From contig NZ_JAHRED010000003.1 of the NCBI RefSeq assembly GCF_019084045.1, positions 124,001 through 188,000 on the forward strand: 64,000 bases of DNA. The letters are read 5' to 3'. Shown here in pieces: positions 1 to 64,000 of this stretch (position 1 is its first letter; every line of letters starts with the position of its first letter). The notes below the pieces were generated by a model, which made no database searches, was not told the origin of the DNA, and saw only the letters and a program-made list of their open reading frames with translations. Source of the DNA: Paeniglutamicibacter quisquiliarum. Its GTDB lineage: Bacteria > Actinomycetota > Actinomycetes > Actinomycetales > Micrococcaceae. Position numbers and translations under genes: made by a program.

Positions 1-890
1 CGGCCCAGCTCGACGCCGCGGAAAATGACCACGGCCACCGGGACATTCACCTCGAGCCCGACCCTCGTGCACAGGTCCTTGACCTCGCCGTCGCCCGAGT
101 TGCGGATGATGGCCTGCATCAGTGCCGAATCGGCGATTTGCGAGCGCGTGGGCCGGTGGTGCTGGGAAAGGGCCAATGCCAGGATGCTGCCCAGCCTCTC
201 GGCAACCGTGGTCAGCAGTTCCCGCTCGGACGGGTGCCGGCTTTCCAGGTGCAGCCTGGCGCCGACCACGTTGCTGACGAAGATGTCGGAGACGATTTCC
301 ATCCCGATCTCGTCCTCGGGGAGCGCGCGGCTGCTGGCCAGGGTGATGCCGCCCAGGTCCACCAGAAGGGCGTTCGCCTCCAGGGCCTCCGCGATCAACG
401 AAATCAACGGAGCCAGGTTGGGGCCGGAGGTGGCGATCTGGTGGGCCAGGCGCTGGGAGATCTCGTCGGCACGCTGCAGCGCCAAGGCATGGGCGGAGAC
501 GATGCTGCGGTTGATGGTTTCCGCGAGTTCCACAAAAGGAACCGTGGCGCGCAATTCGATCAGGGGCAGTCCGGCGGCTTCCGCTGCATCTATGAGCTCT
601 CGGGAGAGGCTCTTGTTCAGTCCGGCGGTCTCAATGGCCAGCGCCGCGACCTTTCGCTCCGCCAGGCTCTGGATGTATTGGACCTGGGCTTCGGGGCGCA
701 GAGCCAGGAGCGTCTGGCCGCCACTGAGCAATAGTTCCTCACCCCGTAACAGTGGCGCAATCTCGAGGACCTCGCTGGAGTGCACCCAGCGGACCCCGTT
801 GTGCGGGACCTGGTCGGCGCCGGCGACGACGCGCGGCCGCGCCTTGGCGAAGAGGGGACTGGCCAGAACGTCCTTGAGGCGGAGAAGCAT
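1..890 (-). CDS. PucR-family transcriptional regulator, C-terminus off the left edge
   Basis: Partial gene. The ATG at 890-888 opens a frame that stays open to base 1, giving about 296 residues. It begins MLLRLKDVLAS and has the PucR N-terminal domain signature LRGEELLLSGG near residue 50, then a GAF-like middle region. The C-terminal PucR helix-turn-helix lies outside the window. AAGGA precedes the ATG by about 9 nt. PucR proteins usually control purine, amine or amino-acid catabolism. This gene is divergent from the NCS1 permease, and the 7-3-7 palindrome at 943-959 sits between them, so it probably controls that permease and possibly itself. The family is clear; the effector is unknown. 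Confidence 0.85.
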   Translation of the reverse strand, partial: MLLRLKDVLASPLFAKARPRVVAGADQVPHNGVRWVHSSEVLEIAPLLRGEELLLSGGQTLLALRPEAQVQYIQSLAERKVAALAIETAGLNKSLSRELIDAAEAAGLPLIELRATVPFVELAETINRSIVSAHALALQRADEISQRLAHQIATSGPNLAPLISLIAEALEANALLVDLGGITLASSRALPEDEIGMEIVSDIFVSNVVGARLHLESRHPSERELLTTVAERLGSILALALSQHHRPTRSQIADSALMQAIIRNSGDGEVKDLCTRVGLEVNVPVAVVIFRGVELG

Positions 891-942
891 GCACGGATCC
901 TTGGGGTGGAAACGGAACGATTGATGGGCGGAAGCGCCGCTA

Positions 943-959
943 GGTGACACTTTGTCACC
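943..959. promoter_or_regulatory. perfect inverted repeat GGTGACA-CTT-TGTCACC between the divergent pucR-like gene and permease
   Basis: Two perfect 7-bp arms around a 3-bp centre, followed by an AT-rich stretch (about 968-990) that could hold the promoters. Its position between a PucR gene and a transporter suggests the PucR operator. The assignment is inferred from context. Confidence 0.55.
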
Positions 960-1065
960 GAGACTGGATTATAAATATACATTTTGAGTGTACTAGGTGG
1001 TGAAGATCACTCCTACGCTGGTGGGTAAGTTCTTGTCGAACCACCGCAGTCGAGAGAGTGAACCA

Positions 1066-2649
1066 ATGAGTAGAGATGTTGCCAGTTCATCTGAAAGCGT
1101 GACCCATGAGGTCGAGGACTCCCTTCAGCCGATACCCGAATCCGCCAGGACCACCAAGCTTTCCGGGCAGTTCTGGATCTGGGCCGGGGCCAATGTCGCC
1201 CCCATCAACTGGATCCTCGGAGCCTTGGGCATCCACCTGGGCCTGGGCCTTGCCGATACCCTGACCGTGCTGATTGCCGGAAACGTCATCGGCATGCTCG
1301 GCTTCGGATTCTTCGTCGTTCTGGGGCAGAAGACCGGCGCCACCGGCATGCTGCTGGCCCGAGGCGCATTTGGCCGCCGCGGGGCCTACCTGCCGGCCGC
1401 CATCCAGGCTGTCATTGCCATCGGCTGGTCCGCGGTCAACACCTGGGTCATCCTCGACTTGATCATGGCCCTGTTCGGCATGATCGGTTGGGTCGATCCG
1501 ACCGCAGGCAACCTGCTGTGGAAGATCTCGACGGCGGCGGTCATCATGGCCATCCAAGTGGCCATCTGCTACCGCGGCTACAAGGCCATCGCCCGCTTCG
1601 AGCGCATCACCATGCCGCCGACCATCATCGTGCTGATCGCCATGTCGATTCTCGCCTGGACCCAGCTCGACATCGACTGGAGCTACCAGGGCCCCGTCGG
1701 CGAGGTCCTCACCGGCATGCCGCGCATCGCGGCAATGTCCTCGATCATGACCGCCATCGGGATTGGCTGGGGAATCGGCTGGTTCACCTACGCACCGGAC
1801 TACTCCCGCTTCGTCTCAAAGCGCATCAAGACCCACAAGCTCTACCTCGTCAGTGTCCTTGGCCAGTTCCTCCCGGTCGTCTGGCTCGGCATCCTGGGCG
1901 CCAGCCTCGCCACCAAGAACGGCACCGCCGATCCCGGCCAGCTGATCGTGGAATCCTTCGGCACCCTGTCGATCCCCGTGATCCTGCTGGTCATCCACGG
2001 GCCGATCGCCACCAACATCATCAACATGTACACCTTCGGTGTTGCAACGCAGGCACTGGACATCAACGTCTCGCGAAAGAAGCTTTCCCTCTTGGTTGGC
2101 GTCCTGTCCATGGCCGCCGTCATCGCATTCCTCTTCGCCCACGACTTTGCCGAGGTCCTGCACAACTGGATCATTGCCATCGCGGCCTGGGTTGCCACCT
2201 GGGGCGGGATCATGGCGGTGCACTACTTCGTCTTCGAACGCCGCCACAAGGACTTCTCCTACCTGTTCCTTGATCCCAGGTCGACCAAGCTCAAGTCCTT
2301 CAACCCCGCTGCATTCATTGCCTTCGCCGGCGGCATCTTCATGACCTGGATGTGCATGTACGGGTCGATCCCGCCCCTGCAGGGCCCGATCGCCACCGCG
2401 GTGGGCGGCATCGACTTCTCCTGGCTGGCCGGAACCGCCACCAGCGCCGGCTTGTATTACTTCTTGGGACTGAGCCGATTCAAGTCCCGCATCGAACAGG
2501 GAGTGCCGCTGGGACTGAAGATTGACTGCTCCGACGCGGAGTTCATTCGCCAGCATGGCAGCGCGGAATTCCTGCTCGCCGAGCAGCGGATCGACGACGA
2601 GGTTTCGCACCCGGAGCCGGCATCCGCAAAGCACAAGATCGGCTCCTAG
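1066..2649 (+). CDS. NCS1-family purine/cytosine-type permease
   Basis: A 527-residue inner-membrane protein of the nucleobase:cation symporter-1 family (cytosine/purine permease). About 12 hydrophobic segments fill residues 40-480. N-terminal features GQFWIWAGANVAPINWILG and GLGLADTLTVLIAG are typical of CodB-like NCS1 carriers, as is FTYAPDYSRFV mid-protein. The ATG at 1066 (MSRDVASSSE) is preferred, with GAGAG upstream; an in-frame GTG at 997 would add a non-conserved tail. It lies just before creatinine amidohydrolase and opposite a PucR gene. Creatinine is a cyclic amide resembling NCS1 substrates, so creatinine uptake is the contextual guess. Cytosine, hydantoin or another purine cannot be excluded. 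Confidence 0.85.
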   Translation: MSRDVASSSESVTHEVEDSLQPIPESARTTKLSGQFWIWAGANVAPINWILGALGIHLGLGLADTLTVLIAGNVIGMLGFGFFVVLGQKTGATGMLLARGAFGRRGAYLPAAIQAVIAIGWSAVNTWVILDLIMALFGMIGWVDPTAGNLLWKISTAAVIMAIQVAICYRGYKAIARFERITMPPTIIVLIAMSILAWTQLDIDWSYQGPVGEVLTGMPRIAAMSSIMTAIGIGWGIGWFTYAPDYSRFVSKRIKTHKLYLVSVLGQFLPVVWLGILGASLATKNGTADPGQLIVESFGTLSIPVILLVIHGPIATNIINMYTFGVATQALDINVSRKKLSLLVGVLSMAAVIAFLFAHDFAEVLHNWIIAIAAWVATWGGIMAVHYFVFERRHKDFSYLFLDPRSTKLKSFNPAAFIAFAGGIFMTWMCMYGSIPPLQGPIATAVGGIDFSWLAGTATSAGLYYFLGLSRFKSRIEQGVPLGLKIDCSDAEFIRQHGSAEFLLAEQRIDDEVSHPEPASAKHKIGS

Positions 2650-2667
2650 GGGCCGGTGAAGACCAGT

Positions 2668-2701
2668 GGGTCCCGTGGCCGAAGCATCGGCCGCGGGACC
2701 C
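2668..2701 (+). terminator. strong hairpin after the NCS1 permease, no U-tract
   Basis: GGGTCCCG-T-GGCCGA pairs with TCGGCC-G-CGGGACCC around an AGCA loop, about 15 bp including one G-U pair. No T-run follows. This is a common actinobacterial terminator form. Confidence 0.55.
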
Positions 2702-2856
2702 GCACCACCATGCCACGGGCTGGAGTGCCGTGATGATCAACGCGGCCAAGTTGCTTTGATCGCCATTGGATTTCCCAGGCCCAATCCCATAAATCGCATG
2801 GCGCGGGGCGAATCAGCGACGGGACGCCACGCGCCAACACCACAAGGAGTACCTCG

Positions 2857-3651
2857 ATGCAGTCGGTTTTTCTGGAAGACATTGATGCGGAAACCTTTGC
2901 CGCATACGTAGTCCAGCCCCAAGCAACGGTCATCATTCCCACCGGCGCCACCGAACAACATGGCCCACATATGCCGCTGGGCGTTGACGCGATGCTGTCG
3001 CGCGCCATTGCCGGAGTGGTGGCCGAGAAGCTGGGCGCCCTGGTGGCGCCGACCCTTTCCTATGGATACAAGTCGCAGCCGCGCTCCGGAGGGGGTAATC
3101 ACAGGGTCGGAACCACGAGCCTGAGCGGGGCAACGCTCACCGGCCAGGTGGAAGACATTGCCCGCTCCTTCCTCGGGCAGGGGTTCACCAAGGTGGTCAT
3201 ACTCAACGGCCACTTCGAAAACTACCAATTCATTTACGAGGGGCTGGAAATTGCGGTGGGCCGGGCCCGGGAAGCAGGAGGCGATGCGCGGGCGATGCTG
3301 CTCTCCTATTGGGACTTCGTTGACGCGGAGACGCTGGAAAAGGTCTTCCCTGATGGTTTCCTTGGCTGGGACATTGAGCACGGCGGGGTGCTGGAAACTT
3401 CCCTCATGCTGCTGTTGCACCCTGAAAAGGTCGACATGTCCCGTGCGGTCGACCACCCGCCGGCGCAGCTGAAGCCCTACGACATCTTCCCCGAGGATCC
3501 GGCGCGCACCCCGGCCAGCGGATGCCTGTCCTCGCCACTGGGCGCCAGCGCCGAACGAGGGAAGTTGCTCCTGGACGCCGTGACCAACGGCGTGGCCCGG
3601 GCCATCGAGGACGAATACTCCTTGGCACTGGAATCCCTGGCTGTCAGGTAG
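2857..3651 (+). CDS. crnA: creatinine amidohydrolase (creatininase)
   Basis: A 264-residue cytosolic metal enzyme that opens creatinine to creatine (EC 3.5.2.10). The metal ligands fall at E33, H35 and D44 (in TEQHGPHMPLGVD) and H119 and E121 (in NGHFEN). These are one off the published Pseudomonas putida creatininase ligands E34, H36, D45, H120 and E122. The later EHGGVLETS motif also matches. AAGGAG lies 7 nt before the ATG. It is followed by a strong terminator, so it is transcribed apart from the MFS carrier. The creatinase at 6006 takes the next step. Substrate assignment rests on family match plus the adjacent creatinase; some creatininase-family proteins act on other amides. Confidence 0.9.
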   Translation: MQSVFLEDIDAETFAAYVVQPQATVIIPTGATEQHGPHMPLGVDAMLSRAIAGVVAEKLGALVAPTLSYGYKSQPRSGGGNHRVGTTSLSGATLTGQVEDIARSFLGQGFTKVVILNGHFENYQFIYEGLEIAVGRAREAGGDARAMLLSYWDFVDAETLEKVFPDGFLGWDIEHGGVLETSLMLLLHPEKVDMSRAVDHPPAQLKPYDIFPEDPARTPASGCLSSPLGASAERGKLLLDAVTNGVARAIEDEYSLALESLAVR

Positions 3652-3741
3652 CGGCCATTGTGGCCGGTCATGCCGGCATGGCGCATCGTCGGCGAGCGTG
3701 AGCGGGCTTGTCGACGGTTCCGTAGGGCATGAATATCGTGC

Positions 3742-3780
3742 AAGTTTGGGCGCCCGGGAGACCGGGCGTCCAAACTTTTT
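3742..3780 (+). terminator. rho-independent terminator after creatininase
   Basis: A 16-bp stem, AAGTTTGGGCGCCCGG with CCGGGCGTCCAAACTT (one G-U pair), closes a GAGA loop and runs into TTTTT. Confidence 0.85.
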
Positions 3781-3822
3781 AACGCCACGGGCAACAAATG
3801 TGGAGCGGGCCAAGCGCGACCC

Positions 3823-3880
3823 TTGACAGTGATGCGGGACACAAATAAAGTGAGCGCAACAGTGTTGCAACGAATGCAAC
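3823..3880 (+). promoter_or_regulatory. promoter and operator of the MFS carrier, matching the creatinase promoter
   Basis: TTGACA (3823-3828), a 17-nt spacer and TAAAGT (3846-3851). Then GCAAC-AGT-GTTGC (3856-3868), and 6 nt later a third half-site TGCAAC (3875-3880). The same layout occurs at 5850-5907. The operator lies over and just after the predicted start point, as expected for repression. The IclR-type regulator at 7902 is the obvious candidate. Confidence 0.7.
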
Positions 3881-3905
3881 CAAAATAAACTCTGGTGGTT
3901 CCCAA

Positions 3906-5306
3906 ATGATTCAGCGCAACAACTCCGCGGACGGCAACGGTGCCCGCGCGCGTTCTGCAATGAGCACGCTCACCAATAGCCAGGCCTCCGACCTCGGCCC
4001 AACGCTCAGCGGGCAGGGCCGTCCGGACCCGGCCGGGATCGGCAAGAAAACCCGCACCAAGGTCGTTGCCGCCAGCTTCATCGGCAACTTCGTGGAATGG
4101 TTCGACTATGCCGTCTACGGCTACCTTGCCGTGACCATCACGGCGGTCTTCTTCCCGGACTCCGACCCGGCAACCGGCCTGATGCTCACCTTCGCACTCT
4201 TCGCGATCTCGTTCCTGGTCCGTCCCTTGGGCGGATTCGTCTGGGGCCACCTGGGAGACAAGATCGGCCGGCGCGAGGCGCTCTCGTGGTCGATCCTGAT
4301 CATGTCCGCGGCAACCTTCTGCATTGCCTTGATTCCCTCCTACAACACCATCGGGATCTGGGCGCCGATCCTGCTGCTGATCATCCGAGTCGTCCAGGGG
4401 TTCTCCGCCTCCGGCGAATACGCGGGAGCCTCCGCCTTCCTGGTGGAATATGCACCGGCCAACCGGCGAGGCCTCTACGCCGCCGTTGTTCCGGCAAGCA
4501 CCGCCACCGGCCTGCTACTCGGCTCGCTGCTTGCGGCGCTGCTGACGGGCATGCTGGAACCCGAGCAAATGCAGTCCTGGGGCTGGCGTCTGCCGTTCCT
4601 GCTGGCCGCACCCATGGGCTTGATCGGGCGCTATATCCGGACCAAGCTCGAGGACTCGCCGGTCTTCAAGGAACTGGCCAAGGAAGACAATGCAGTCAAG
4701 GCCCCGGTCAGCTCGCTGTTCAAGAACCACTGGCGCCAGCTCGTGCAGGCCGTCGGTGCGGTGCTGCTCAATGCCGTGGGTTTCTACCTGATCCTCAGCT
4801 ACATGCCCACCCACCTTTCCCAAAACATCGGGCTGAGCGAAACCGCATCCTATGTCGCCACCACCGTGGCACTGGCCACGTACATCGGATTCATCTTCGT
4901 GGTGGGAATGCTCTCGGACCGCTTTGGGCGCAAGAAGGTCTTGATGAGCGCATCGATCCTGTTCGTGGTGCTGACGGTCCCGTCGTTCATGCTGCTGGAA
5001 ACCGGCAACTTCCTCGTCGTCGTCCTGGTGCAGATCCTGCTCGGCGCGATGCTGAGCCTCAATGACGGGACGCTACCCAGCTTCCTGGCCGAAATGTTCC
5101 CCACCCGGGTCCGCTACTCCGGATTCGCCGTGAGCTTCAATCTGTCCAATGCGCTCTTCGGTGGCACCGCGCCCTTCGTGGCAACCGTCCTGATCGCCAG
5201 CTCCGGCACCGACCTGGCCCCCGGCTGGTACCTCATGGGAGCAGCCGTCATCTCCCTGGTCGCGGTCGCCTTCTCGGTCGAAACCAGCAAGAAGCCGCTG
5301 AGCTAA
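3906..5306 (+). CDS. MFS transporter, metabolite:H+ symporter (ProP-like) type
   Basis: A 466-residue inner-membrane carrier with about 12 hydrophobic segments from residue 60. ASFIGNFVEWFDYAVYGYLA is the hallmark first segment of the MHS/ProP group, and GHLGDKIGRREAL is the MFS loop motif. The ATG at 3906 follows the promoter; ATG 3960 (MSTLTNSQ) is an alternative start. Its promoter and operator nearly copy those of the creatinase gene, so the two are probably co-induced. Creatine or creatinine uptake is inferred from context, though relatives carry betaines, proline or organic acids. Confidence 0.85.
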   Translation: MIQRNNSADGNGARARSAMSTLTNSQASDLGPTLSGQGRPDPAGIGKKTRTKVVAASFIGNFVEWFDYAVYGYLAVTITAVFFPDSDPATGLMLTFALFAISFLVRPLGGFVWGHLGDKIGRREALSWSILIMSAATFCIALIPSYNTIGIWAPILLLIIRVVQGFSASGEYAGASAFLVEYAPANRRGLYAAVVPASTATGLLLGSLLAALLTGMLEPEQMQSWGWRLPFLLAAPMGLIGRYIRTKLEDSPVFKELAKEDNAVKAPVSSLFKNHWRQLVQAVGAVLLNAVGFYLILSYMPTHLSQNIGLSETASYVATTVALATYIGFIFVVGMLSDRFGRKKVLMSASILFVVLTVPSFMLLETGNFLVVVLVQILLGAMLSLNDGTLPSFLAEMFPTRVRYSGFAVSFNLSNALFGGTAPFVATVLIASSGTDLAPGWYLMGAAVISLVAVAFSVETSKKPLS

Positions 5307-5718
5307 ACGCGGTTGTCACCTAGGTTGTAGATGCCCGAAAGGGTGGGTTGATGGCCGGGAAGATCGTCTTGGAGGTGCCATAACTTGTCGCCGGACAAGG
5401 CGACTCGGCATTCGGCCTTGAGTGCCGAAACCGATTGCGGCGCCAAGTCCGCTGTGTCGGTGGGGCTTCTTCGCTTCATCAGGGCGACGCCGTGCAAACC
5501 GGCGCAATCATCGGTGCGTTCCCGTTTCCATAAGTGATCATTCTGATGATCATCAAGCTGATCCGGCGACTGCTCAAGCGTGACAAGGCGATCGGGCAGC
5601 TGGAAAGTTTCATCAACAACCCTGACCTGGCTCTGGTCTTCGTTCCCGATTCGAGGGAGGAGGGCAACGGCGACACTGGGCTACGCGGGGCCGGCTGGTC
5701 GCGTGAAGGTCGCGTGAG
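5307..5718. other. non-coding stretch between the MFS carrier and creatinase
   Basis: No convincing gene. A short plus-strand frame (GTG at 5534, 82 codons) has no ribosome-binding site and its 3' half runs through the terminator hairpin. It looks like filler or a decayed gene tail. Confidence 0.5.
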
Positions 5719-5762
5719 GGTCGCGGTGTCCGCAATGGCGGAGACCGCGACCTTTGCTTTTG
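5719..5762 (+). terminator. rho-independent terminator upstream of the creatinase promoter
   Basis: GGTCGCGGTGTCCGC (5719-5733) pairs with GCGGAGACCGCGACC (5738-5752) with one mismatch, loop AATG, followed by TTTGCTTTTG. It insulates the creatinase promoter from upstream transcription. Confidence 0.8.
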
Positions 5763-5849
5763 TCGTGGGGCAGGCTCCTTGAAAGTAACCGCAAAAGGCC
5801 CCGTCGAGCAGCCCTGGTCGGAAATCTTTCGAAGTTCGCCGGAAACCAC

Positions 5850-5907
5850 TTGACAGTGAGCTGGGGCACACATAATCTGAGTGCAACGGCGTTGCAATGA
5901 GTGCAAC
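5850..5907 (+). promoter_or_regulatory. creatinase promoter and operator
   Basis: TTGACA (5850-5855), 17 nt, TAATCT (5873-5878). Then GCAAC-GGC-GTTGC (5883-5895) and after 6 nt TGCAAC (5902-5907). Spacing is the same as in the MFS promoter at 3823-3880. Confidence 0.7.
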
Positions 5908-6005
5908 AGTCCGAAACTTTCTCCGGCGGTTCCCAAGAATCCACGCAATCCTTTTGATTGGGCCGGTCTCCATTGCCACCTGTTTACTTCTAAGGAGTCA
6001 ATACC

Positions 6006-7262
6006 TTGACCACCACCGCTCACAGCGCCACCAACGTTTCCGACCTCGAGCGCCTCAAGACGCTGCACAACGGCACCAAGCAGCAGCTGACCTTCTCGGA
6101 TGCCGAGTTCGAGCGCCGCCTGACCGGCCTGCGCAAGATCATGGCCGCCAAGGAACTGGATGCGGTCATCCTGACCAGCTACCACGGCATCAAGTACTAC
6201 TCCGACTTCCTCTACACCACCTTTGGACGCAACTACGCCCTGGTGGTCACCGCGAACAACTCCACCACCGTGACCGCGAACATCGACGCCGGCATGCCAT
6301 GGCGCACCAGCTACGGCGACAACATCGTCTACACGGACTGGAAGCGCGACAACTTCTACTACGGTCTGCAGGAAGCCCTGAAGCGCGACGGCGTGAAGGC
6401 CGCGCGCATCGGCGTCGAGGACGACGCCCTGGCCCTGTTCACCCGCCAGGCAATCGGCGCGGCCTTTGAGGGCGCCACCCTGGTGGATGTCTCGCAGGAC
6501 GCCATGCGCCAGCGCATGATCAAGTCCGCCGAGGAAATCGAGGTCATCAAGCACGGTGCGCGCATCGGCGACCTGGGCGGCGAGGCCATCAAGGCCGCGA
6601 TCCGCGAGGGCATCACCGAATACGAGGTCGCCCTCATCGGCACCGAGGCCATGGTCCACGAGATCGCCAAGACCTTCCCGCACCGCGAAGTGCGCGACAC
6701 GTGGGTCTGGTTCCAGTCCGGCATCAACACCGACGGCGCCCACAACTGGGCAACCACCCGCAAGCTTGAGCGCGGGGACATCCTTTCGCTGAACTGCTTC
6801 CCGATGACTTCCGGCTACTACACCGCCCTGGAGCGCACCCTGTTCCTCGGCGAGCCGGACGCCCGATCCCTGGAGCTGTGGAACGTCAACGTCGAGGTGC
6901 ACAAGCGCGGCCTGGAACTCATCAAGCCCGGAGCGGTCTGCAAGGACATTGCCGCCGAGCTCAACGAGATCTTCATCGGCCACGGCCTGCTGCCCAACCG
7001 CACCTTCGGCTACGGCCACTCCTTCGGGGTGCTGTCGCACTACTACGGCCGCGAAGCGGGCCTGGAGCTGCGCGAGGACATCGACACGGTCCTTGAACCG
7101 GGCATGGTTGTCTCCATGGAACCGATGATCACCGTCCTGGACGGCGAGCCGGGAGCCGGCGGATACCGCGAACACGACATCCTGGTCATCGGCGAGGACG
7201 GCGGAGTCGAGAACATCACCAAGTTCGGCTTCGGTCCGGAAAACAACATCATTGATGCCTAG
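6006..7262 (+). CDS. creatinase (creatine amidinohydrolase)
   Basis: A 418-residue cytosolic enzyme that hydrolyses creatine to sarcosine and urea (EC 3.5.3.3). It has the pita-bread (peptidase M24) fold but lacks the M24 metal ligands, as creatinases do. The active-site residues H246 (GAHNWAT), E276 (ALERTLF) and E372 (SMEPM) sit at a constant +14 offset from H232, E262 and E358 of the P. putida enzyme. The TTG start is supported by AAGGAG at 5992-5997. It has its own promoter and terminator. The next enzyme, sarcosine oxidase, is not in the window. Confidence 0.95.
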   Translation: MTTTAHSATNVSDLERLKTLHNGTKQQLTFSDAEFERRLTGLRKIMAAKELDAVILTSYHGIKYYSDFLYTTFGRNYALVVTANNSTTVTANIDAGMPWRTSYGDNIVYTDWKRDNFYYGLQEALKRDGVKAARIGVEDDALALFTRQAIGAAFEGATLVDVSQDAMRQRMIKSAEEIEVIKHGARIGDLGGEAIKAAIREGITEYEVALIGTEAMVHEIAKTFPHREVRDTWVWFQSGINTDGAHNWATTRKLERGDILSLNCFPMTSGYYTALERTLFLGEPDARSLELWNVNVEVHKRGLELIKPGAVCKDIAAELNEIFIGHGLLPNRTFGYGHSFGVLSHYYGREAGLELREDIDTVLEPGMVVSMEPMITVLDGEPGAGGYREHDILVIGEDGGVENITKFGFGPENNIIDA

Positions 7263-7282
7263 CATCGAACTGGCATGATGGA

Positions 7283-7323
7283 GGGGGCGGTGGAGTGCAC
7301 GCGTGTGCCCCACCGCCCCCTTT
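7283..7323 (+). terminator. terminator after creatinase
   Basis: GGGGGCGGTGG (7283-7293) pairs with CCACCGCCCCC (7310-7320) around a 16-nt loop, followed by TTT. Confidence 0.65.
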
Positions 7324-7373
7324 CCGATGGCCACCGTCATCCCCGCTTCCGACGAAGAATCGAGCCCCTCGCC

Positions 7374-7850
7374 ATGATCCTGGACGAACACGACCGCGCC
7401 GGATACGCCACCGCCCTTGAACAGGCCCGCCTGGGTGCCGGCGAGGGCGGGGTGCCCATTGGATCGAGCATCTTCGAGAACGGCGTGATGCTGGGGGCCG
7501 GCCGCAACCGCCGCGTGCAAAACGGGGATCCGACGGCGCACGGGGAAATCGACGCGCTGCGCAATGCCGGGCGTCGGGCCTCCTACGCCGGTACCACCCT
7601 GTACTCCACGCTGGCGCCCTGCGCCATGTGCTCCGGATCGATCATCCTCTTCGGCATCCGGCGCGTGGTGGTCGGGGAGAACCGGAATTTCCCCGGCGAG
7701 CTCGAACTGCTGCGCTCCCGCGGCGTGGAAGTCGTGGTCATCGACGATGCCCGGGCCACCACACTCATGGAAGACTTCGTCACCCAGAACCCGGGACTTT
7801 GGAACGAAGACATCGGCGTCGACGAGGCGCAACCCGACACGGCCCGGTAG
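7374..7850 (+). CDS. cytosine deaminase-like zinc deaminase (yeast FCY1 type)
   Basis: A 158-residue protein of the cytidine/deoxycytidylate deaminase superfamily, the same length as yeast cytosine deaminase. H56 and E58 (AHGEID) and C83/C86 (LAPCAMC) form the zinc and catalytic site. The terminal LWNEDIGV also resembles the FCY1 group. The ATG at 7374 (MILDEHDRAG) is chosen because the upstream in-frame sequence overlaps the creatinase terminator. In this creatinine cluster it may deaminate cytosine, or creatinine (to N-methylhydantoin) or a related ring. Known bacterial creatinine deaminase belongs to the unrelated amidohydrolase family, so that role is speculative. Confidence 0.85.
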   Translation: MILDEHDRAGYATALEQARLGAGEGGVPIGSSIFENGVMLGAGRNRRVQNGDPTAHGEIDALRNAGRRASYAGTTLYSTLAPCAMCSGSIILFGIRRVVVGENRNFPGELELLRSRGVEVVVIDDARATTLMEDFVTQNPGLWNEDIGVDEAQPDTAR

Positions 7851-7901
7851 CGTACAACCGTGAACGCACCAACCAGCACCCCACCCACCGGAGGAATCCC
7901 C

Positions 7902-8696
7902 ATGGTTGCCCAAGCGGCTGAAACCACCACCGCGGAACCGCGCGGCGCCTCGGTCATCGTCAACGTCATCGACGTGCTGCGGTGCTTCACGGTTGAGAAC
8001 CCGGTGCTGGGCGTCACGGAAATCGCCGCCCGGGTGGGCTTGCACAAATCCAGCATCTCGAGGATCCTGGCCACGCTGGAGCAGGAACGCATCGTGGCCC
8101 GCGACGAGGCCACCCGCAAATACTCGCTGGGACTGGGGCTCATCGCGGTCGCCGGACCGCTGCTGGCCAACCTCGACGTGCGGCGGGTGTCCTACCCCTT
8201 CCTGGCCGAACTGGCCGCGGATACCGGGGAAACCGCGGTGCTGACCATCTGGGACGGCGCCGAATCCGTCTCGGTCGAGCAGATCCCCAGCATCCACCAG
8301 GTCAAGCACACCTCGGCCATGGGCAGCCGCTACAACACCGCGCTCAGCGCCTCGGTCCAGGTCTTCCTGGCCCACGAGGCGCCCGACCGCGCCGCGGGCC
8401 TGCTGGAATCCGGCGCCGTGCTGCTGCCCGCGAACACCGCCGGCGCACGGGCCACCTACCTCAAGCGCCTGGAGACGGTGCGGGAGCGGGGTTACGCGGC
8501 GAATCACGGAGAGACCTCGCCCGACGAGGTCGGCGTGGCCGCGCCGATTTTCGACCACCGCGGCACCGTGGTGGCAAGCGCCATGATCGCGGCCCCGTAC
8601 TACCGGGTCTCGAAGGAACAGCTGGACGAACTCGGTGCCGCCTGCGTGCGGGCGGCACGGCAAATCAGCATGCGCCTGGGCGCATCGCCGGCCTGA
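7902..8696 (+). CDS. IclR-family transcriptional regulator
   Basis: A 264-residue regulator with an N-terminal winged helix (about residues 20-80, VTEIAARVGLHKSSISRILATLEQE) and a C-terminal IclR effector domain (about 95-255). The ATG at 7902 has GGAGG 7 nt upstream. It is 51 nt after the deaminase on the same strand, with a cupin gene following. It is the best candidate for the GCAAC-N3-GTTGC operator shared by the MFS and creatinase promoters, since IclR proteins bind such palindromes as dimers of dimers. The left-edge PucR gene is the other candidate. Confidence 0.88.
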   Translation: MVAQAAETTTAEPRGASVIVNVIDVLRCFTVENPVLGVTEIAARVGLHKSSISRILATLEQERIVARDEATRKYSLGLGLIAVAGPLLANLDVRRVSYPFLAELAADTGETAVLTIWDGAESVSVEQIPSIHQVKHTSAMGSRYNTALSASVQVFLAHEAPDRAAGLLESGAVLLPANTAGARATYLKRLETVRERGYAANHGETSPDEVGVAAPIFDHRGTVVASAMIAAPYYRVSKEQLDELGAACVRAARQISMRLGASPA

Positions 8697-8730
8697 GCGG
8701 ACGGCGCAACCATCGAATAGGGGGAGCGGC

Positions 8731-9141
8731 ATGTTTGAACCACGTGGTGCACACACCTTTGAATACGCCCTGCACGAGGGCACCGAGACCCGCATGCAAT
8801 TCCATTTCGTCGACGAGATGAAGATGCCCGTCGCCATCCAGACCTGGGAACTGGCGCCCGGCGGACACGAGGGCATGCACACCCACCACCGCCACGACAT
8901 GGCCCTGGAGGAGTTCTACCTGGTGCTGTCGGGCACCGCGTCGATGCGCGTGGGCCAGGAACACCACGAACTGCGGGCCGGGGACAGCGTCCTGGCCCCG
9001 GCCGGGGTGGAACACGACCTGCGCAACACCGGGGACGAAACCCTGCGGGTGCTGGTGGTCTGGGGCGAGGAAGGGCACAAGGACTTCTCCGCCTTCGGTT
9101 CGGTCGCCAAGGCCAGGGCCGCACGAGCAGGAACGCCGTAG
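8731..9141 (+). CDS. cupin-domain protein
   Basis: A 136-residue single-domain cupin. Motif 1 is the histidine-rich GMHTHHRHDMALEEFYLVLSG (about residues 50-70) with the metal-binding His and Glu. Motif 2, GDSVLAPAGVEHDLRNTG, follows. GGGGAG lies upstream of the ATG. It sits 34 nt after iclR, so is probably co-transcribed. Small cupins of this kind are isomerases, dioxygenases or sugar/acid-binding proteins; the sequence does not choose between them. Confidence 0.8.
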   Translation: MFEPRGAHTFEYALHEGTETRMQFHFVDEMKMPVAIQTWELAPGGHEGMHTHHRHDMALEEFYLVLSGTASMRVGQEHHELRAGDSVLAPAGVEHDLRNTGDETLRVLVVWGEEGHKDFSAFGSVAKARAARAGTP

Positions 9142-9160
9142 GGCCCAGCCGGGCGCCGGT

Positions 9161-9955
9161 TCAACCAGGCAGTGGGGATTCCATGAGCTTGAGCCACCTC
9201 TCGAGCAGGTCGTGCGTGAGTTCGGGCTGGTCGAGGTGCGCGTTGTGGCCGGCACCCTCGAGGACCGAAAGCGTGGCCCGCGGGTAGTGCCTCGCCAGAG
9301 CCATCTGGTCCGCAAACCCCACGACGTGGTCCTGCCGCCCGGCGATGATCAGGGTGGGGGCAGGGAACTTGCCGGAACGTTCCTCGGGTTCCCGGGTCAG
9401 CGCGTAGCGTCCGGCGATACGGCCGATGGCCGAACGGTCGAATGACCGCAGCCCCGGAAGCACCGAGTCGCGGAAACGGGCCCAGTTCTCGGGCGACTGG
9501 ATGACGGCCATGTCCGCGTAGGCCTTGGCGTCTTCGGGGTCCAGCGTCGCCAGAAGGCCCGGGTCGGAGCGCAACACGGTTTGCCCCGGCAAGACCCGGC
9601 GTCTGTGCTCCGCCGCGGCCACCGGACAAAGCAGGGCAAGTCCAAGCACCTGGTCGCCGAATTCGGCCGCCAGGTGGCGGGCGATCATTCCGCCAAACGA
9701 ATTGCCGAGTATCGCGAATCGCTCGCTGCCGAAGGTCTTTCGCGCGAAGGACGCGACCGCGTCGGCGACGTCGTCGGAGCTCCGGATGCCGGGTCCGGCA
9801 ATGGACTCGCCCATTCCCGGTAGGTCGATGTAGACCCGTCGCCACCGGCCACGCGCGGCAAACACGGGATCGAGCCCCAGCAGCAGGCGATGATCGACGC
9901 AGAATCCGTGGATCAGCAACAGCGGGATCCCGGAACCATGTTCAACGAAGTGCAC
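9161..9955 (-). CDS. alpha/beta hydrolase
   Basis: A 264-residue cytosolic hydrolase. LLLIHGFCVDHR gives the oxyanion-hole HG, GNSFGG is the nucleophile elbow (Ser), and GAGHNAHLDQPE carries the catalytic His. The cap region around residues 130-190 is short. It is convergent with the cupin gene, 19 nt away. The substrate is unknown; such proteins cleave esters, lactones or C-C bonds. Confidence 0.85.
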   Translation of the reverse strand: MHFVEHGSGIPLLLIHGFCVDHRLLLGLDPVFAARGRWRRVYIDLPGMGESIAGPGIRSSDDVADAVASFARKTFGSERFAILGNSFGGMIARHLAAEFGDQVLGLALLCPVAAAEHRRRVLPGQTVLRSDPGLLATLDPEDAKAYADMAVIQSPENWARFRDSVLPGLRSFDRSAIGRIAGRYALTREPEERSGKFPAPTLIIAGRQDHVVGFADQMALARHYPRATLSVLEGAGHNAHLDQPELTHDLLERWLKLMESPLPG

Positions 9956-10153
9956 GAGTGAAGGCTAGCAGCCGGCGCGGCGTCCGGCTTTGGGGAAACG
10001 TAATGGACACGGCGTCCCTGGGCGGCGGCGGGCGGATTTCGTGCAAGGACGGAGGCCGAGCATTGGTTCCGGCGGTGTCGGACGGAGACTCCGGCGGCGC
10101 TGGCCAGCGGGCCATTGATGTGGCCCGCGCCACTTCGGCGCTATCGTGGATCC

Positions 10154-11830
10154 ATGTCGAACATCCCGCATTCGCAACACTTCGATGTCATTGTCGTCGG
10201 TGCCGGCCTGGCCGGGCTGGTGGCGGCCACCGAGGCCACCGCGGCCGGCGCGCGCGTGCTGCTGCTGGACCAGGAATCCGAGGCGAACCTCGGCGGGCAG
10301 GCCCATTGGAGCTTTGGCGGGATCTTCCTGGTCGATTCGCCGGAACAGCGTCGGCTGGGTGTCAAGGACTCGAAGGAATTGGCGCTGCAGGACTGGGCCA
10401 ACACCGCAGGGTTCGATCGCGACGAGGACGACTGGGGCCGCAAATGGGCGAGCGCCTACGTCCGCTGGGCGGCCGGCGGCAAGCGGCAGTGGCTGCATGA
10501 ACGCGGCATCCGGTTCTTCCCGGTGGTCGGGTGGGCCGAACGCGGCGGGGCGGGCGCGCAGGGACCGGGAAACTCGGTGCCGAGATTCCACATCACCTGG
10601 GGGACCGGGCCGGGGCTGTTGGCTCCGTTCATCCGGGCGGCCCGGATCGCCGAGGCCAAGGGCCAGCTGACCATGCTCTGGCGGCACCAACTCGACGAGT
10701 TGGCCTCCGCCAACGGTGCCGTCAACGGTGTGCGCGGCAGCATCCTGGCGAATGACCCGGCGCCGCGCGGGGAGGACAGCAACCGCACCAAGGCCGGGGA
10801 CTTCGAATACTTTGCCCCCTCCGTCGTCGTTGCCACCGGCGGCATCGGAGGGAACCTTTCCAAGGTGCGCGCGGCCTGGCCGGAACGCCTGGGCAGCCCG
10901 CCGCGGGACCTGGTCTCCGGAGTGCCCGCGCACGTGGACGGGCGCGGCCTGGACATCGCCCACCGGGCCGGTGCCCGACTGGTCAACGGGGACCGGATGT
11001 GGCACTACACCGAGGGAATCGCCAACTGGAACCCGGTGTGGAAGCGCCACGGAATCCGCATCCTACCCGGGCCCAGTTCCCTGTGGCTGGATGCCACCGG
11101 CAAGCGCCTGCCCGACCCGCTGTGGCCCGGCTTCGACACGCTCGGGACCCTCGAACACCTGCGCGGCACCGGGCACGACCACAGTTGGTTCATCCTCAAC
11201 CGACGCATTATCGGCAAGGAATTCGCGCTCTCCGGCTCCGAGCAAAACCCCGACCTCACCGGCAAGGACATCCGCGCCGTGCTGGCGCGGGCGCGAGTGG
11301 ATGTTCCCGGCCCCGTCCAGGACTTCCTGGACCAAGGCGAGGACTTCGTCCAGGCGGCTACACTCGATGAGCTGGTGGCCAAGATGAACCGGCTGGCCGG
11401 GGAGGACCTCCTGGATCCGGCCCAGGTTGCCGGGGTGCTCGCGACCAGGGACTCGGCCACGGCGAATGGATTCGGCAAGGACGGCCAGATCTCGGCCATC
11501 ACCTCGGCCAGGAACTACCTGGGCGACAAGCTGGTGCGCAGCGTCAAGCCGCACCCCATCACGGACCCGAAAGCCGGCCCGCTGATCGCCGTGCGATTGA
11601 GGATCCTGACGCGCAAGTCGTTGGGCGGGATCCAGACGGACCTGGATTCGCGGGTGCTGGACGCCGGCGGGAACCCGGTCCCGGGACTCTATGCGGCGGG
11701 AGAGGCGGCGGGTTTCGGCGGCGGGGGCATCCACGGCTACCGTGCGCTCGAGGGCACCTTCCTGGGCGGCTGCCTCTTCAGCGGCAGGGCGGCCGTCCGG
11801 CACGCGGCGGGGGCCTGGAAGCGGACATAG
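10154..11830 (+). CDS. FAD-binding dehydrogenase, flavocytochrome c/3-ketosteroid dehydrogenase-like
   Basis: A 558-residue flavoprotein. VIVVGAGLAGLVAATEA near the N-terminus is the dinucleotide-binding motif and LLLDQESEANLGG follows as the adenine/ribose contact. The C-terminal GLYAAGEAAGFGGGGIHGYRAL is the second FAD motif typical of the fumarate reductase/KstD superfamily. It matches the conserved actinobacterial family annotated as putative FAD-binding dehydrogenase. The ATG at 10154 (MSNIPHSQHFDVIV) fits the fold. It is divergent from the hydrolase across about 200 bp with no recognisable element. Substrate unknown. Confidence 0.85.
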   Translation: MSNIPHSQHFDVIVVGAGLAGLVAATEATAAGARVLLLDQESEANLGGQAHWSFGGIFLVDSPEQRRLGVKDSKELALQDWANTAGFDRDEDDWGRKWASAYVRWAAGGKRQWLHERGIRFFPVVGWAERGGAGAQGPGNSVPRFHITWGTGPGLLAPFIRAARIAEAKGQLTMLWRHQLDELASANGAVNGVRGSILANDPAPRGEDSNRTKAGDFEYFAPSVVVATGGIGGNLSKVRAAWPERLGSPPRDLVSGVPAHVDGRGLDIAHRAGARLVNGDRMWHYTEGIANWNPVWKRHGIRILPGPSSLWLDATGKRLPDPLWPGFDTLGTLEHLRGTGHDHSWFILNRRIIGKEFALSGSEQNPDLTGKDIRAVLARARVDVPGPVQDFLDQGEDFVQAATLDELVAKMNRLAGEDLLDPAQVAGVLATRDSATANGFGKDGQISAITSARNYLGDKLVRSVKPHPITDPKAGPLIAVRLRILTRKSLGGIQTDLDSRVLDAGGNPVPGLYAAGEAAGFGGGGIHGYRALEGTFLGGCLFSGRAAVRHAAGAWKRT

Positions 11831-11901
11831 GGCGAGCCACCAACGTCCCGCCCCTGATGTCGGGGGTCTGGGATGTTCGTGGCCCGGCGAGGTGGGTTCG
11901 G

Positions 11902-12114
11902 TCAGTGCGTGAAGTGGTACGCCGTGCCAAAGAGCACTGCCGAAAGGCCGAAGGCGATGCCGATCATCATCGGTTCCCAGGCCCCTTGTACGGCAAACAG
12001 GAAGATGGCGAATATCGCGAACAACAACATCGCCAGGATTCCGCCAAGGATGATCGATCCGCCGCCGTGGTGGTGCACGGCAGTCTGCGCATTTCGATGA
12101 AATAGAGTAGCCAT
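11902..12114 (-). CDS. small two-helix membrane protein, unknown function
   Basis: A 70-residue protein beginning MATLFHRNAQTAVHHHGGG. Two hydrophobic stretches follow (SIILGGILAMLLFAIFAIFL and PMMIGIAFGLSAVLFG). The start at 12114 faces the DUF2087 gene 45 nt away. No family recognised. The His-rich, Gly-rich loop before the first helix is the only other feature. Confidence 0.65.
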   Translation of the reverse strand: MATLFHRNAQTAVHHHGGGSIILGGILAMLLFAIFAIFLFAVQGAWEPMMIGIAFGLSAVLFGTAYHFTH

Positions 12115-12159
12115 GTCCTCAGGGTAAGCCGAACAACAAGGAAAAACGAGGGATAGACC

Positions 12160-12663
12160 ATGAAGGATCCAGTGCAGGAATCCGCGGGGGACTGGCGCCA
12201 GGTTTTTGGTGCCTTGGCCAACGAGGAGACCCGCCGTTACTACGCCCAGCAGGTCCTGGGATTGGAGAGCGACCTGCGGCCCGAACGCCGGGCCAAGGCC
12301 CGGCAAAACCTCGCTAGCGCCGGCCTGCTCGATGGACGGGGCCTGGTGGACGAGCAGGTCTTTGCCCGCGTGCTGGCCGCCGGAGCACGTAGGGATCAGC
12401 AGACGGGCAGCGAGCGCTACTTCGACGAAGCGGGCCGCATCGACCGCTATCCCCGGAAGCACGAGGAACGCCTGGGCCTGCTGCGCGTGATTGCAGGCAA
12501 GGTCTTGCGGCACGGGCAGCGGCTCACCGAGGTCGAACTGACCTCGAAGCTGGAGGAGTTCACCGACGACCCGGTGCTCCTGCGCCGCTACTTGGTCGAC
12601 TACGGGATGCTGCTGCGCCAGCCGGACGGGTCCGCGTACCGGCTGGCGGACGGCTCGGACTAG
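12160..12663 (+). CDS. DUF2087-domain protein (putative winged-helix regulator)
   Basis: A 167-residue soluble protein. The N-terminal half (residues 1-75) resembles an ArsR-like helix bundle, ALANEETRRYYAQQVLG. The C-terminal half has the DUF2087 pattern RIDRYPRKHEERLGLL through VDYGMLLRQPDGSAYRL. DUF2087 is often joined to regulator domains and is thought to be regulatory. It is divergent from the small membrane protein. No target can be named. Confidence 0.8.
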   Translation: MKDPVQESAGDWRQVFGALANEETRRYYAQQVLGLESDLRPERRAKARQNLASAGLLDGRGLVDEQVFARVLAAGARRDQQTGSERYFDEAGRIDRYPRKHEERLGLLRVIAGKVLRHGQRLTEVELTSKLEEFTDDPVLLRRYLVDYGMLLRQPDGSAYRLADGSD

Positions 12664-12760
12664 CGGAGGATGTTTGTGTCCACGGCTCACAAGGGAGTAA
12701 TTTCTTATGTGTACGGATTGCGGCACCTGCCGCTCCGTTCCCATACATTCCAGGAGTCCC

Positions 12761-13537
12761 ATGTCTGACCCGTATGCCCGCCCGGGCGGCGATCCCCACC
12801 ACGGATCGTGGTCGTCTCCCGGCGGGTACGCGGGGCGGCCCGCACCCGGGCAGCAGCCGTACCCCGGCCAGTACCAGGGCGCGTATCCGGGCCAGTATCC
12901 GCCGGGCGGATACTACGGGCACTACGGCAACGGCGGCAACCAGCCGCCGCTGCGCACATACGGGATGACGACCTTCGCGATGGTGACCGGCATCGTGGCG
13001 GCCGCGGTGTCCCTGGTCCCGTTTCTCGGCTTCGTCTCCTTCGTGCTGGGTCCCCTGGCGATGGTGTTGGGCATCGTGGGCATCGCCAAGCGGATCAGGA
13101 GCCGCGGTTTCAGCGTCACGGCATTGGTGACCGGCACGTTCGGGCTGCTGGTCTCGATCCTCTACGCCGTGCTGCTTTCCACGATCCTCTCGTTCTACGA
13201 CAACACGCAGAGCTTTGAGTTCGAAGCGGAGGGCACCGACGAATATGTGCTCTCGTTGACGACGACCTCGGCCATGCCGGAAACGACCAACCATTCCGAC
13301 CCGTTTCGCAGCACCGTGGATGCGTCGACGCTCTTTGGCGGCCTCGTCGTCACGAACGTGGACGGCAAGCGGGGAGAGGTCAGCTGCCGGATCTACGACA
13401 CGGCGGGAAACCTGTTGGTGGAAAGCACCGATGCCGGAAGCGACGCGGTGGCCGAATGCATGCTCAGCGACGTCCTGGTCCGCAAGGTCGAGGACCTGGA
13501 CTTCCCCGAGGAGATCAGCGCCCGCGACCTAGGCTGA
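12761..13537 (+). CDS. DUF4190-type membrane protein
   Basis: A 258-residue protein. A Pro/Gly/Tyr-rich N-terminal tail (about residues 1-60, PGQYQGAYPGQYPPGG) precedes two membrane segments (about 72-125) of the DUF4190 type. A C-terminal domain of about 115 residues follows and probably lies outside the membrane. AGGAG precedes ATG 12761. An upstream ATG at 12707 would add 18 residues containing CTDCGTC and also has a GGGAG, so the start is not certain. The 3' end overlaps the convergent phosphatase gene by 9 nt. Function unknown. Confidence 0.75.
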   Translation: MSDPYARPGGDPHHGSWSSPGGYAGRPAPGQQPYPGQYQGAYPGQYPPGGYYGHYGNGGNQPPLRTYGMTTFAMVTGIVAAAVSLVPFLGFVSFVLGPLAMVLGIVGIAKRIRSRGFSVTALVTGTFGLLVSILYAVLLSTILSFYDNTQSFEFEAEGTDEYVLSLTTTSAMPETTNHSDPFRSTVDASTLFGGLVVTNVDGKRGEVSCRIYDTAGNLLVESTDAGSDAVAECMLSDVLVRKVEDLDFPEEISARDLG

Positions 13538-14395
13538 CCCGCCCGCGCCCGCCGCGTTGCGGGCGGCGATGATCCGGCGGATCGATCCATCCAGCACCGG
13601 GTAGTCTGCACCCGGTCCCAAGGCCAGGAAGCACGGCGCCTCGTGGTCCGGCAGGGTCTGCCCGTCGTAGCGGTAGCCCAGGTACCTGCCGCCGGCGCGG
13701 CGCACCAGCAGGGCCCCGGCGGCGATGTCCCAGGGCTTGGTGTCGAAGCCAATGGTTGCATCGCACCAGCCGGCCGCGACATGGGCCAGGGCCAGGGCGG
13801 CGGAGACCTTGCGGCGCACGGTGGCAAAGGCGCCGACCCAGGCGCCGAACTCGCGCAGCCCAGCCTCCCCGTCGAGTTCGAGGGCCTCGGCCGAGGGGTA
13901 GTCGGTCATGATGTTCGCGTGATGCTGGTCCGGGCGGGCGCCGGGAGACAGGATCGCGCCGTTCAGGTAGGCGTGTTGCGCATCGGCGGTGAATTCCAGC
14001 CCGGCGACTGGGTCAAGCACGACGGCCGCCAGCAGCACCCCGTCGCGGGCAGCCGCAATGGAGATGCAGAAGAAGGCGACCCCGTGGGTGAAATTGCTGG
14101 TGCCGTCGATGGGGTCGACTATCCACTGGATGCTTCCGGCACCCGTGCTGCCGCCCTCTTCGCCCAGGACCCGGGAGTCGGGCTCGGCCGCCAGCAGGTG
14201 TCCACGGATGATCTCTTCGCTGCGCCTGTCGAATGCCGTCACCAGGTCATGGGCGTTGGTCTTGTTTTCCCGTTCCACGTCCTGGCGGAACGCCCCGCGC
14301 AGGACCGGTGCGGCGAGCCGCGCCGCGTCCAGCGCAATCGAGCGCAGCCGTGCGGCCAAGGCGATGTCGGAGGTGCTGAAATTTTCGGTGCTCAC
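13529..14395 (-). CDS. inositol monophosphatase family protein
   Basis: A 288-residue Mg2+-dependent phosphatase of the IMPase/FIG superfamily. The metal-binding motifs are GEEGG, WIVDPIDGTSNFTHG and WDIAAGALLVRRAGG. The GTG at 14395 (VSTENFSTSD) is preferred; extending upstream would run through the MarR operator. Substrates could be inositol phosphate, histidinol phosphate or an adenylylated sulfate. It is divergent from the marR-MFS pair. Confidence 0.87.
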   Translation of the reverse strand: MSTENFSTSDIALAARLRSIALDAARLAAPVLRGAFRQDVERENKTNAHDLVTAFDRRSEEIIRGHLLAAEPDSRVLGEEGGSTGAGSIQWIVDPIDGTSNFTHGVAFFCISIAAARDGVLLAAVVLDPVAGLEFTADAQHAYLNGAILSPGARPDQHHANIMTDYPSAEALELDGEAGLREFGAWVGAFATVRRKVSAALALAHVAAGWCDATIGFDTKPWDIAAGALLVRRAGGRYLGYRYDGQTLPDHEAPCFLALGPGADYPVLDGSIRRIIAARNAAGAGGSA

Positions 14396-14429
14396 GATCC
14401 ACCAGCCTAGCGCCGCTGTGAGTTGCGCC

Positions 14430-14500
14430 AAATTAGTTTGACGGGGCAACTAAATTCACCATATGGTTGCAGAAGGCAACATTAGCCTTGGTCAACTATA
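14430..14500. promoter_or_regulatory. operator region of the marR-exporter operon
   Basis: AAATTAGTT (14430-14438) and AACTAAATT (14448-14456) form a near-perfect inverted repeat with a 9-nt centre. GTTGC-AGAAG-GCAAC (14466-14480) and a further GTCAACTAT (14491-14499) follow. The repeated TAGTTG/CAACTA half-sites suggest MarR autoregulation. Confidence 0.55.
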
Positions 14501-14521
14501 TTTGCGAAGGAGAACGATCCG

Positions 14522-15022
14522 TTGCCACGCGGCGAAACCCCAACATTTGAACTGGTCGAAAGCCTCACCGCGCTCAAGCGCACGCTGCGCTGCGTCGAGC
14601 ACCTCGGCGAAGGAAAGCAGTCGGTGGGCTTCGCGGGCCTGGGCGTGCTGGCCTACATCCAGCGCAACCAGCCCACCCGCGCCACCGACATCGCCCAGTG
14701 GATCGGCATCGGACCCGCGGCGCTCAGCCGCCAAGTCGTTGAGCTGGAAGGCTCCGGATTGCTGGTGCGCACCCCCAGCCCCACCGACGCCCGCGCCCAA
14801 TTGATTTCCCTCACGCCCCGCGGCGCTGAGGAGCTCGATTCCGCCTACGACAGGCGCGCCACGGTGCTGGCCGGGCTGCTCAAGGACTGGGACGAAGCGG
14901 AAATCGCCGCGGCCGCGGCCACCGTGAACAACATCCAACAGGTGCTGCGTGCCGGCCTGGATTCCATCCACGTCAAGAACGCCACGGCCCCCAACGGCCC
15001 GGAGGAGAACCCCCATGTCTGA
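14522..15022 (+). CDS. MarR-family transcriptional regulator
   Basis: A 166-residue winged-helix regulator. RATDIAQWIGIGPAALSRQVVELEGSG (about residues 58-84) is the recognition helix region, followed by the wing PSPTDARAQLISLTPRG. The TTG at 14522 is supported by AAGGAG about 10 nt upstream. The gene overlaps the exporter start by 8 nt and is preceded by repeated half-sites, the usual layout for a MarR repressor of a drug-efflux operon. Confidence 0.88.
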   Translation: MPRGETPTFELVESLTALKRTLRCVEHLGEGKQSVGFAGLGVLAYIQRNQPTRATDIAQWIGIGPAALSRQVVELEGSGLLVRTPSPTDARAQLISLTPRGAEELDSAYDRRATVLAGLLKDWDEAEIAAAAATVNNIQQVLRAGLDSIHVKNATAPNGPEENPHV

Positions 15023-16577
15023 GCAGCAATCAGTCGACCGGACGCGGGAGCGCCCCGGCGACCAGCCCCAAATGAGCCAGAAGGAGGTGCTGCGCTCGAT
15101 CACCGGCGTGCTGGCATCCTTCTTCGCCGCCATGCTGGCAACCACGATTGTCTCCATTGCGCTGCCGACGATCATGGACGCGCTGGAAGGCACGCAGACC
15201 GACTTCAACTGGGTGCTCACCGCGGCCCTGCTGGCCAACGCCGCAACCACCCCGATCTGGGGCAAGCTGGCGGACCTCTTCGACAAGAAGAAGCTGCTGC
15301 AAATCAGCATCGTCATCTTCGTGTGCGGTTCCATGCTGGCCGGGTTCGCCATCAACATCCCCATGCTCATGAGCGCCCGCGTCATCCAGGGCATCGGCAT
15401 GGGCGGGCTCACCGCCATGGGCATGGCGGTCATCGGCACCGTCATCCCGCCGCGCGAGCGCGGCAAGTACTCGGGCTACTTCGGCGGCGTCATGGCCGCG
15501 GCGACCGCCGGCGGCCCGTTGCTGGGCGGGCTGATCGTCGATTCCCCGCTGGGCTGGCGCTGGACCTTCTTCATCGGGGTGCCCATTGCCGTCATCTCCA
15601 TGTGGCTGATCCACAAGACCCTGCACATCGCACACGTCCCGCGGAAGGTCTACATCGACTGGGCCGGCGCGGTGCTGGTGACCATTTCGGTTTCCGTGCT
15701 GCTGATCTGGGTCTCCTACGTGGGCAAGGCGGGCTTCTACGAGTTCAACTCCTGGCAGACCTACGCGATGGTCGGCGGCTCGCTGGTGCTCATTGCCCTG
15801 CTGCTCTGGGTCGAGGGCCGGGTCCCGGAACCGGTGATCCCACTGCGCATCATCGCCACCCGCACCACCGCCCTGGCGATCCTCGCCTCGATTTCCATCG
15901 GCGTGGCGATGTTCGGCTCCGGCGCCTTCCTGGGCCAATACTTCCAGGTGGCCCGCGAGGCGAGCCCCACCCTGGCCGGGGTCATGACCCTGCCGATGAT
16001 CGCGGGAAACCTGTTCGGATCGGTCTTTTCCGGCCAGCTGATCTCCCGCTTCGGGCGCTGGAAGATCTTCCTGGTCATCGGCGCCATCCTCAACGTCGGA
16101 GCGCTGGGGCTGCTGGGCATGATGTCCCACGACACCAACTACTGGATCCTGGCCACCGGCATGTTCTTCAACGGCCTGGGCATGGGTTTCATGCTGCAGA
16201 ACCTGGTCCTTGCGGTGCAGAACACCGTCAAGGTCACCGACATCGGCACCGCCAGCTCCTCGGTCGCCTTCTTCCGCGCCGTCGGCGGGGCCGCGGGCGT
16301 GGCGGTGCTCGGGGCCATGCTCTCGGACAAGGTCGGGGCGCTGGTGCTCGATGCATTGAAGTCCGCGCACCTGGTCTCACCCGACGGTTCCACCGGCGTT
16401 GCCGCAGGCGGAACGTCGCTGAACCTCTCGGAGATGCCCCCTGCCGTGCGCCTGATGTACGAGACGGCCTTCGGCGATGCCACCGGCGTGGTGTTCATGA
16501 CCTCGGCCATCGTCGCCGTCGTCGGGCTGGTGTGCATCCTGTTCATCAAGGAAGTCCCGCTGCGCCGGACGGTCTGA
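15015..16577 (+). CDS. MFS drug-efflux transporter, DHA2/EmrB type
   Basis: A 520-residue inner-membrane protein with about 14 hydrophobic segments. TIVSIALPTIMDALEG is the characteristic DHA2 motif D1 and GKLADLFDKKKLL is the MFS loop motif. ATG 15015 has GGAGGAG upstream and overlaps marR. It probably exports a lipophilic toxin with H+ antiport under MarR control. Substrate unknown. Confidence 0.88.
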   Translation: MSEQQSVDRTRERPGDQPQMSQKEVLRSITGVLASFFAAMLATTIVSIALPTIMDALEGTQTDFNWVLTAALLANAATTPIWGKLADLFDKKKLLQISIVIFVCGSMLAGFAINIPMLMSARVIQGIGMGGLTAMGMAVIGTVIPPRERGKYSGYFGGVMAAATAGGPLLGGLIVDSPLGWRWTFFIGVPIAVISMWLIHKTLHIAHVPRKVYIDWAGAVLVTISVSVLLIWVSYVGKAGFYEFNSWQTYAMVGGSLVLIALLLWVEGRVPEPVIPLRIIATRTTALAILASISIGVAMFGSGAFLGQYFQVAREASPTLAGVMTLPMIAGNLFGSVFSGQLISRFGRWKIFLVIGAILNVGALGLLGMMSHDTNYWILATGMFFNGLGMGFMLQNLVLAVQNTVKVTDIGTASSSVAFFRAVGGAAGVAVLGAMLSDKVGALVLDALKSAHLVSPDGSTGVAAGGTSLNLSEMPPAVRLMYETAFGDATGVVFMTSAIVAVVGLVCILFIKEVPLRRTV

Positions 16578-16601
16578 TTCCGGAGCAGGGGCTTCCGTCA
16601 G

Positions 16602-16641
16602 GGTCCCGGGCACCAAGGGAAAACCCCTGGTGCCCGGGACC
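16602..16641 (+). terminator. strong hairpin after the exporter, no U-tract
   Basis: GGTCCCGGGCACCAAGGG pairs with CCCCTGGTGCCCGGGACC at 17 of 18 positions around an AAAA loop. No T-run follows. Confidence 0.65.
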
Positions 16642-16788
16642 TGCTGCGTTGGCCGGCGTTCCCGTTGGAGAGACAGGAAATGTCGGCGGCTTTGGATGAA
16701 CCGGCCAAGGGATTGGATGATCTGTCCGAGACTTCTGTCACTTTCCTTGCGTAGTGTGTGCTGGGTCGTACACACGGAAGGAACCGCG

Positions 16789-18312
16789 ATGACCAGCAGT
16801 CACACGCAAGACACCACCGAAACACCGAAACTCAAGAAGGTCCTGGGCCGTTGGGACACCCTCGCCATCGGCGTGGGAGCCATGATTGGCTTCGGCTGGG
16901 TGGTGCTCACGGGTGACTGGATCACCACCGCCGGCCCGCTCGGCGCCTCCCTGGCCATGGTCGTCGGCGGCGGCATCATGGCCGTGGTCGGGCTGACCTA
17001 CGCAGAACTGGTCGCCGCGATGCCGCGGGCCGGAGGCGAGCACAACTACCTGCTACGCGCCATGGGCGCCCGCTGGTCCTTCGCCGGGTCCTGGGCCATC
17101 GTCGGCGGCTACATCACCATCGTCGCCTTCGAGGCGGTGGCCCTGCCCAAGACGGCGCTGTACCTCTTCCCCGACCTGAACCGCATCAAGCTCTGGGACA
17201 TCGCCGGCTCCGAGGTCTACCTGACCTGGGCGCTGGTCGGCGTGCTCGGCGCGGTGGTCATCACCGCCATCAACATCCGCGGCATCAAGACCGCCGGGGT
17301 GGTGCAGACCTTCGTGGTGCTCTTCCTCTTCGCCATCGGCGCGGTGCTGCTCTTCGGTTCCTTCGCCGGCGGATCCACCCAAACCATGGAGCCGTTCTTC
17401 AGCAACGGGGTTGCCGGGTTCTTCGGGGTGATGATCATCGTGCCGTTCATGTTCGTGGGCTTCGACGTCATCCCGCAATCGGCCGAGGAATGCGACATCG
17501 AACCGCGGCGCATCGGCAAGTACGTCGTGATCGCCGTCCTCATCGCCACCGCCTGGTACGTCATGGTCATCCTGGCCACCTCCTCCGGCATGGGCGCCGC
17601 GGCGCTGGCCGGCTCCGAACTGGCCACCGCCGATGCCATGGGCGCGCTTTTCGGCTCGGAGATGATGGCAAAGGTGCTGATCTCAGGCGGCATCGCCGGA
17701 ATCCTCACCTCCTGGAACTCGCTGCTGATGGGCGCCTCCCGTCTGCTCTACGCCATGGCCGGCTCCGGCATGCTGCCGGGTTGGTTCGCGAAGCTGCACC
17801 CCAAGTACGGCACCCCGGTCAACGCCCTGCTGTTCATCGGCGGGCTCTCGGTGCTCGCCCCGTTCTTCGGTTCGGCCATGCTCGGCTGGCTGGTCGACTC
17901 CGGCTCGCCCTCGATCGTGATCGCCTACCTGCTGGTCGGGGTCGCCTTCGTGATCCTGCGCCGGCGCGAACCGATGATGGAGCGCCCGCTGCGCATCGGC
18001 GGGAAGGGCAACTTCGGCCAGGCCATCGGCGTCACCTCGGTGCTCTTCTGCGCCGCGCTGATCAGTCTCTACCTGCCGGGGATGCCCGCGGCCATCGGCA
18101 TCCAGCCGTGGCTGCTCTTCGGGGCCTGGTGGGTCCTGGGCTTCGTCTTCCTGTTGCGGGTGCCGCGCGGTGTGGTCCCGGGCATCGACGCCGAGGAGGA
18201 ACTGCTCACCCGCCTGGCGATGCGCAAGGCCGCCAAGGCGGAGGCCGTCTACGGCCAGGCCCCGCCGGCGGTGCCGGCCAGGAACAACGTGAAGGACTCG
18301 GAACACGCATGA
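16789..18312 (+). CDS. APC-family amino acid/amine permease
   Basis: A 507-residue inner-membrane carrier with about 12 segments. The APC signature is WDTLAIGVGAMIGFGWVVLTG at residues 20-40, followed by LTYAELVAAMPRAGGEHNYLL. The ATG at 16789 has GGAAGGA upstream. Its stop overlaps the CoA-transferase start (ATGA), so uptake and CoA activation are translated together. In this operon 5-aminovalerate, GABA, lysine or glutarate are plausible cargoes. Confidence 0.85.
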   Translation: MTSSHTQDTTETPKLKKVLGRWDTLAIGVGAMIGFGWVVLTGDWITTAGPLGASLAMVVGGGIMAVVGLTYAELVAAMPRAGGEHNYLLRAMGARWSFAGSWAIVGGYITIVAFEAVALPKTALYLFPDLNRIKLWDIAGSEVYLTWALVGVLGAVVITAINIRGIKTAGVVQTFVVLFLFAIGAVLLFGSFAGGSTQTMEPFFSNGVAGFFGVMIIVPFMFVGFDVIPQSAEECDIEPRRIGKYVVIAVLIATAWYVMVILATSSGMGAAALAGSELATADAMGALFGSEMMAKVLISGGIAGILTSWNSLLMGASRLLYAMAGSGMLPGWFAKLHPKYGTPVNALLFIGGLSVLAPFFGSAMLGWLVDSGSPSIVIAYLLVGVAFVILRRREPMMERPLRIGGKGNFGQAIGVTSVLFCAALISLYLPGMPAAIGIQPWLLFGAWWVLGFVFLLRVPRGVVPGIDAEEELLTRLAMRKAAKAEAVYGQAPPAVPARNNVKDSEHA

Positions 18313-19508
18313 ACAAGATCCGTCCCCTCGAGGGAATCATCGTCGCGGACTTCTCCCGGGTCCTGGCCGGACCGCTGTGCACCATGACGCTGGCCGACAT
18401 GGGTGCAACCGTCATCAAGGTCGAGCGTCCCGGGACCGGGGACGACACCCGCAGCTGGGGGCCGCCGTTCTCCGCCACCGGCTCCACCTACTTCGAGTCG
18501 GTGAACCGCAACAAGCAGTCGGTCGCCCTTGACCTCACCGATCCGGCGGACCGCGAGGTGGCACGGGAATTGGCGCTGCGCGCCGACGTGCTGGTGGAGA
18601 ACTTCAAGCCCGGCGGCATGGACAAGCTGGGGCTGGGGTATGCGGAGCTCTCGGCACTGAACCCGGGGCTGGTCTATGCCTCGATTTCCGGATTCGGGTC
18701 CGCCGGCGGGGCGCACCTGCCCGGCTACGACTTCATCGTCCAGGCCCTGGGCGGGCTGATGTCCATCACCGGCGAGGCCGGGGAGGAGCCCATGAAGGCA
18801 GGGGTCGCGCTGGTGGACGTGCTCACCGCCAAGGACGCAAGCATCGGGGTGCTGGCGGCGCTGCACGCCCGCGCCTCCTCCGGCACCGGCGCCCACGTGG
18901 AGGTCAACCTGCTCTCCAGCCTGCAGGGCGCGCTGGCCAACCAGGGCCAGGCCTACCTGGGGGCGGGCAAGGTTGCCGCTCGCATGGGCAACGAGCACCC
19001 CTCGATCGTGCCCTACCAGTTGCTGTCATGCGCCGACGGATCGGTGGCGGTGGCCTGCGGCAACGACGGCCAGTTTGCCAGGCTCTGCGCCGAGATCGGA
19101 AAACCGGAGTTGGCCGAGGACTCCCGCTTCGCCACCAACTCGGCCCGCGTGGCCCATCGCGAAAAACTCATCCCGTTGCTTGAGGACGCGCTGGGCGCGG
19201 ACACCGGGGCGAGGTGGCAGACCCGGTTCACCGCCGTGGGCGTGCCGGCGGGCAAGGTCGCGGGCATCGACGAGGGCCTGGACTACGCCGAATCCCTGGG
19301 ACTGGACCCGGTCATCGAGGTGCACAACTCGCAAGGGGACACCGTGGGCAGGCAGGTGCGCCACCCGATCACCTGGACCCCGGCGCTGGATGCCCCTGCC
19401 ATGGCGCCGCCGCAGCTGGGCGAACACACCGAAACCGTCCGGGCCTGGCTGGGCAGCGACGCGGAATCGATGGCGGAGTTCCAGTCCCTAGCCCAGCCCC
19501 GGCCCTGA
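18309..19508 (+). CDS. class III (CaiB/BaiF) CoA-transferase, probably for glutarate
   Basis: A 399-residue cytosolic CoA-transferase. It begins RPLEGIIVADFSRVLAGPLCTMTLADMGATVIKVE, diagnostic for family III, with the catalytic Asp expected in PGYDFIVQALGG (about residue 140). Family members include succinyl-CoA:glutarate CoA-transferase and formyl/oxalyl-CoA transferases. Its permease partner and the glutaryl-CoA dehydrogenase 3 kb away favour glutarate as acceptor. Its 3' end overlaps the convergent PucR gene by 21 nt. Confidence 0.85.
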   Translation: MNKIRPLEGIIVADFSRVLAGPLCTMTLADMGATVIKVERPGTGDDTRSWGPPFSATGSTYFESVNRNKQSVALDLTDPADREVARELALRADVLVENFKPGGMDKLGLGYAELSALNPGLVYASISGFGSAGGAHLPGYDFIVQALGGLMSITGEAGEEPMKAGVALVDVLTAKDASIGVLAALHARASSGTGAHVEVNLLSSLQGALANQGQAYLGAGKVAARMGNEHPSIVPYQLLSCADGSVAVACGNDGQFARLCAEIGKPELAEDSRFATNSARVAHREKLIPLLEDALGADTGARWQTRFTAVGVPAGKVAGIDEGLDYAESLGLDPVIEVHNSQGDTVGRQVRHPITWTPALDAPAMAPPQLGEHTETVRAWLGSDAESMAEFQSLAQPRP

Positions 19509-21041
19509 GGTCTCGCGGCGCAGCGCCAGCCACAGATGCGCCGCGACATCCGGGTCGTCCAGGTCCACGCCAATGAGCGTGGTGGCCACCGAAATCCGGT
19601 GGCGCAGGGAATTGCGGTGGATGCCCAGGGCCCGTGCCGCATCCTCCCAGGTGCCGCGCGCCGCGAGGTAGGCGCGCACCGTGCCCAACAGGTCGGCGCG
19701 GTGGTAGTCGGCCAGCAGGCGAACCCAGCCGGCGGCCTTGGCATCCTCGCTGGCGTTGACCGCAACCAGCCGTCCGGCCGGGGCCTGCAGCGTGGCCCGG
19801 CGCAACACCGCAAGGTTGCCCGGGATCTCTCCCAGGCTCACGGGGTCGCCCAGCGCGGCGGCCAGCGATCCGGAGACCTCGGGGTCGGCCAGGGCAGGCA
19901 GCCCCAACAGGGCATTTTGCTCCAGGGACTCGCCGGGCCCGTCCGCGGGCTTGCTGCCGATCCCGGAGGCCGGCAGTACCAGGTAAAGGACCTCGTCCTG
20001 GACGTGGCGCAGCGTGCAGGCATCCACCGCGGCGGACAGGTCCGGCAACCCCGGATCCGCGAGAAGCCGGGCCGCGGCCCGTGCCGCCAGCCCCGGGTCG
20101 TCCCCGGGTGAGAGCCTGATGCCCAGCAGGCGGACCCGGTTGGGAAGCTCGGCCAGTCCCAGGTCCTCGGCCACCATGTGGGCCGCCTCGGTCTGCCCGT
20201 GCAGCAGCAGCTTGGTCGTCGCGGCGCCCAGCGCATGGGCGGTGCCGACGACCACCTCGCGCTGCCTGGCCCGCAGGGCCAGCAACGTGGAGACCGTCAT
20301 GATGATCTGCCGGTCGGCGCGGGTCAGCGTGCGCCCCGAGCCGATGCACAGGAACCCGTGGATCCGCGCACCGAGCAGGATCGGGTACAACACCACCGGC
20401 TGGCCGTGGAGCTCAAACGTGGCGGCCGAGGGGACGCCTGCCTTGTTGAAGCGAATCGACTCGGCGCGCAGGTCCTCGACCAGGGCGCTTGCGGAGGCGG
20501 GCCACACGGTCTCGGTTCCGGCATCCGCCGGAAGATAGGCGGCCCAGCCGCCGAGCGCCTGGGCGAGTCCGCGGACCACTGCGCTGGTGGCGTCGGGGCG
20601 CATGGCCGCCCGGGCCAGCGCCGTTTGCGTGCCGAGCGAATCCATGAGGTTGGCGGTGTCGTCCCGGGTGGACAGCCGCCAATATGCGCGCGAGACATGC
20701 TGGAACGGCACCCCGTCGGGGACGATCGCCAGCTCGATGCCCGCCGCGCGGCTGGCGGCCAGTACGTGCCCGGGCACCTGCTTCAGCCATGGGCCCAGGC
20801 CCAGCCCCACGGCACGAACCTCCTTTGACCCGAGCCGCTTCATGTATGCGAGCGAGAGCGCCGCCGACTTTGCGAAGGGCATGCCGGTGGTCAGCAACAG
20901 CTCGCCGCCCTCCAGGTACGGGGTGGGGTCCTCCAGCTCGGAGACATGGACTCCCGTCACCGGCTTGGCGCTGAATTCGGACCCGGGGCTGGGCACAAGT
21001 TCGGGTCCGAGTTCGGCACCCAACTGCAACAAGGAAATCAT
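19488..21041 (-). CDS. PucR-family transcriptional regulator
   Basis: A 517-residue regulator. The PucR N-terminal domain spans about residues 1-125 (YLEGGELLLTTGMPF), then a GGDEF/GAF-like middle. A C-terminal PucR helix-turn-helix (RGTWEDAARALGIHRNSLRHRI) lies around 460-490. No Shine-Dalgarno precedes ATG 21041, and GATAAT lies about 10 nt upstream on that strand, so the mRNA may be leaderless. It is divergent from gabT and convergent with the CoA-transferase, so it probably senses a pathway compound and controls both arms. Confidence 0.87.
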   Translation of the reverse strand: MISLLQLGAELGPELVPSPGSEFSAKPVTGVHVSELEDPTPYLEGGELLLTTGMPFAKSAALSLAYMKRLGSKEVRAVGLGLGPWLKQVPGHVLAASRAAGIELAIVPDGVPFQHVSRAYWRLSTRDDTANLMDSLGTQTALARAAMRPDATSAVVRGLAQALGGWAAYLPADAGTETVWPASASALVEDLRAESIRFNKAGVPSAATFELHGQPVVLYPILLGARIHGFLCIGSGRTLTRADRQIIMTVSTLLALRARQREVVVGTAHALGAATTKLLLHGQTEAAHMVAEDLGLAELPNRVRLLGIRLSPGDDPGLAARAAARLLADPGLPDLSAAVDACTLRHVQDEVLYLVLPASGIGSKPADGPGESLEQNALLGLPALADPEVSGSLAAALGDPVSLGEIPGNLAVLRRATLQAPAGRLVAVNASEDAKAAGWVRLLADYHRADLLGTVRAYLAARGTWEDAARALGIHRNSLRHRISVATTLIGVDLDDPDVAAHLWLALRRETSGPGLG

Positions 21042-21048
21042 GGGTTGA

Positions 21049-21104
21049 ATTATCCAACAGAGTGGGTCGTGTTGGGCAAATCATCCAATGACGTGTGTCA
21101 CGTC
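21049..21104. promoter_or_regulatory. divergent pucR/gabT control region
   Basis: Contains GACGTG-TGT-CACGTC (21090-21104, perfect 6-3-6), CCAACA...TGTTGG (21054-21059 and 21070-21075), and a direct repeat AATTATCCAAC / AATCATCCAAT about 30 nt apart. Which of these is the PucR site cannot be decided by eye. Confidence 0.45.
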
Positions 21105-21123
21105 CTGGCATAACGTGGAGCCC

Positions 21124-22485
21124 ATGACCGAAACACTTCTGGCCGTTGACGCCGAGACGCTCCCGCAGACCCGCCACCTTGCCACCTCCATCCCCGGCCC
21201 GCGCTCCACGGCCCTGCACGCCGAACGCACCGCACAGGTGACCAACGGCTTCGGCATCACCCTGCCGGTCTTCGTGGCCCGCGCGGACGGCGGAATCGTC
21301 GAGGACGTCGACGGCAACCGGCTCATCGACTTCGCCTCCGGCATTGCCGTGACCTCGCTGGGCGCCAGCAACAAGCGCGTGGCAGAACGCGTTGCCGCGC
21401 AGCTGGACGCCTTCACCCACACCTGCTTCATGGTCACCGAATACGAATCCTTCACCCAGGTCTGCAAGTGGCTCAACGCCAACACCCCCGGCGACTTCGA
21501 CAAGCGCACCGGGCTGTTCTCCACCGGCGCCGAGGCCGTGGAAAACGCCGTCAAGATCGCCCGTGCCGCCACCGGACGGCCCAACGTGTTGGTCTTCGAC
21601 GAGGCCTACCACGGCCGCTCTCTGCTTACCATGGCCATGACCGCCAAGGTCAACCCCTACAAGCTGAACTTCGGTCCGCTTCCCGCGGAGATCATCCGCG
21701 CCGCCTCGGCCAACCCGCTGCGTCCCGCCGAGGGCCTCGAGTCCGGCGCCGAAGCGGCACTGGAATCCGTGGAGGCCACCATCCTGGAACACGGCGCGGA
21801 CACCTTCGCCGCCATGGTCATCGAGCCGATCCAGGGCGAGGGCGGCTTCATCGTCCCGGCCGCCGGCTTCATCCCGGGCCTGCGCAAACTCGCCGACAAG
21901 TACGGCATCGTGCTGGTCATCGACGAAATCCAGGCCGGCATGGGCCGCACCGGAACGCTCTTCGCCTCCGAACACGAGGGCGTTGCGGGGGACATGATCC
22001 TCACCGCCAAGGCACTGGCCAACGGCGTCCCGCTCTCCGCCGTCACCGGACGCACCGAGCTGATGAACGCGCCGCACGCCGGGGGACTGGGCGGCACCTA
22101 TGCCGGAAACCCGCTGGCCTGCGAGGCCGCGCTGGCGGTCTTCGAGCAGTTCGAGGACGGATCACTGCTGGCCAACGCCCGCCACATCGAGGCGGTCGCC
22201 CGCGAAATCCTTGAGCCGTTGCTTTCCTCCACCGGCATCGTTGCCGAGGTCCGCGGCCGCGGCGCCATGCTCGCCATCGAACTGGCCGACGCCGGGACCC
22301 TGGCCCCGCGCGCGGATAAGGCCAAGGAGATCTCCGCCGCCTGCCACGCCGCCGGTGTGCTCACCCTGACCTGCGGCACCCACGGCAACGTCGTGCGCCT
22401 GCTGCCCCCGCTGGTCATCGGCGAGGAGCTGCTGCGCGACGGGCTGGACGTGCTCGCCCAGGCAATCACCGACGCCGCCAACTAG
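21124..22485 (+). CDS. gabT: 4-aminobutyrate/5-aminovalerate transaminase
   Basis: A 453-residue PLP enzyme of class III (omega) aminotransferases. VFDEAYHGRS, VIDEIQAGMGRTG (PLP-binding Asp) and LTAKALANGVPLSA (Schiff-base Lys) are the core motifs. GGTYAGNPLACEAAL is typical of GABA:2-oxoglutarate transaminases. The enzyme would convert GABA to succinic semialdehyde, or 5-aminovalerate to glutarate semialdehyde. The glutaryl-CoA dehydrogenase directly downstream favours the C5 substrate here. It is first in the rightward operon. Confidence 0.88.
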   Translation: MTETLLAVDAETLPQTRHLATSIPGPRSTALHAERTAQVTNGFGITLPVFVARADGGIVEDVDGNRLIDFASGIAVTSLGASNKRVAERVAAQLDAFTHTCFMVTEYESFTQVCKWLNANTPGDFDKRTGLFSTGAEAVENAVKIARAATGRPNVLVFDEAYHGRSLLTMAMTAKVNPYKLNFGPLPAEIIRAASANPLRPAEGLESGAEAALESVEATILEHGADTFAAMVIEPIQGEGGFIVPAAGFIPGLRKLADKYGIVLVIDEIQAGMGRTGTLFASEHEGVAGDMILTAKALANGVPLSAVTGRTELMNAPHAGGLGGTYAGNPLACEAALAVFEQFEDGSLLANARHIEAVAREILEPLLSSTGIVAEVRGRGAMLAIELADAGTLAPRADKAKEISAACHAAGVLTLTCGTHGNVVRLLPPLVIGEELLRDGLDVLAQAITDAAN

Positions 22486-22527
22486 CACCGGACCACTTCA
22501 CCCCCCCCGAACTTTTTGGAGAACACC

Positions 22528-23721
22528 ATGACCCTCACCATGCACGACCACGAAACCCACCAGTTGGACCCGGCGGATTTGATCAACTTCGATGCGCTGC
22601 TCACCGCCGAGGAGCTCGCGCTGCGTTCCAAGGTGCGGACCTTCGTCGACGAGGCCATCAAGCCGAACATCGCCGGTTGGTACGCCGACGCGGTCTTCCC
22701 GCTGGAGATCGTCCCGGAAATGGCCAAGCTCGGCCTGCTGGGCATGCACTTGAAGGGCTATGGCTGCGCCGGGGGCACCGCGGTGGAGTACGGATTGGCA
22801 GGTTCCGAGCTGGAGGCAGGGGACTCGGGGCTGCGCACCTTCGTCTCGGTGCAGGGTTCGCTGGCCATGAGCGCGATCTACAAGCACGGCTCCGAGGAAC
22901 AGAAGCAGGAGTGGCTGCCGAAGATGGCGGCGGGGCAGGCCATCGGCTGCTTCGGGCTGACCGAGCCCACTGCCGGCTCTGACCCCTCGGCGATGAAGAC
23001 CTTCGCCCGCAAGGACGGGAACGACTGGGTCATCAACGGCACCAAGCGCTGGATCGGGCTGGCAAACGTCGCCCAGGTCGCGGTCATCTGGGCACAGACC
23101 GACGAGGGCATCCGCGGTTTTGTGGTCCCCACCCAGACCGCCGGGTTCAAGGCGACCCCGATCGAGCCCAAGCTCTCGATGCGCGCCTCCATCCAGTGCG
23201 AGATCGAGCTGACCGACGTGCGCCTGCCCGCGACCGCGGTGCTGCCGAACGTCACGGGGCTAAAGGGACCGTTCTCCTGCCTGAATGAGGCCCGCTACGG
23301 CATCATCTGGGGCGCCATGGGAGCGGCCCGCGACTCCTTCGAGGATGCCCTGGCGTACTCGCAGCAGCGCATGCAGTTCGACAAGCCGCTGGCCGGGTAC
23401 CAGATGACCCAGCAGAAGCTGGTGGACATGGCCCTGGAAATCAACAAGGGCTACCTGCTGGCCCTGCACATCGGGCGCATGAAGGACGCAGGCACCCTGG
23501 ATCTGCACCAGATCTCGGTGGGCAAGCTCAACAACTGCCGCGAGGCCATCAAGATCGCCCGCGAGGCCCGCACCATCCTTGGCGGCAACGGCATCACCCT
23601 GGAGTACTCGCCTCTGCGCCACGCCAACAACCTGGAATCGGTGCGCACCTACGAGGGCACCGACGAGGTCCACACCCTCATCCTCGGAAACAAGCTCACC
23701 GGCGTCCCGGCCTTCCGCTAA
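22528..23721 (+). CDS. glutaryl-CoA dehydrogenase-type acyl-CoA dehydrogenase
   Basis: A 397-residue FAD enzyme. It carries CFGLTEPTAGSDPSAM and the C-terminal RTYEGTDEVHTLILGNKLTG, where the Glu in TYEGT is the catalytic base of this group. The glutaryl-CoA branch is suggested by overall similarity of the N- and C-terminal regions. The expected reaction is glutaryl-CoA to crotonyl-CoA plus CO2, passing electrons to ETF. GGAG precedes ATG 22528. It lies between gabT and the aldehyde dehydrogenase. Other short-chain acyl-CoA dehydrogenases remain possible. Confidence 0.83.
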   Translation: MTLTMHDHETHQLDPADLINFDALLTAEELALRSKVRTFVDEAIKPNIAGWYADAVFPLEIVPEMAKLGLLGMHLKGYGCAGGTAVEYGLAGSELEAGDSGLRTFVSVQGSLAMSAIYKHGSEEQKQEWLPKMAAGQAIGCFGLTEPTAGSDPSAMKTFARKDGNDWVINGTKRWIGLANVAQVAVIWAQTDEGIRGFVVPTQTAGFKATPIEPKLSMRASIQCEIELTDVRLPATAVLPNVTGLKGPFSCLNEARYGIIWGAMGAARDSFEDALAYSQQRMQFDKPLAGYQMTQQKLVDMALEINKGYLLALHIGRMKDAGTLDLHQISVGKLNNCREAIKIAREARTILGGNGITLEYSPLRHANNLESVRTYEGTDEVHTLILGNKLTGVPAFR

Positions 23722-23753
23722 ACAACCCCCACCATCGTTTCGAGAGGAACGCC

Positions 23754-25214
23754 ATGACCGAAACCATGACGCACACCGACACCGTTCCGCTGCGCCTGCT
23801 CATCGACGGGCAATGGATAGACGGCACCGGTGCGGGCCTGGAATCCACCTCGCCCGCGAACCCCGGGCACGTGGTCGCCGCCGGAGGCACCGCCACGGTG
23901 GACAACGTGCGCACCGCCGTGGCGGCCGCGCGTGCGGCGGCCACCGAATGGGCCGCAACCCCGATGGCCGAACGCGGGGGATACCTGGCCCGTGCCGCGG
24001 CGATCATCACGGCCAACGCCGACGCGTGGGGCGGCGAGCTGGCCCGCGAGGAAGGAAAGACCGCAGCGGAGGGCACCGGAGAGGTGCTGCGCGCCGCGCA
24101 GATCCTTTCTTATTACTCCGCCGAGTCCGACCGCCTGGCCGGGGAGGTCTTCTCCTCCCCGCGCCGCGGCGAGCAGATCCTGGTGACCCGCAAACCACTG
24201 GGCGTCGTTGGAGTCATCACCCCGTTCAACTTCCCCATCGCCATCCCGGCCTGGAAGATCGCCCCGGCACTGGTATTCGGCAACACCGTGGTGTGGAAGC
24301 CCGCCTCCACCGTGCCGCTGCTGGCCATGCGCCTGACCCAGGCCCTCGTGGAGGCCGGCCTGCCGGCCGGCGTGTTGAACCTCGTCATCGGATCCGGTGC
24401 GCTGGGCAACGAGATCGTGAACCACCCGGAGCTTGACGGGCTCACCTTCACCGGCTCCACGGGAGTGGGCCGCAAGCTCGCCGCCGCAGCCGCCGGACGG
24501 GGCGTGCCGATCCAGGCGGAAATGGGCGGCAAGAATGCCTCGGTCGTGCTCGAGGACGCGGATCTTGAGCTCGCCGTGGAACAGGTGCTCCTCGGCGCCT
24601 TCCGCTCCACCGGGCAGAAGTGCACCGCCACCTCGCGGCTGATCCTGCAGGAGAAAATTGCCGATGCGTTCCTGGCGCGCCTGTGCCAACGCCTCGGCGA
24701 GTGGAAAACCGGGGACCCGACGGATTCCTCCGTGCACATGGGGCCGGTGGTTTCGGGTGCGGCCGCGGAGCAGATCCGTGCGGGCATCGCCGCCTCGATC
24801 GCCCAAGGTGCTCGCCTAGCCTTCGAGGGCGATATCGCGGGCCTGGGGGACGCCTTCGTGGCCCCGACCGTCCTGGAGCTGCCGACCGGGGAGAACAATG
24901 CCTGGCGCGAGGAGTTCTTCGGTCCCGTGCTGGCCGTGCGCCGGGCGCCAACCACCGAGCAGGCGTTCGAGCTGGCCAACGATTCGGAATATGGACTGAG
25001 CTGTGCGCTGTTCACCCGGGACCTCTCCAAGGCGCTGGCGGCCATGGAACAAATCGATGTGGGCGTCCTGCACGTGAATTCGGAATCGGCCGGAGCGGAC
25101 CCGCACGTGCCCTTCGGCGGGGCCAAGAAGAGCGGCTACGGGCCCAAGGAACAGGGCGGTGCGGCGAAGGAATTCTTCACCCACACCACCACGGTGTACC
25201 TGCGCGGAGCGTAG
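23754..25214 (+). CDS. NAD(P)+-dependent semialdehyde dehydrogenase
   Basis: A 486-residue aldehyde dehydrogenase. E256 (QAEMGGKNASVV) is the general base and C290 (STGQKCTATSR) the nucleophile. The sequence around C290 resembles the 2-oxoglutarate-semialdehyde dehydrogenase group more than classical GabD. In this operon it would oxidise glutarate semialdehyde to glutarate. GAGAGGA lies upstream of the ATG. A large hairpin follows, so the HAD gene downstream may have separate or reduced transcription. Confidence 0.85.
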   Translation: MTETMTHTDTVPLRLLIDGQWIDGTGAGLESTSPANPGHVVAAGGTATVDNVRTAVAAARAAATEWAATPMAERGGYLARAAAIITANADAWGGELAREEGKTAAEGTGEVLRAAQILSYYSAESDRLAGEVFSSPRRGEQILVTRKPLGVVGVITPFNFPIAIPAWKIAPALVFGNTVVWKPASTVPLLAMRLTQALVEAGLPAGVLNLVIGSGALGNEIVNHPELDGLTFTGSTGVGRKLAAAAAGRGVPIQAEMGGKNASVVLEDADLELAVEQVLLGAFRSTGQKCTATSRLILQEKIADAFLARLCQRLGEWKTGDPTDSSVHMGPVVSGAAAEQIRAGIAASIAQGARLAFEGDIAGLGDAFVAPTVLELPTGENNAWREEFFGPVLAVRRAPTTEQAFELANDSEYGLSCALFTRDLSKALAAMEQIDVGVLHVNSESAGADPHVPFGGAKKSGYGPKEQGGAAKEFFTHTTTVYLRGA

Positions 25215-25224
25215 GAAACCAAGT

Positions 25225-25274
25225 TCGGGGCACCCGCCGTCATCCAGCCTGGCCGGATGCGGCGGGTGCCCCGA
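25225..25274 (+). terminator. large hairpin between the aldehyde dehydrogenase and HAD genes
   Basis: TCGGGGCACCCGCCG (25225-25239) pairs with CGGCGGGTGCCCCGA (25260-25274). An inner CATCC/GGATG stem extends it with one bulged T. No U-tract. Confidence 0.6.
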
Positions 25275-25349
25275 GTCATGTCTAGGATTGGCAACGGGCA
25301 TGGCAGAAACGTGAGCCAGCGAACAATTGACGAAAGTGCGGAGCCAAGA

Positions 25350-26228
25350 ATGAGCGTAGAGACCGGCATCGAGAACATTTCCACCATCCTGGTCATTGGC
25401 GCGGGCACCATGGGACGGCAGATCGCGATGACCGCGGCCCTGGCCGGGTACGCGACCACCATCCAGGACATCTCCGCCGACGGCCTCGCCGCGGCGCGCG
25501 CCGAACTCGAGGGCTGGGCGGCCTCGCGGGTGGCCAAGGGCAAGCTGGAGAAGGCTGCGGCCACCGCGGCCCTGGACGCACTGGCCTACAGCACCGACCT
25601 GGACGAGGCTGCCGCCAACGCCGACTTCGTCATCGAGGCCGCCACCGAGCGCCTGGAGATCAAGACGGCGATCTTCGAAAAGCTCGGCGTGCTGGCCCCG
25701 GCCCACGCCATCCTGGCCACCAACTCCTCGACCCTCGGCTCCTCCAAGGTCGCGGCGGCCACCGGTCGGCCGGCACAGGTCTGCAACATGCACTTCTTCA
25801 ACCCGGCCCTGGTCATGAAGTGCGTCGAGGTGGTCCGCCACGGGGAAACCAGCGACGCGACCGTGGCCACCACCATGGAGCTGGCCCGGCGCCTGGGCAA
25901 GGAGCCGGTGCTGATCAACCGCGAGATCCCCGGCTTCATCGCCAACCGCCTGATGGGCGCGATCCAGCGCGAGGCGCTGTTCCTGGCCGATGAGGGCATT
26001 GCCAGCATCGAGGACATCGACACCACCGCCCGCACGGCGCTGGGCCACCCGATGGGTCCGTTTGCGCTGATGGACATGGTCGGGCTGGACGTCATCGACT
26101 TCATCGCCCAGGCCACCCACGCGGAGACCGGCGCGGCCGAGGACGCCCCCAACGAGCGGATCGCGGCACTGGTGGCCGAGGGCAAGCTGGGCCGCAAGTC
26201 CGGCGCCGGGTTCTACCACTACGCCTAG
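25350..26228 (+). CDS. 3-hydroxyacyl-CoA (3-hydroxybutyryl-CoA) dehydrogenase
   Basis: A 292-residue NAD-dependent enzyme of the HAD family. ILVIGAGTMGRQIA is the dinucleotide motif, NMHFFNPALVMKCVEVV carries the catalytic His, and IPGFIANRLMGAI is the conserved helix. ATG 25350 has GGAG 7 nt upstream; a GTG at 25311 is possible. It would take 3-hydroxybutyryl-CoA from crotonyl-CoA hydration to acetoacetyl-CoA, completing the glutarate branch. The crotonase it requires is not in this operon. Confidence 0.87.
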   Translation: MSVETGIENISTILVIGAGTMGRQIAMTAALAGYATTIQDISADGLAAARAELEGWAASRVAKGKLEKAAATAALDALAYSTDLDEAAANADFVIEAATERLEIKTAIFEKLGVLAPAHAILATNSSTLGSSKVAAATGRPAQVCNMHFFNPALVMKCVEVVRHGETSDATVATTMELARRLGKEPVLINREIPGFIANRLMGAIQREALFLADEGIASIEDIDTTARTALGHPMGPFALMDMVGLDVIDFIAQATHAETGAAEDAPNERIAALVAEGKLGRKSGAGFYHYA

Positions 26229-26642
26229 ACTGATTCCAAAGTCTTACGAGCACGGGCGAGGGCGTCCGGGATTGAGTTGAACCAGCCAAATCGCCGATTT
26301 GGGGAAATCAGCTGGGCAAAGACCTGGACACCCTTGCGACAGCGTTGTGCGCCTAGCCGGATGACTTTTTGAAGGGTCATACTAAACTTGCCCCGTGGCG
26401 GCCCGCAGTCGGGTTGCGACCCTGGATCACTGATGCAGGCCCTGCCTGGCTGGAATCGGGTGAAACGGCTGACGCGGGTACGTTCCAAGTGCTGGCAGTG
26501 TCGGGAAAGAGTGGGCCGGAGGACGAAATTTTCCCCCGGCCCTGCGGTCAACCGAGCCATCGGGACCGACCATCGGGACAAGGCCACGACGCGGGACCTG
26601 TATGAAATAAACCCTTGATTCCAGGTGATTCAAATGGGCCGA
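26229..26642. other. gene-poor junction, possible decayed coding tail
   Basis: No complete gene seen. On the minus strand, codons near 26229-26370 read KVIRLGAQRCRKGVQVFAQL... to ARARKTLESV. This faintly resembles the end of a STAS domain, but the upstream part of the frame looks random. It marks the left boundary of the lower-GC block. Confidence 0.4.
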
Positions 26643-27575
26643 TTACTGTCCAAGTCGATTGAGCAGCTGCTCGTCGCGCCACGCGACACGGTCTTCCCAG
26701 CGATCCAGCGGCAGCATCTGGCGACGTTGAGAAGTTACCTCTGCGACCAAATCCGGGGTCCATTCCGACGTATCGCCTCGTTCTTGGCCCATCCGGCGAT
26801 AGGTGGGGCCCATGTTCTTGGCGTGTGCCGAAATTCCGCCCCTGGTATTTAGGTCAACCGTTTCGAAGGGACCCATGAAGGTCCAACGGCGTCCCAGCCC
26901 GTCGCGTACCACGGTGTCCACATCATCGACGCTCGCGACTCCATCTCTGACCAGCGCATAGGCCTCTCGCAGGATCGCGCCCTGCAGCCGATTAAAGATG
27001 AACCCCTCACATTCCTTGTTCACCAGCACCGGCGACATCCCGGCGCCGGCGTAAATAGCGTGTGCTCGCTGCACAACCTCGGCACGGGTCTGTGGGCTGG
27101 GCACCAACTCAATGACCGGAATGGCAAATGGCGGGTTGCCCGGGTGCGCAACCAGTGCCCGGGACTCCACTCCAGTGCTACCCGCCGAAGTCGTCGTGGT
27201 CATGAACGATGATGAGGACGCCACTATGCACCGATCATCGGTAAGTTCGGCCAGCTGGGCAAACAATGGACGCTTGATGTCCTCACGCTCGGGAACACAT
27301 TCCTGCACCAGGTCGGCACCGCTTACGGCATCGGAGATGTCTGCGATCACGCGCAACCGTTCCGAAATCGCTTCAACCGGCTCCTCGAGCAACCCGTAAG
27401 ATTCCAGGGTTCGGAGCCGGGCTGTCAGTTCCCCGGGAATGGCCGAGCGGCGGGTCGGATCGGGATCGGTAATGGTCGTCGAGTATCCGGCGCGCGTGAA
27501 TACCACCGCGAACCCGACGCCGATGGAACCGCCACCGATGATCGCGGTCTTCAGCGCTGGAAACTTCCTAGCCAT
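26643..27575 (-). CDS. lambda-crystallin/L-gulonate dehydrogenase-type 3-hydroxyacyl-CoA dehydrogenase
   Basis: A 310-residue NAD-dependent dehydrogenase. AIIGGGSIGVGFAVVF is the dinucleotide motif. AHPGNPPFAIPVIELVP replaces the usual SHPxNPPxxxPLVE and keeps the His and Glu. GFIFNRLQGAILREAYALV and the terminal WRDEQLLNRL match the CRYL1/lambda-crystallin branch. This branch oxidises 3-hydroxy acids as well as CoA esters. It overlaps the upstream SDR gene by 8 nt and is last in the leftward operon. Its different branch from the HAD at 25350 suggests a distinct substrate. Confidence 0.82.
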   Translation of the reverse strand: MARKFPALKTAIIGGGSIGVGFAVVFTRAGYSTTITDPDPTRRSAIPGELTARLRTLESYGLLEEPVEAISERLRVIADISDAVSGADLVQECVPEREDIKRPLFAQLAELTDDRCIVASSSSFMTTTTSAGSTGVESRALVAHPGNPPFAIPVIELVPSPQTRAEVVQRAHAIYAGAGMSPVLVNKECEGFIFNRLQGAILREAYALVRDGVASVDDVDTVVRDGLGRRWTFMGPFETVDLNTRGGISAHAKNMGPTYRRMGQERGDTSEWTPDLVAEVTSQRRQMLPLDRWEDRVAWRDEQLLNRLGQ

Positions 27576-28287
27576 GGTGTGCTCCTATGGTCATTCCGCC
27601 ACAAACGTAGAGCGTCTGGCCAGTGACAAATCCCGAACGATCATCGAGTAGGTAACTCACCGCATGTGCAACATCCCGGGGGGTTCCCATCCGGCGCACG
27701 GGAACAGAGCCGACGATGGCCTGGGTTTCCGGGGAATCAGCGGGGTTGGCTTTGCTAAAGAGATCAGTGGCAATCGGTCCCGGACCAACCGCATTGGCAG
27801 TGATTCCATGGGCACCTTCTTCCAATGCCCAGGTTCGAGTCATTCCTTGCAAACCTGCCTTGGTAGCCGCGTAAGCCGTGCGCCGCTCTTTGCCAAGTGC
27901 CGCGCGTGACGACATGGCAACAATGCGGCCGAATCCCGCTTCCCGCATTCCCGGGAGCAATGCCTGTGCGCACAGGAAGGCACTACGCAGATTCAGCGCG
28001 ACGGCAGCGTCAAACTCGTCCAGGGTCTGGTCTTCCAAGAGATTCGGGAACACCGCACCAACATTATTCACCAGGCGCGTGATCGGACCGTCCTGCAACG
28101 CCACCTCGAGTGCGCTTCTCGTGGATTGCGCGTCCGATAGGTCACAAGGAATGGCCCCGGTGCCCTCACGATCCAGAATAATTGGCTGATAGCCGTCTTC
28201 CACGCACCGCTGGGCAATTGCTGCCCCAATCCCATTGGCACCACCGGTGATTAACACGCGCCGTGGTGCAGCTTTTTCTCTTGACAT
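27568..28287 (-). CDS. short-chain dehydrogenase/reductase
   Basis: A 239-residue SDR. RVLITGGANGIGAAIA is the cofactor motif, NNVGA the structural motif, and SSR...YAATKAG gives Ser, Tyr and Lys of the catalytic site. ATG 28287 has GAGGA just upstream; a TTG one codon earlier is less likely. It lies between the MFS gene and the lambda-crystallin-type dehydrogenase. Likely an alcohol or 3-hydroxyacyl oxidation step; substrate unknown. Confidence 0.83.
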   Translation of the reverse strand: MSREKAAPRRVLITGGANGIGAAIAQRCVEDGYQPIILDREGTGAIPCDLSDAQSTRSALEVALQDGPITRLVNNVGAVFPNLLEDQTLDEFDAAVALNLRSAFLCAQALLPGMREAGFGRIVAMSSRAALGKERRTAYAATKAGLQGMTRTWALEEGAHGITANAVGPGPIATDLFSKANPADSPETQAIVGSVPVRRMGTPRDVAHAVSYLLDDRSGFVTGQTLYVCGGMTIGAHHG

Positions 28288-28338
28288 CAATTCCTCACTG
28301 TCCGAAATTTATCCCTATCGGACGATTATTTCCAGAAC

Positions 28339-28412
28339 GCTCTTGGCCGGCCCGCTGCATGCATCGCAAGTGCCCGGTGGCGCTGGCGATGACGAACTGA
28401 CCGGCCAAGAGC
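28339..28412 (-). terminator. nested hairpin between MFS and SDR genes
   Basis: GCTCTTGGCCGG (28339-28350) and CCGGCCAAGAGC (28401-28412) pair perfectly. An inner CATCGC (28362-28367)/GCGATG (28386-28391) stem lies within the loop. It may attenuate or process the mRNA between the two genes. Confidence 0.5.
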
Positions 28413-28414
28413 AA

Positions 28415-29773
28415 TTAGGCCCGAACCGACGGCGCTTCGGCCATGAGGCGCTGCGCATCTCGGCTGGGGTTCATGAAGATCATTGCGATGATCGCGCCAA
28501 CGATCGACACGAGCCCAAAGACTTGGAAGGACTGCGCATAGCCTGCGGCTGCGGTGGCTGCACCATCCACAATCGCACCGGTGATCGGGGGAGCCACGAT
28601 GCCGGCGACTGCTTGAAGCGCCAGGAACACCCCAAGCGCACCGGCCACCTGGTCGGGAGGGCAGATCTGTGAAATTGCGGCGTTGGTGATTGGTGTGACG
28701 ATGCAACCAACGCCGTAAGCGGCCGACACCACCAAAACCACGGTCATCGGAACATGGATCATCGGCAGGACGACCATTGTTGCACCGCAGAGCAGCAAGC
28801 CGACGCCCGGGACGATACCCCGGACGATCTTGGAGCTCACCCCGCGCACCATCAACTTGTCCGTGATCGCGGTGCTGACAAACATTGCGATCAGGGCGGC
28901 GATGCTCGGAAAGCCAAACATCGCTCCTGCCTGCAAACGGGTGAAGCCCAAGCCGACCTCGAAATAGGATGGGAGCCAGGTCAAGACGACGGTGATCAGG
29001 CCGTACATCGGCACGGCCGCAGCCAGAGCGCCAAGAAAGGTCCGGCTCAAGAAGATCCTGCTCCACTTGACTGCCGGCTTTTTTGCCTTGCCCTCAAGCT
29101 TAATCGCGGTGTTCTTGATAGCCGCGTAGGGGCCCGGCTTCCACACGAAGTACCAGAGGACACACCACAGAACGCCCAGACCGGCCAGCGCCAGGAACGA
29201 ATAATGCCAACCGAAGCGGGCAATGATCAGGGCAAGCAACGGAGCCATGGCGATCTTGGCGGTCGAATTTGCTGCCGAGATGAAGGCACTTGGCAGTCCT
29301 CGCTTCTCCACCGGGTGCCAAGTGTAGGTTGCCGACAATACCAGTGCCCCGGAAGGCCCTTCGGCAAAGCCCAAGATTGCTCGCGTGACCAGGAGGACCG
29401 TGAAGCTGCCGACAACCACCATGGGCAACATCATGGCCGCCCAGATCAATGCCAATCCGATGAGGGCCCACTTCAGGCTGAACAACTTGTTGATCGAGCC
29501 AGCGAAGAATCCTCCAATGGTGAATGCGAAGAAGAAAACGCTGGCGGTAAGGCCGATCTGGCTTGAGGTCAGACCCAGTTCTTCCTTCAGCGGCTGGGCA
29601 ACCAGCCCCAGCAACAATTTGTCGCTGTAGTTGATGGTGTAAAGGGCCATGAGCACCATGGTTAGGCCCCATGCGGTAGCTCGCGACTCGGGATTCTTCC
29701 CGGGCAGGGTTCTCGGCGTCTTCGTGGTGACTTGCGATTGCTCCGGAGGGGATCCGTTCGTTACGTTTGACAT
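28415..29773 (-). CDS. MFS transporter, anion:cation symporter/aromatic acid type
   Basis: A 452-residue inner-membrane carrier with about 12 segments. MVLMALYTINYSDKLLLGLV opens the first segment in the manner of ACS/AAHS carriers of organic anions. RAILGFAEGPSGALVLS is the conserved fourth-segment motif. GGGAG precedes the ATG. It is encoded within the lower-GC catabolic operon, so it probably imports the carboxylate that the CoA ligase activates. Confidence 0.85.
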   Translation of the reverse strand: MSNVTNGSPPEQSQVTTKTPRTLPGKNPESRATAWGLTMVLMALYTINYSDKLLLGLVAQPLKEELGLTSSQIGLTASVFFFAFTIGGFFAGSINKLFSLKWALIGLALIWAAMMLPMVVVGSFTVLLVTRAILGFAEGPSGALVLSATYTWHPVEKRGLPSAFISAANSTAKIAMAPLLALIIARFGWHYSFLALAGLGVLWCVLWYFVWKPGPYAAIKNTAIKLEGKAKKPAVKWSRIFLSRTFLGALAAAVPMYGLITVVLTWLPSYFEVGLGFTRLQAGAMFGFPSIAALIAMFVSTAITDKLMVRGVSSKIVRGIVPGVGLLLCGATMVVLPMIHVPMTVVLVVSAAYGVGCIVTPITNAAISQICPPDQVAGALGVFLALQAVAGIVAPPITGAIVDGAATAAAGYAQSFQVFGLVSIVGAIIAMIFMNPSRDAQRLMAEAPSVRA

Positions 29774-29868
29774 TTTCTACTCCCGTTCGTGAATATGGTT
29801 GCCGTCGTTTGGTTGGGACAGGCGACGGGTGTTAAGGGTGAGTTGGTATTTTGGGTCCTTGGTGAATC

Positions 29869-31098
29869 TCAGAGTCGTTCCAGGACCATGGCCATGCCCT
29901 GGCCGCCGGCCGTGCACATGGTTTCCAATCCGAACTGCTGGTCCGTGGATTGCAGGCCATTGATGAGCGTGGCTGTGATCCGTGCACCGGTCATGCCGAA
30001 GGGATGACCCAACGCGATCGCACCTCCATGGACATTGAGCTTGTCTTCCTCGATGTCCAGGGCGCGGGCGCTGCCGATGACCTGCACCGCGAAGGCCTCA
30101 TTGATTTCAACGAGGTCGATGTCGCGCATACTTAACCCGGCGTGGGCAAGTGCCTGCTTGGAGGCCTCGATGGGGCCCAAACCCATGATCTCCGCCGACA
30201 GGGCCGATACTCCCGTGGAAACAATGCGGGCCACGGGCTTGAGTCCCAGCGACTTCGCCTTGGCGCCGCTGAGGATGATCGCCGCGGCCGCACCGTCATT
30301 CAACGGGCAGGCATTGGCAGCGGTCACCGTCCCGTTCTCACGGAAGACCGGCTTCAGCCCGCTGACCGAATCGAGTGTCGTGCCAAACCGGGGGCCGTCA
30401 TCCTTGGAGACAATCGTGCCATCGGGCAGCGTCAGCGGGGTGATCTCACGTTCGAAGAAGCCTGCCTTGATTGCTGCTTCGGCACGATTCTGGCTCAGTA
30501 CCGCCCACTGGTCCTGCTCTTCTCGGCTGATGCGAAGATGCTGTGCGACATTTTCGGCCGTTTGTCCCATGGAGATATATGCGTCGGGTACGAATCCCAG
30601 TTCGTGAGGATCTTGCCAGATGCCATCACCGGTTGCCAACCGGGCCGTTCGTTCTGCAGCCTGGCTGAACCGCGGGTTCTTGGTGTCCGGCCATGCATCC
30701 GAGGTTCCTTTGCCGAACCGGGACACCCCTTCAACACCGGCGGAGATGAAGGCATCGCCCTCTCCCGCCTTGATGGCGTGGAAGGCCATGCGGCTGGTTT
30801 GCAACGATGAGGCGCAGTAGCGTTGCACTGTCGTGGCAGGAATCCAATCCAGCCCAAGGATCTCGGCGACGATGCGCCCCACGTTGAATCCGGTCTCTCC
30901 GCCGGGCTGGCCGCATCCCATCATCAAATCGTTGATCAGATGCGTATCTAGTTCCGGAACCTGGTCAAGGGCAGCTCGAACCATCTGCGCCGCCATCTCG
31001 TCGCCGCGCAAGCTTGCCAGCGAGCCCTTGTGGGCTCGCCCGATAGGGGAGCGGGCAATGGAGACGATTACTGCGTCGTTGTCCTTGATCGCACTCAT
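29869..31098 (-). CDS. thiolase (acetyl-CoA acyltransferase)
   Basis: A 409-residue thiolase. C95 in VQRYCASSLQ is the acyl-carrying nucleophile. NEAFAVQVIGSAR, HGGAIALGHPFGMTGAR (His) and MCTAGGQGMAMV (second Cys) complete the site. ATG 31098 overlaps the maoC stop (ATGA). It would cleave a 3-ketoacyl-CoA to acetyl-CoA plus a shortened acyl-CoA. Confidence 0.9.
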   Translation of the reverse strand: MSAIKDNDAVIVSIARSPIGRAHKGSLASLRGDEMAAQMVRAALDQVPELDTHLINDLMMGCGQPGGETGFNVGRIVAEILGLDWIPATTVQRYCASSLQTSRMAFHAIKAGEGDAFISAGVEGVSRFGKGTSDAWPDTKNPRFSQAAERTARLATGDGIWQDPHELGFVPDAYISMGQTAENVAQHLRISREEQDQWAVLSQNRAEAAIKAGFFEREITPLTLPDGTIVSKDDGPRFGTTLDSVSGLKPVFRENGTVTAANACPLNDGAAAAIILSGAKAKSLGLKPVARIVSTGVSALSAEIMGLGPIEASKQALAHAGLSMRDIDLVEINEAFAVQVIGSARALDIEEDKLNVHGGAIALGHPFGMTGARITATLINGLQSTDQQFGLETMCTAGGQGMAMVLERL

Positions 31099-31598
31099 GC
31101 TGGTTGTTCCGTCGTTTCCAGCTGCACACCGGGAATCAGGCTGATGAATTCGGCGATACACACCGGCTTGGCGATGCCGTCTGCTTCGAGACGCACTTCG
31201 AACTTCAGCTGGATCCCGGCTCGTACCGATTCAACTGACTTCAAAGTCGTAAAACCGCGCAACACCGAGTCCACCGGAACGGAAGCCGGGAATCGTACTC
31301 GGTCCAATCCGTAGTTCAGGCGGCTCTTTGCATCCGGAATGCTCAGCAGCTGCTGGTTCACGCCGGCGATCAAGGAGAGCACCAGGAACCCATGGGCAAT
31401 GGTGGAGCCGGCGGGAGTTGCGGCGGCCTTTTCAGGGTCCGTGTGGATCCACTGCCAGTCGCCGGTCGCTTCGGCGAAGCGGTTGATCCTGTCCTGGGTA
31501 ATGACCTCGTCGGACGACGGACCGAGTTCGACGCCTACTAAGTTGCGCAGCTCGGGGATGGCCACCGATGCCTGTTGCTGGGTGTTAATGGGGTTCAT
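31095..31598 (-). CDS. MaoC-family enoyl-CoA hydratase, single hotdog
   Basis: A 167-residue hydratase. TQDRINRFAEATGDWQWIHTDPEKAA holds the hydratase-2 motif with catalytic Asp and His. STIAHGFLVLSLIAGV is the following helix. Coupled by ATGA overlaps to the genes on both sides. It probably hydrates a trans-2-enoyl-CoA. The adjacent double-hotdog protein could be a partner subunit or act on another intermediate. Confidence 0.87.
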   Translation of the reverse strand: MNPINTQQQASVAIPELRNLVGVELGPSSDEVITQDRINRFAEATGDWQWIHTDPEKAAATPAGSTIAHGFLVLSLIAGVNQQLLSIPDAKSRLNYGLDRVRFPASVPVDSVLRGFTTLKSVESVRAGIQLKFEVRLEADGIAKPVCIAEFISLIPGVQLETTEQPA

Positions 31599-32491
31599 GA
31601 TGCGAGTTCCTTTAGGTATTTCTTTGCAGTGAGCGGGCCTACTGCTTCGGCAACGAAGACGGTGCTTCCGGAGCTGGTTCGCGCCTCGAATGAGCAGTGA
31701 ACGTGAACCGTATCGCCGTTGGTCACCCGATGCGCGGTGGGGATGATGGTGACCGTTTCCCCGGTGATGCTGCTGCCCACGATCTTCGCGGCAAGCTTGC
31801 CGGAGCTTAGCCATTGGCTTGGCGAGGAGAATCGCGTCATGGTTTGGGAGGCAAGTTCGAAGAGATACATGCCCTGCAGGATCGTGCCCCCGAATTGTTC
31901 GGTGGCAATCCGCGAGTCGGTGTGGATTGGCCCGTCGGTAGCGGTCACGCGCCCAAATTCGTCAAGCAGCGACTGCACCACGACAAACTCGACGGTTTCC
32001 ACCTGCCTCTTCGGGCCGGCCTGGCCGGGGTTTGTCCCTGCAGTGAACAACCCGAAATCGAATGAACGGCTGGTCGAGGAGTCGGGCTCCTCGGTTTTCC
32101 CTGGAACCACGAAGCTCTTGAAGGCGGAGATGACGTGGTGGGAGCCGGTGAAGACGCGGCACTCCAGGGTGAAGTTCTTCCTTCCGCGGCGGACGCTCTT
32201 GTCGGCCACCAGGACCAGCACGGTTGCCGGCTGATCTACCAATGCGGGAGCATGGAATTCCACGGATTCCTTGGAATGCACGGTTCCCTGTGGGAGTTCG
32301 ATAAAGTCCTTGACCGCATGCAGCGTGTCGTAGGCCAGGCTGGGCGCCGTCCCGTCGGTGTATACCTGCTGCTGCGGGTCGACGATGTGCGCGAACTCCC
32401 GTGTGTGCTCGGCGTCAAAGGTTGAGCGGAACACTCCGAGCGTTTCTCCGGTGACCATGCTGTCCCATGACAACTGAACTTTGGAAGACAT
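31595..32491 (-). CDS. double-hotdog MaoC/FAS1-type dehydratase
   Basis: A 298-residue protein with two hotdog halves. The N-terminal half (about 1-135) is of the MaoC-dehydratase N-terminal (FAS1_DH) type, with AHIVDPQQQVYTDG and SLAYDTLHAV. The C-terminal half (about 150-298) is more diverged, and the hydratase-2 motif is not obvious in it. The stop overlaps the next maoC start. Hydratase/dehydratase of a CoA ester is likely. It may need the neighbouring 167-residue MaoC, as in heteromeric actinobacterial hydratases. Confidence 0.72.
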   Translation of the reverse strand: MSSKVQLSWDSMVTGETLGVFRSTFDAEHTREFAHIVDPQQQVYTDGTAPSLAYDTLHAVKDFIELPQGTVHSKESVEFHAPALVDQPATVLVLVADKSVRRGRKNFTLECRVFTGSHHVISAFKSFVVPGKTEEPDSSTSRSFDFGLFTAGTNPGQAGPKRQVETVEFVVVQSLLDEFGRVTATDGPIHTDSRIATEQFGGTILQGMYLFELASQTMTRFSSPSQWLSSGKLAAKIVGSSITGETVTIIPTAHRVTNGDTVHVHCSFEARTSSGSTVFVAEAVGPLTAKKYLKELAS

Positions 32492-32520
32492 TGGGGGTTA
32501 CCTCCGGTAATGGTGGTTGG

Positions 32521-34263
32521 TTAGATCAGGTGATGGGGGGAGGGCAGGTCATTCTTGCGAATCTTGCCGGTTGCGGTCATCGGAAGTTCAGCCAGGAGGT
32601 GGACCCTTGGCACCTTGTAGGTAGCCATGGATTCCCGGGCCCAATCCTGAATCTGTTCCGCAGTGGCTTTTGATCCGGAATGCAGCTTCACGAACGCGTG
32701 AACACTCTGCCCGGTCTTCCCATCGAGATGTCCCACGACGGCGACCGCTTCGATGTCTGGGTTTCGTGACATCAAGACCTCTACCTCGCTGGGAAAGACG
32801 CTCATGCCGTTGACCTTGAGCATTTCCTTCTGGCGTCCCAGGTAGTGCAGTGCACCATCGGCGGAGAGCTTGCCGGTGTCTCCGGTGAATACCCAGCCGT
32901 CCCTGAGCACGGCGGCGTTTTTCCCGGCGACTTGCCAGTAACCCTTGAAATTCGAGGGGGAGCGCAGGACGATTTCGCCGGCTTCCCCGAGCGGTATCGG
33001 CTCTCCGGTTGCCGGATCGACGATGATGAAATCCGTGCCGGGCATGGGCAGGCCCACGAAGACCGGCTCACTGAGAAGATCAAAGTCGTCGACTTCGAGT
33101 CCCGTGGTAAACGTATTGGAAGTATGTGACTCGGTCATTCCGAAACTGGATTCCCGCAGCACGCTGTTGCCTCCGGTGGCGCCTTCCCACTGGCGACGAA
33201 TGTCCATGGACAGCCGGCGGGAGAAGGACATGGCGCGCAGGTGACGCAGCGAGCCGAGCTGCCGGGCGCTGTCTTCGGAGTTTTCCAAGAGTTCGAGGAA
33301 ACTTTCCACGACCCCGCTCATGGCGGTCACCCGGTACTTCTCGATGGCCTGCAGACCGGCGGTAACATCCCAGCGCGCCAACAGGACAATCGTTGCTCCG
33401 GCAAAGAGGGGTGCGAGGATGCCATTGTTCTCACCGGAGATCCAGAAGATCGGGGTGAATGCGATGACCGCCTCATGTTCCACAGCCTCGGGGCCAATCA
33501 ATCCCCATGCGATGGCGCAGTTGTGTCCCGCTACCACCATGTTGCGTTGCGTGTGCATGCAACCCTTGGGCTCGCCGGTGGTCCCACCGGTATAGTTCAG
33601 TGCCGCAAGCCCGTCGGGATCCATCTCCACCGGGGTAAGCGTCTGTCCGGAAATGAGACCTTCCCAAACGTTCTCGGTTGACTCGCTGGTGGTGTCAGGC
33701 TCAAGGAACTTGGGCAGTCGAATGGTTGGTTCATTCGGGACGAGGTCCTGAATATTGATCGGTGCGATGTGCCGTACGGTGGTCATATCCGCTGCACTTA
33801 CAACGTTCATGAGGTAATTGGGAGCAACAAGGATACTAATGGCCGCGTCGTTGGCCTCGTACTCTAGTTCGCTGCGCTTGAACATCGGGTTGATCGGAAC
33901 GTGAACGGCTCCGGCCTTGAGCGTTCCCAGCATGAGAACTATGAATTGCGGGCAATTGGGCAGGAATAGTCCGACCCGGTCACCGGGACGAACCTTATGG
34001 CGTTGCAACCATCCGGCAAAGCTGTCGCTCCACTGGTCGAGTTGGGCGTAGGTGATGTTGGTGCCGTAGAACTGGATGGCCGTGCGATCCGAGTAGTCGC
34101 GTGCGTTGCGCCGGAATATCTCGATGAATGTTTGGCCCTCGAGCTCCTGCGGGAAATCCCGAGGGATGTGAGTCGGCCAGATCGCTTCCTGGAGCTGACG
34201 GATTTCCCTAAGTTGTGCCTCGACCCGGAGGATCCACTGCTGGTCGTTAGATGTGGCGCCCAC
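32521..34263 (-). CDS. acyl-CoA synthetase (AMP-forming), carnitine/crotonobetaine ligase-like
   Basis: A 580-residue adenylate-forming ligase. Motifs are ALNYTGGTTGEPKGCMHTQ (P-loop), GMTESHTSNTF (A5 region), WVFTGDTG, GRQKEMLKVNGMSVFPSEVE and TATGKIRKND with the catalytic Lys. GTG 34263 is preferred because GGAGG lies 6 nt before it; a TTG 15 nt upstream overlaps that site. It overlaps the fabG-like gene by 17 nt. It activates the carboxylate that enters this operon. CaiC-like proteins accept carnitine, but substrate cannot be read from sequence. Confidence 0.85.
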   Translation of the reverse strand: MGATSNDQQWILRVEAQLREIRQLQEAIWPTHIPRDFPQELEGQTFIEIFRRNARDYSDRTAIQFYGTNITYAQLDQWSDSFAGWLQRHKVRPGDRVGLFLPNCPQFIVLMLGTLKAGAVHVPINPMFKRSELEYEANDAAISILVAPNYLMNVVSAADMTTVRHIAPINIQDLVPNEPTIRLPKFLEPDTTSESTENVWEGLISGQTLTPVEMDPDGLAALNYTGGTTGEPKGCMHTQRNMVVAGHNCAIAWGLIGPEAVEHEAVIAFTPIFWISGENNGILAPLFAGATIVLLARWDVTAGLQAIEKYRVTAMSGVVESFLELLENSEDSARQLGSLRHLRAMSFSRRLSMDIRRQWEGATGGNSVLRESSFGMTESHTSNTFTTGLEVDDFDLLSEPVFVGLPMPGTDFIIVDPATGEPIPLGEAGEIVLRSPSNFKGYWQVAGKNAAVLRDGWVFTGDTGKLSADGALHYLGRQKEMLKVNGMSVFPSEVEVLMSRNPDIEAVAVVGHLDGKTGQSVHAFVKLHSGSKATAEQIQDWARESMATYKVPRVHLLAELPMTATGKIRKNDLPSPHHLI

Positions 34264-34990
34264 CGGCAACCTCCACAACGATTCCGGTGATGTAGCTGCT
34301 CAAATCAGAGCCGAGGAAAAGGGCGGCGTTGGCGATGTCGCGTGGATCGCCGGCACGGCCCAACGGGATTTCCTTCTCGCGGGCGGCAAAGATGTCTGCG
34401 GGCATTGCTGCGGTCATCGCCGTCTTAATCAGGCCCGGCTGGATCGCATTGACGCGTACGCCCTTGAACCCAACTTCCTTTGCTGCGGACTTGGTAAGAC
34501 CGACGATACCTGCCTTGGCTGCGGCGTAGTTGGTCTGGCCGATGTTTCCGACCTTTCCGGACATCGAGGACATATTCACGATGGAACCGTGACCCTGCTC
34601 TCGCATGATGTCGGAGGCTGCCTTGGTGCCAAGCCAGCATCCAAGCAGGTGGACCTGAATGACTTGGTTGAACTGTTCCATGCTCATCTTGCGCATGGTG
34701 GCATCGCGGGTGATACCTGCGTTGTTAACCATGACGTCCAGTGAGCCGAATTCGGTAACTGCACAGTTTACAAGTGCTCGAACGTCTTCCTCGTTGGTGA
34801 CGTCACAGCCGATCGCCTTGGCCTGGAAGCCTGCATCGTTGAGTTCTTGAGCGGCTTTCTGTGCGCCTTCTATATTGACGTCCGAGACGACAACCTTGGC
34901 TCCCTGCTCGGCAAATACCTGACTGATTTCGCGGCCAATACCTTGGCTGGCACCCGTAACAACCGCAACTTTTCCATCGAGCATTTTCAT
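34247..34990 (-). CDS. SDR, 3-oxoacyl reductase/3-hydroxyacyl-CoA dehydrogenase (FabG-like)
   Basis: A 247-residue SDR. VVTGASQGIGREIS, NNAGITRDATMRKMS, SSMSGKVGNIGQTNYAAAKAG (Ser, Tyr, Lys) and the C-terminal GIVVEVAGGRHI are FabG-type features. GGAG precedes the ATG. It is the first gene of the leftward catabolic operon and faces the GntR gene. In a degradative operon it probably oxidises a 3-hydroxyacyl-CoA. Confidence 0.87.
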   Translation of the reverse strand: MKMLDGKVAVVTGASQGIGREISQVFAEQGAKVVVSDVNIEGAQKAAQELNDAGFQAKAIGCDVTNEEDVRALVNCAVTEFGSLDVMVNNAGITRDATMRKMSMEQFNQVIQVHLLGCWLGTKAASDIMREQGHGSIVNMSSMSGKVGNIGQTNYAAAKAGIVGLTKSAAKEVGFKGVRVNAIQPGLIKTAMTAAMPADIFAAREKEIPLGRAGDPRDIANAALFLGSDLSSYITGIVVEVAGGRHI

Positions 34991-35083
34991 GGATTCTCCT
35001 GATTTGTGGCTTTGACTAGAGATGGACGCGACTGAGATCTAGAACTCAGTCGGTGGTGACTGAAGCCACACCATCACTCGTTG

Positions 35084-35099
35084 TTTATACAATATATGA
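35084..35099. promoter_or_regulatory. imperfect GntR-type site in the leftward operon promoter
   Basis: TTTATACAATATATGA, about 95 bp upstream of the FabG-like start. Its right arm TATATGA is identical to the arm of the perfect palindrome at 35972-35988. It lies in a short AT-rich patch of otherwise GC-rich DNA. Confidence 0.4.
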
Positions 35100-35243
35100 T
35101 ATTCGAAATTTGGCAACACCTTGCTAGGGAAGGTGCGGTCGGCCCTTTTCTGGCAATCCAGGTTGCCCAAGCTTGCGGGACTCGTTCCTTGGTAAGCGTG
35201 GTGGCCGCGCTAGGATATTAGATATGTCTTATAGGAAATTGTC

Positions 35244-35936
35244 GTGAGCCAGTCCATGCCGTCGGGGATTCTTCAGCCTAAGCAGCTCAGTAACCACATT
35301 GCGGAGCGCATTCGCGCCGACATTCTCGGAGGCGTGAGACATCCTGGCGAGTTTTTGCGCCTTGATGAGGTTGCCCAGCAGCTCGGCGTAAGTGTTACTC
35401 CGGTCCGTGAGGCGCTCATGGGCCTTAGTGTCGAGGGGTTTGTTCGACATGCGGAGCGACGTGGCTTCATTGTGTCTGCGTTGAAGCGCGGAGACCTGGA
35501 GGATCTCTACACGCTGCTTGCGGAAGTGTCCGGACGCCTGACCGAGCGTGCGGCTTCAGCTGCGACGCCCCACGATCTTGAACAGCTAGAGATCGTTCAC
35601 AATCGAATGATCCGAGCCGCCGAGCTTGAGGATTTCGAAAATGTCGAACGGGCGAACGACGAATTTCACCGAATAATCAACAGGGCGGCGGACTCGGCCA
35701 AATTGGCGTGGATTCTCCTGAGCATCCTTAAGTACGTCCCAACGCGCTTTTATGCCAACATTACTGGCCTGACGAACATGCTTATCGAGCAACATGGCAA
35801 CATCCTCGAAGCGATCAAAGGCCAAGATCCCAAGGCTGCCTATGAGGCCATGTATGAGCACGAGAAGCTTGCCATGCGGGAAGTCATTGAGAATCTCGAG
35901 CGCCGGGGAATCTTCGAATTGGAACCACAGGAATAG
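35244..35936 (+). CDS. GntR-family regulator, FadR/FCD subfamily
   Basis: A 230-residue regulator. The winged helix at about residues 18-80 contains RLDEVAQQLGVSVTPVREALMGLSVEGFV. The all-helical FCD effector domain (about 90-220) includes NDEFHRIINRAA with the metal-binding Asp/His pattern. GTG 35244 is the start. It is divergent from the catabolic operon and followed by a thioesterase with a palindrome in its promoter, so it probably represses both. The ligand is probably an acid or CoA ester of the pathway. Confidence 0.87.
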   Translation: MSQSMPSGILQPKQLSNHIAERIRADILGGVRHPGEFLRLDEVAQQLGVSVTPVREALMGLSVEGFVRHAERRGFIVSALKRGDLEDLYTLLAEVSGRLTERAASAATPHDLEQLEIVHNRMIRAAELEDFENVERANDEFHRIINRAADSAKLAWILLSILKYVPTRFYANITGLTNMLIEQHGNILEAIKGQDPKAAYEAMYEHEKLAMREVIENLERRGIFELEPQE

Positions 35937-35971
35937 CGATTCCGGCTCCCCCTGGCCCCCCGCCCGCAGAA

Positions 35972-35988
35972 TCATATAAAGTATATGA
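35972..35988. promoter_or_regulatory. perfect palindrome TCATATA-AAG-TATATGA, probable GntR operator
   Basis: A 7-3-7 perfect inverted repeat 55 bp upstream of the thioesterase ATG and just after the GntR gene. It shares an arm with the site at 35084-35099. Confidence 0.6.
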
Positions 35989-36042
35989 AGATGCCTCGTT
36001 GGATTCGCCCGCGGCAACCGTAACCAGAAATTGGGTCCCACT

Positions 36043-36459
36043 ATGCATGCGACAGAGTATGAGGTCCGCGTTCCTGTTCGATGGTCGGACCAGGACATTA
36101 ACGGGCACGTCAACAATGCCACCATCGTCACGCTGATCGAGGAATCTCGCATCCAGTGGTTGAACAGGGACGCCGAAGCCCAAGGGCTCGTGTTGTTCGC
36201 GGGCCCCAAAGTGGTTGTTTCCCTCAATGTGGACTACACAAATTCGGTAACCTCAAAGACCGATCTGAGCGTATCAATCTCAACCGAAAAAATCGGTGAG
36301 ACGTCATTCACGTTGCGTTACCGCGGCATGCAAAATGGTCTCGAGGTATTCCGCGCCCGCACCGTCCTAGTCGCGCTGGACCCGGAAACGCAGAAGCCAC
36401 GACCGATCTCCGCAGGCGAAGCCGCGTACCTTCAATCACGGCTTGTTCCGGCTGGCTGA
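36043..36459 (+). CDS. acyl-CoA thioesterase (4HBT hotdog)
   Basis: A 138-residue single hotdog protein. VRWSDQDINGHVNNATIVTLIEE holds the catalytic Asp of the 4-hydroxybenzoyl-CoA/YbgC group. ATG 36043 is chosen; a TTG at 36031 is possible and neither has a clear ribosome-binding site. It may release CoA from a stalled intermediate of the neighbouring pathway. It differs from the second 4HBT protein at 44257. Confidence 0.83.
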   Translation: MHATEYEVRVPVRWSDQDINGHVNNATIVTLIEESRIQWLNRDAEAQGLVLFAGPKVVVSLNVDYTNSVTSKTDLSVSISTEKIGETSFTLRYRGMQNGLEVFRARTVLVALDPETQKPRPISAGEAAYLQSRLVPAG

Positions 36460-37902
36460 CAGCCCGTTCTGCGGGGCATCTAAACGCCAGCCGTTTCAAG
36501 TTCGAGTTCCCTCGGTGAATCTTTGGGCCGGAATGCGGGCAACGTATCGAACCGCTGACTAGGCTCCCAGATCTGGAACGCACGGCCGGAGGCTAGCCAA
36601 AGATCAAAGCTGAATTACCCAACTGCCTCATGGGATCTCCGCAAAAGTCCAGAGGCCTTCGGTCGCACCGACAGTCGAGCGTGATCGCGTGAGGCATCCC
36701 GGCGAACCGGGCAGCTCAATCAGCGTGACGTTTTCCAGAGGATGTTTTCTGGGGTGTGGTCGACGAAGTAGGCCAGCCTTCGGGGGCCTTGATGGGCGGA
36801 ATGCTGGCAGTCAGTGTTCACCTGCGCCGGAAAGCCCGTAGATGCGGGTCCTGCCCCAAGGGAGGAGCCGCTCGCGCGAGTTTCCGTTGCCTGCGATGCG
36901 GGTTCGCCAGTCGCGGGCGTCCGTTGAAGCGAAAGGCTCGCCAGCTCGCCCCTCGACATCGAAGGAGCCGGGGCGGGGCTGACGGAATTCGGCCATGGTT
37001 ACGATTCATTGACTTGACGTTTCTGATCTCCGCATTCGCGGACATGCTGGTGAGCCCGCTTGTTCGCCTTGCCGGCGGAGCGCTGGCGCTTCCCTGGATT
37101 GCACTACTTGCGTTTTCAGTACCTTGAATCCGTTCAGGGTGTTCGGCTTTCCGTGTGATGTGGGGCTTGCTGGCCTACGAAACCGGGCGAGCCAAGCCCG
37201 GAATCTGCACGATGAGGAAGTAGATCGGCCCCGGCGGTCGCGAAGTCAATCGCCGGCTCGATCATATTGGCCGCGGACCTGATCGATGGCATCGCGTTGG
37301 CGCCGGTGCATTTGAGCGTGCGGCGTCATGGTTTCTGGCGTTGAACCACCCCCATCAGGAGGGGCAGAGCGGCCGTTCGGCAGGTGCGGAACCACCGCAT
37401 CCGCATGGTGGGATCCAACTACCACATGAAGCATGACACGGATCACAGTCACTGCTATGGTCGGAACATGTCCATGGGAGACACCTACAGATGGTCGTTA
37501 ACCACCGGGAGTGTTTCTGACCGGGCGGCTGGCGGTTCCGGACACAGCGGGTTTGCCGGTCCATTCAATGGAAACGACAGGGAGTCACAGCTGTGAACAA
37601 CAAGACGGCCGGCCTGCAACACGGAGGCTGCAGCCGAGCGCAGCAAACTCCCGCGAACTTTTTGACTGTTTTGTGAACCAACCACATGGATGATCGGAAA
37701 ATGTCGGAGGACCTCATGGGTGGAACGATCGCTTGGCCGAAAGGGCAGATTGCCCACGGAGCCTAAGCTGGCCTGCGCACAGCGAGCCAGCTGACCCGGA
37801 CTCCGGCTCCTGACGCTGATACGCAGGCCGCTTTGTTGGGTGCCCATTATCGATCGTTCGTACACAGGGCTTTCCGCTCGGCGGGAAGCAGGAGGAAGCG
37901 GC
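36460..37902. other. 1.4-kb stretch without a recognisable gene
   Basis: Both strands were read. Short open frames are present but lack ribosome-binding sites, motifs and consistent codon bias. Fragments such as RRLAYFVDHTPENILWK (minus, near 36720-36780) and a hydrophobic run near 37020-37127 (plus) may be decayed genes. The last 200 bp presumably hold the xdh promoter; a TTGACT near 37658 is one candidate -35. It separates the lower-GC block from xdhABC. Confidence 0.5.
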
Positions 37903-39411
37903 ATGACCGCCAAACCAACCACAGAATCCCAGTGCTTGATCACCGTTAACGGAACGGTGCGGGAATTTACCGGACCAACGCATACCAACGCCCTGGACTT
38001 CCTTCGCGGTGAAGGACTTACCTCCTGCAAGGAAGGCTGCGCCGAGGGCGAATGCGGGGCCTGTTCCATCCTGGTGGCCCGAGCAGACGGAGATGCCACA
38101 CGCTGGACCGCACTAAACGCCTGTCTTCTGCCCGCCGTGGCCCTCGACGGGCAGGAAGTGATTACGGCCGAGGGGTTGGGGGACCGCACCGACCTGCATC
38201 CGGTCCAGCAACAGATGGTCGAGCACGGTGGATCCCAATGCGGGTACTGCACCCCGGGATTCGTCTGCAGCATGGCCGCCGAATACTACCGTCCGGAACG
38301 AGCTGCCCCCGCAGGCACCCCGCCGGACGAAGAAGACGCAGCCGACCACCACTGTGGGCCAAATGGGTTCGACCTGCATGCGCTTTCAGGCAACCTGTGC
38401 CGGTGCACCGGGTACCGGCCCATTCGTGATGCCGCCTTCGCACTCGGCACGCCGGCGGCGGACGATGCGCTCGCTGCCCGCCGCTACCGGCCAGCGCCGG
38501 CCGTGGTGAACACAGACCTGTCTCGCGCCGATACCCCTGCAGGCCAGCTCGGCCGTTACCGGAGGCCCGGAACCCTGCAGGAGGCCCTGCGGATCCTGTC
38601 CGAGGAACCCGAGGTGCTGCCGCTCGCCGGTGGAACCGACTGGGGCGTGGAGGTCAACATCAAGGGGGCACGGGCCCGTTCCCTGCTGGCCATCGACCGG
38701 CTGAGCGAACTGCGGCAACTGGATGTCACGGACACGCATCTTGAGATCGGGGCGGCCTGCACGCTCAGTGAACTGGAGCGTGGACTGCAAGGGCGGATCC
38801 CCCTGCTGGACAAGCTCTTTGGCCAATTCGCTTCCCGGCTCATCCGCAACAGCGCGACCATCGGCGGGAACCTGGGCACCGGTTCACCCATCGGCGACAC
38901 TCCTCCGGCCTTGTTGGCCCTGGAAGCCGAGCTGGTGCTCAGCTCGGTGGCGGACCAGCGGATGGTGCCATTGGCCGACTACTTCACCGGCTACCGGCAA
39001 ACGGTCCGCCGGCCCGGCGAGCTGATCAGCGCCATCCGCATCCCGCTGCCGCTGTCCAAACTGACGTCCTTCCAAAAAATCTCCAAGCGCCGCTTTGACG
39101 ACATCTCCAGCGTGGCCATCGGCTATGCGCTCGCCGTCGAGGGCGGCATCATCACCAAGGCGCGGATCGGCCTGGGCGGCGTGGCGGCCACCCCGTTGCG
39201 CGCGACCGCCACCGAAATGGTGCTCGAAGGCCGGGCCTGGGAGCTGGAAACGATCCGCGCCGCGGCACGGGTGATGGGCGAGGAAGGTACCCCGATGGAT
39301 GACCACCGGGCCAGCGCCGAATACCGGAAGGCCATGCTTGCCTCCTCGCTGGAACGGTTCTTCGCCGCACAACTGCAAGAGACCGGCCGGTTGACGGGAG
39401 AAGGCAAATGA
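37903..39411 (+). CDS. xdhA: xanthine dehydrogenase small subunit (FeS plus FAD domains)
   Basis: A 502-residue fused subunit. The first [2Fe-2S] site is CKEGCAEGECGAC with a later NACL Cys. The second is CGYCTPGFV with LCRCTGYRP. The FAD domain follows (LAGGTDWGVEV, IGGNLGTGSPIGDTPP) and a C-terminal CO-dehydrogenase flavoprotein domain ends the protein. AGGAGG precedes ATG 37903. The stop overlaps the large-subunit start. It passes electrons from the molybdenum centre to NAD+. Confidence 0.93.
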   Translation: MTAKPTTESQCLITVNGTVREFTGPTHTNALDFLRGEGLTSCKEGCAEGECGACSILVARADGDATRWTALNACLLPAVALDGQEVITAEGLGDRTDLHPVQQQMVEHGGSQCGYCTPGFVCSMAAEYYRPERAAPAGTPPDEEDAADHHCGPNGFDLHALSGNLCRCTGYRPIRDAAFALGTPAADDALAARRYRPAPAVVNTDLSRADTPAGQLGRYRRPGTLQEALRILSEEPEVLPLAGGTDWGVEVNIKGARARSLLAIDRLSELRQLDVTDTHLEIGAACTLSELERGLQGRIPLLDKLFGQFASRLIRNSATIGGNLGTGSPIGDTPPALLALEAELVLSSVADQRMVPLADYFTGYRQTVRRPGELISAIRIPLPLSKLTSFQKISKRRFDDISSVAIGYALAVEGGIITKARIGLGGVAATPLRATATEMVLEGRAWELETIRAAARVMGEEGTPMDDHRASAEYRKAMLASSLERFFAAQLQETGRLTGEGK

Positions 39412-41765
39412 GCCAGCTGTCCCAACGTCCCGAGCGGCCAATCGTCGGGGAGTGGCATCCGCATGAATCCGCCGTGGACCATGCCACCGGAAGCGCCTTG
39501 TACACCGATGACCTGGATCGGCGGTTGGTCGGGGTGCTGCATGCCTACCCGGTGCAGTCGACGCAGGCGCACGCAAAAATCCTGGATGTGGGTATCGACG
39601 GGGCCTACCGGGTTCCCGGCGTGGTCCGGGTGATCACGGCAGCGGACATCCCCGGGGTCAATGACCAAGGTGCCAAACACGATGAACCGATGCTGCCGGT
39701 GGACGAGGTCATGTTCTACGGCCAGCCCGTGGTGTGGGTTCTCGGTGAGGACCTGGAAACAGCCAAGGCCGGGGCAGCCGCCGTTGAGGTGGACTACGAA
39801 CCGCTCGACTCGTTGATCACCCTGCAGGACGCGATCGCCGCGCAAAGCTTCCACGGAATCCAGCCGGTGATCGACAAGGGCGACAGCCATGCCGCATTCG
39901 GGGACGCCGCGCGGGTGTTTGAGGGGGAGTTCGAGTTCGCCGGGCAGGAACACTTCTACCTGGAGACCCAGAACTCGCTGGCCATGATGGATGAAATCGG
40001 CCAGGTGATGATCCATTCATCCACCCAACACCCCACCGAAGCCCAGGACATCGTCTCCCACATACTGGGAATCCCCGCGCACCGGGTCACCGTCCAGGTG
40101 CTGCGCATGGGCGGCGCCTTCGGCGGCAAGGAAATGCAGTCGCATGGGTTTGCCGCGGTGGCGGCCCTCGGGGCCATGCTCACCGGGCGGCCGGTGCGGG
40201 TGCGGCTGGACCGGACGGTGGATATCACCATGACCGGCAAACGCCACGGTTTTCATGCCAGCTGGAAAGCCGGTTTTGACGAGGAAGGCAGGATCCTGGG
40301 CCTGGATGCGACGCTGACCGCTGACGGCGGGTGGAGCCTGGATTTGTCCGAGCCGGTGCTGACCCGGGCGCTGTGCCACATTGACAATGCCTACTGGATA
40401 CCGAACATCCGGGTTCACGGCCGGGTCGCCAAATGCCACAAGACCTCGCAAACGGCGTTCCGCGGCTTCGGGGGACCACAGGGCATGCTGGTCATGGAGG
40501 ACATCCTGGGACGGGTGGCCCCGCAACTCGGGATAAGCGCCAGGGAACTGCGGCGCCGGAATTTCTACGTCCAGGGGCAGGACACCCCGTACTACCAGCC
40601 GGTGCGCCATCCCGAACGGATGGAGGCCGCCTGGCAGCAGCTGCTGGAGGGTGCGCAGATCGAACGTCGCGAAGCAGAGATTGGCCACTTCAACGAGAGC
40701 CATGAGCATGCAAAGCGGGCCTTGGCCCTGACCCCGGTGAAATTCGGGATCTCCTTCAACCTCACCGCCTTCAACCAGGCCGGCGCCCTGGTGCTGGTCT
40801 ACAAGGACGGTTCGGTGCTGGTGAACCACGGTGGCACCGAAATGGGGCAGGGGCTGCACACCAAGATACTGCAGGTGGCAGCCACCACCCTCGGAGTCAC
40901 CCTCGATACCGTGCGGATCGCACCGACTCGTACCGACAAGGTTCCGAACACCTCGGCCACGGCGGCCAGCTCGGGCAGCGACCTGAACGGCGGGGCAGTA
41001 AAGGATGCGTGCGAGCAGATCCGTGAACGACTCGCCCAGGTGGCGGCCGTCAAGCTGGGTGTTCCAGCGCACGAGATCCGGTTCAGTCGCGGTACCGTCT
41101 CCAGCCTCGGCGGACGTGAATCCATCACGTGGCAGGAACTGGTAAACACCGCGTACTTCCAGCGGGTCCAGCTGTCCGCCGCGGGCTTTTACCGGACCGA
41201 GGGACTGCACTGGGACCTGGACATCATGAAGGGGGAACCGTTCAAGTACTTCGCCTATGGGGCGGCGGCCAGTGAAGTGGAGATCAGCCGTTTCGACGGT
41301 TCATACACCCTGCGCCGGGTGGACGTGGTGCATGACGTGGGGGATTCGCTCTCCCCGCTGATCGACCTGGGACAGATCGAAGGCGGATTCGTGCAGGGGG
41401 CGGGGTGGTTGACCCTGGAGGACCTGCGCTGGGACACCAGCGACCGGCCCGCCAGGGGGCGGCTGGCGACCCAGAGCGCCAGCACCTACAAGATCCCGAG
41501 CCTGTCGGAAATGCCCGAAGTCTTCAACGTCTCGCTACTGGACAAGGCCCATGAAGAGGGCGCGGTCTACGGTTCCAAGGCGGTAGGCGAGCCCCCACTG
41601 ATGTTGTCCCTTTCTGTGCGCGAGGCATTGCGCCAAGCCATCGCGGAATTTGCCCCGTCCGGAACCAGTGTGGAGCTGGCTTCGCCTGCCACGCCCGAAG
41701 CGGTGTTCTGGGCGGTCCAGGCGGCCCGCGAGCACAGCGAAATGATCAGCGGACGATCCTCATGA
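39408..41765 (+). CDS. xdhB: xanthine dehydrogenase large (molybdopterin) subunit
   Basis: A 785-residue molybdenum hydroxylase subunit. GGAFGGKE and FRGFGGPQGM are molybdopterin-binding motifs, GTEMGQGLHTK is the next, and AVGEPPLMLSLSVREAL carries the catalytic Glu. It oxidises hypoxanthine/xanthine to urate in purine breakdown. The AFRGFG Arg is present, consistent with purine substrates. ATGA overlaps with both neighbours indicate a single operon. Confidence 0.93.
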   Translation: MSQLSQRPERPIVGEWHPHESAVDHATGSALYTDDLDRRLVGVLHAYPVQSTQAHAKILDVGIDGAYRVPGVVRVITAADIPGVNDQGAKHDEPMLPVDEVMFYGQPVVWVLGEDLETAKAGAAAVEVDYEPLDSLITLQDAIAAQSFHGIQPVIDKGDSHAAFGDAARVFEGEFEFAGQEHFYLETQNSLAMMDEIGQVMIHSSTQHPTEAQDIVSHILGIPAHRVTVQVLRMGGAFGGKEMQSHGFAAVAALGAMLTGRPVRVRLDRTVDITMTGKRHGFHASWKAGFDEEGRILGLDATLTADGGWSLDLSEPVLTRALCHIDNAYWIPNIRVHGRVAKCHKTSQTAFRGFGGPQGMLVMEDILGRVAPQLGISARELRRRNFYVQGQDTPYYQPVRHPERMEAAWQQLLEGAQIERREAEIGHFNESHEHAKRALALTPVKFGISFNLTAFNQAGALVLVYKDGSVLVNHGGTEMGQGLHTKILQVAATTLGVTLDTVRIAPTRTDKVPNTSATAASSGSDLNGGAVKDACEQIRERLAQVAAVKLGVPAHEIRFSRGTVSSLGGRESITWQELVNTAYFQRVQLSAAGFYRTEGLHWDLDIMKGEPFKYFAYGAAASEVEISRFDGSYTLRRVDVVHDVGDSLSPLIDLGQIEGGFVQGAGWLTLEDLRWDTSDRPARGRLATQSASTYKIPSLSEMPEVFNVSLLDKAHEEGAVYGSKAVGEPPLMLSLSVREALRQAIAEFAPSGTSVELASPATPEAVFWAVQAAREHSEMISGRSS

Positions 41766-42568
41766 CCTGGATTGATGCGGTGACGCGGCTTCGGGCACGT
41801 CGCGCCCCGGCGGTGTTGATCACCGTGGTCCAAGTACGCGGGCATGCACCGCGTGAAGCCGGAACCAAGATGGTTGCCACCAGTGACGAGCTTTTTGAAA
41901 CCATCGGTGGCGGCAACCTGGAGATGATCGCGGTGACACGGGCACGGCAAATGCTCACCGAGTCGCTGCACGTGCCCGAAACCATGACCTTGCGGCTGAA
42001 TGACAAGGCTCCTGCGACCTACGGTCGACAATGCTGTGGAGGAGAAGTGACGATCTTGCTTGAACCACTGGCCGTGCCCCCGGCGGTGGCGGTCTTTGGC
42101 GTTGGCCATGTGGGTCTTGAACTCGCCCGCATCCTTTCGCGGCAGGACATTGAACTGTATTTGAGCGATTCCCGCGAGGAAAACCTGCGGGGCCTGCAAG
42201 CTCTTGAACCGGCGGTGGCGCGCATTCATCCGAAACTGGCCGTCATTGGTGAAGAAGTGCTCAGTCGGTTGCCCAGTGGAACCCATGTGCTGATCATGAC
42301 CCATGACCACGCGGAGGATTTCCACCTCTGTGATGCTGCGTTGCGGCATCCGAGTCTTGGCTCGATCGGCCTGATCGGGTCCAACGCCAAATGGCAGCGA
42401 TTCCGCAAGAATCTTGCGGAAAGCGGACATGAGGCAGCCGTGATTGGAAGGATAGACTGCCCCATCGGAGACCCGGAGGTGGTGGGCAAGGACCCTGCCA
42501 CGATTGCGGTCAGCGTAGCAGCCGTCCTTCTCAAACGCATGAACAAGGTCAGCGCCGTCAAGGTCTGA
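41762..42568 (+). CDS. xdhC: XdhC molybdenum-cofactor insertion/sulfuration factor
   Basis: A 268-residue accessory protein. The N-terminal XdhC domain has ETIGGGNLE and CCGGEVTILLEP, and the C-terminal Rossmann domain has VFGVGHVGLELARIL and IGLIGSNAKW. It loads sulfurated molybdenum cofactor into XdhB. Overlaps the xdhB stop. No purine regulator or uricase is adjacent. Confidence 0.92.
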   Translation: MTWIDAVTRLRARRAPAVLITVVQVRGHAPREAGTKMVATSDELFETIGGGNLEMIAVTRARQMLTESLHVPETMTLRLNDKAPATYGRQCCGGEVTILLEPLAVPPAVAVFGVGHVGLELARILSRQDIELYLSDSREENLRGLQALEPAVARIHPKLAVIGEEVLSRLPSGTHVLIMTHDHAEDFHLCDAALRHPSLGSIGLIGSNAKWQRFRKNLAESGHEAAVIGRIDCPIGDPEVVGKDPATIAVSVAAVLLKRMNKVSAVKV

Positions 42569-42619
42569 TCACCAGCCGTTCGGCCCAGTGGATGTGGGGG
42601 CCGTATGCGGCAATGTCCC

Positions 42620-43051
42620 CTAATCCGCCTCGGGTTGTTCCCCGAGGAGGAAATGGCGCCCGGAGATGCTGGTGGCCTCGATCTTGACCCAGGCATGCTT
42701 CTGCGTGGGGGTCCAGGGGGAGACGCCTGAACTGCGCGCTTCCTCGATCTCTGCGCTGGTCTGCAACTGGTGCGCGTTTCCGTGCACCACTACCGACCAG
42801 GCCTCGTCGGAGAGGATGCCGTCGGCCTCGAACGCAACCGCATCGTGCACCGTCAGAGCGGCGAGCTTTTCGCCCGGTGCCGTGCGCAGATAGATGGTCC
42901 GATCCAGCAAGCCGAAGTTCAGCGGGAATATGTCGACGGTGCTGCCCACTGCCGTGGCCAGGCGGCCGTGGCCGGTGCGCTCGAGGAGGCTCCAGGCCTG
43001 ATCCTCGGTGAGCACCAGCACTGGTTGATCTGTCTCGTGGTCAAACATCAT
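42620..43051 (-). CDS. pyridoxamine 5'-phosphate oxidase-fold (split barrel) protein
   Basis: A 143-residue flavin-binding split-barrel protein. RTGHGRLATAVGSTVDIFPLNFGLLD is the N-terminal strand pattern of the Rv1155/F420-type branch, and HAWVKIEATSISGRHF is the C-terminal end. Probably an FMN- or F420-dependent oxidoreductase. Starts with two ATG codons. A perfect palindrome lies 10 bp upstream of its start. Convergent with xdhC. Confidence 0.8.
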   Translation of the reverse strand: MMFDHETDQPVLVLTEDQAWSLLERTGHGRLATAVGSTVDIFPLNFGLLDRTIYLRTAPGEKLAALTVHDAVAFEADGILSDEAWSVVVHGNAHQLQTSAEIEEARSSGVSPWTPTQKHAWVKIEATSISGRHFLLGEQPEAD

Positions 43052-43061
43052 GGGCTCATTC

Positions 43062-43078
43062 TTCTACGGAACGTAGAA
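43062..43078. promoter_or_regulatory. perfect palindrome TTCTACG-GAA-CGTAGAA upstream of the PNPOx-like gene
   Basis: 7-3-7 perfect inverted repeat between the divergent PNPOx-like gene and the App1-like gene. No regulator is adjacent, so a distant regulator is implied. Confidence 0.55.
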
Positions 43079-43176
43079 TAATGCCAGTGTTATCGGGCCT
43101 GGTCTTTTTCACGCAGTGGCGGCGAGTCATCCTTTCGATCCACCGCATGCCCCCGGCTCATGAAAGACTGGACATC

Positions 43177-44256
43177 ATGGTCAAGGAAACAGGATCCGAA
43201 CGTGCCCGGCATATTGCAGCACGCTTCGAGGATCGCCTTTACGAGCTTCGCGCGGAGCGCGCCCGCGAACGTGGCATGGTTCCCACGGTCCTGCCCTACA
43301 CCGGCTACGGCTTGTCGGATCCGGAGAACGGCTGGGTGCGCATCTTCGCCCGCGTGGTGTTGGCAAAGCCCGGTGCCTTCGATGCCGGGCGCCACCTGGC
43401 GAAGGTCATCGCCGACGGGGTGCGCGGCTGGCGCAACTTCATGGCCCCGATCGTGCCGCACGGCGAGGTCGAGGTGCACATCAACGGCGAGCGCTTCGCG
43501 GTCCAGGCCGACCGCGGGGGAGTGCTCGATGTCCGGGTGGCCGCCTCGCTGGAACCGGGGTGGAACGAGATCAGCCTGCATACCGAGGGCGGGGCCGCCG
43601 TCACCGCGCCGATCATGGTCGTTGACGGGGCGCAGGAATTCGGGGTGCTCTCGGATGTGGACGACACGGTCGTGGTCACCGCGCTGCCGCGCCCGCTGCT
43701 GGCGGCCTGGAACTCCTTCGTGCTCTCCGAGCACGCCCGCCTGGCCACCCCGGGGATGCCGGTGATGATGGAGCGGCTGATGCGCGACAAGCCCGGCGCC
43801 CCCACCTTCTACCTCTCCACCGGGGCCTGGAACGTGGCCCAGACCCTCACCCGCTTCCTCTCGCGCAACCTCTACCCGCAGGGCCCCCTGCTGCTCACCG
43901 ACTGGGGCGCGACCGAGCGCAGCTGGTTCCGCTCGGGCATGCAGCACAAGGCCGACCAGTTGCGGCGCCTCGCCGCCGAGTTCCCGAACATGAAGTGGCT
44001 GCTGATCGGCGACGACGGACAGCACGATCCGTACCTCTACGCCGAATTCGCCAGGCGCTACCCGCACCATGTCGAAGCCATCGTCATCCGCCAGCTGACG
44101 CCCTCCGAGGCGGTGCTGGCCGGCGGGCGCAGCCAGGGGATCCTGAACTCCACACCCGGGGTGCCATGGGTCTACGAGCCGGACGGGGCGCGCATTGCCC
44201 AGAAGCTGGAGGCGCTGGGCATCATCTGCCCCGATGACCAGGCAAGGATCGACTGA
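43177..44256 (+). CDS. App1/DUF2183 family phosphatase
   Basis: A 359-residue protein. Its central and C-terminal region matches the App1 phosphatidate-phosphatase catalytic domain of the HAD superfamily. VLSDVDDTVV gives the DxDxT nucleophile motif, YLSTGAWN the second, and LLIGDDGQHDP the last metal-binding motif. ATG 43177 (MVKETGSERA) is chosen; starts at 43081-43150 are possible. Members dephosphorylate lipid phosphates; the bacterial role is little studied. The stop codon abuts the next ATG. Confidence 0.82.
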   Translation: MVKETGSERARHIAARFEDRLYELRAERARERGMVPTVLPYTGYGLSDPENGWVRIFARVVLAKPGAFDAGRHLAKVIADGVRGWRNFMAPIVPHGEVEVHINGERFAVQADRGGVLDVRVAASLEPGWNEISLHTEGGAAVTAPIMVVDGAQEFGVLSDVDDTVVVTALPRPLLAAWNSFVLSEHARLATPGMPVMMERLMRDKPGAPTFYLSTGAWNVAQTLTRFLSRNLYPQGPLLLTDWGATERSWFRSGMQHKADQLRRLAAEFPNMKWLLIGDDGQHDPYLYAEFARRYPHHVEAIVIRQLTPSEAVLAGGRSQGILNSTPGVPWVYEPDGARIAQKLEALGIICPDDQARID

Positions 44257-44721
44257 ATGCCCGAACAGAAGATCCGCGTCGAGGTCCCCATGCGCTGGGG
44301 GGACATGGACGCGTACGGCCACATCAACAACGTGAACCTGGTTCGCATGATGGAAGAGGCACGCATTGCCGGGTTCGGGGTGCCCGGCGGCACCGGAAAG
44401 CCCGGCATCATGCCCCAGGTCGACCTGTTCTCGACGGTCCCGGAGAACACGCAGATCCTGGTCGTCGAGCACCGGGTCCGCTACCTCAAGCCGCTGGACT
44501 ACCGCAACGTCCCGGCCCACGTGGATTTGTGGATCAGCACCATCAAGGGCGCGAGCTTCGACATCAGCTACGAGTTCCACGATCCCGTGGACGGCGGGGT
44601 GTGCGTGCGCGCCGCCACGACCCTGGCATTCTTTTCCGTCGACGAACAGCGCCTGTTGCGCCTGAGCCCGGGCAACAAGGAAGCGCTGGCGCGCTACGCC
44701 GCCGATCCGATCTTTCGCTAG
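44257..44721 (+). CDS. acyl-CoA thioesterase (4HBT hotdog)
   Basis: A 154-residue hotdog protein. MRWGDMDAYGHINNVNLVRMMEEAR is the YbgC/4HBT active-site motif. It starts directly after the App1 stop codon, so the two are co-translated. It may recycle acyl-CoA in lipid turnover together with the phosphatase. Its 3' end overlaps the convergent gene by 4 nt. Confidence 0.86.
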   Translation: MPEQKIRVEVPMRWGDMDAYGHINNVNLVRMMEEARIAGFGVPGGTGKPGIMPQVDLFSTVPENTQILVVEHRVRYLKPLDYRNVPAHVDLWISTIKGASFDISYEFHDPVDGGVCVRAATTLAFFSVDEQRLLRLSPGNKEALARYAADPIFR

Positions 44722-45068
44722 GACAGCTGCAGGTCGGCCGTGAGGGACTCGAAGTCCCGGGCCAGTGCCTCGTCGCGCTCGAAGTTGCAGGCCGACAGCG
44801 GTTCGGTGCTGAACGAGAAGTAGCGCAACCCGGCGCTGTGCCGCGGGTCCGCGGGAAGCGCGATCGCGCTGTTGTGGAAATTGACCCGCCCCAGCGACAG
44901 ACCGGGGGCCGGCTGCGGCGCAACGCGCAGCAGGTGGGAAATCTCCGGCAGGTCGTGGGCGAACACCTGGTGGTGCGTCCCGCCGGCAAAGACGTGCAGC
45001 GTCAGTCCGTGGGCCATCGACATCGCGACCTCGACGTCCGCGGGGGCCCACAGCGTGGGGCGGGACAT
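44718..45068 (-). CDS. hypothetical protein, 116 residues
   Basis: The ATG at 45068 (MSRPTLWAPADVEVAM) has AGGAG 5 nt upstream. A mixed alpha/beta composition without signal peptide or membrane segment is seen. No motif recognised. A conserved-looking C-terminal part reads RYFSFSTEPLSACNFERDEALARDFESL. Codon use resembles neighbouring real genes, which supports the call. Confidence 0.6.
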   Translation of the reverse strand: MSRPTLWAPADVEVAMSMAHGLTLHVFAGGTHHQVFAHDLPEISHLLRVAPQPAPGLSLGRVNFHNSAIALPADPRHSAGLRYFSFSTEPLSACNFERDEALARDFESLTADLQLS

Positions 45069-45337
45069 GAGGCTCCTGATGGCGCGGGGGTTGGTGCGGT
45101 GCCCGGAGTGGAACGAGGTACAGGTGTCGGTGGAACGTGACTGATTGCGCAAGGGGCGGCGCCTTTCGTGTGCTCTTGTCCCCAGGGCAGCGGCTGCTGC
45201 CAGGACCGCTTCGTCATCCGAACCACCCGTGAAGCATGGGGTTGGTGCGCGCGCCGGGTCGGAGCCCAAGTCTGGCGTGCATCTCGTGAAGCTGGATTCA
45301 TCGTACCAAATCACCGGCGACGATTTAGAGTGAATGA

Positions 45338-45943
45338 ATGAGACTCATCTTGATCCGCCACGGGCAGACCGCCTCGAACGTGGCACAGGCCCTGGACACC
45401 GCGGCCCCCGGCGCCCCGCTGGATGAGACGGGCCTGGCCCAGGTTCGGGAACTCGTGAAGCGGCTCGGTGCTGAGGATGTCGACGCGGTTTTCTCCTCGC
45501 CGTTGCTGCGCGCCAAGATGACTGCCACGCCCCTGGCCGAGTCGCGCGGCCTGATCATGGCCGAGCATGCGGGATTGAGCGAGATCTCCGCCGGGGAACT
45601 GGAAATGCGCAACGACCCCGAGGCCCAGCTGGCCTACCGCGACGTTTTTTTCCGCTGGCTCTCCGGCGACCTGGCAGCCAAGGTTGCAGGCGGCGAAGAT
45701 GCACACACCGCGCTGGAGCGCTTCAACGTGGTCATCGAGCAGGCCCGCGCCGCGGGGACCGGGAAGCTCGTGGTGGTCAGCCACGCAGCCATGCTGGTGA
45801 CCTGGCTTGCGTCCAGGAGCACCAACTTCGACCCCGGCTTGCTGCGTCCGACGCCCCTGGCCAACACCGGCGTGGTGACGCTGGATGCGGCAGCCAAATC
45901 CCGCTGGACCATGCGCAGTTGGCAGGACCGGCACCTGGACTAG
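45338..45943 (+). CDS. histidine phosphatase (phosphoglycerate mutase-like)
   Basis: A 201-residue cytosolic phosphatase. LILIRHGQTASNV is the phospho-acceptor motif, FSSPLLRAKMTA follows, and VVVSHAAMLVTWLA carries the second catalytic His. A single-domain, cofactor-independent-size member; substrate unknown. Confidence 0.87.
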   Translation: MRLILIRHGQTASNVAQALDTAAPGAPLDETGLAQVRELVKRLGAEDVDAVFSSPLLRAKMTATPLAESRGLIMAEHAGLSEISAGELEMRNDPEAQLAYRDVFFRWLSGDLAAKVAGGEDAHTALERFNVVIEQARAAGTGKLVVVSHAAMLVTWLASRSTNFDPGLLRPTPLANTGVVTLDAAAKSRWTMRSWQDRHLD

Positions 45944-46018
45944 AAGGTCCCGCCCCGCAAACGGCGGTGCCGCCCGCACGATGCCGGAACTTCGTGGGGC
46001 GGCATTTCCGGGTCGGCG

Positions 46019-47389
46019 TCAGTCCTCGAAGGAAAGCTTCGGCGGGGTGGTGCGGAAGCCCTTGGTGCGGATGGCCAAAAAGCCTATTCCTGCCGCGAAC
46101 CACATCAGTCCCACCACGAGGCTGACGCCGGAAAGCGAGGTCCACAACCAAATGGTCAGCGCGAATCCCACCAGGGGCATGAGCAGGTAGAGCAACACCG
46201 AGCGGGCACCGCGCGACTTCGCATCCATGAAGAAGGTCTTGATGACCGAAAGGTTCACCATGGAGAACGCAACCAGGGCCCCGAAGCTGACCACCGAGGC
46301 CGCAGTCTCCAAGCTGACGAAGAGGTAGGTCAGCGACACCGCGGAGACTACGAGGGTGGCATAGACGGGGGTGGAAAAACGGCGGTTGAGCATGCCCATG
46401 CGGCGCGGCAGCAATCCGTCGCGGCCCATGGAGTACAGGATTCGGGTCACGCTGGCCTGCGAGGCCATGGCCGAACCAAATGACCCCACCACGTAGACCG
46501 CCACGAAAATCGCGGTGAGCACCGAACCGCCGACCCCTGCCATGAGCTCGACGCCCGCGGCATCCGGGTCGGCGAAGGTGGTGTGGTCCGGGTGGATCAA
46601 TGCCCCGGCCCAGCCAACGACGATGAAGATCAGACCGCCGGCCAAGGTGGTGAGCACGATCGCGGCGGGAATCGTCTTGCCGGGATTCCTCGCATCCTCC
46701 GACAAGGTCGAAATAGCATCGAATCCCAGGAACGAGAGCGAGAGGATGGCAGCGCCGGAGAAGATTGGGCCCAGGCCGTCGGCGCCAAAGGAGAACGGTG
46801 CCAACAGGCTTGGGGCATCGGCGTTGAGGACCTGGTTGAGCACCAGGGCCACGAAGACGCCGATCATGAGCACCGAGGAGGCGACCACCGTGGCGCTGAG
46901 CCGGCCGATGAACTTGATGCCGATGATGTTCAGGCCCAGCACCAGCACGAGGGACACCAGCGAGAACGCCCAGGCGGGAACCGCGGGGAATTGCGTGTTG
47001 AGGTAGATCCCGATGAGCAGGAAATTGATCATCGGGATGAACAAGTAGTCGAGCATCAGGGTCCAGCCGGTGGCAAAGCCGACAGTTCCGCCGAAGGCCT
47101 GCTGGGTGTAGGCGTAGGCGGATCCGGCTTGGGGCACGGCCCGGGACATCTGGGCATAACTGAAGGCGGTGAAAAGCATGGTCACCAGCCCCACGATGTA
47201 GGCGGCCGGCAGATGTCCGTTGGTCACCCCGGTCACCACGCCGTAGGTGGTGAACACCGTCACGGGTGCCATGTAGGTCAGTCCGAAGAGCACCAGGAAG
47301 GGAATGCCCAGGACCCGCTTGAGCTCGGTGGGACGGGAGCCGTGGATGCTGCCGACTGCAGGGACGTGGGCCGAGACCTTGGTGTTCAT
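46019..47389 (-). CDS. APC-family amino acid permease
   Basis: A 456-residue inner-membrane carrier with about 12 segments. LGIPFLVLFGLTYMAPVTVFTTYG and AVPQAGSAYAYTQQAFGG are APC features. The start overlaps the amidohydrolase stop (ATGA). It probably imports an amine, amide or peptide-like compound hydrolysed by that enzyme. Confidence 0.86.
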   Translation of the reverse strand: MNTKVSAHVPAVGSIHGSRPTELKRVLGIPFLVLFGLTYMAPVTVFTTYGVVTGVTNGHLPAAYIVGLVTMLFTAFSYAQMSRAVPQAGSAYAYTQQAFGGTVGFATGWTLMLDYLFIPMINFLLIGIYLNTQFPAVPAWAFSLVSLVLVLGLNIIGIKFIGRLSATVVASSVLMIGVFVALVLNQVLNADAPSLLAPFSFGADGLGPIFSGAAILSLSFLGFDAISTLSEDARNPGKTIPAAIVLTTLAGGLIFIVVGWAGALIHPDHTTFADPDAAGVELMAGVGGSVLTAIFVAVYVVGSFGSAMASQASVTRILYSMGRDGLLPRRMGMLNRRFSTPVYATLVVSAVSLTYLFVSLETAASVVSFGALVAFSMVNLSVIKTFFMDAKSRGARSVLLYLLMPLVGFALTIWLWTSLSGVSLVVGLMWFAAGIGFLAIRTKGFRTTPPKLSFED

Positions 47390-49020
47390 CGTGTTCCTTC
47401 CAATATTCGATCGGGTGCTGCCAAATAGGTGGGGTTGCCTGCGAGCCAGGTGCCAAGGACCTTCACGCCGGCCACGTCGTGTTCCGCGCTGGAGCGCGGA
47501 TCGCTCTCCAGCCAGACCAGGTCCGCGATCTGCCCCGCTGCCAGGGTTCCGCGTTCGTGGTCGGCAAAGGCCTGGTAGGCCACCTGGGTGCTGTAGGAGT
47601 CCAGGGCATCGACAACGCAGTAGGGGGCCCCGGCCAGCGGAGGAACGTCGGGGTCGGCCAGCCCTGTGCGGGTCACTGCCGTGCCGATGCCCAGCATCGG
47701 GTGGTGGTGTGTGACGGGCCAGTCGCTGCCAAAGGACACCTTGACGCCCGAGGCGGCGACCTCGCCGATCTGGAACTGCCGTGACGCGCGTTCGGCTCCA
47801 AGCCGCGGGAAGGTCAGTTCGGTCATGACGGTGTCCCGCTGGGCCCACAGCGGCTCGAAGTTCGCGATGACGCCCAGTTCCCTGAACCGTGGCAGGTCGG
47901 TGGGGGAGATGGACTGCAGGTGGGCCATGACCGGTCGGCGGTCGCGTGGGCCGTTGGCGGCAACGACCGCCGCAATGGTGTCCAGTCCCTGACGCACGGC
48001 GGCGTCTCCGATGGCGTGCAGGTGCAACTGGAAACCCATGGCATCCACGGCGATCGCCGCATCAATGAGTGAGTGGTCTTCCCAATTGGGCAGGCCGCGG
48101 CTGCCGGGGCAGTCCGCATAGGCATCGATCATGTGGGCCGTGTGCGATTCAACGATCCCGTCCAGGAAGAACTTGATGGTGTTTGCGCTGAGCAGTTCCC
48201 CACCGGCGGCGACCACGCGGTCCCTGGCTGCGGCAAATTCGGGCAGTTGCCGTGCCCAGCGCAACGGGTCCGCGCGGAAGGCAAGGTTCACCCGGGTGTG
48301 CAACGCCCCCTGTCGTGCGGCGGCGAGGTAGGCGTCGAGGGATTCCGTTTCCACCCATGCGTCTTGCACCCAGCTGACACCGGCCCGGGCAAATGCCGAG
48401 GTGGCCCTGGTGAGGGCCGAGACCAAGGTGTCCTGGCCGTGTGCGGGAACATGGGCGGCAACCAGGTCGATGGCGCCGGGTTCGCACAGCGTCCCCAGGG
48501 GGGACCCGTCCGGGCGACGGATGATACGGCCGAGCTCGGGCTCTGGCGTCTCCGAGGTGACCCCGGAAATTTCCAGTGCCCGGGAATTGACCCATACCGT
48601 GTGGTAGTCCCAGGCGCGCAAGAGTACGGGGCGGTCGGAAACGACGCTGTCGAGCCATCGGGCATCGAAGCATCCGTCTTCGGACAATGTTGCGTCGTAG
48701 CTGGCACCGACGATCCATTCGTCCCCGGGGTGCTCGTCCGCCCAGCGTGCGACCGCGGCCAGGATTTCGTCGAGGTCCGTGCAGTGGCGGATCTGGGGAC
48801 CGACGTCCTCGAGCCCGGCAAAGAGGGGGTGGGCGTGGCCGTCGCCGAAGGCGGGCCCCAGGTAGCCGCCGCGCAGGTCATGGAGGACATCGGCGATCGA
48901 TGCCAGGTCCCCGGCGGCCGGTCCGATGGCGGTGATGATTCCGTCGGTGACCGCCACGGCGGTCGTTTGCCCCGCAGGGGCACCGGCAACCGAGCCCGAA
49001 TGAAAGACTGTCAAGGTCAA
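47386..49020 (-). CDS. YtcJ-like amidohydrolase
   Basis: A 544-residue metal-dependent hydrolase of the amidohydrolase-3 (YtcJ) group. GPAFGDGHAHPL carries the first His pair, HLHAIGDAAVRQGLD and VMAHLQSISPTD further ligands, and SFGSDWPVTHHHPM the late Asp. TTG 49020 is chosen since GGGAG lies upstream; longer starts cross the palindrome at 49041. The group acts on amides, hydantoin-like rings and formamides. It is expressed with the permease from a promoter facing a TetR gene. Confidence 0.82.
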   Translation of the reverse strand: MTLTVFHSGSVAGAPAGQTTAVAVTDGIITAIGPAAGDLASIADVLHDLRGGYLGPAFGDGHAHPLFAGLEDVGPQIRHCTDLDEILAAVARWADEHPGDEWIVGASYDATLSEDGCFDARWLDSVVSDRPVLLRAWDYHTVWVNSRALEISGVTSETPEPELGRIIRRPDGSPLGTLCEPGAIDLVAAHVPAHGQDTLVSALTRATSAFARAGVSWVQDAWVETESLDAYLAAARQGALHTRVNLAFRADPLRWARQLPEFAAARDRVVAAGGELLSANTIKFFLDGIVESHTAHMIDAYADCPGSRGLPNWEDHSLIDAAIAVDAMGFQLHLHAIGDAAVRQGLDTIAAVVAANGPRDRRPVMAHLQSISPTDLPRFRELGVIANFEPLWAQRDTVMTELTFPRLGAERASRQFQIGEVAASGVKVSFGSDWPVTHHHPMLGIGTAVTRTGLADPDVPPLAGAPYCVVDALDSYSTQVAYQAFADHERGTLAAGQIADLVWLESDPRSSAEHDVAGVKVLGTWLAGNPTYLAAPDRILEGTR

Positions 49021-49040
49021 GGGGTACAGCTCCCAACTAA

Positions 49041-49057
49041 ATTTAATAAGATTAAAT
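49041..49057. promoter_or_regulatory. perfect palindrome ATTTAAT-AAG-ATTAAAT, probable TetR operator
   Basis: 7-3-7 perfect inverted repeat midway between the amidohydrolase start (49020) and the TetR start (49108). It would cover both promoters. Confidence 0.65.
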
Positions 49058-49107
49058 AAACTGTCGCCTACCTTATCTGTGGGCGGAGTCACACGCAAGG
49101 GGTTTTG

Positions 49108-49764
49108 GTGGATTCGTCAGAAGTTCGTCGCGCCGGTCGGCCGCGCACCTCGGTGCTCGACCGCGAAAGGATCCTCGTCGCGGCCCTTAGGCTGCTCAAT
49201 TCAGTGGGGCCGGAGAAGTTCTCCATGGCAGCGCTCGCCGGCGAGCTTGGGGTCAAGCCGCCCGCGCTCTACCACCACGTCAAGAACAAGCAGGCGCTGT
49301 TGGTGGGGATGCGCGAGGTGGTCAATGAGAGCATTGATGTCAGTGGTTTCGGAAACTTGTCCTGGCGCGAAGCCGTGGAGCGCTGGGCCCGGTCCTACCG
49401 GGCCGCGTTCTCCGCACACCCAAATGCCATTGCCCTGTTGGCCACCGAGCCCATCACAGGGGCGACTCGAACCTTGGCCATGTATGAATGCGTAGTGCAG
49501 GGATTCCTTGCCGCCGGCTGGGAGGCGTCCGCAGTTATGGGCGACATGGTGGCATTGGAGTCGTTCATCCTGGGGTCCGCGCTTGATGTGGTTGCCCCGG
49601 ATGACATGTTCGATCCCGGCGAGGCCGCTGCGCAAACCCCGGGGCTGGCCGGAGTCCTCGCTGCGCAGTCTGCGCTTGAGGGCTCGCGCGCGGACCATTC
49701 ATTTGAGGTCGGGCTGGCGATCATGATCGACGGTCTGGCCCGGCGCAATGGAGTAGGCATGTGA
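49108..49764 (+). CDS. TetR-family transcriptional regulator
   Basis: A 218-residue regulator. The helix-turn-helix is at about residues 30-60, FSMAALAGELGVKPPALYHHVKNK, and a TetR_C-type ligand domain follows. GTG 49108 is preferred with AAGGGG 6 nt upstream; TTG 49105 is possible. It is divergent from the YtcJ/permease pair with a perfect palindrome between, so it probably represses that pair and itself. Confidence 0.87.
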   Translation: MDSSEVRRAGRPRTSVLDRERILVAALRLLNSVGPEKFSMAALAGELGVKPPALYHHVKNKQALLVGMREVVNESIDVSGFGNLSWREAVERWARSYRAAFSAHPNAIALLATEPITGATRTLAMYECVVQGFLAAGWEASAVMGDMVALESFILGSALDVVAPDDMFDPGEAAAQTPGLAGVLAAQSALEGSRADHSFEVGLAIMIDGLARRNGVGM

Positions 49765-49796
49765 AGTTGGCATTGGCTTGGTCGATGCCCCATCGA

Positions 49797-49815
49797 ATAG
49801 GATAGGTTTACCTTC
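49797..49815 (+). promoter_or_regulatory. iron box (IdeR/DtxR-like site)
   Basis: ATAGGATAGGTTTACCTTC matches most positions of the DtxR/IdeR consensus TTAGGTTAGGCTAACCTAA, 24 bp upstream of the siderophore-interacting protein start. Confidence 0.65.
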
Positions 49816-49839
49816 CCTAATCCAAGAAAGTGGTAATTA

Positions 49840-50688
49840 GTGAGTACGCAGCGTTCAGCACGTCCGGTTCGGCCCCAGGTAGTCCTCGAGGTTTTGGCGA
49901 GCGAGCGACTGAGTCCCCACATGATGCGACTGACCTTCGGCGGGCCGGGGTTCGTGAACTTCCAGGACAAGGCCGTCTCCGACCGCTACGTCAAGATCCT
50001 TTTTGCCAAGCCGGAACTTGGTCTGGTGCCCCCGTTCGACCTCGACGCCTTGCGCGAGCAGCTGGCCCCGGAAGATTTTCCGGTTCGCCGCACCTACACC
50101 CTGCGCCACGTGGATCTTGGTGCCCAAACCGTGCAGATCGACTTCGTCATCCACGGTGATCAGGGACTGGCGGGCCCCTGGGCCCAAAATGCCAAGATCG
50201 GTGACCTGATCTGCTTCACCAGTCCCGGCGGACTCTACACGCCAGACCCGGCATTTGACCGCCATCTGCTGATCGGGGATGAGACCGCTCTTCCGGCGAT
50301 TTCCGCGGCCGTCGAGGACATGACCCCGGACATGGTGGGGGACATCTACCTTGAGGTAATTGGCCCCGAGGATGAGGTGCAGTTGGACGTTCCTGCAGGG
50401 GTCAACGTCCACTGGCTGCACCGCGGCGGCTACTTCACTCCGGAAAGCACACGGCTCGAGGCAGTGGTGCGTGATGCGCCCTGGCGCGAGGGAACCATCC
50501 AGGTCTTTGCCCATGGCGAGCGTGAAACCATGAAGTCGTTGCGTGCCTACCTCAATGGCGAACGCGGCGTGGACCGCAGGGCCATGTCCCTGTCCGCCTA
50601 CTGGGCCTACGGGCGTGCCGAGGACGAGTTCCAGGCAGAGAAGAAGTCGCCCATCGGACAGATCTTTCCCGAGGCGCTAAGCGCGTAG
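49840..50688 (+). CDS. siderophore-interacting protein (FAD-dependent ferric-chelate reductase)
   Basis: A 282-residue flavoprotein of the SIP/ViuB family. RRTYTLRHVD is the FAD-binding motif and LIGDETALPAISAAVE starts the NAD(P)H domain. The C-terminal AYWAYGRAEDEFQAE is typical. GTG start. It releases iron from imported ferric siderophores in the cytosol by reduction. The iron box upstream indicates induction under iron starvation. Confidence 0.92.
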   Translation: MSTQRSARPVRPQVVLEVLASERLSPHMMRLTFGGPGFVNFQDKAVSDRYVKILFAKPELGLVPPFDLDALREQLAPEDFPVRRTYTLRHVDLGAQTVQIDFVIHGDQGLAGPWAQNAKIGDLICFTSPGGLYTPDPAFDRHLLIGDETALPAISAAVEDMTPDMVGDIYLEVIGPEDEVQLDVPAGVNVHWLHRGGYFTPESTRLEAVVRDAPWREGTIQVFAHGERETMKSLRAYLNGERGVDRRAMSLSAYWAYGRAEDEFQAEKKSPIGQIFPEALSA

Positions 50689-50705
50689 CCCGGTTGCGAA
50701 CCGGG
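50689..50705. terminator. short hairpin between convergent genes
   Basis: CCCGGTT-GCG-AACCGGG, 7-bp stem just after the SIP stop codon and before the alkA stop. A possible weak bidirectional terminator. Confidence 0.4.
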
Positions 50706-50710
50706 GCCAC

Positions 50711-51604
50711 TCAGGTCCCCTGGCCACCCGGCCTGGAGAGGGCGGGCGGCAGTGGGGCCCCCGGGTCCGAGGCCCAAAGATGGACCATGGCGTAGGACCG
50801 GTATGGTGCCCATGATTCCGCCAACCTGGATGCCTCGCGTTCGGTGATCCGGTTCAACGCCCTGCGGGCGACAAGGTCACCGGGTACGAAGGCATCCGGA
50901 TCGCTGCGACCGCGCATCTGAAGGTAATCGGCCGTCCAGGGGCCGACGCCGCGCAACGCCAGAAGCTCGGCGCGGTCCAGCGGGATGCCGGCGGCACCGG
51001 AAAAATCCTTGGCGGCGAAACTTTCCGCCATGGCGAACAAGGTGGCAGCACGGGACTTGGTGAGCCCAATGGTCTCTCGCAAGATGTCGACGCCCTGCGC
51101 AACCACCGCCTCGGGTGTCGGGAAGATGCGCAGGCCGCCTGGCCCGTCGCTTCCGTAGGCGCCCACGAATCGCCCGCCAAAGGTCCTGCCCGCCGCCAGT
51201 GATACCTGCTGGCCAAGAATCGTGGTGGCCGCTGCCTCGAAGCCATTGAGGTATCCGACCAGGCGCAACCATGGCCGGGCCCGGACCAGGGGGCCGAGCA
51301 GGGCGTCCCGGTCGAAGTGACCTTGCATGCGCGCGAGGTCCGAATCCAGATCCAGCCAGGCGCGCACGATGCCTTCGAGCTGGCCGAGGTCATGCGCGCT
51401 CGCCTCGGCGCAGGTAAGTTGCACGCCATCCTCGGCAAATTCCAGCTCGACGGTCCTCGGGCCAGAAGCAATCGACACCACTCGGGTGTGCCGAAGTGCG
51501 CGCGGCTCGTGGATATCGAGGGTAGGGATCGAATGAATGCCCAGCGTGCGCAACATGTGGGCGGGGTCCAACGGGCCGTTGGACTCCAGAAAGCGCGAGC
51601 TCAT
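50711..51604 (-). CDS. alkA: DNA-3-methyladenine glycosylase II (AlkA-type)
   Basis: A 297-residue HhH-GPD base-excision enzyme. An N-terminal AlkA domain precedes ILGQQVSLAAGRTFGGRFV. LLALRGVGPWTADYLQMRGR is the helix-hairpin-helix, and the catalytic Asp follows in FVPGDL. It lacks the Ada AraC part. ATG 51604 overlaps the tag stop (ATGA). It removes alkylated bases. Confidence 0.88.
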   Translation of the reverse strand: MSSRFLESNGPLDPAHMLRTLGIHSIPTLDIHEPRALRHTRVVSIASGPRTVELEFAEDGVQLTCAEASAHDLGQLEGIVRAWLDLDSDLARMQGHFDRDALLGPLVRARPWLRLVGYLNGFEAAATTILGQQVSLAAGRTFGGRFVGAYGSDGPGGLRIFPTPEAVVAQGVDILRETIGLTKSRAATLFAMAESFAAKDFSGAAGIPLDRAELLALRGVGPWTADYLQMRGRSDPDAFVPGDLVARRALNRITEREASRLAESWAPYRSYAMVHLWASDPGAPLPPALSRPGGQGT

Positions 51605-52197
51605 GCCGGCCAGATGCCCGAGGTGCCGCGACGGTGCGAGCCCACCAGGTGGGTGTCCACGATGCCCAGTGCCTCCATGAGCGCGAACATGGTCGTGGGC
51701 CCCACGAAGGCGAAGCCGCGCTTTTTCAGCGCCTTGGACAGGGCCACGGATTCGGGGCTGGTGGTGGGGATGTCCTCCAGTGCGTTGGGAGCCGGGGTGG
51801 AATCGGGCTGGAACGACCAAATGAACTCGGCCAGGCCGCCGTCCTCGCGCAGCGCGATCGTGGCCTTCGCGTTCTTGATGGTCGCCAGGATCTTGGCGCG
51901 GTTGCGGATGATCCCGGCGTTGCCCAGCAGCTCTTCGACCTTCGCATCGCCGAATCGCTCGATGACCTCGGGGTCGAACCCGGAGAAGGCCTCGCGGAAA
52001 TTTTCTCGCTTGCGCAATATGGTTGCCCAGGACAGTCCTGCCTGGAAGGCCTCGAGGCTCAGCCGTTCAAAGACGCCATGCTCGTCACGCACCGGCATTC
52101 CCCACTCGGTGTCGTAGTACGTGCGCATCATCGGGTCCGTTGCCGCCCAGGACGGTCGGGCAAGACTGTCTTCTCCAATGATTATTCCGGTGCTCAT
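51601..52197 (-). CDS. tag: DNA-3-methyladenine glycosylase I (Tag family), zinc-snap residues altered
   Basis: A 198-residue glycosylase. YYDTEWGMPV, FERLSLEAFQAGLSWATILRKRENFREAF and IIRNRAKILATIKNA are Tag-family motifs. In E. coli Tag, Cys4, His17, His175 and Cys179 hold a zinc. Here the matching positions read Pro (RPSW), Tyr (YYDTEW), His (THLVG) and Ser (VGSH), so the zinc is probably absent. Coupled to alkA. Confidence 0.88.
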   Translation of the reverse strand: MSTGIIIGEDSLARPSWAATDPMMRTYYDTEWGMPVRDEHGVFERLSLEAFQAGLSWATILRKRENFREAFSGFDPEVIERFGDAKVEELLGNAGIIRNRAKILATIKNAKATIALREDGGLAEFIWSFQPDSTPAPNALEDIPTTSPESVALSKALKKRGFAFVGPTTMFALMEALGIVDTHLVGSHRRGTSGIWPA

Positions 52198-52251
52198 GTT
52201 CCAATCCTGCCACGGCTGTTCTCCGTTGGCTTTATCGCCACAAATCGCTAT

Positions 52252-52269
52252 CATCGTAATATGACGATG
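52252..52269. promoter_or_regulatory. ArsR-type operator overlapping the start codon
   Basis: CATCGT (52252-52257) and ACGATG (52264-52269) form a perfect inverted repeat around AATATG, which contains the ATG at 52261. No ribosome-binding site precedes that ATG, so the transcript may be leaderless. Confidence 0.6.
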
Positions 52270-52659
52270 CTAGACCGAGCGGACCATGGACGCCAGAACG
52301 CCCTCGAGGGCCATGCCGCGGCGGCGGCCCTTTTCCATGGACTGGCCGATCCCACGAGACTGATGATCCTGGCGCACCTGCGGACCGGGGAGCACAAGGT
52401 CAAGGAACTCACCGAGCACCTGGGCCTGGCCCAGAGCACTGTCAGCGCCCACCTTTCCTGCCTCCGTGACTGCGGACTGGTGACCTCGCGGGCACAGGGC
52501 CGCGCCAGCTTGTTCTCGCTGGCAAACCCGCAGTTGTTGCAGAAGCTTCTGGGGGACGCGAACCACTACATCGGCATCAGCGACGGCCATGAACTCGAAA
52601 CGCACGACTTCACCGCGGTCCATGGTCCCTCGCCGGTACCGGAAGGAGCGCGCCCATGA
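52261..52659 (+). CDS. ArsR/SmtB-family metal-responsive repressor
   Basis: A 132-residue winged-helix repressor. LADPTRLMILAHLRTGEHKVKELTEHLGLAQSTVSAHL spans the DNA-binding part. The C-terminal NHYIGISDGHELETHDFTAVH is His/Asp-rich and may bind Zn2+ as in the alpha5 sites of this family. No Cys pair of the ArsR/CadC type is seen. The stop overlaps the CDF start. Confidence 0.88.
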   Translation: MTMLDRADHGRQNALEGHAAAAALFHGLADPTRLMILAHLRTGEHKVKELTEHLGLAQSTVSAHLSCLRDCGLVTSRAQGRASLFSLANPQLLQKLLGDANHYIGISDGHELETHDFTAVHGPSPVPEGARP

Positions 52660-53570
52660 GCCACGACCACGACCATGGTTCGGCAACGACCAACCGGAAG
52701 AAACTTGCATGGGCATTTGGCATCACCGCGACCATCCTCATCGCCGAGGTTGTCGGTGCGTTCATCACCAACTCGTTGGCCCTGCTCGTTGACGCCGTCC
52801 ACATGCTCACCGATTCCACCGGCCTGCTGCTGGCATTGACCGCGGCAACGCTGGTCATGCGGAAGCCCACCGCAAAGCGCACCTGGGGCTTTCGCCGGGC
52901 GGAGGTGCTTTCCGCGACCCTCCAATCGGCCCTGCTGCTCGGCGTGGGCGTCTACGCGCTGGTCGACGGCATCCGCCGTCTCTTCGAGCCGACGGAGATA
53001 GCCGGGGGCGGCTTGCTCGTTTTCGGCATCATCGGCCTGCTTGGCAATGTTGCCTCGATGCTGATCCTGGCCTCCGGCAAGGACGACAACCTGAATATGC
53101 GTGCAGCCTTCCTGGAGGTCGTCAACGACGCATTGGGATCCGTTGCCGTGATCATCTCGGCGATCGTCATTTCCGCGACGGGCTGGATGCAGGCGGACTC
53201 GATTGCCGCCATGCTGATAGCCGCCCTGATCATCCCGCGCGCACTGAAATTGCTGGGGGAGACCACCCACATCCTGCTGGAATCCACGCCCAGGGGGCTT
53301 GACCTCGAAGACGTCCGTGCCCACCTGGTCGCGCACCCGCTGGTGTTGGCTGTCCACGACCTGCACGCCAGCCAGATTGCCACGAACCTGCCGATCCTCT
53401 CCGCCCACGTCGTGGTGGAAGACGAGGCGTTCCACACCGGTGCCGCGGCCACCCTTCTTGGCGAATTGCAGTCGTGCGTGGCCGAGCACTTCGAGGTGAG
53501 CATCGAGCATTCGACCTTCCAGATCGAGTCACACAGGCACCAGGCCCCGGAGCACGAGGGGCACGACTAG
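52656..53570 (+). CDS. cation diffusion facilitator (Zn/Cd/Co efflux)
   Basis: A 304-residue inner-membrane metal/H+ antiporter. The His-rich N-terminus is MSHDHDHG and C-terminus SHRHQAPEHEGHD. Six segments are visible. Segment 2 has DAVHMLTDS (HxxxD). Segment 5 has FLEVVNDALGS, where Glu replaces the His of the usual HxxxD. It is coupled by ATGA to the ArsR repressor. A very strong terminator follows. Confidence 0.9.
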   Translation: MSHDHDHGSATTNRKKLAWAFGITATILIAEVVGAFITNSLALLVDAVHMLTDSTGLLLALTAATLVMRKPTAKRTWGFRRAEVLSATLQSALLLGVGVYALVDGIRRLFEPTEIAGGGLLVFGIIGLLGNVASMLILASGKDDNLNMRAAFLEVVNDALGSVAVIISAIVISATGWMQADSIAAMLIAALIIPRALKLLGETTHILLESTPRGLDLEDVRAHLVAHPLVLAVHDLHASQIATNLPILSAHVVVEDEAFHTGAAATLLGELQSCVAEHFEVSIEHSTFQIESHRHQAPEHEGHD

Positions 53571-53616
53571 CGGATTCGCACCTGACCCGCGTGAGGAGAT
53601 TTACGGCACCGGCGAC

Positions 53617-53665
53617 GCGCCCGTGGTCCAGTTCTTGAAACTGGACCACGGGCGCTTTGTTTTGT
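53617..53665 (+). terminator. very strong rho-independent terminator
   Basis: A 17-bp perfect stem, GCGCCCGTGGTCCAGTT (53617-53633) with AACTGGACCACGGGCGC (53639-53655), loop CTTGA, then TTTGTTTTGT. It isolates the metal operon from the P450 operon. Confidence 0.95.
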
Positions 53666-54046
53666 CCGCCCCTCGCCCGAGTGTCCACGGATAAGAATCC
53701 TCGGATCGGTTTTGCCTCATGGTCGGGTGGTTGTGCGCACCCGTTGAATTTTACCTTCGGAAATGAAGTTTATATCCCCATTCGCATTGCTGGGAAGGCC
53801 GGTGCGGTTGGTTTTTGCATGCAGGAAGTTGAGTATTCCGCCCCGAAGTGAATGATCTTTGAGGTGAAAGGGCCATATATGGCCGTAGATGTCAGTTTGG
53901 CCCGCTGTGGAAACTTGTCGGAGGGCTTGCGCTCTAAATCATTCACGGATACAGTTTTTATTTACCAGAGGCCGCGTGATGTACATCACAAGGGTGCGTG
54001 GCTCTGTTCACTCGACCAAACCACCGAAATCCAACTAGGAGACGTC
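53666..54046 (+). promoter_or_regulatory. control region of the permease-P450 operon
   Basis: About 380 bp, AT-richer than its surroundings, with no supported gene. It contains GGCCATATATGGCC (53871-53884), a perfect 14-bp palindrome. It also contains GTGATGTACATCAC (53976-53989), which with flanks reads cGTGA-N6-TCACA (53975-53990), one base from the GlxR/CRP consensus TGTGA-N6-TCACA. Catabolite control plus a specific regulator is inferred. Confidence 0.5.
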
Positions 54047-55564
54047 GTGTCCATAGAGTCACGTAAAGTACCTGAGGCCTCATCGCATGTGCATGACGAG
54101 GACGCCGCCCACCTGGCATCTCTCGGCTACGAGTATGAAGCCCAGTTCAAGCGAGAGATGACGTTCTGGGGGAACGTCTCGCTGGGGTTCACTTACTTAT
54201 CGCCCGTGGTGGGAATCTATTCGCTCTTTGCGATCGCATTGGGCACCGCGGGGCCCCCGATGTTTTGGTCGTTGCTCATAGTTGGAGCCGGGCAGATGTT
54301 CGTCGCCATGGTCTTTGGTGAAATCGTGTCAAACTACCCGGTCGCCGGCGGGGTCTACCCGTGGTCGCGACGCCTGTGGGGCCGCAAGTGGGGCTGGATG
54401 AATGGCTGGGTTTACCTTGTCGCGCTTCTGACGACGATCGCCTCCGTGGCATACGGCGCAGGCCCGTACCTTGCGGCCTTCCTCGGAATGGAAAGCAGCG
54501 TCGACGCGACCATCCTCGCCGCGCTGGTCATTATCGCGCTGGCAACTTGCCTCAACCTCCTCGGCACCGGCGTACTGAACAAGGTCGCCATGCTCGGCCT
54601 GATCGCGGAACTCGGTGGTGCAGTTGTCGTGGGCCTCTGGTTGATTATCGGCCACCGCAATCATGACCTGGGCGTGCTCTTTGAGACCTTCGGCGCCGGT
54701 GAGGGTTCCGACTACTTCGTGGCCTTCGCAGCAGCCGGATTGATAGGTATCTTCCAGTACTACGGCTTTGAGGCCTGCGGCGACGTGGCGGAAGAAGTCC
54801 CGAACCCCGGTCGCACCATTCCCAAGGCCATGCGCATGACCATTTACATAGGGGGAGCGGCGGCGATGTTCGTCTGTCTCTCGCTCATCCTCGCCGTCCC
54901 CGACTTCGGGGCAGTGATTTCAGGTGCCGACTCCGACCCGCTCGTGGGAGTCCTGATGGCGGCATTCGGCCCTGTTGGTTACAAAGTCGTGCTCGGGGTG
55001 GTGCTGGTTTCCTTCGTCTCGTGCGTCTTGAGCCTCCAGGCTGCTGCGAGCCGCCTGACCTACTCCATGGCCCGCGACGGAATCCTGCCATTCAGTTCCC
55101 TGCTCAGCCGATTCAGCGATCGCCGCCACGTACCGCCGTACGCGCTGCTGATCGCCGGTGTGTTTCCCGCGCTGGTCGTGATCGGTTCCAAGATTTCCGA
55201 AGATGCACTGGTCGCCATCATCTCCTTCGCGGCCATGGGAATGTACCTGGGCTTCCAAATGGTCGTGCTGGCCTCACTGCGGGCCAGGCTCAAGGGCTGG
55301 AAGCCGGCAGGCAAGTACCAGCTAGGTCGCTGGGGCATTCCGGTCAATGTGATGGCACTCCTGTGGGGGGTCTTGGGCATGATCAACATGGCCTGGCCAC
55401 GGACACCGGAAGCCGGATGGTTCGCCAACTACATCGTCTTGATTTCCTCAATCTTCGTCCTGGGAATCGGAGGACTCTATCTTGCGCTTCGCAAACCCCA
55501 CCTCAAGGGGAACGCTCCCGCCGCGGATGCCTGTAGCGCTCTCGAAACTGTCGGCGGAAGCTAA
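54047..55564 (+). CDS. APC-family amino acid/amine permease
   Basis: A 505-residue inner-membrane carrier with about 12 segments. FKREMTFWGNVSLGFTYLSP and VSNYPVAGGVYPWSRRLWG are typical of the GABA/choline-like APC branch. The GTG at 54047 is preferred because AGGAGA lies 6 nt upstream; a much longer frame from 53852 runs through the control palindromes. It starts the P450 operon and probably imports the amine substrate or its precursor. Confidence 0.85.
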   Translation: MSIESRKVPEASSHVHDEDAAHLASLGYEYEAQFKREMTFWGNVSLGFTYLSPVVGIYSLFAIALGTAGPPMFWSLLIVGAGQMFVAMVFGEIVSNYPVAGGVYPWSRRLWGRKWGWMNGWVYLVALLTTIASVAYGAGPYLAAFLGMESSVDATILAALVIIALATCLNLLGTGVLNKVAMLGLIAELGGAVVVGLWLIIGHRNHDLGVLFETFGAGEGSDYFVAFAAAGLIGIFQYYGFEACGDVAEEVPNPGRTIPKAMRMTIYIGGAAAMFVCLSLILAVPDFGAVISGADSDPLVGVLMAAFGPVGYKVVLGVVLVSFVSCVLSLQAAASRLTYSMARDGILPFSSLLSRFSDRRHVPPYALLIAGVFPALVVIGSKISEDALVAIISFAAMGMYLGFQMVVLASLRARLKGWKPAGKYQLGRWGIPVNVMALLWGVLGMINMAWPRTPEAGWFANYIVLISSIFVLGIGGLYLALRKPHLKGNAPAADACSALETVGGS

Positions 55565-55635
55565 AAACGCGAAGCCACTATCAGCCGATGGGCGACCGCC
55601 CAAGAAGACCAGTACCACCACGAAAGGATCGCACC

Positions 55636-56847
55636 ATGAGTGTCGAAACCGCCCCGAACCAACTCAACGTCCCTTATCTCGACATCTCGGATCCGAGCTT
55701 CGCTATGCAGTCCGAAGAGCTCCGCAACGCCCGCGAGGCCAGCTGGTATGCAAAGACCAACTACGGCATCGCCGTGTTGCGCTACGAGGAAGTCAGCAAG
55801 CTGCTCAAGAGCCCCAAGCTCATCCAGGGCAGTGCCAAGTGGCCCGCCCACAACGGAGTGCATGGCGGACTATTCTTTGACTGGTGGACCAAGAACCTGC
55901 TCGTATTGGAGGGAGAAGACCACCACCGGATCCGGCGTCTCCTCAACCCGGCCTTTTCCCCGCGGCTGATCAAGGACCTGGTTCCACGCTTTCAGGCGCT
56001 GGCGAACGAACTTATTGACGAATTCATCGACAGTGGCTCCTGCGAGTTCATCGGAGACTTTGCGGAACCGTACGCCACTCGCGTGCTGACCATCTTGCTG
56101 GGCATACCGGAAAGCGAATGGCCGACCATTGCCCGGCTTGCCTCCACCATTGGACTGGCACTTGGCGTCACCTTCAAGCAGGACCTGGACAAGGTCGACG
56201 CGGCGGTGGCCGAGCTGTATGACTACGCCGAAGACCTCATCAAGGACCGCCAAGCAAATCCGGGCGAGGACTTTGTCTCCCGGCTGGTCCTGGCCAGCCG
56301 GGATGGCGACAAGCTCAACGACGAGGAATTGCGCAACGCGCTGGTGCTGCTGATTTTCGGCGGCATGGACACCACCCGCAACCAGTTAGGGCTTGCCATG
56401 CAATCCTTCATGCGGAACCCGGAGCAGTGGGAACTGTTGTCGGCGCGGCCTGAGCTCGGCGCCAAGGCCGTCGAAGAGGTCATGCGCATCAACCCAACCG
56501 TCACCTGGGTAACCCGCGAGGCAGTTGAGGACTTCACCTATCAGGGACTGGAGATTGCCGCCGGCACCACCGTGCACCTTTTCACCCAAGCTTCCGGCAC
56601 CGATCCTCTCGCATTCCCCAACCCTGAACTGGACCTGCTTGGTGAACACCCCGCCCACTACGGGTTCGGCGGTGGAGTGCACCACTGCCTCGGCCACTTC
56701 GTGGCCCGCGCCGACATGAGCGAGGCACTTCCGCTTTTGGCCGGCCGCCTGGGCAATCCGCACCTGACCGGAGGGGACGAATGGCTGCCCGACTCGGGCA
56801 ACACCGGTCCGATTCGGCTACCCATCGGTTTCACCAAGCGCATCTAG
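55636..56847 (+). CDS. cytochrome P450, class I, possibly CYP151-like
   Basis: A 403-residue soluble P450. HHRIRRLLNPAFSP is the C-helix, LLIFGGMDTTRNQ the I-helix (with Thr), EEVMR the ExxR motif, and FGGGVHHCLGHFVAR the heme loop with the axial Cys. It is followed by its own ferredoxin and reductase, the arrangement of class I systems. The known actinobacterial mor/pip loci (CYP151) have the same partners plus a glutamine-synthetase-like gene and attack morpholine, piperidine and pyrrolidine. That substrate assignment is by gene order only. Confidence 0.88.
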   Translation: MSVETAPNQLNVPYLDISDPSFAMQSEELRNAREASWYAKTNYGIAVLRYEEVSKLLKSPKLIQGSAKWPAHNGVHGGLFFDWWTKNLLVLEGEDHHRIRRLLNPAFSPRLIKDLVPRFQALANELIDEFIDSGSCEFIGDFAEPYATRVLTILLGIPESEWPTIARLASTIGLALGVTFKQDLDKVDAAVAELYDYAEDLIKDRQANPGEDFVSRLVLASRDGDKLNDEELRNALVLLIFGGMDTTRNQLGLAMQSFMRNPEQWELLSARPELGAKAVEEVMRINPTVTWVTREAVEDFTYQGLEIAAGTTVHLFTQASGTDPLAFPNPELDLLGEHPAHYGFGGGVHHCLGHFVARADMSEALPLLAGRLGNPHLTGGDEWLPDSGNTGPIRLPIGFTKRI

Positions 56848-56899
56848 GCCCCGCCTGCCTTTCCACATCACCGCCAGCACCAAGGAAACGAGCTTCACC

Positions 56900-57091
56900 A
56901 TGTCACAGATCACCGTCGACCGTAAACTATGCGACAACCACGGCCAGTGTGCCATCGCCGCCCCGAAAGTCTTCTCGATGAACGACGAAGGAGTCCTTGA
57001 ATTCGAGGAAATCTTCGACGATGCATTGCTTGACGAAGTCGAGGAAGCCATCGACGTGTGTCCGGTCCAAGCCATCTTCGTGAAGGACTAG
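56900..57091 (+). CDS. [3Fe-4S] ferredoxin
   Basis: A 63-residue ferredoxin. Ligands are C11 and C17 (CDNHGQC) and C54 (VCPVQ). The missing fourth Cys marks the 3Fe-4S type used by actinobacterial P450s. It carries electrons from the next gene's product to the P450. Confidence 0.92.
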   Translation: MSQITVDRKLCDNHGQCAIAAPKVFSMNDEGVLEFEEIFDDALLDEVEEAIDVCPVQAIFVKD

Positions 57092-57093
57092 CC

Positions 57094-58323
57094 ATGGGCC
57101 AGCGGATCATCGTCGCCGGGGCTTCGCTCGGGGGACTACGCGCCGCCGAACAGCTGCGGGCAACCGGCTGGGAGGGCGAAATCCTGGTCATCGGGGAGGA
57201 AAACCATCCCCCCTACAACCGGCCACCGCTCTCCAAGGAGGTCCTGGCCGCACCCGGAACCCCGAAAGAGGTACTTTCCAAGCTGGCCTTCCGGCCCCGG
57301 CGCAGTGCCACCGGAATCCAGTGGCGCTTGGGAACCCGCATCACTGCTTCCAACCTCGCCGGCCGTACCATCACCCTTGACGACGGGGAGGAAATCAGTT
57401 TCGACGGGTTGGTGATTGCCACGGGGCTGCGTCCGGCGCGGGTTGCGGTCCCCGGTCCCCTGGACGGGCGTCACGTCTTGCGCAGCATCGACGATGCCCT
57501 GGCCCTGCACACGGTGCTGTTGCCAGGAACCCGGGTCGGGGTCATCGGCTCGGGGTTCATCGGATGCGAAAGCGCGGCCACCGCGGCCTCGCTGGGCTGC
57601 GCGGTGACCCTCGTGGAGGGACGCACCGGCCCCATGGAGCGACCTCTGGGTTCGGCACTTTCCGCCGGGGTGCGGGAGATGCTCTCGCGCCGCGGTGTGG
57701 ACTGCCGGGAGGCGGTCTCCGTAGTCGCCTACAGGGGCGATGGATCCTGCACCGGGATCGAGCTTTCCGATGGCCGCACGGTGTCTGCAGAGGTGATCAT
57801 CGAGGCCGTGGGATCCCATGCCAATGTCGAATGGCTGCAGGGAAACGGACTGGACCTCGGCGACGGCGTGGAATGCGACGGGCACCTGCGCGTCCTGGCC
57901 GCCGACGGGCAACCGGTGCCATGCGTTGTCGCCATTGGTGACATTGCCCGTTACCCCGATGTCCGTAACGGGCTTCCCGCCCGGCGAGTGGAGCACTGGG
58001 CGACGCCCACCGACACCGCCAAGATTGCTGCCCCTGCGCTGGTCGCCGGGATCGCCGGCCGGACGCCGGCAGAGGCCCCAGCCCCGCTTCCGTCTTTCTG
58101 GACCGACATCTTCGGCACCCGGATCAACGGAGTCGGTTCCCCTGCCGACGCCGAGGAAACCCGAATCCTCGAGGGCGACCCCGGCAAGCCCCAGGAGGGG
58201 GTCGCGGTGGGCTACTACCGCGGGAACACGCTCATAGGCGTCGTCAATGCCGGCCTGCCAGCCTCGCGGCACTTGCATTACCGCCAGCTGGTGCTCGACG
58301 CCGGCGCACTAGTCACCAACTAA
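57094..58323 (+). CDS. ferredoxin reductase (FAD, NADH)
   Basis: A 409-residue flavoprotein of the rubredoxin/ferredoxin reductase type. IIVAGASLGGLRAAEQLR binds FAD, GVIGSGFIGCESA binds NADH, and CVVAIGDIAR is the late FAD motif. A C-terminal reductase domain follows. It starts 2 nt after the ferredoxin stop. Completes the class I P450 chain. Confidence 0.92.
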   Translation: MGQRIIVAGASLGGLRAAEQLRATGWEGEILVIGEENHPPYNRPPLSKEVLAAPGTPKEVLSKLAFRPRRSATGIQWRLGTRITASNLAGRTITLDDGEEISFDGLVIATGLRPARVAVPGPLDGRHVLRSIDDALALHTVLLPGTRVGVIGSGFIGCESAATAASLGCAVTLVEGRTGPMERPLGSALSAGVREMLSRRGVDCREAVSVVAYRGDGSCTGIELSDGRTVSAEVIIEAVGSHANVEWLQGNGLDLGDGVECDGHLRVLAADGQPVPCVVAIGDIARYPDVRNGLPARRVEHWATPTDTAKIAAPALVAGIAGRTPAEAPAPLPSFWTDIFGTRINGVGSPADAEETRILEGDPGKPQEGVAVGYYRGNTLIGVVNAGLPASRHLHYRQLVLDAGALVTN

Positions 58324-58351
58324 GACTTCCAGTAGAAACGAGTTGAGTCCC

Positions 58352-59767
58352 ATGACCTTGCAAGCACTGAGAACCGAATCCGACGCCACGCTGGACCGTG
58401 AAGCCTTTTCCCGGCACCAGGCCCGCAACCTCGCACTCGAGGTCGTCAAGGACCTTGCGGCGAAGATCGAGGCCGCCGGGGTCGAGTACATCTATTACGC
58501 GCTGCCCACCATCGGATCGCGCGTCGTGGCCAAGATGGTTCCCGCCAACCACTTCCGCCGCAACCTGGAAAAGGGAATCTGTTTCCACCGCACGGCGCTC
58601 TCCGACCTGCAAAACGACCGTCATGGAAACTTGATCGGCGGCGGCATCGAGGCCCGCGAGTTCTGGGCCCTGCCGGAGCCAGAATCCTTTGTGGTGCTCC
58701 CCTGGGACACCTCGGTCGCCCGAATCTTCTGCACCGCCTATGAGCCCCCGCACCTGCCGGAGGTCGGCGGCCGTCCGCTGGCCATCGACACGCGTTCACT
58801 CTTGGCCCGGACCCACGCCGCGTTCACTGAACGCACCGGATTCGAAGTGCGCTCGGGCACCGAACCGGAAATGACCTGGGAAGGACCCGGCCTCGAGGTC
58901 GTCAAGCGGCCCGGCTCCAGCCCCGCCTACCAGGTCGAGAATCTCGAGCGCATGCGCCCGATCTACAAGAAGCTTGTCACCTACTCCAAGGCCATGGGCC
59001 TGGACATGATCGAGGGCGACTACGAGGACGACGGGCAGCTCGAACTGAACTGGATGTACGACCGCGTGGAGAACACCGCGGACCGGCTGGTCACGTACCG
59101 ACAGATCTGCAAGCAGGTAGCCCGCGAATTCGGGGTCACCGCCTCCTTCATGCCCAAGCCCTACAACGGCCAGATGGGCAATGGCTGCCACCACAACCTC
59201 AGCCTCTGGGACGGGGACACCAACGTCATCGAGGACGCTGGACGTCTGGAACTGCACGTTTCGGAGACCGCCCGGCACGCCATTGGCGGCATGCTGGCCC
59301 ACGCCCAGGGATCCATGGCCGTGATGGCCTCCACCGTGAACTCCTACAAACGGTTCTGGGACGCCGGGCAATTCGCGCCTTCCACTGCCAACTGGGGCCT
59401 TGACTCGCGCGGCTGCCTAATCCGCATCTCCGCCAACGGCCGGATGGAGTACAGGGTTCCGGACGCAGCGGTGAACCCCTATTTGTCCCACACGTTGCTG
59501 ATCGCCTCGATGGAGGACGGGATCAACCGCAAGCTTGAACCGGGCGCTCCCGACGAGGCCTGCGACAGCGCGCCGGCGCTCGGCGCCCAGTTGCCACTGA
59601 CCCTCGGCGATGCCATCGGGGCGTTCGTCTCGGACACCTACCTGACCTCGCAGCTGCCGGCGGACCTGGTTTCGATCTACACCAAGCTCAAAGAAGAGGA
59701 ATGGGCCCGCTACTGCGGCTCGATCACCGAATGGGACCGCGAAATGTACTGGGAGACGATGCCGTAA
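58352..59767 (+). CDS. glutamine synthetase-like gamma-glutamylamide ligase
   Basis: A 471-residue GS-fold ligase. EGDYEDDGQLELNW, MPKPYNGQMGNGCHHNLSL and MEYRVPDAAVNPYLSHTLL match the ammonia/ATP/glutamate motifs. The GSGMH motif reads GNGCH. Such variants (PuuA, IpuC, aniline AtdA1) join amines to the gamma-carboxyl of glutamate. With two downstream deglutamylases it probably makes a gamma-glutamyl amine. Its stop overlaps the next ATG by 1 nt. True glutamine synthesis is unlikely in this context. Confidence 0.85.
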   Translation: MTLQALRTESDATLDREAFSRHQARNLALEVVKDLAAKIEAAGVEYIYYALPTIGSRVVAKMVPANHFRRNLEKGICFHRTALSDLQNDRHGNLIGGGIEAREFWALPEPESFVVLPWDTSVARIFCTAYEPPHLPEVGGRPLAIDTRSLLARTHAAFTERTGFEVRSGTEPEMTWEGPGLEVVKRPGSSPAYQVENLERMRPIYKKLVTYSKAMGLDMIEGDYEDDGQLELNWMYDRVENTADRLVTYRQICKQVAREFGVTASFMPKPYNGQMGNGCHHNLSLWDGDTNVIEDAGRLELHVSETARHAIGGMLAHAQGSMAVMASTVNSYKRFWDAGQFAPSTANWGLDSRGCLIRISANGRMEYRVPDAAVNPYLSHTLLIASMEDGINRKLEPGAPDEACDSAPALGAQLPLTLGDAIGAFVSDTYLTSQLPADLVSIYTKLKEEEWARYCGSITEWDREMYWETMP

Positions 59768-60489
59768 TGACAACGCTCAAACTGGCCTGCATCGACGCGG
59801 TCGCACCCCCACTCTTTTCGTTGATCGATGACAACGGCCAGCGCACCGGCTACGAGCCGGCCGCCGCCGAGCTTGTTGCCTCGCGCATGGGCAGGAACAT
59901 CGAGTGGGTCGTCATGGGATGGGACGAGATGCTGCCCTCGGTGCGCGACCACCAGGTGGATGCGGTGTGGTGCGGACAGGGCATCATTCCCGAACGCCAG
60001 GCCATCGTGGATTTCACCCGCCCGTATGCGGTCTTCGATGAAACGGTACTGGTGCGCAAGGACGACCCTGCACGAACCCCGGCTGACCTGGCCGGGTATC
60101 GGGTGGCCGCCATCGACGGCAGCGCCAACATGGCATTGGCACGAACCTTCGAAGGGGCGATCCTCGTTCCCTTCAGCGGGGACACCGTTTACGAAGACAT
60201 GCTGGCGGCGGTCGCCGACTCGAGCGTCGATGCCATGGTCGATGACGACGTGGTGCTGGTGCCGCTGGGGGACGACCCGCGCTACGACGTGGCCTTCACC
60301 GTGGCAACCCGCAACCCGTGGGGGATCGGGGTCGCCAAGGACAACCTTTTCCTGCGCGAGGAACTCAACGTGGCCCTGGCTGCCGTGATTGCCGACGGCA
60401 GCCTGCGCGAGGTGTGGGACACCTGGATGCCAACGCTCGACTTTCCCTTGGGCCACAGCATCGAGGCAATCGCGGGCAGCCGGGCATGA
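59767..60489 (+). CDS. solute-binding-protein fold (SBP family 3) without signal peptide
   Basis: A 240-residue protein. LKLACIDAVAPPLFSLID...GYEPAAAELVASRMGR through GQGIIPERQAIVDFTRPYAVFDETVLVRK is a classic family-3 amino-acid-binding fold from residue 3. No hydrophobic N-terminus or lipobox exists, and the upstream in-frame sequence lies inside the GS gene and adds none. No ABC permease or ATPase is near. It is therefore cytosolic: an amine/glutamyl-conjugate binder, or an enzyme as cyclohexadienyl dehydratases show for this fold. Confidence 0.83.
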   Translation: MTTLKLACIDAVAPPLFSLIDDNGQRTGYEPAAAELVASRMGRNIEWVVMGWDEMLPSVRDHQVDAVWCGQGIIPERQAIVDFTRPYAVFDETVLVRKDDPARTPADLAGYRVAAIDGSANMALARTFEGAILVPFSGDTVYEDMLAAVADSSVDAMVDDDVVLVPLGDDPRYDVAFTVATRNPWGIGVAKDNLFLREELNVALAAVIADGSLREVWDTWMPTLDFPLGHSIEAIAGSRA

Positions 60490-61256
60490 CGGGGGGTCCA
60501 GGGCCCGCCCGACGCCCGCTGATAGGCGTCCCGGGCATGTGGTCGGCCAAGGTGCAGGGCATGCGCTTCGCGGGGGCTGCAGTGGCCGTGGCCGTGCTGG
60601 CCGGCATTGACCGGGCCGGAGGTGAACCCGTTGTCCTGTTTCCAGGCAGCAGCGAGTCGGCGGCCGACCAGCTCGCCCGGCTGGACGGAGTGGTCATAGC
60701 CGGCGGGGCCGACGTCGACCCGCGTCGCTATGGAAGTGAGCCGGACGAGCACTATTGGCCGGCCGACTACCCGGGACAGGACGACTACGAAGCCGGCCTC
60801 CTGCAGGCCTGCCTCGAATCAGGAATCCCGACCCTGGCCATCTGCCGGGGCATGCAATTACTTAATGTCGTCCACGGCGGAACGCTTGTGGGCCATTTGG
60901 CGCCCGGCGAGATCCAGCACCGCGGCGCCCAGCACCCGGTAACCTGCGAGCCCGGCACGCTCCTTGCCTCGGTCTTGGGGCATGCCCCCGTGTGTACCTC
61001 CTCGTACCACCACCAGTCGGTCGACCGCATCGGAGCGGGGCTGCGGGTTGCCGCCACGGCACCGGACGGAGTCATTGAGGCATTGGAGCTTCCGGACGCT
61101 TCGCTGCTGGCCGTCCAATGGCATCCCGAGGACCTGGCCGAGGCCTCGGCCACCGACCACGCACTATTCAGCTGGGTCGTCGAGGCAGCCGGGACCTTCC
61201 GTGCCGCGGCGTCCTCGCGCGAGCAGACGAACACCTTGGAGGTTTTGGGTTTATGA
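60486..61256 (+). CDS. PuuD-like class I glutamine amidotransferase (gamma-glutamyl hydrolase)
   Basis: A 256-residue hydrolase. C120 in LAICRGMQLLNVV is the nucleophile and VQWHPEDLAE carries His and Glu. GVVIAGGADVDPRRYG is typical of gamma-glutamyl-GABA hydrolases. ATGA overlap with the SBP-like gene. It would free the product from gamma-glutamate. Confidence 0.88.
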   Translation: MTGGPGPARRPLIGVPGMWSAKVQGMRFAGAAVAVAVLAGIDRAGGEPVVLFPGSSESAADQLARLDGVVIAGGADVDPRRYGSEPDEHYWPADYPGQDDYEAGLLQACLESGIPTLAICRGMQLLNVVHGGTLVGHLAPGEIQHRGAQHPVTCEPGTLLASVLGHAPVCTSSYHHQSVDRIGAGLRVAATAPDGVIEALELPDASLLAVQWHPEDLAEASATDHALFSWVVEAAGTFRAAASSREQTNTLEVLGL

Positions 61257-62086
61257 GTACCGATCCACGAGAAGACCGGGTATTGACCCTGGAAGAAGTC
61301 ATCCCGGAAGGGTTCGACTTGCTTCCCCCGGATGCTCCACTGGTGGCAGTGGTGGTCTCATTGACTTTCCCCGGCATGGTTGGCGAAAGCCACAGGATCA
61401 TGCGCGACTTCACTCGCAGTGCCTTCGACCAATTGCTGGAAAGCGGGGCCCGCGCTATCTTGATCGACAGCTCCGCGGCGGATCCTCGGGCGGCGCTGGC
61501 CGCCGAGGAAGCGGACGCTGTGCTGTTTCTCGGCGGCGGTGACGTGGACGGGTCGCTGTACGAACTTCAGGGCCCGATCCCCAAGGCCTACGGTGTGGAC
61601 CGCACTGCCGATGAATTCTGCATCGCCCTGATCCACCGGACCCTGGAGAAGGACCAACCGCTGCTTGCCATCTGCCGGGGATCCCAGCTCTTGAACGTGG
61701 CTCTCGGCGGGACATTGGTGCCGGACATCGTTCCCTCGACCTTGCACCAGGGTCAATCCGGCCAGCCGATGTTCCTCGACGAAGGGGTGACTCTTGCCGA
61801 GGGCAGCAAGATCCGCGGGATCCTGGGCCGTGGGCGAGTCACCGTGCGTTCCGGTCATCACCAGGCCGTGGACCGCGTGGCCGCGGACTTGATCGTCAGC
61901 GCCGTGGCCGACGACGGGATCGTGGAGGGCACCGAACACCCCGGGAAAACATGGGCCGTGGCCGTTCAATGGCATCCGGAAGACCGCGACGGATCAGCGG
62001 AGGACCGCCGCGCGATCTTCGGCGCCCTGGTGGATCAGGGCATCCTGCGTCGCCGGCAAGTCGCGCAGCTCGCGCAGTGGGCCTGA
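61253..62086 (+). CDS. second PuuD-like class I amidotransferase
   Basis: A 277-residue paralogue. LLAICRGSQLLNVALGG has the nucleophile Cys, SGHHQAVDRVA follows, and AVQWHPEDRDG carries His and Glu. The N-terminal part diverges from its neighbour (FLGGGDVDGSLYE instead of IAGGADVDPRRYG). The start overlaps the previous stop. The pair may act on two different conjugates or as a heteromer. Confidence 0.87.
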   Translation: MSTDPREDRVLTLEEVIPEGFDLLPPDAPLVAVVVSLTFPGMVGESHRIMRDFTRSAFDQLLESGARAILIDSSAADPRAALAAEEADAVLFLGGGDVDGSLYELQGPIPKAYGVDRTADEFCIALIHRTLEKDQPLLAICRGSQLLNVALGGTLVPDIVPSTLHQGQSGQPMFLDEGVTLAEGSKIRGILGRGRVTVRSGHHQAVDRVAADLIVSAVADDGIVEGTEHPGKTWAVAVQWHPEDRDGSAEDRRAIFGALVDQGILRRRQVAQLAQWA

Positions 62087-62126
62087 CTGGCGTGGCGGGT
62101 CGAAATGTCTTCGACCCGCCACGAAG

Positions 62127-62831
62127 CTAGGCGGGAACCAACAGGGACAAACCCAGGTGGGGGACTTCCAAGGGCACGATCCGGCTTTCGCTGGGCGTGG
62201 CCTTGATCCTTTCCCCCACCAGGTAGGCACCGGAGTTGCCGATGATGACCCGATCGCTGGAGTTCAAAAGGGCCGCATGGCCGGGGATCGAACGCAAGGT
62301 GGGAAGAAAAATGTCTTCCAGTGCCCGCACCGTCACGTCATAGCCGGCAACACCCGCAAATTCCCCATGGATTTCGAACGGGGCGGTGTGCGTGAGGATG
62401 TACTCGTCCGATCCCAGGTAATCGACGTACGGTCCCCAGATCGTTACTTCGCCGGTTCTCTCCGCGGCGCTGAAAAAGGGAAGATGCTCATAGTCGTAGA
62501 ACCTCTCCCCGCCCGGATCAAGGTCAAATACCAACTTTTCGGCCCCGTTGGGTCCAGGGGTCCACCATTCGAGGACGCCTTGTCCCGCGCTCATCCGAGC
62601 CGAGTAAAAAGTTGCCCCGGACCCAACGGCGTACGGATGCCGCTGCAGGAAATCGGAGGCCAGGGTCTTCAGGCCGGCCAGATCGTCCTTGGTGACAAGT
62701 GCGCTCGGGGCTACTTCTCGTGTGAGCAGTTCGGTAACTGCGGCGGCCATAGCGTAGGTAGCCGTCGACGCCTCGTTAAACCAGCTGGAAATGTTTCCCA
62801 AGGCTGCAACTGTTGGTTGGGGGAGGCTCAT
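62127..62831 (-). CDS. stand-alone Cache-like sensor protein
   Basis: A 234-residue protein. FYSARMSAGQGVLEWWTPGPNG, WGPYVDYLGSDEYILTHTAPFEIHGEFAGVAGYDVTVRALEDIF is arranged like a PDC/Cache ligand domain (Tyr/Trp pocket and final Asp). There is no signal peptide, membrane segment or output domain. It overlaps the GntR stop (ATGA). It is probably a cytosolic ligand sensor working with that regulator. Convergent with the amidotransferase gene. Confidence 0.68.
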   Translation of the reverse strand: MSLPQPTVAALGNISSWFNEASTATYAMAAAVTELLTREVAPSALVTKDDLAGLKTLASDFLQRHPYAVGSGATFYSARMSAGQGVLEWWTPGPNGAEKLVFDLDPGGERFYDYEHLPFFSAAERTGEVTIWGPYVDYLGSDEYILTHTAPFEIHGEFAGVAGYDVTVRALEDIFLPTLRSIPGHAALLNSSDRVIIGNSGAYLVGERIKATPSESRIVPLEVPHLGLSLLVPA

Positions 62832-63577
62832 GGGGTTTCCTTCACGTCTGTTGCATAGCTCAGGGCCAACTTCGTATCAATGAGATGGTGCGTGCTGCGC
62901 CGGATATGGTCGATCACCAATTGTTGCCCTTGTTGGCTGTGATTTTCGGACACTGCACGCACCAGCGCGAGATGTTCCGCGGTGGCCCGCTCCGCATCAA
63001 ACTCATCGACCAACGGAGACCAGAGAACCTCCACCGTTTCGGCCTGCAACCGGATTTCGGCGTTCGCCAATCTGGTGGATTGGGCAGTCACCGCCAATTC
63101 AATGTGAAAGCGACTGTCGGCACGTGCCCGCGCCTGGGCGTTTTCGGCCAAGACCAATGAGCGGGCCATATCCTGCAGTCTCTCCAATTCATGCGGCTCG
63201 GCCCGGTCGCAGGCCAGGCGGACGGTGGCGGCGGCTATGGCCGACTGTTCGTCTCCGAGATCCCGGATCTCGGCAATCGATGTGGCCATTAGCCACTTGC
63301 GCATGGCATCGAGCTGGAATTGCGGTTGCTTCAGAATGAATGTCCCGCCGCTGCGACCGCGTCTGGTCTCGACGATACCTTGGTCGCGCAAGACAGCCAG
63401 GGCGTCACGCAGGGTTGCCGCGGCCACGCCGAACATCTCAGACATCTCGATCTCGTTGGGCAGGCGTTCCCCCACGCGCAGCATGCCGAGCGTGATGGCC
63501 TTGGAAATGCGGTTGACGATGGCATCGGAACGTTCCAGATCTGGCAAGGAGCGATAGATCTGCGACTGGAAAGACAT
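62828..63577 (-). CDS. GntR-family regulator, FadR/FCD subfamily
   Basis: A 249-residue regulator. LPNEIEMSEMFGVAAATLRDALAVLRDQGIVETRRGRSGGTF is the winged helix. The FCD domain includes DSRFHIELAVTAQ and a late His pair (HHLID). ATG 63577 is preferred over a TTG four codons upstream. It is coupled to the Cache-like gene and is the likely local regulator of the P450 operon; GntR regulators also accompany the known pip and mor loci. Confidence 0.86.
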   Translation of the reverse strand: MSFQSQIYRSLPDLERSDAIVNRISKAITLGMLRVGERLPNEIEMSEMFGVAAATLRDALAVLRDQGIVETRRGRSGGTFILKQPQFQLDAMRKWLMATSIAEIRDLGDEQSAIAAATVRLACDRAEPHELERLQDMARSLVLAENAQARARADSRFHIELAVTAQSTRLANAEIRLQAETVEVLWSPLVDEFDAERATAEHLALVRAVSENHSQQGQQLVIDHIRRSTHHLIDTKLALSYATDVKETP

Positions 63578-64000
63578 GTTCAAGGCCAAACCGGGTACTC
63601 CAAGCCAAACAAACGGAAATTCAGGCCAGTCTATCGGCTAGATCCGGTGAACCGTGGAACGCGAGTCCCCAGATGGAGAAGAAAACCGGATTGACGCGCA
63701 CCGAGATGGAAAGCAAGCAAAGCGGGGCGAACTTCAACAATTCGTCCCCGGGTGCGTAGCCCGTCATTCGAGGCCCGGAGCATGGATGTCGAGGTCCGCA
63801 TGGAGGACCCGGACAGGGAGTCGGATCTGTATGGGGATGTCCGGCATGCCTGCGACGGGGAGCACGCCGTGGAACACGTTCCTGGATCCGGTGGTTGCGG
63901 AATGCGCGATATTACCTCTTTAGCAATGGCTCCTGGCTGGATGCATCTGCCGCGCTCCGCCTTCCCCTGGCCATCGACACCAAGGCCCATCCGATCACTG
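63578..64000. other. right-end stretch; possible gene tail at the edge
   Basis: The first 300 bp hold the GntR promoter and no supported gene. On the minus strand, bases 64000-63912 read VIGWALVSMARGRRSAADASSQ then EPLLKR and stop. This could be the end of a gene entering from the right, but 29 codons are too few to judge. Confidence 0.3.

Follow-up and report, generated by a model that had tools for sequence, protein, structure and literature searches.

The DNA analysed here (the window) is a stretch of 64,000 nt from Paeniglutamicibacter quisquiliarum (NZ_JAHRED010000003.1: 124,001-188,000), and all coordinates are positions within it. The host is a soil bacterium. Eight genes read in the same direction at 54047-62086 and, together with a convergent pair on the minus strand (62127-63589), make up a ten-gene cassette (Table 1). 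The eight genes are real and were all found where the first-pass annotation had placed them, with Pfam identities that agree with its descriptions. The last four had been described as coupled by overlaps of 1-4 nt, and we read overlaps of 1, 4 and 4 nt between the genes for the GS-like ligase, the SBP_bac_3-fold protein (SBP) and the two Peptidase_C26 hydrolases. However, that eight-gene set left out the convergent Cache and GntR/FCD genes as well as a second module at 16.8-26.2 kb, 30 kb upstream of the cassette.

Table 1. Genes and candidate DNA elements of the cassette and of the upstream module.
Feature	Position	Strand	Basis
CoA-transferase III, glutarate/succinate type	18294..19508	+	NF052585 2.4e-104, below cut-off; SUGCT 9br6 2.8e-88, after 10uh and 4ed9
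GABA/5-aminovalerate transaminase (GabT/DavT-like)	21127..22485	+	NF004714 623 bits, cut-off 639
Glutaryl-CoA dehydrogenase (GcdH)	22528..23721	+	3swo 1.3e-162, 3sf6 1.5e-157; NCBIfam below cut-off
Aldehyde dehydrogenase, putative glutarate semialdehyde dehydrogenase (DavD-like)	23754..25214	+	ALDH models, those listed all below cut-off
3-hydroxyacyl-CoA dehydrogenase	25350..26228	+	NF006722, NF004474, below cut-off
Promoter-like element TTGCGC-17-TACAGT, predicted	53927..53955	+	5' of permease; read by eye
CRP/GlxR-like palindrome GTGATGTACATCAC, candidate	53976..53989	.	GTGAN6TCAC pattern
APC-type amine/amino acid permease	54047..55564	+	PF13520 5.6e-48; nearest NCBIfam urea-carboxylase permease, below cut-off
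Cytochrome P450, CYP151-like, putative cyclic-amine monooxygenase	55636..56847	+	PF00067; haem motif FGGGxHHCxG in alignment
Ferredoxin, 3Fe-4S-type (presumed), CxxHxxC...CP	56900..57091	+	Pfam; C11, H14, C17, C54 invariant in 73 sequences
Ferredoxin reductase (FAD)	57094..58323	+	PF07992 6.3e-52
GS-like gamma-glutamyl-amine ligase, putative	58352..59767	+	PF00120 1.3e-70
Cytosolic SBP_bac_3-fold protein, no signal peptide	59767..60489	+	Pfam; AF2 pLDDT 93.1; Foldseek best 4zv1/4zv2
Peptidase_C26 (PuuD-like) hydrolase 1	60486..61256	+	PF07722 2.7e-52; NCBIfam PuuD model below cut-off
Peptidase_C26 (PuuD-like) hydrolase 2	61253..62086	+	PF07722 2.6e-43; NCBIfam PuuD model below cut-off
Stand-alone dCache protein, probably intracellular, amine-sensor type	62127..62831	-	PF22673 3.3e-07; AF2 pLDDT 94.6
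GntR/FCD transcription factor	62828..63589	-	PF00392 and PF07729

Conservation of the cassette and its upstream DNA

From 372 related stretches we retained 80 loci. The regulator and the Cache protein are each present in 71 of these, the permease in 66, ferredoxin in 70, ferredoxin reductase in 50, the GS-like ligase in 75, the SBP in 74, and the first and second C26 hydrolases in 61 and 60. Among the 60 loci that span 18 kb or more, the ligase, the SBP and a C26 hydrolase occur together in 55, and all ten genes in 28. A chance neighbourhood was rejected: the core order P450-ferredoxin-(reductase)-GS-SBP-C26 is seen again across families, and strong P450 matches and strong SBP matches fall in the identical 11 of 99 genomes. 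Where both lie on the same strand, the genes for GS and SBP overlap in 60 of 73 pairs, and those for GntR and Cache in 49 of 71.

The cassette is not peculiar to the host genome but widespread: it is common to many Actinomycetota, occurs in rearranged form in Halomonadaceae, and is found in only 7 of 15 Paeniglutamicibacter genomes. In Chromohalobacter, two unrelated class-I GATases stand in place of the C26 hydrolases. One outlying genome (G359) carries the GS-SBP-hydrolase trio with a dimethylformamidase and has no P450 in that place, and in a single case the SBP lies beside HipA without the ligase. The statement that no pathway with this full set has been described agrees with the literature that we searched, for P450 plus gamma-glutamyl pathways and for CYP151, which held no description of it.

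Two elements lie 5' of the permease gene. The predicted promoter-like element was found by aligning the upstream DNA of the window with that of 11 loci, and is similar in several Paeniglutamicibacter and Arthrobacter relatives. The candidate palindrome, which we take to be CRP/GlxR-like, has a pattern that occurs no more than 250 bp 5' of the permease gene in 10 of the 64 loci tested, compared with a density of 0.020 per kb across entire loci. Judged by pattern alone, two instances are present in the window where 1.01 are expected.

Oxygenase, ligase, hydrolases and binding protein

The neighbours of the P450 include ferredoxin/reductase and GS-like genes, as in CYP151 loci. Kinship with that family is indicated indirectly, by 61% identity to the P450 of pGKT2, which we take to be CYP151C; identity is 57% to the P450 of Paracoccus sp. 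TOH, named as a piperazine degrader in a reference title. The concern that the P450 might fall in an unrelated clade was not clearly borne out, and two P450s of ectoine-like clusters sit on a long branch within the Micrococcales section of the tree. More distant P450s (39-54% identical) have no other cassette gene beside them in the ten loci fetched. Both the ectoine-cluster and these lone P450s count against the pathway proposed below. The ferredoxin is of the single-cluster kind, and from its motif (C11/H14/C17/C54) we presume the 3Fe-4S type assigned to it at first pass. In Gulosibacter, P450 homologues are approximately 52-53% identical to PipA/MorA; growth on molinate was accompanied by overexpression of a BioI P450, its reductase and the neighbouring GS, and overexpression of a second P450, PipA, was not significant (PMC9477822). 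The response of BioI and its neighbours favours the proposed pathway, and that of PipA counts against it.

The nearest solved chains to the GS-like ligase are 7cql, a type III glutamate-ammonia ligase, and 9qur, a glutamate-methylamine ligase. All NCBIfam GS models score below cut-off, the type III glutamate-ammonia ligase being the best, and the gamma-glutamylputrescine synthetase model reaches 195 against a cut-off of 650. Residues E174, E176, E228, E234, H283, R337, R361, R367 and E369, presumably the GS catalytic set, are kept in 76 of 76 sequences. The hydrolases are similarly conserved: C120, H213 and E215 are invariant in 63 sequences of the first, C142 and H242 in 61 of the second, where E244 is kept in at least 90%. 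Five C26-type matches occur in the genome, and the two strong ones are both in the cassette. This conservation, the P450 identities above and the position of the genome's only strong C26 pair support the proposal that a P450 amine pathway is joined here to a gamma-glutamyl cycle.

It has been argued for Gulosibacter that the overexpressed GS assimilates ammonia (PMC9477822). Applied here, the GS-like gene would merely assimilate ammonia that the amine gives off, the C26 proteins would be amidotransferase relatives of a general kind, and there would be no gamma-glutamyl cycle; the best-scoring NCBIfam model, albeit below cut-off, is of the ammonia type. We consider this very improbable, and rejected it as the main role because the genome contains two other GS genes, which score higher and sit elsewhere. 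Also against it are the glutamate-methylamine ligase among the two nearest chains, the joint presence of ligase, SBP and C26 hydrolase in long loci, and the replacement of the hydrolases in Chromohalobacter by an unrelated class-I GATase pair.

The claim that the SBP lacks a signal peptide was confirmed in relatives. For 74 of them the script took the start nearest to that in the window, and the signal test extended every frame to the furthest upstream start codon. None of 75 sequences has a hydrophobic stretch in the longest upstream extension plus the first 30 residues, and when the chosen proteins are judged on their first 60 residues, one of the 75 passes the cut. In the window protein, the N-terminus MTTLKLACID is already strand 1. 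We rejected a role as part of an ABC importer because the signal is absent and the ten window genes include none for an ABC component; in some relatives ABC ATPases lie farther off from the cassette.

Residues C8, C69, R77, D159 and D160 of the SBP are invariant in 75 sequences, and the outlier of G359 has Ser at the C8 position. R77 and D160 align with the amino-acid clamp of AncQR, and we take them to be the amino-acid-binding residues of the SBP_bac_3 pocket. The protein shares its fold and this Arg and Asp with amino-acid SBPs (AncQR, GlnH, SocA). Unlike these, it lacks both a signal peptide and an ABC partner in the cassette, carries two conserved cysteines, and has its gene between those for ligase and hydrolase. 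AncCDT-1 is among its close folds (Foldseek). A dehydratase like cyclohexadienyl dehydratase was considered, as was a disulfide or metal site at C8 and C69, and the SBP may itself be an enzyme.

Probable amine sensor and putative C5 module

The best structural match to the Cache protein is PctD, with McpX, McpU-putrescine and CqsR also high on the list; among the 50 Foldseek matches listed are also PacA and, at close E-values, the amino-acid receptors PctA, PctC, Tlp3 and CtaA. By sequence profile, the best solved matches are PctA and PctC. In an alignment to PctA, position 117, that of the carboxylate-binding Arg, is M or L in 63 of 72 sequences and R in one, and W119 (66), F/Y120 (72), Y135 (68) and D165 (72) are widely conserved. 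Y112, a trait of amino-acid sensors, is kept in all 72. With one exception, none of 73 sequences has an N-terminal hydrophobic stretch; a hydrophobic 19-residue stretch occurs anywhere in 18 of 72, and within the first 60 residues in one. The fold and the loss of the Arg suggest that this is probably an intracellular protein of the amine-sensor type, against which stand the sequence-profile ranking, Y112 and the hydrophobic stretches. A 2023 preprint describes, in the parts available, an intracellular dCache_1AM sensor beside a transcription factor in Actinobacteria, with GntR named in a figure legend (PMC10104139). Those parts name no target, whereas we propose the cassette as the probable one.

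In relatives, the DavD-like gene adjoins DavT and GcdH homologues. At least one of the DavT, GcdH and DavD homologues is found in 35 of 80 loci and at least two in 24; none is found in 45 at the cut-offs used, several of these loci being short. The presence of at least part of the module beside the cassette in the 35 points to piperidine-like C5 rings. The module has other jobs too, since the davD gene occurs in 14 of 15 genomes of the genus and the cassette in 7. An aldehyde dehydrogenase occurs in 57 of 80 loci, where approximately 9% would be expected from the 22 ALDH matches of the window genome. A PuuC-like enzyme with at least 50% identity to the Rhodococcus copy is found in 19 of 80 relatives, that copy counted. 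The cassette of the window itself contains no aldehyde dehydrogenase, and the best counterpart in the window genome to the in-operon enzyme of relatives is 43% identical, so that none is close; both points count against the proposed pathway.

The same machinery may serve another main substrate, such as pyrrolidine, morpholine, piperazine, a methylated amine or a plant alkaloid ring. Several observations lean this way: the DavT-like gene scores best as a GABA transaminase, a related P450 and two GS genes occur in a piperazine degrader, the trio is found with dimethylformamidase, and a truncated cassette adjoins xplA-like genes. Nevertheless, glutaryl-CoA dehydrogenase and the glutarate-type CoA-transferase fit a C5 skeleton best, and we regard a different main substrate as somewhat unlikely.

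Proposed pathway and related systems

We propose, with a probability of roughly 0.6, that the cassette is regulated and serves growth on small cyclic secondary amines, among which piperidine or a closely similar C5 ring is the most likely substrate. We infer the following chemistry for its proteins. The permease would import the amine, and the amine-sensing intracellular dCache protein, with the fold and pocket pattern described above, would signal to its partner GntR/FCD. As expected from its family, the P450, supplied with electrons by its dedicated ferredoxin and reductase, would hydroxylate the carbon next to nitrogen, giving a hemiaminal that opens to an omega-aminoaldehyde. By analogy with PuuA, the GS-like ligase would then join the gamma-carboxyl of glutamate to the freed primary amine, and with this cap the aldehyde could not close to a cyclic imine. 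An aldehyde dehydrogenase, in-operon in some relatives and presumably encoded elsewhere in the window genome, would produce the gamma-glutamyl omega-amino acid, from which one or both C26 hydrolases, with their conserved residues, would release glutamate and 5-aminovalerate. The upstream module, in which the identity of GcdH is strong, could convert 5-aminovalerate via glutarate and glutaryl-CoA to crotonyl-CoA. Least certain is the part of the cytosolic SBP, which might bind the conjugate by its glutamate head group, then hold it or hand it on.

Alternatively, the GS-like enzyme could make a gamma-glutamyl amide of the secondary amine itself, and the P450 could oxidise this conjugate, whose acylated hemiaminal would open straight to the gamma-glutamyl aldehyde. 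This order, which we consider unlikely, has a parallel in degraders of aniline and 1-naphthylamine, where, according to the available parts of PMC11335346, glutamylation precedes oxygenation and a GAT-like hydrolase is present. It would also account for the tight GS-SBP-hydrolase coupling. Against it, we know of no GS-type ligase that acts on a cyclic secondary amine. The first-pass annotation had amine intermediates masked as gamma-glutamyl conjugates during oxidation; we keep the glutamyl capping, but masking before the P450 is less likely than capping of the ring-opened aminoaldehyde after it, because free morpholine is reportedly a substrate of MorA in the presence of its ferredoxin and reductase, as quoted in PMC9477822. 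The aniline and 1-naphthylamine systems (AtdA1, NpaA1) share with the cassette a GS-like ligase, a GAT-like hydrolase and an oxygenase. They use a Rieske dioxygenase on an aromatic amine, whereas the cassette has no Rieske dioxygenase by Pfam, and has in its place a P450 that probably acts on an aliphatic ring; an SBP is not mentioned in those parts of PMC11335346.

The mycobacterial PipA/MorA (CYP151) loci, as described at second hand, likewise contain a P450, ferredoxin or reductase, a GntR-type regulator and a GS-like gene; the cytosolic SBP, two C26 hydrolases, dCache protein, permease and nearby glutarate module are additional here. Putrescine is degraded through the Puu pathway (PuuA, PuuB, PuuC, PuuD), which resembles our proposal in its GS-like ligase, aldehyde dehydrogenase step, C26 hydrolase and amine permease. 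In contrast to that pathway, a P450 system takes the place of the FAD amine oxidase PuuB, and we predict a cyclic secondary amine as the substrate. In the ten window proteins Pfam identified no PuuC-like aldehyde dehydrogenase and no PuuB-type FAD amine oxidase, the only FAD oxidoreductase matches being those of the ferredoxin reductase. The pGKT2 xplAB region of Gordonia sp. KTR9 also has GntR, Cache, P450 and GS in succession, an order found in Streptomyces and many Mycolicibacterium loci as well. In pGKT2 the GS lies in one open frame with an XplB-like reductase, a flavodoxin-P450 (XplA-like) is next, and SBP, C26 and ferredoxin were not matched in the 25 kb fetched.

More generally, and tentatively, the GS-like ligase, cytosolic SBP and gamma-glutamyl hydrolase may form an intracellular three-protein unit that can be combined with different amine-releasing first steps, P450 ring opening in this cassette and a dimethylformamidase in G359. 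Its SBPs might then represent a new intracellular class that handles gamma-glutamyl conjugates, either as carriers derived from substrate-binding proteins or as cysteine-dependent enzymes, and with dCache it would place two normally extracellular ligand-binding modules in the cytosol.

Cyclic secondary amines are common in alkaloids, drugs, herbicides and industrial solvents. To our knowledge, it has not been clear for the P450 loci of piperidine and morpholine degradation what follows ring opening, or why they contain a GS-like gene. The cassette as proposed would explain both, would tie the reported intracellular amine sensor to a pathway, and names a family of cytosolic binding proteins for study. 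It also suggests that the xplAB-type explosive-degrading region was assembled within a truncated version of this cassette.

Gene content and spread of the cassette

The first-pass annotation had described a run of eight co-directional genes, for a permease, a cytochrome P450, a ferredoxin (Fd) and its reductase (FdR), a glutamine synthetase (GS)-like ligase, a binding protein of the SBP fold and two C26 hydrolases. All eight are present, open and on the same strand in the window (G000:C23:124001-188000 of a 4.44 Mb genome), and from GS through SBP to the second C26 gene each overlaps the next, by 1, 4 and 4 nucleotides in turn. Two further genes missing from that list, which encode a Cache-domain protein and a GntR/FCD regulator, converge on the run. 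A perfect GTGAN6TCAC palindrome lies upstream of the permease and could be either a CRP/GlxR-like site or the GntR operator. The permease start follows it by 52-111 bp in nine loci of Micrococcaceae and by 43 bp in a tenth locus. The P450s of the window and of Paeniglutamicibacter sulfureus As4PL share 99% identity.

Positions of the features discussed, in the window or in loci fetched from other genomes
Feature	Location	Position	Strand
Palindrome GTGAN6TCAC	window	53976-53989	
Cache-domain protein	window	62127-62831	minus
GntR/FCD regulator	window	62828-63589	minus
Glutarate-type module	window	16.8-26.2 kb	
GS, signal-less SBP and class-I GATase, consecutive, preceded by genes for a dimethylformamidase-like and a GCV_T protein	L129 (genome G359)	254-7146	
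SBP copy that keeps the two cysteines, next to HipA and two-component genes	L145 (phylum sample)	9503-10375	
Paired GATase/C26-type genes	L091 (Chromohalobacter)	9254-13213	
Paired GATase/C26-type genes	L022	5085-6589	
NAD-dependent glutamate dehydrogenase, close to cassette	L075, L080, L085, L086, L089	~3.5-6.7 kb	
NAD-dependent glutamate dehydrogenase, close to cassette	L057	at start	
Shortened cassette on pGKT2	L021 (Gordonia sp. KTR9)	10461-17472	
P450, ferredoxin and reductase with ectoine genes	L024 (Streptomyces plasmid)	11382-15141	
P450, ferredoxin and reductase with ectoine genes	L027 (Streptomyces plasmid)	11357-15092	

Species genomes were scanned for relatives of the P450 with a pattern search built on an alignment of 13 sequences (A1), and the best 80 of 372 related stretches were retained. 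A tblastn search with the window proteins (E 1e-10) found GS in 75 of these loci, some of which are cut by contig ends, SBP in 74, GntR and Cache in 71 each, Fd in 70, the permease in 66, C26a in 61, C26b in 60 and FdR in 50. Among the 60 loci of at least 18 kb, all ten genes occur in 28, the nine other than FdR in 36, and GS and SBP with at least one C26 gene in 55. Among the hosts are members of Paeniglutamicibacter, Arthrobacter, Brevibacterium, Streptomyces, Mycolicibacterium, Nocardioides, Nesterenkonia and Actinomadura, as well as four Halomonadaceae. The last of these cluster with Streptomyces ossamyceticus in the P450 tree (support 99/87), which suggests that the P450 has moved between phyla. 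In several Mycolicibacterium and Rhodococcus loci a glutamate dehydrogenase gene lies close by, an arrangement consistent with glutamate turnover.

P450 and SBP occur together. Of 99 genomes, comprising this one and its relatives, 11 have a P450 match at 59% identity or more, and exactly the same 11 have SBP. With at most seven candidates scored per genome, so that misses are possible, SBP was found in five of 394 genomes sampled from the class, four of which, and no others, have P450 matches above 650 bits. Another 27 genomes of this sample carry weaker P450 matches (12 at 518-579 bits, 15 lower) and no SBP at the cut-off; ten loci fetched from them contained no other core cassette gene. In the phylum sample (396 genomes, same scoring limit) SBP is present in four, including this one; a second carries a near-complete cassette (FdR, Fd, P450, Cache, GntR, GS, SBP, one C26 and an aldehyde dehydrogenase, ALDH; L146) and a third a partial one (GntR, P450, GS and SBP; L147).

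When C26 matches at any position in a locus are counted, at least two are present in 53 of the 80 loci, one in 16 and none in 11, four of the latter being the Halomonadaceae. In Chromohalobacter, two class-I glutamine amidotransferases (GATases) replace the C26 genes, accompanied by an aldehyde dehydrogenase and a permease of another type. Because the pair recurs even where the subfamily changes, it may be functionally needed.

The binding protein and the putative Cache sensor

The predicted SBP model (pLDDT 93.1) has an amino-acid SBP fold. Ancestral Arg/Gln-binding proteins are its best structural matches, and the list also holds SocA with glucopine or deoxyfructosylglutamine and the opine-binding NocT. 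R77, D160, C8 and C69 are invariant in 75 sequences; R77 and D160 align with positions that we take to be the clamp residues of amino-acid SBPs, and C69 corresponds to Ala in AncQR. Of 73 GS-SBP gene pairs on one strand, 60 overlap. Most telling for the role of SBP is genome G359, where a dimethylformamidase-like large subunit, GS, SBP and a class-I GATase are encoded consecutively. Its P450s match the cassette family distantly (best 178.5 bits), and its SBP retains C69 and has Ser for C8. The trio thus occurs without a P450 of the cassette family. This links SBP with the ligase and hydrolase, not with the P450, and speaks for a gamma-glutamyl conjugate as its putative ligand. Against a strict tie to GS stands the SBP copy of L145, which has no GS match within 20 kb.

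Among solved structures the Cache model (pLDDT 94.6) most resembles PctD, the histidine kinase domain 3lic, MkcA, McpX, mmHK1S-Z3 (3lib) and two ligand complexes, McpU-putrescine and CqsR-serinol, with amino-acid receptors close behind; in a sequence-profile search the amino-acid receptors PctA and PctC rank first. Aligned to PctA, W119, F/Y120, Y135 and D165 are retained, as is Y112, part of the amino-acid motif. Where PctA has R126, the residue that binds the carboxylate of the amino acid (PMC10104139), 63 of 72 sequences carry M or L and one carries R. That study also describes an intracellular Cache sensor beside a transcription factor in Actinobacteria; the Cache-GntR pair matches the description, and the cassette is probably its target.

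Proposed chemistry

What the analysis shows is the genes, their conservation, the predicted folds and the residues; each chemical step is an inference. Omega-aminoaldehydes cyclise spontaneously to cyclic imines, and PuuA caps putrescine with glutamate. The GS-like ligase would cap the amine of such an aldehyde in a PuuA-like manner, so that the aldehyde stays open for oxidation. Ring opening by the P450, giving the omega-aminoaldehyde, would probably come first, because free morpholine is a reported substrate of MorA (PMC9477822). The core of the first-pass annotation, a P450 amine pathway joined to a gamma-glutamyl cycle, is largely right, with capping and P450 oxidation probably in the reverse order.

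The same study reports that Gulosibacter on molinate, from which the first product is azepane-1-carboxylic acid, overexpresses BioI, one of its P450s, together with the reductase of BioI (log2FC above 6), and likewise the adjoining GS; a second P450, PipA, is not significantly overexpressed. Its authors assign the GS to nitrogen assimilation; we read it as a candidate capping ligase. The title of a reference in PMC5533781 names Paracoccus sp. TOH as a piperazine degrader. This strain has a P450 57% identical to that of the window, on a plasmid annotated with two genes each for GS and aldehyde dehydrogenase, a member of the gamma-glutamyl-GABA hydrolase family and a type 1 glutamine amidotransferase.

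ALDH genes occur in 57 of the 80 loci, against about 9% of random 20-kb stretches expected from the 22 ALDH matches of this one genome, a rough yardstick. The window also holds a module for a permease, a glutarate/succinate-type CoA-transferase, a PucR regulator (assigned by likeness to c11), a GABA/5-aminovalerate-type transaminase, glutaryl-CoA dehydrogenase (GcdH; 3swo and 3sf6 are the closest solved chains), an aldehyde dehydrogenase and 3-hydroxyacyl-CoA dehydrogenase. Homologues of the transaminase (at least 45% identity), GcdH (50%) and DavD-like ALDH (55%) lie within 27, 28 and 22 of the 80 loci; at least one is present in 35 and at least two in 24. In the seven cassette-bearing genomes of the genus, davD lies 11.5-30.4 kb from the P450, linkages that are not independent events since the genomes are related. 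The davD gene is found in 14 of 15 Paeniglutamicibacter genomes and the cassette in seven, which argues against a module dedicated to the cassette.

Related clusters

Plasmid pGKT2 of Gordonia sp. KTR9 shares GntR, Cache, P450 (61%) and GS with the window. Unlike in the window, a reductase that we take to be XplB-like shares an 855-codon stop-to-stop frame with GS, and a flavodoxin-P450, presumably XplA-like, follows the cassette genes; RDX-type genes look to have been grafted onto a shortened amine cassette. Two Streptomyces plasmids carry a relative of the P450, together with a ferredoxin and a reductase, in a cluster that also holds ectA and ectB and genes for ectoine synthase, an adenylation enzyme and a carrier protein; its product is perhaps a modified ectoine-like compound. 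A six-gene morpholine operon in Mycobacterium sp. RP1 is mentioned in PMC6351609. Searches of an open-licence library turned up no description of the full set, which is weak evidence of novelty as subscription papers fell mostly outside the search. The SBP family, cytosolic as it lacks a signal peptide, and the putative intracellular amine sensor lift the cassette above a routine variant of known pathways.
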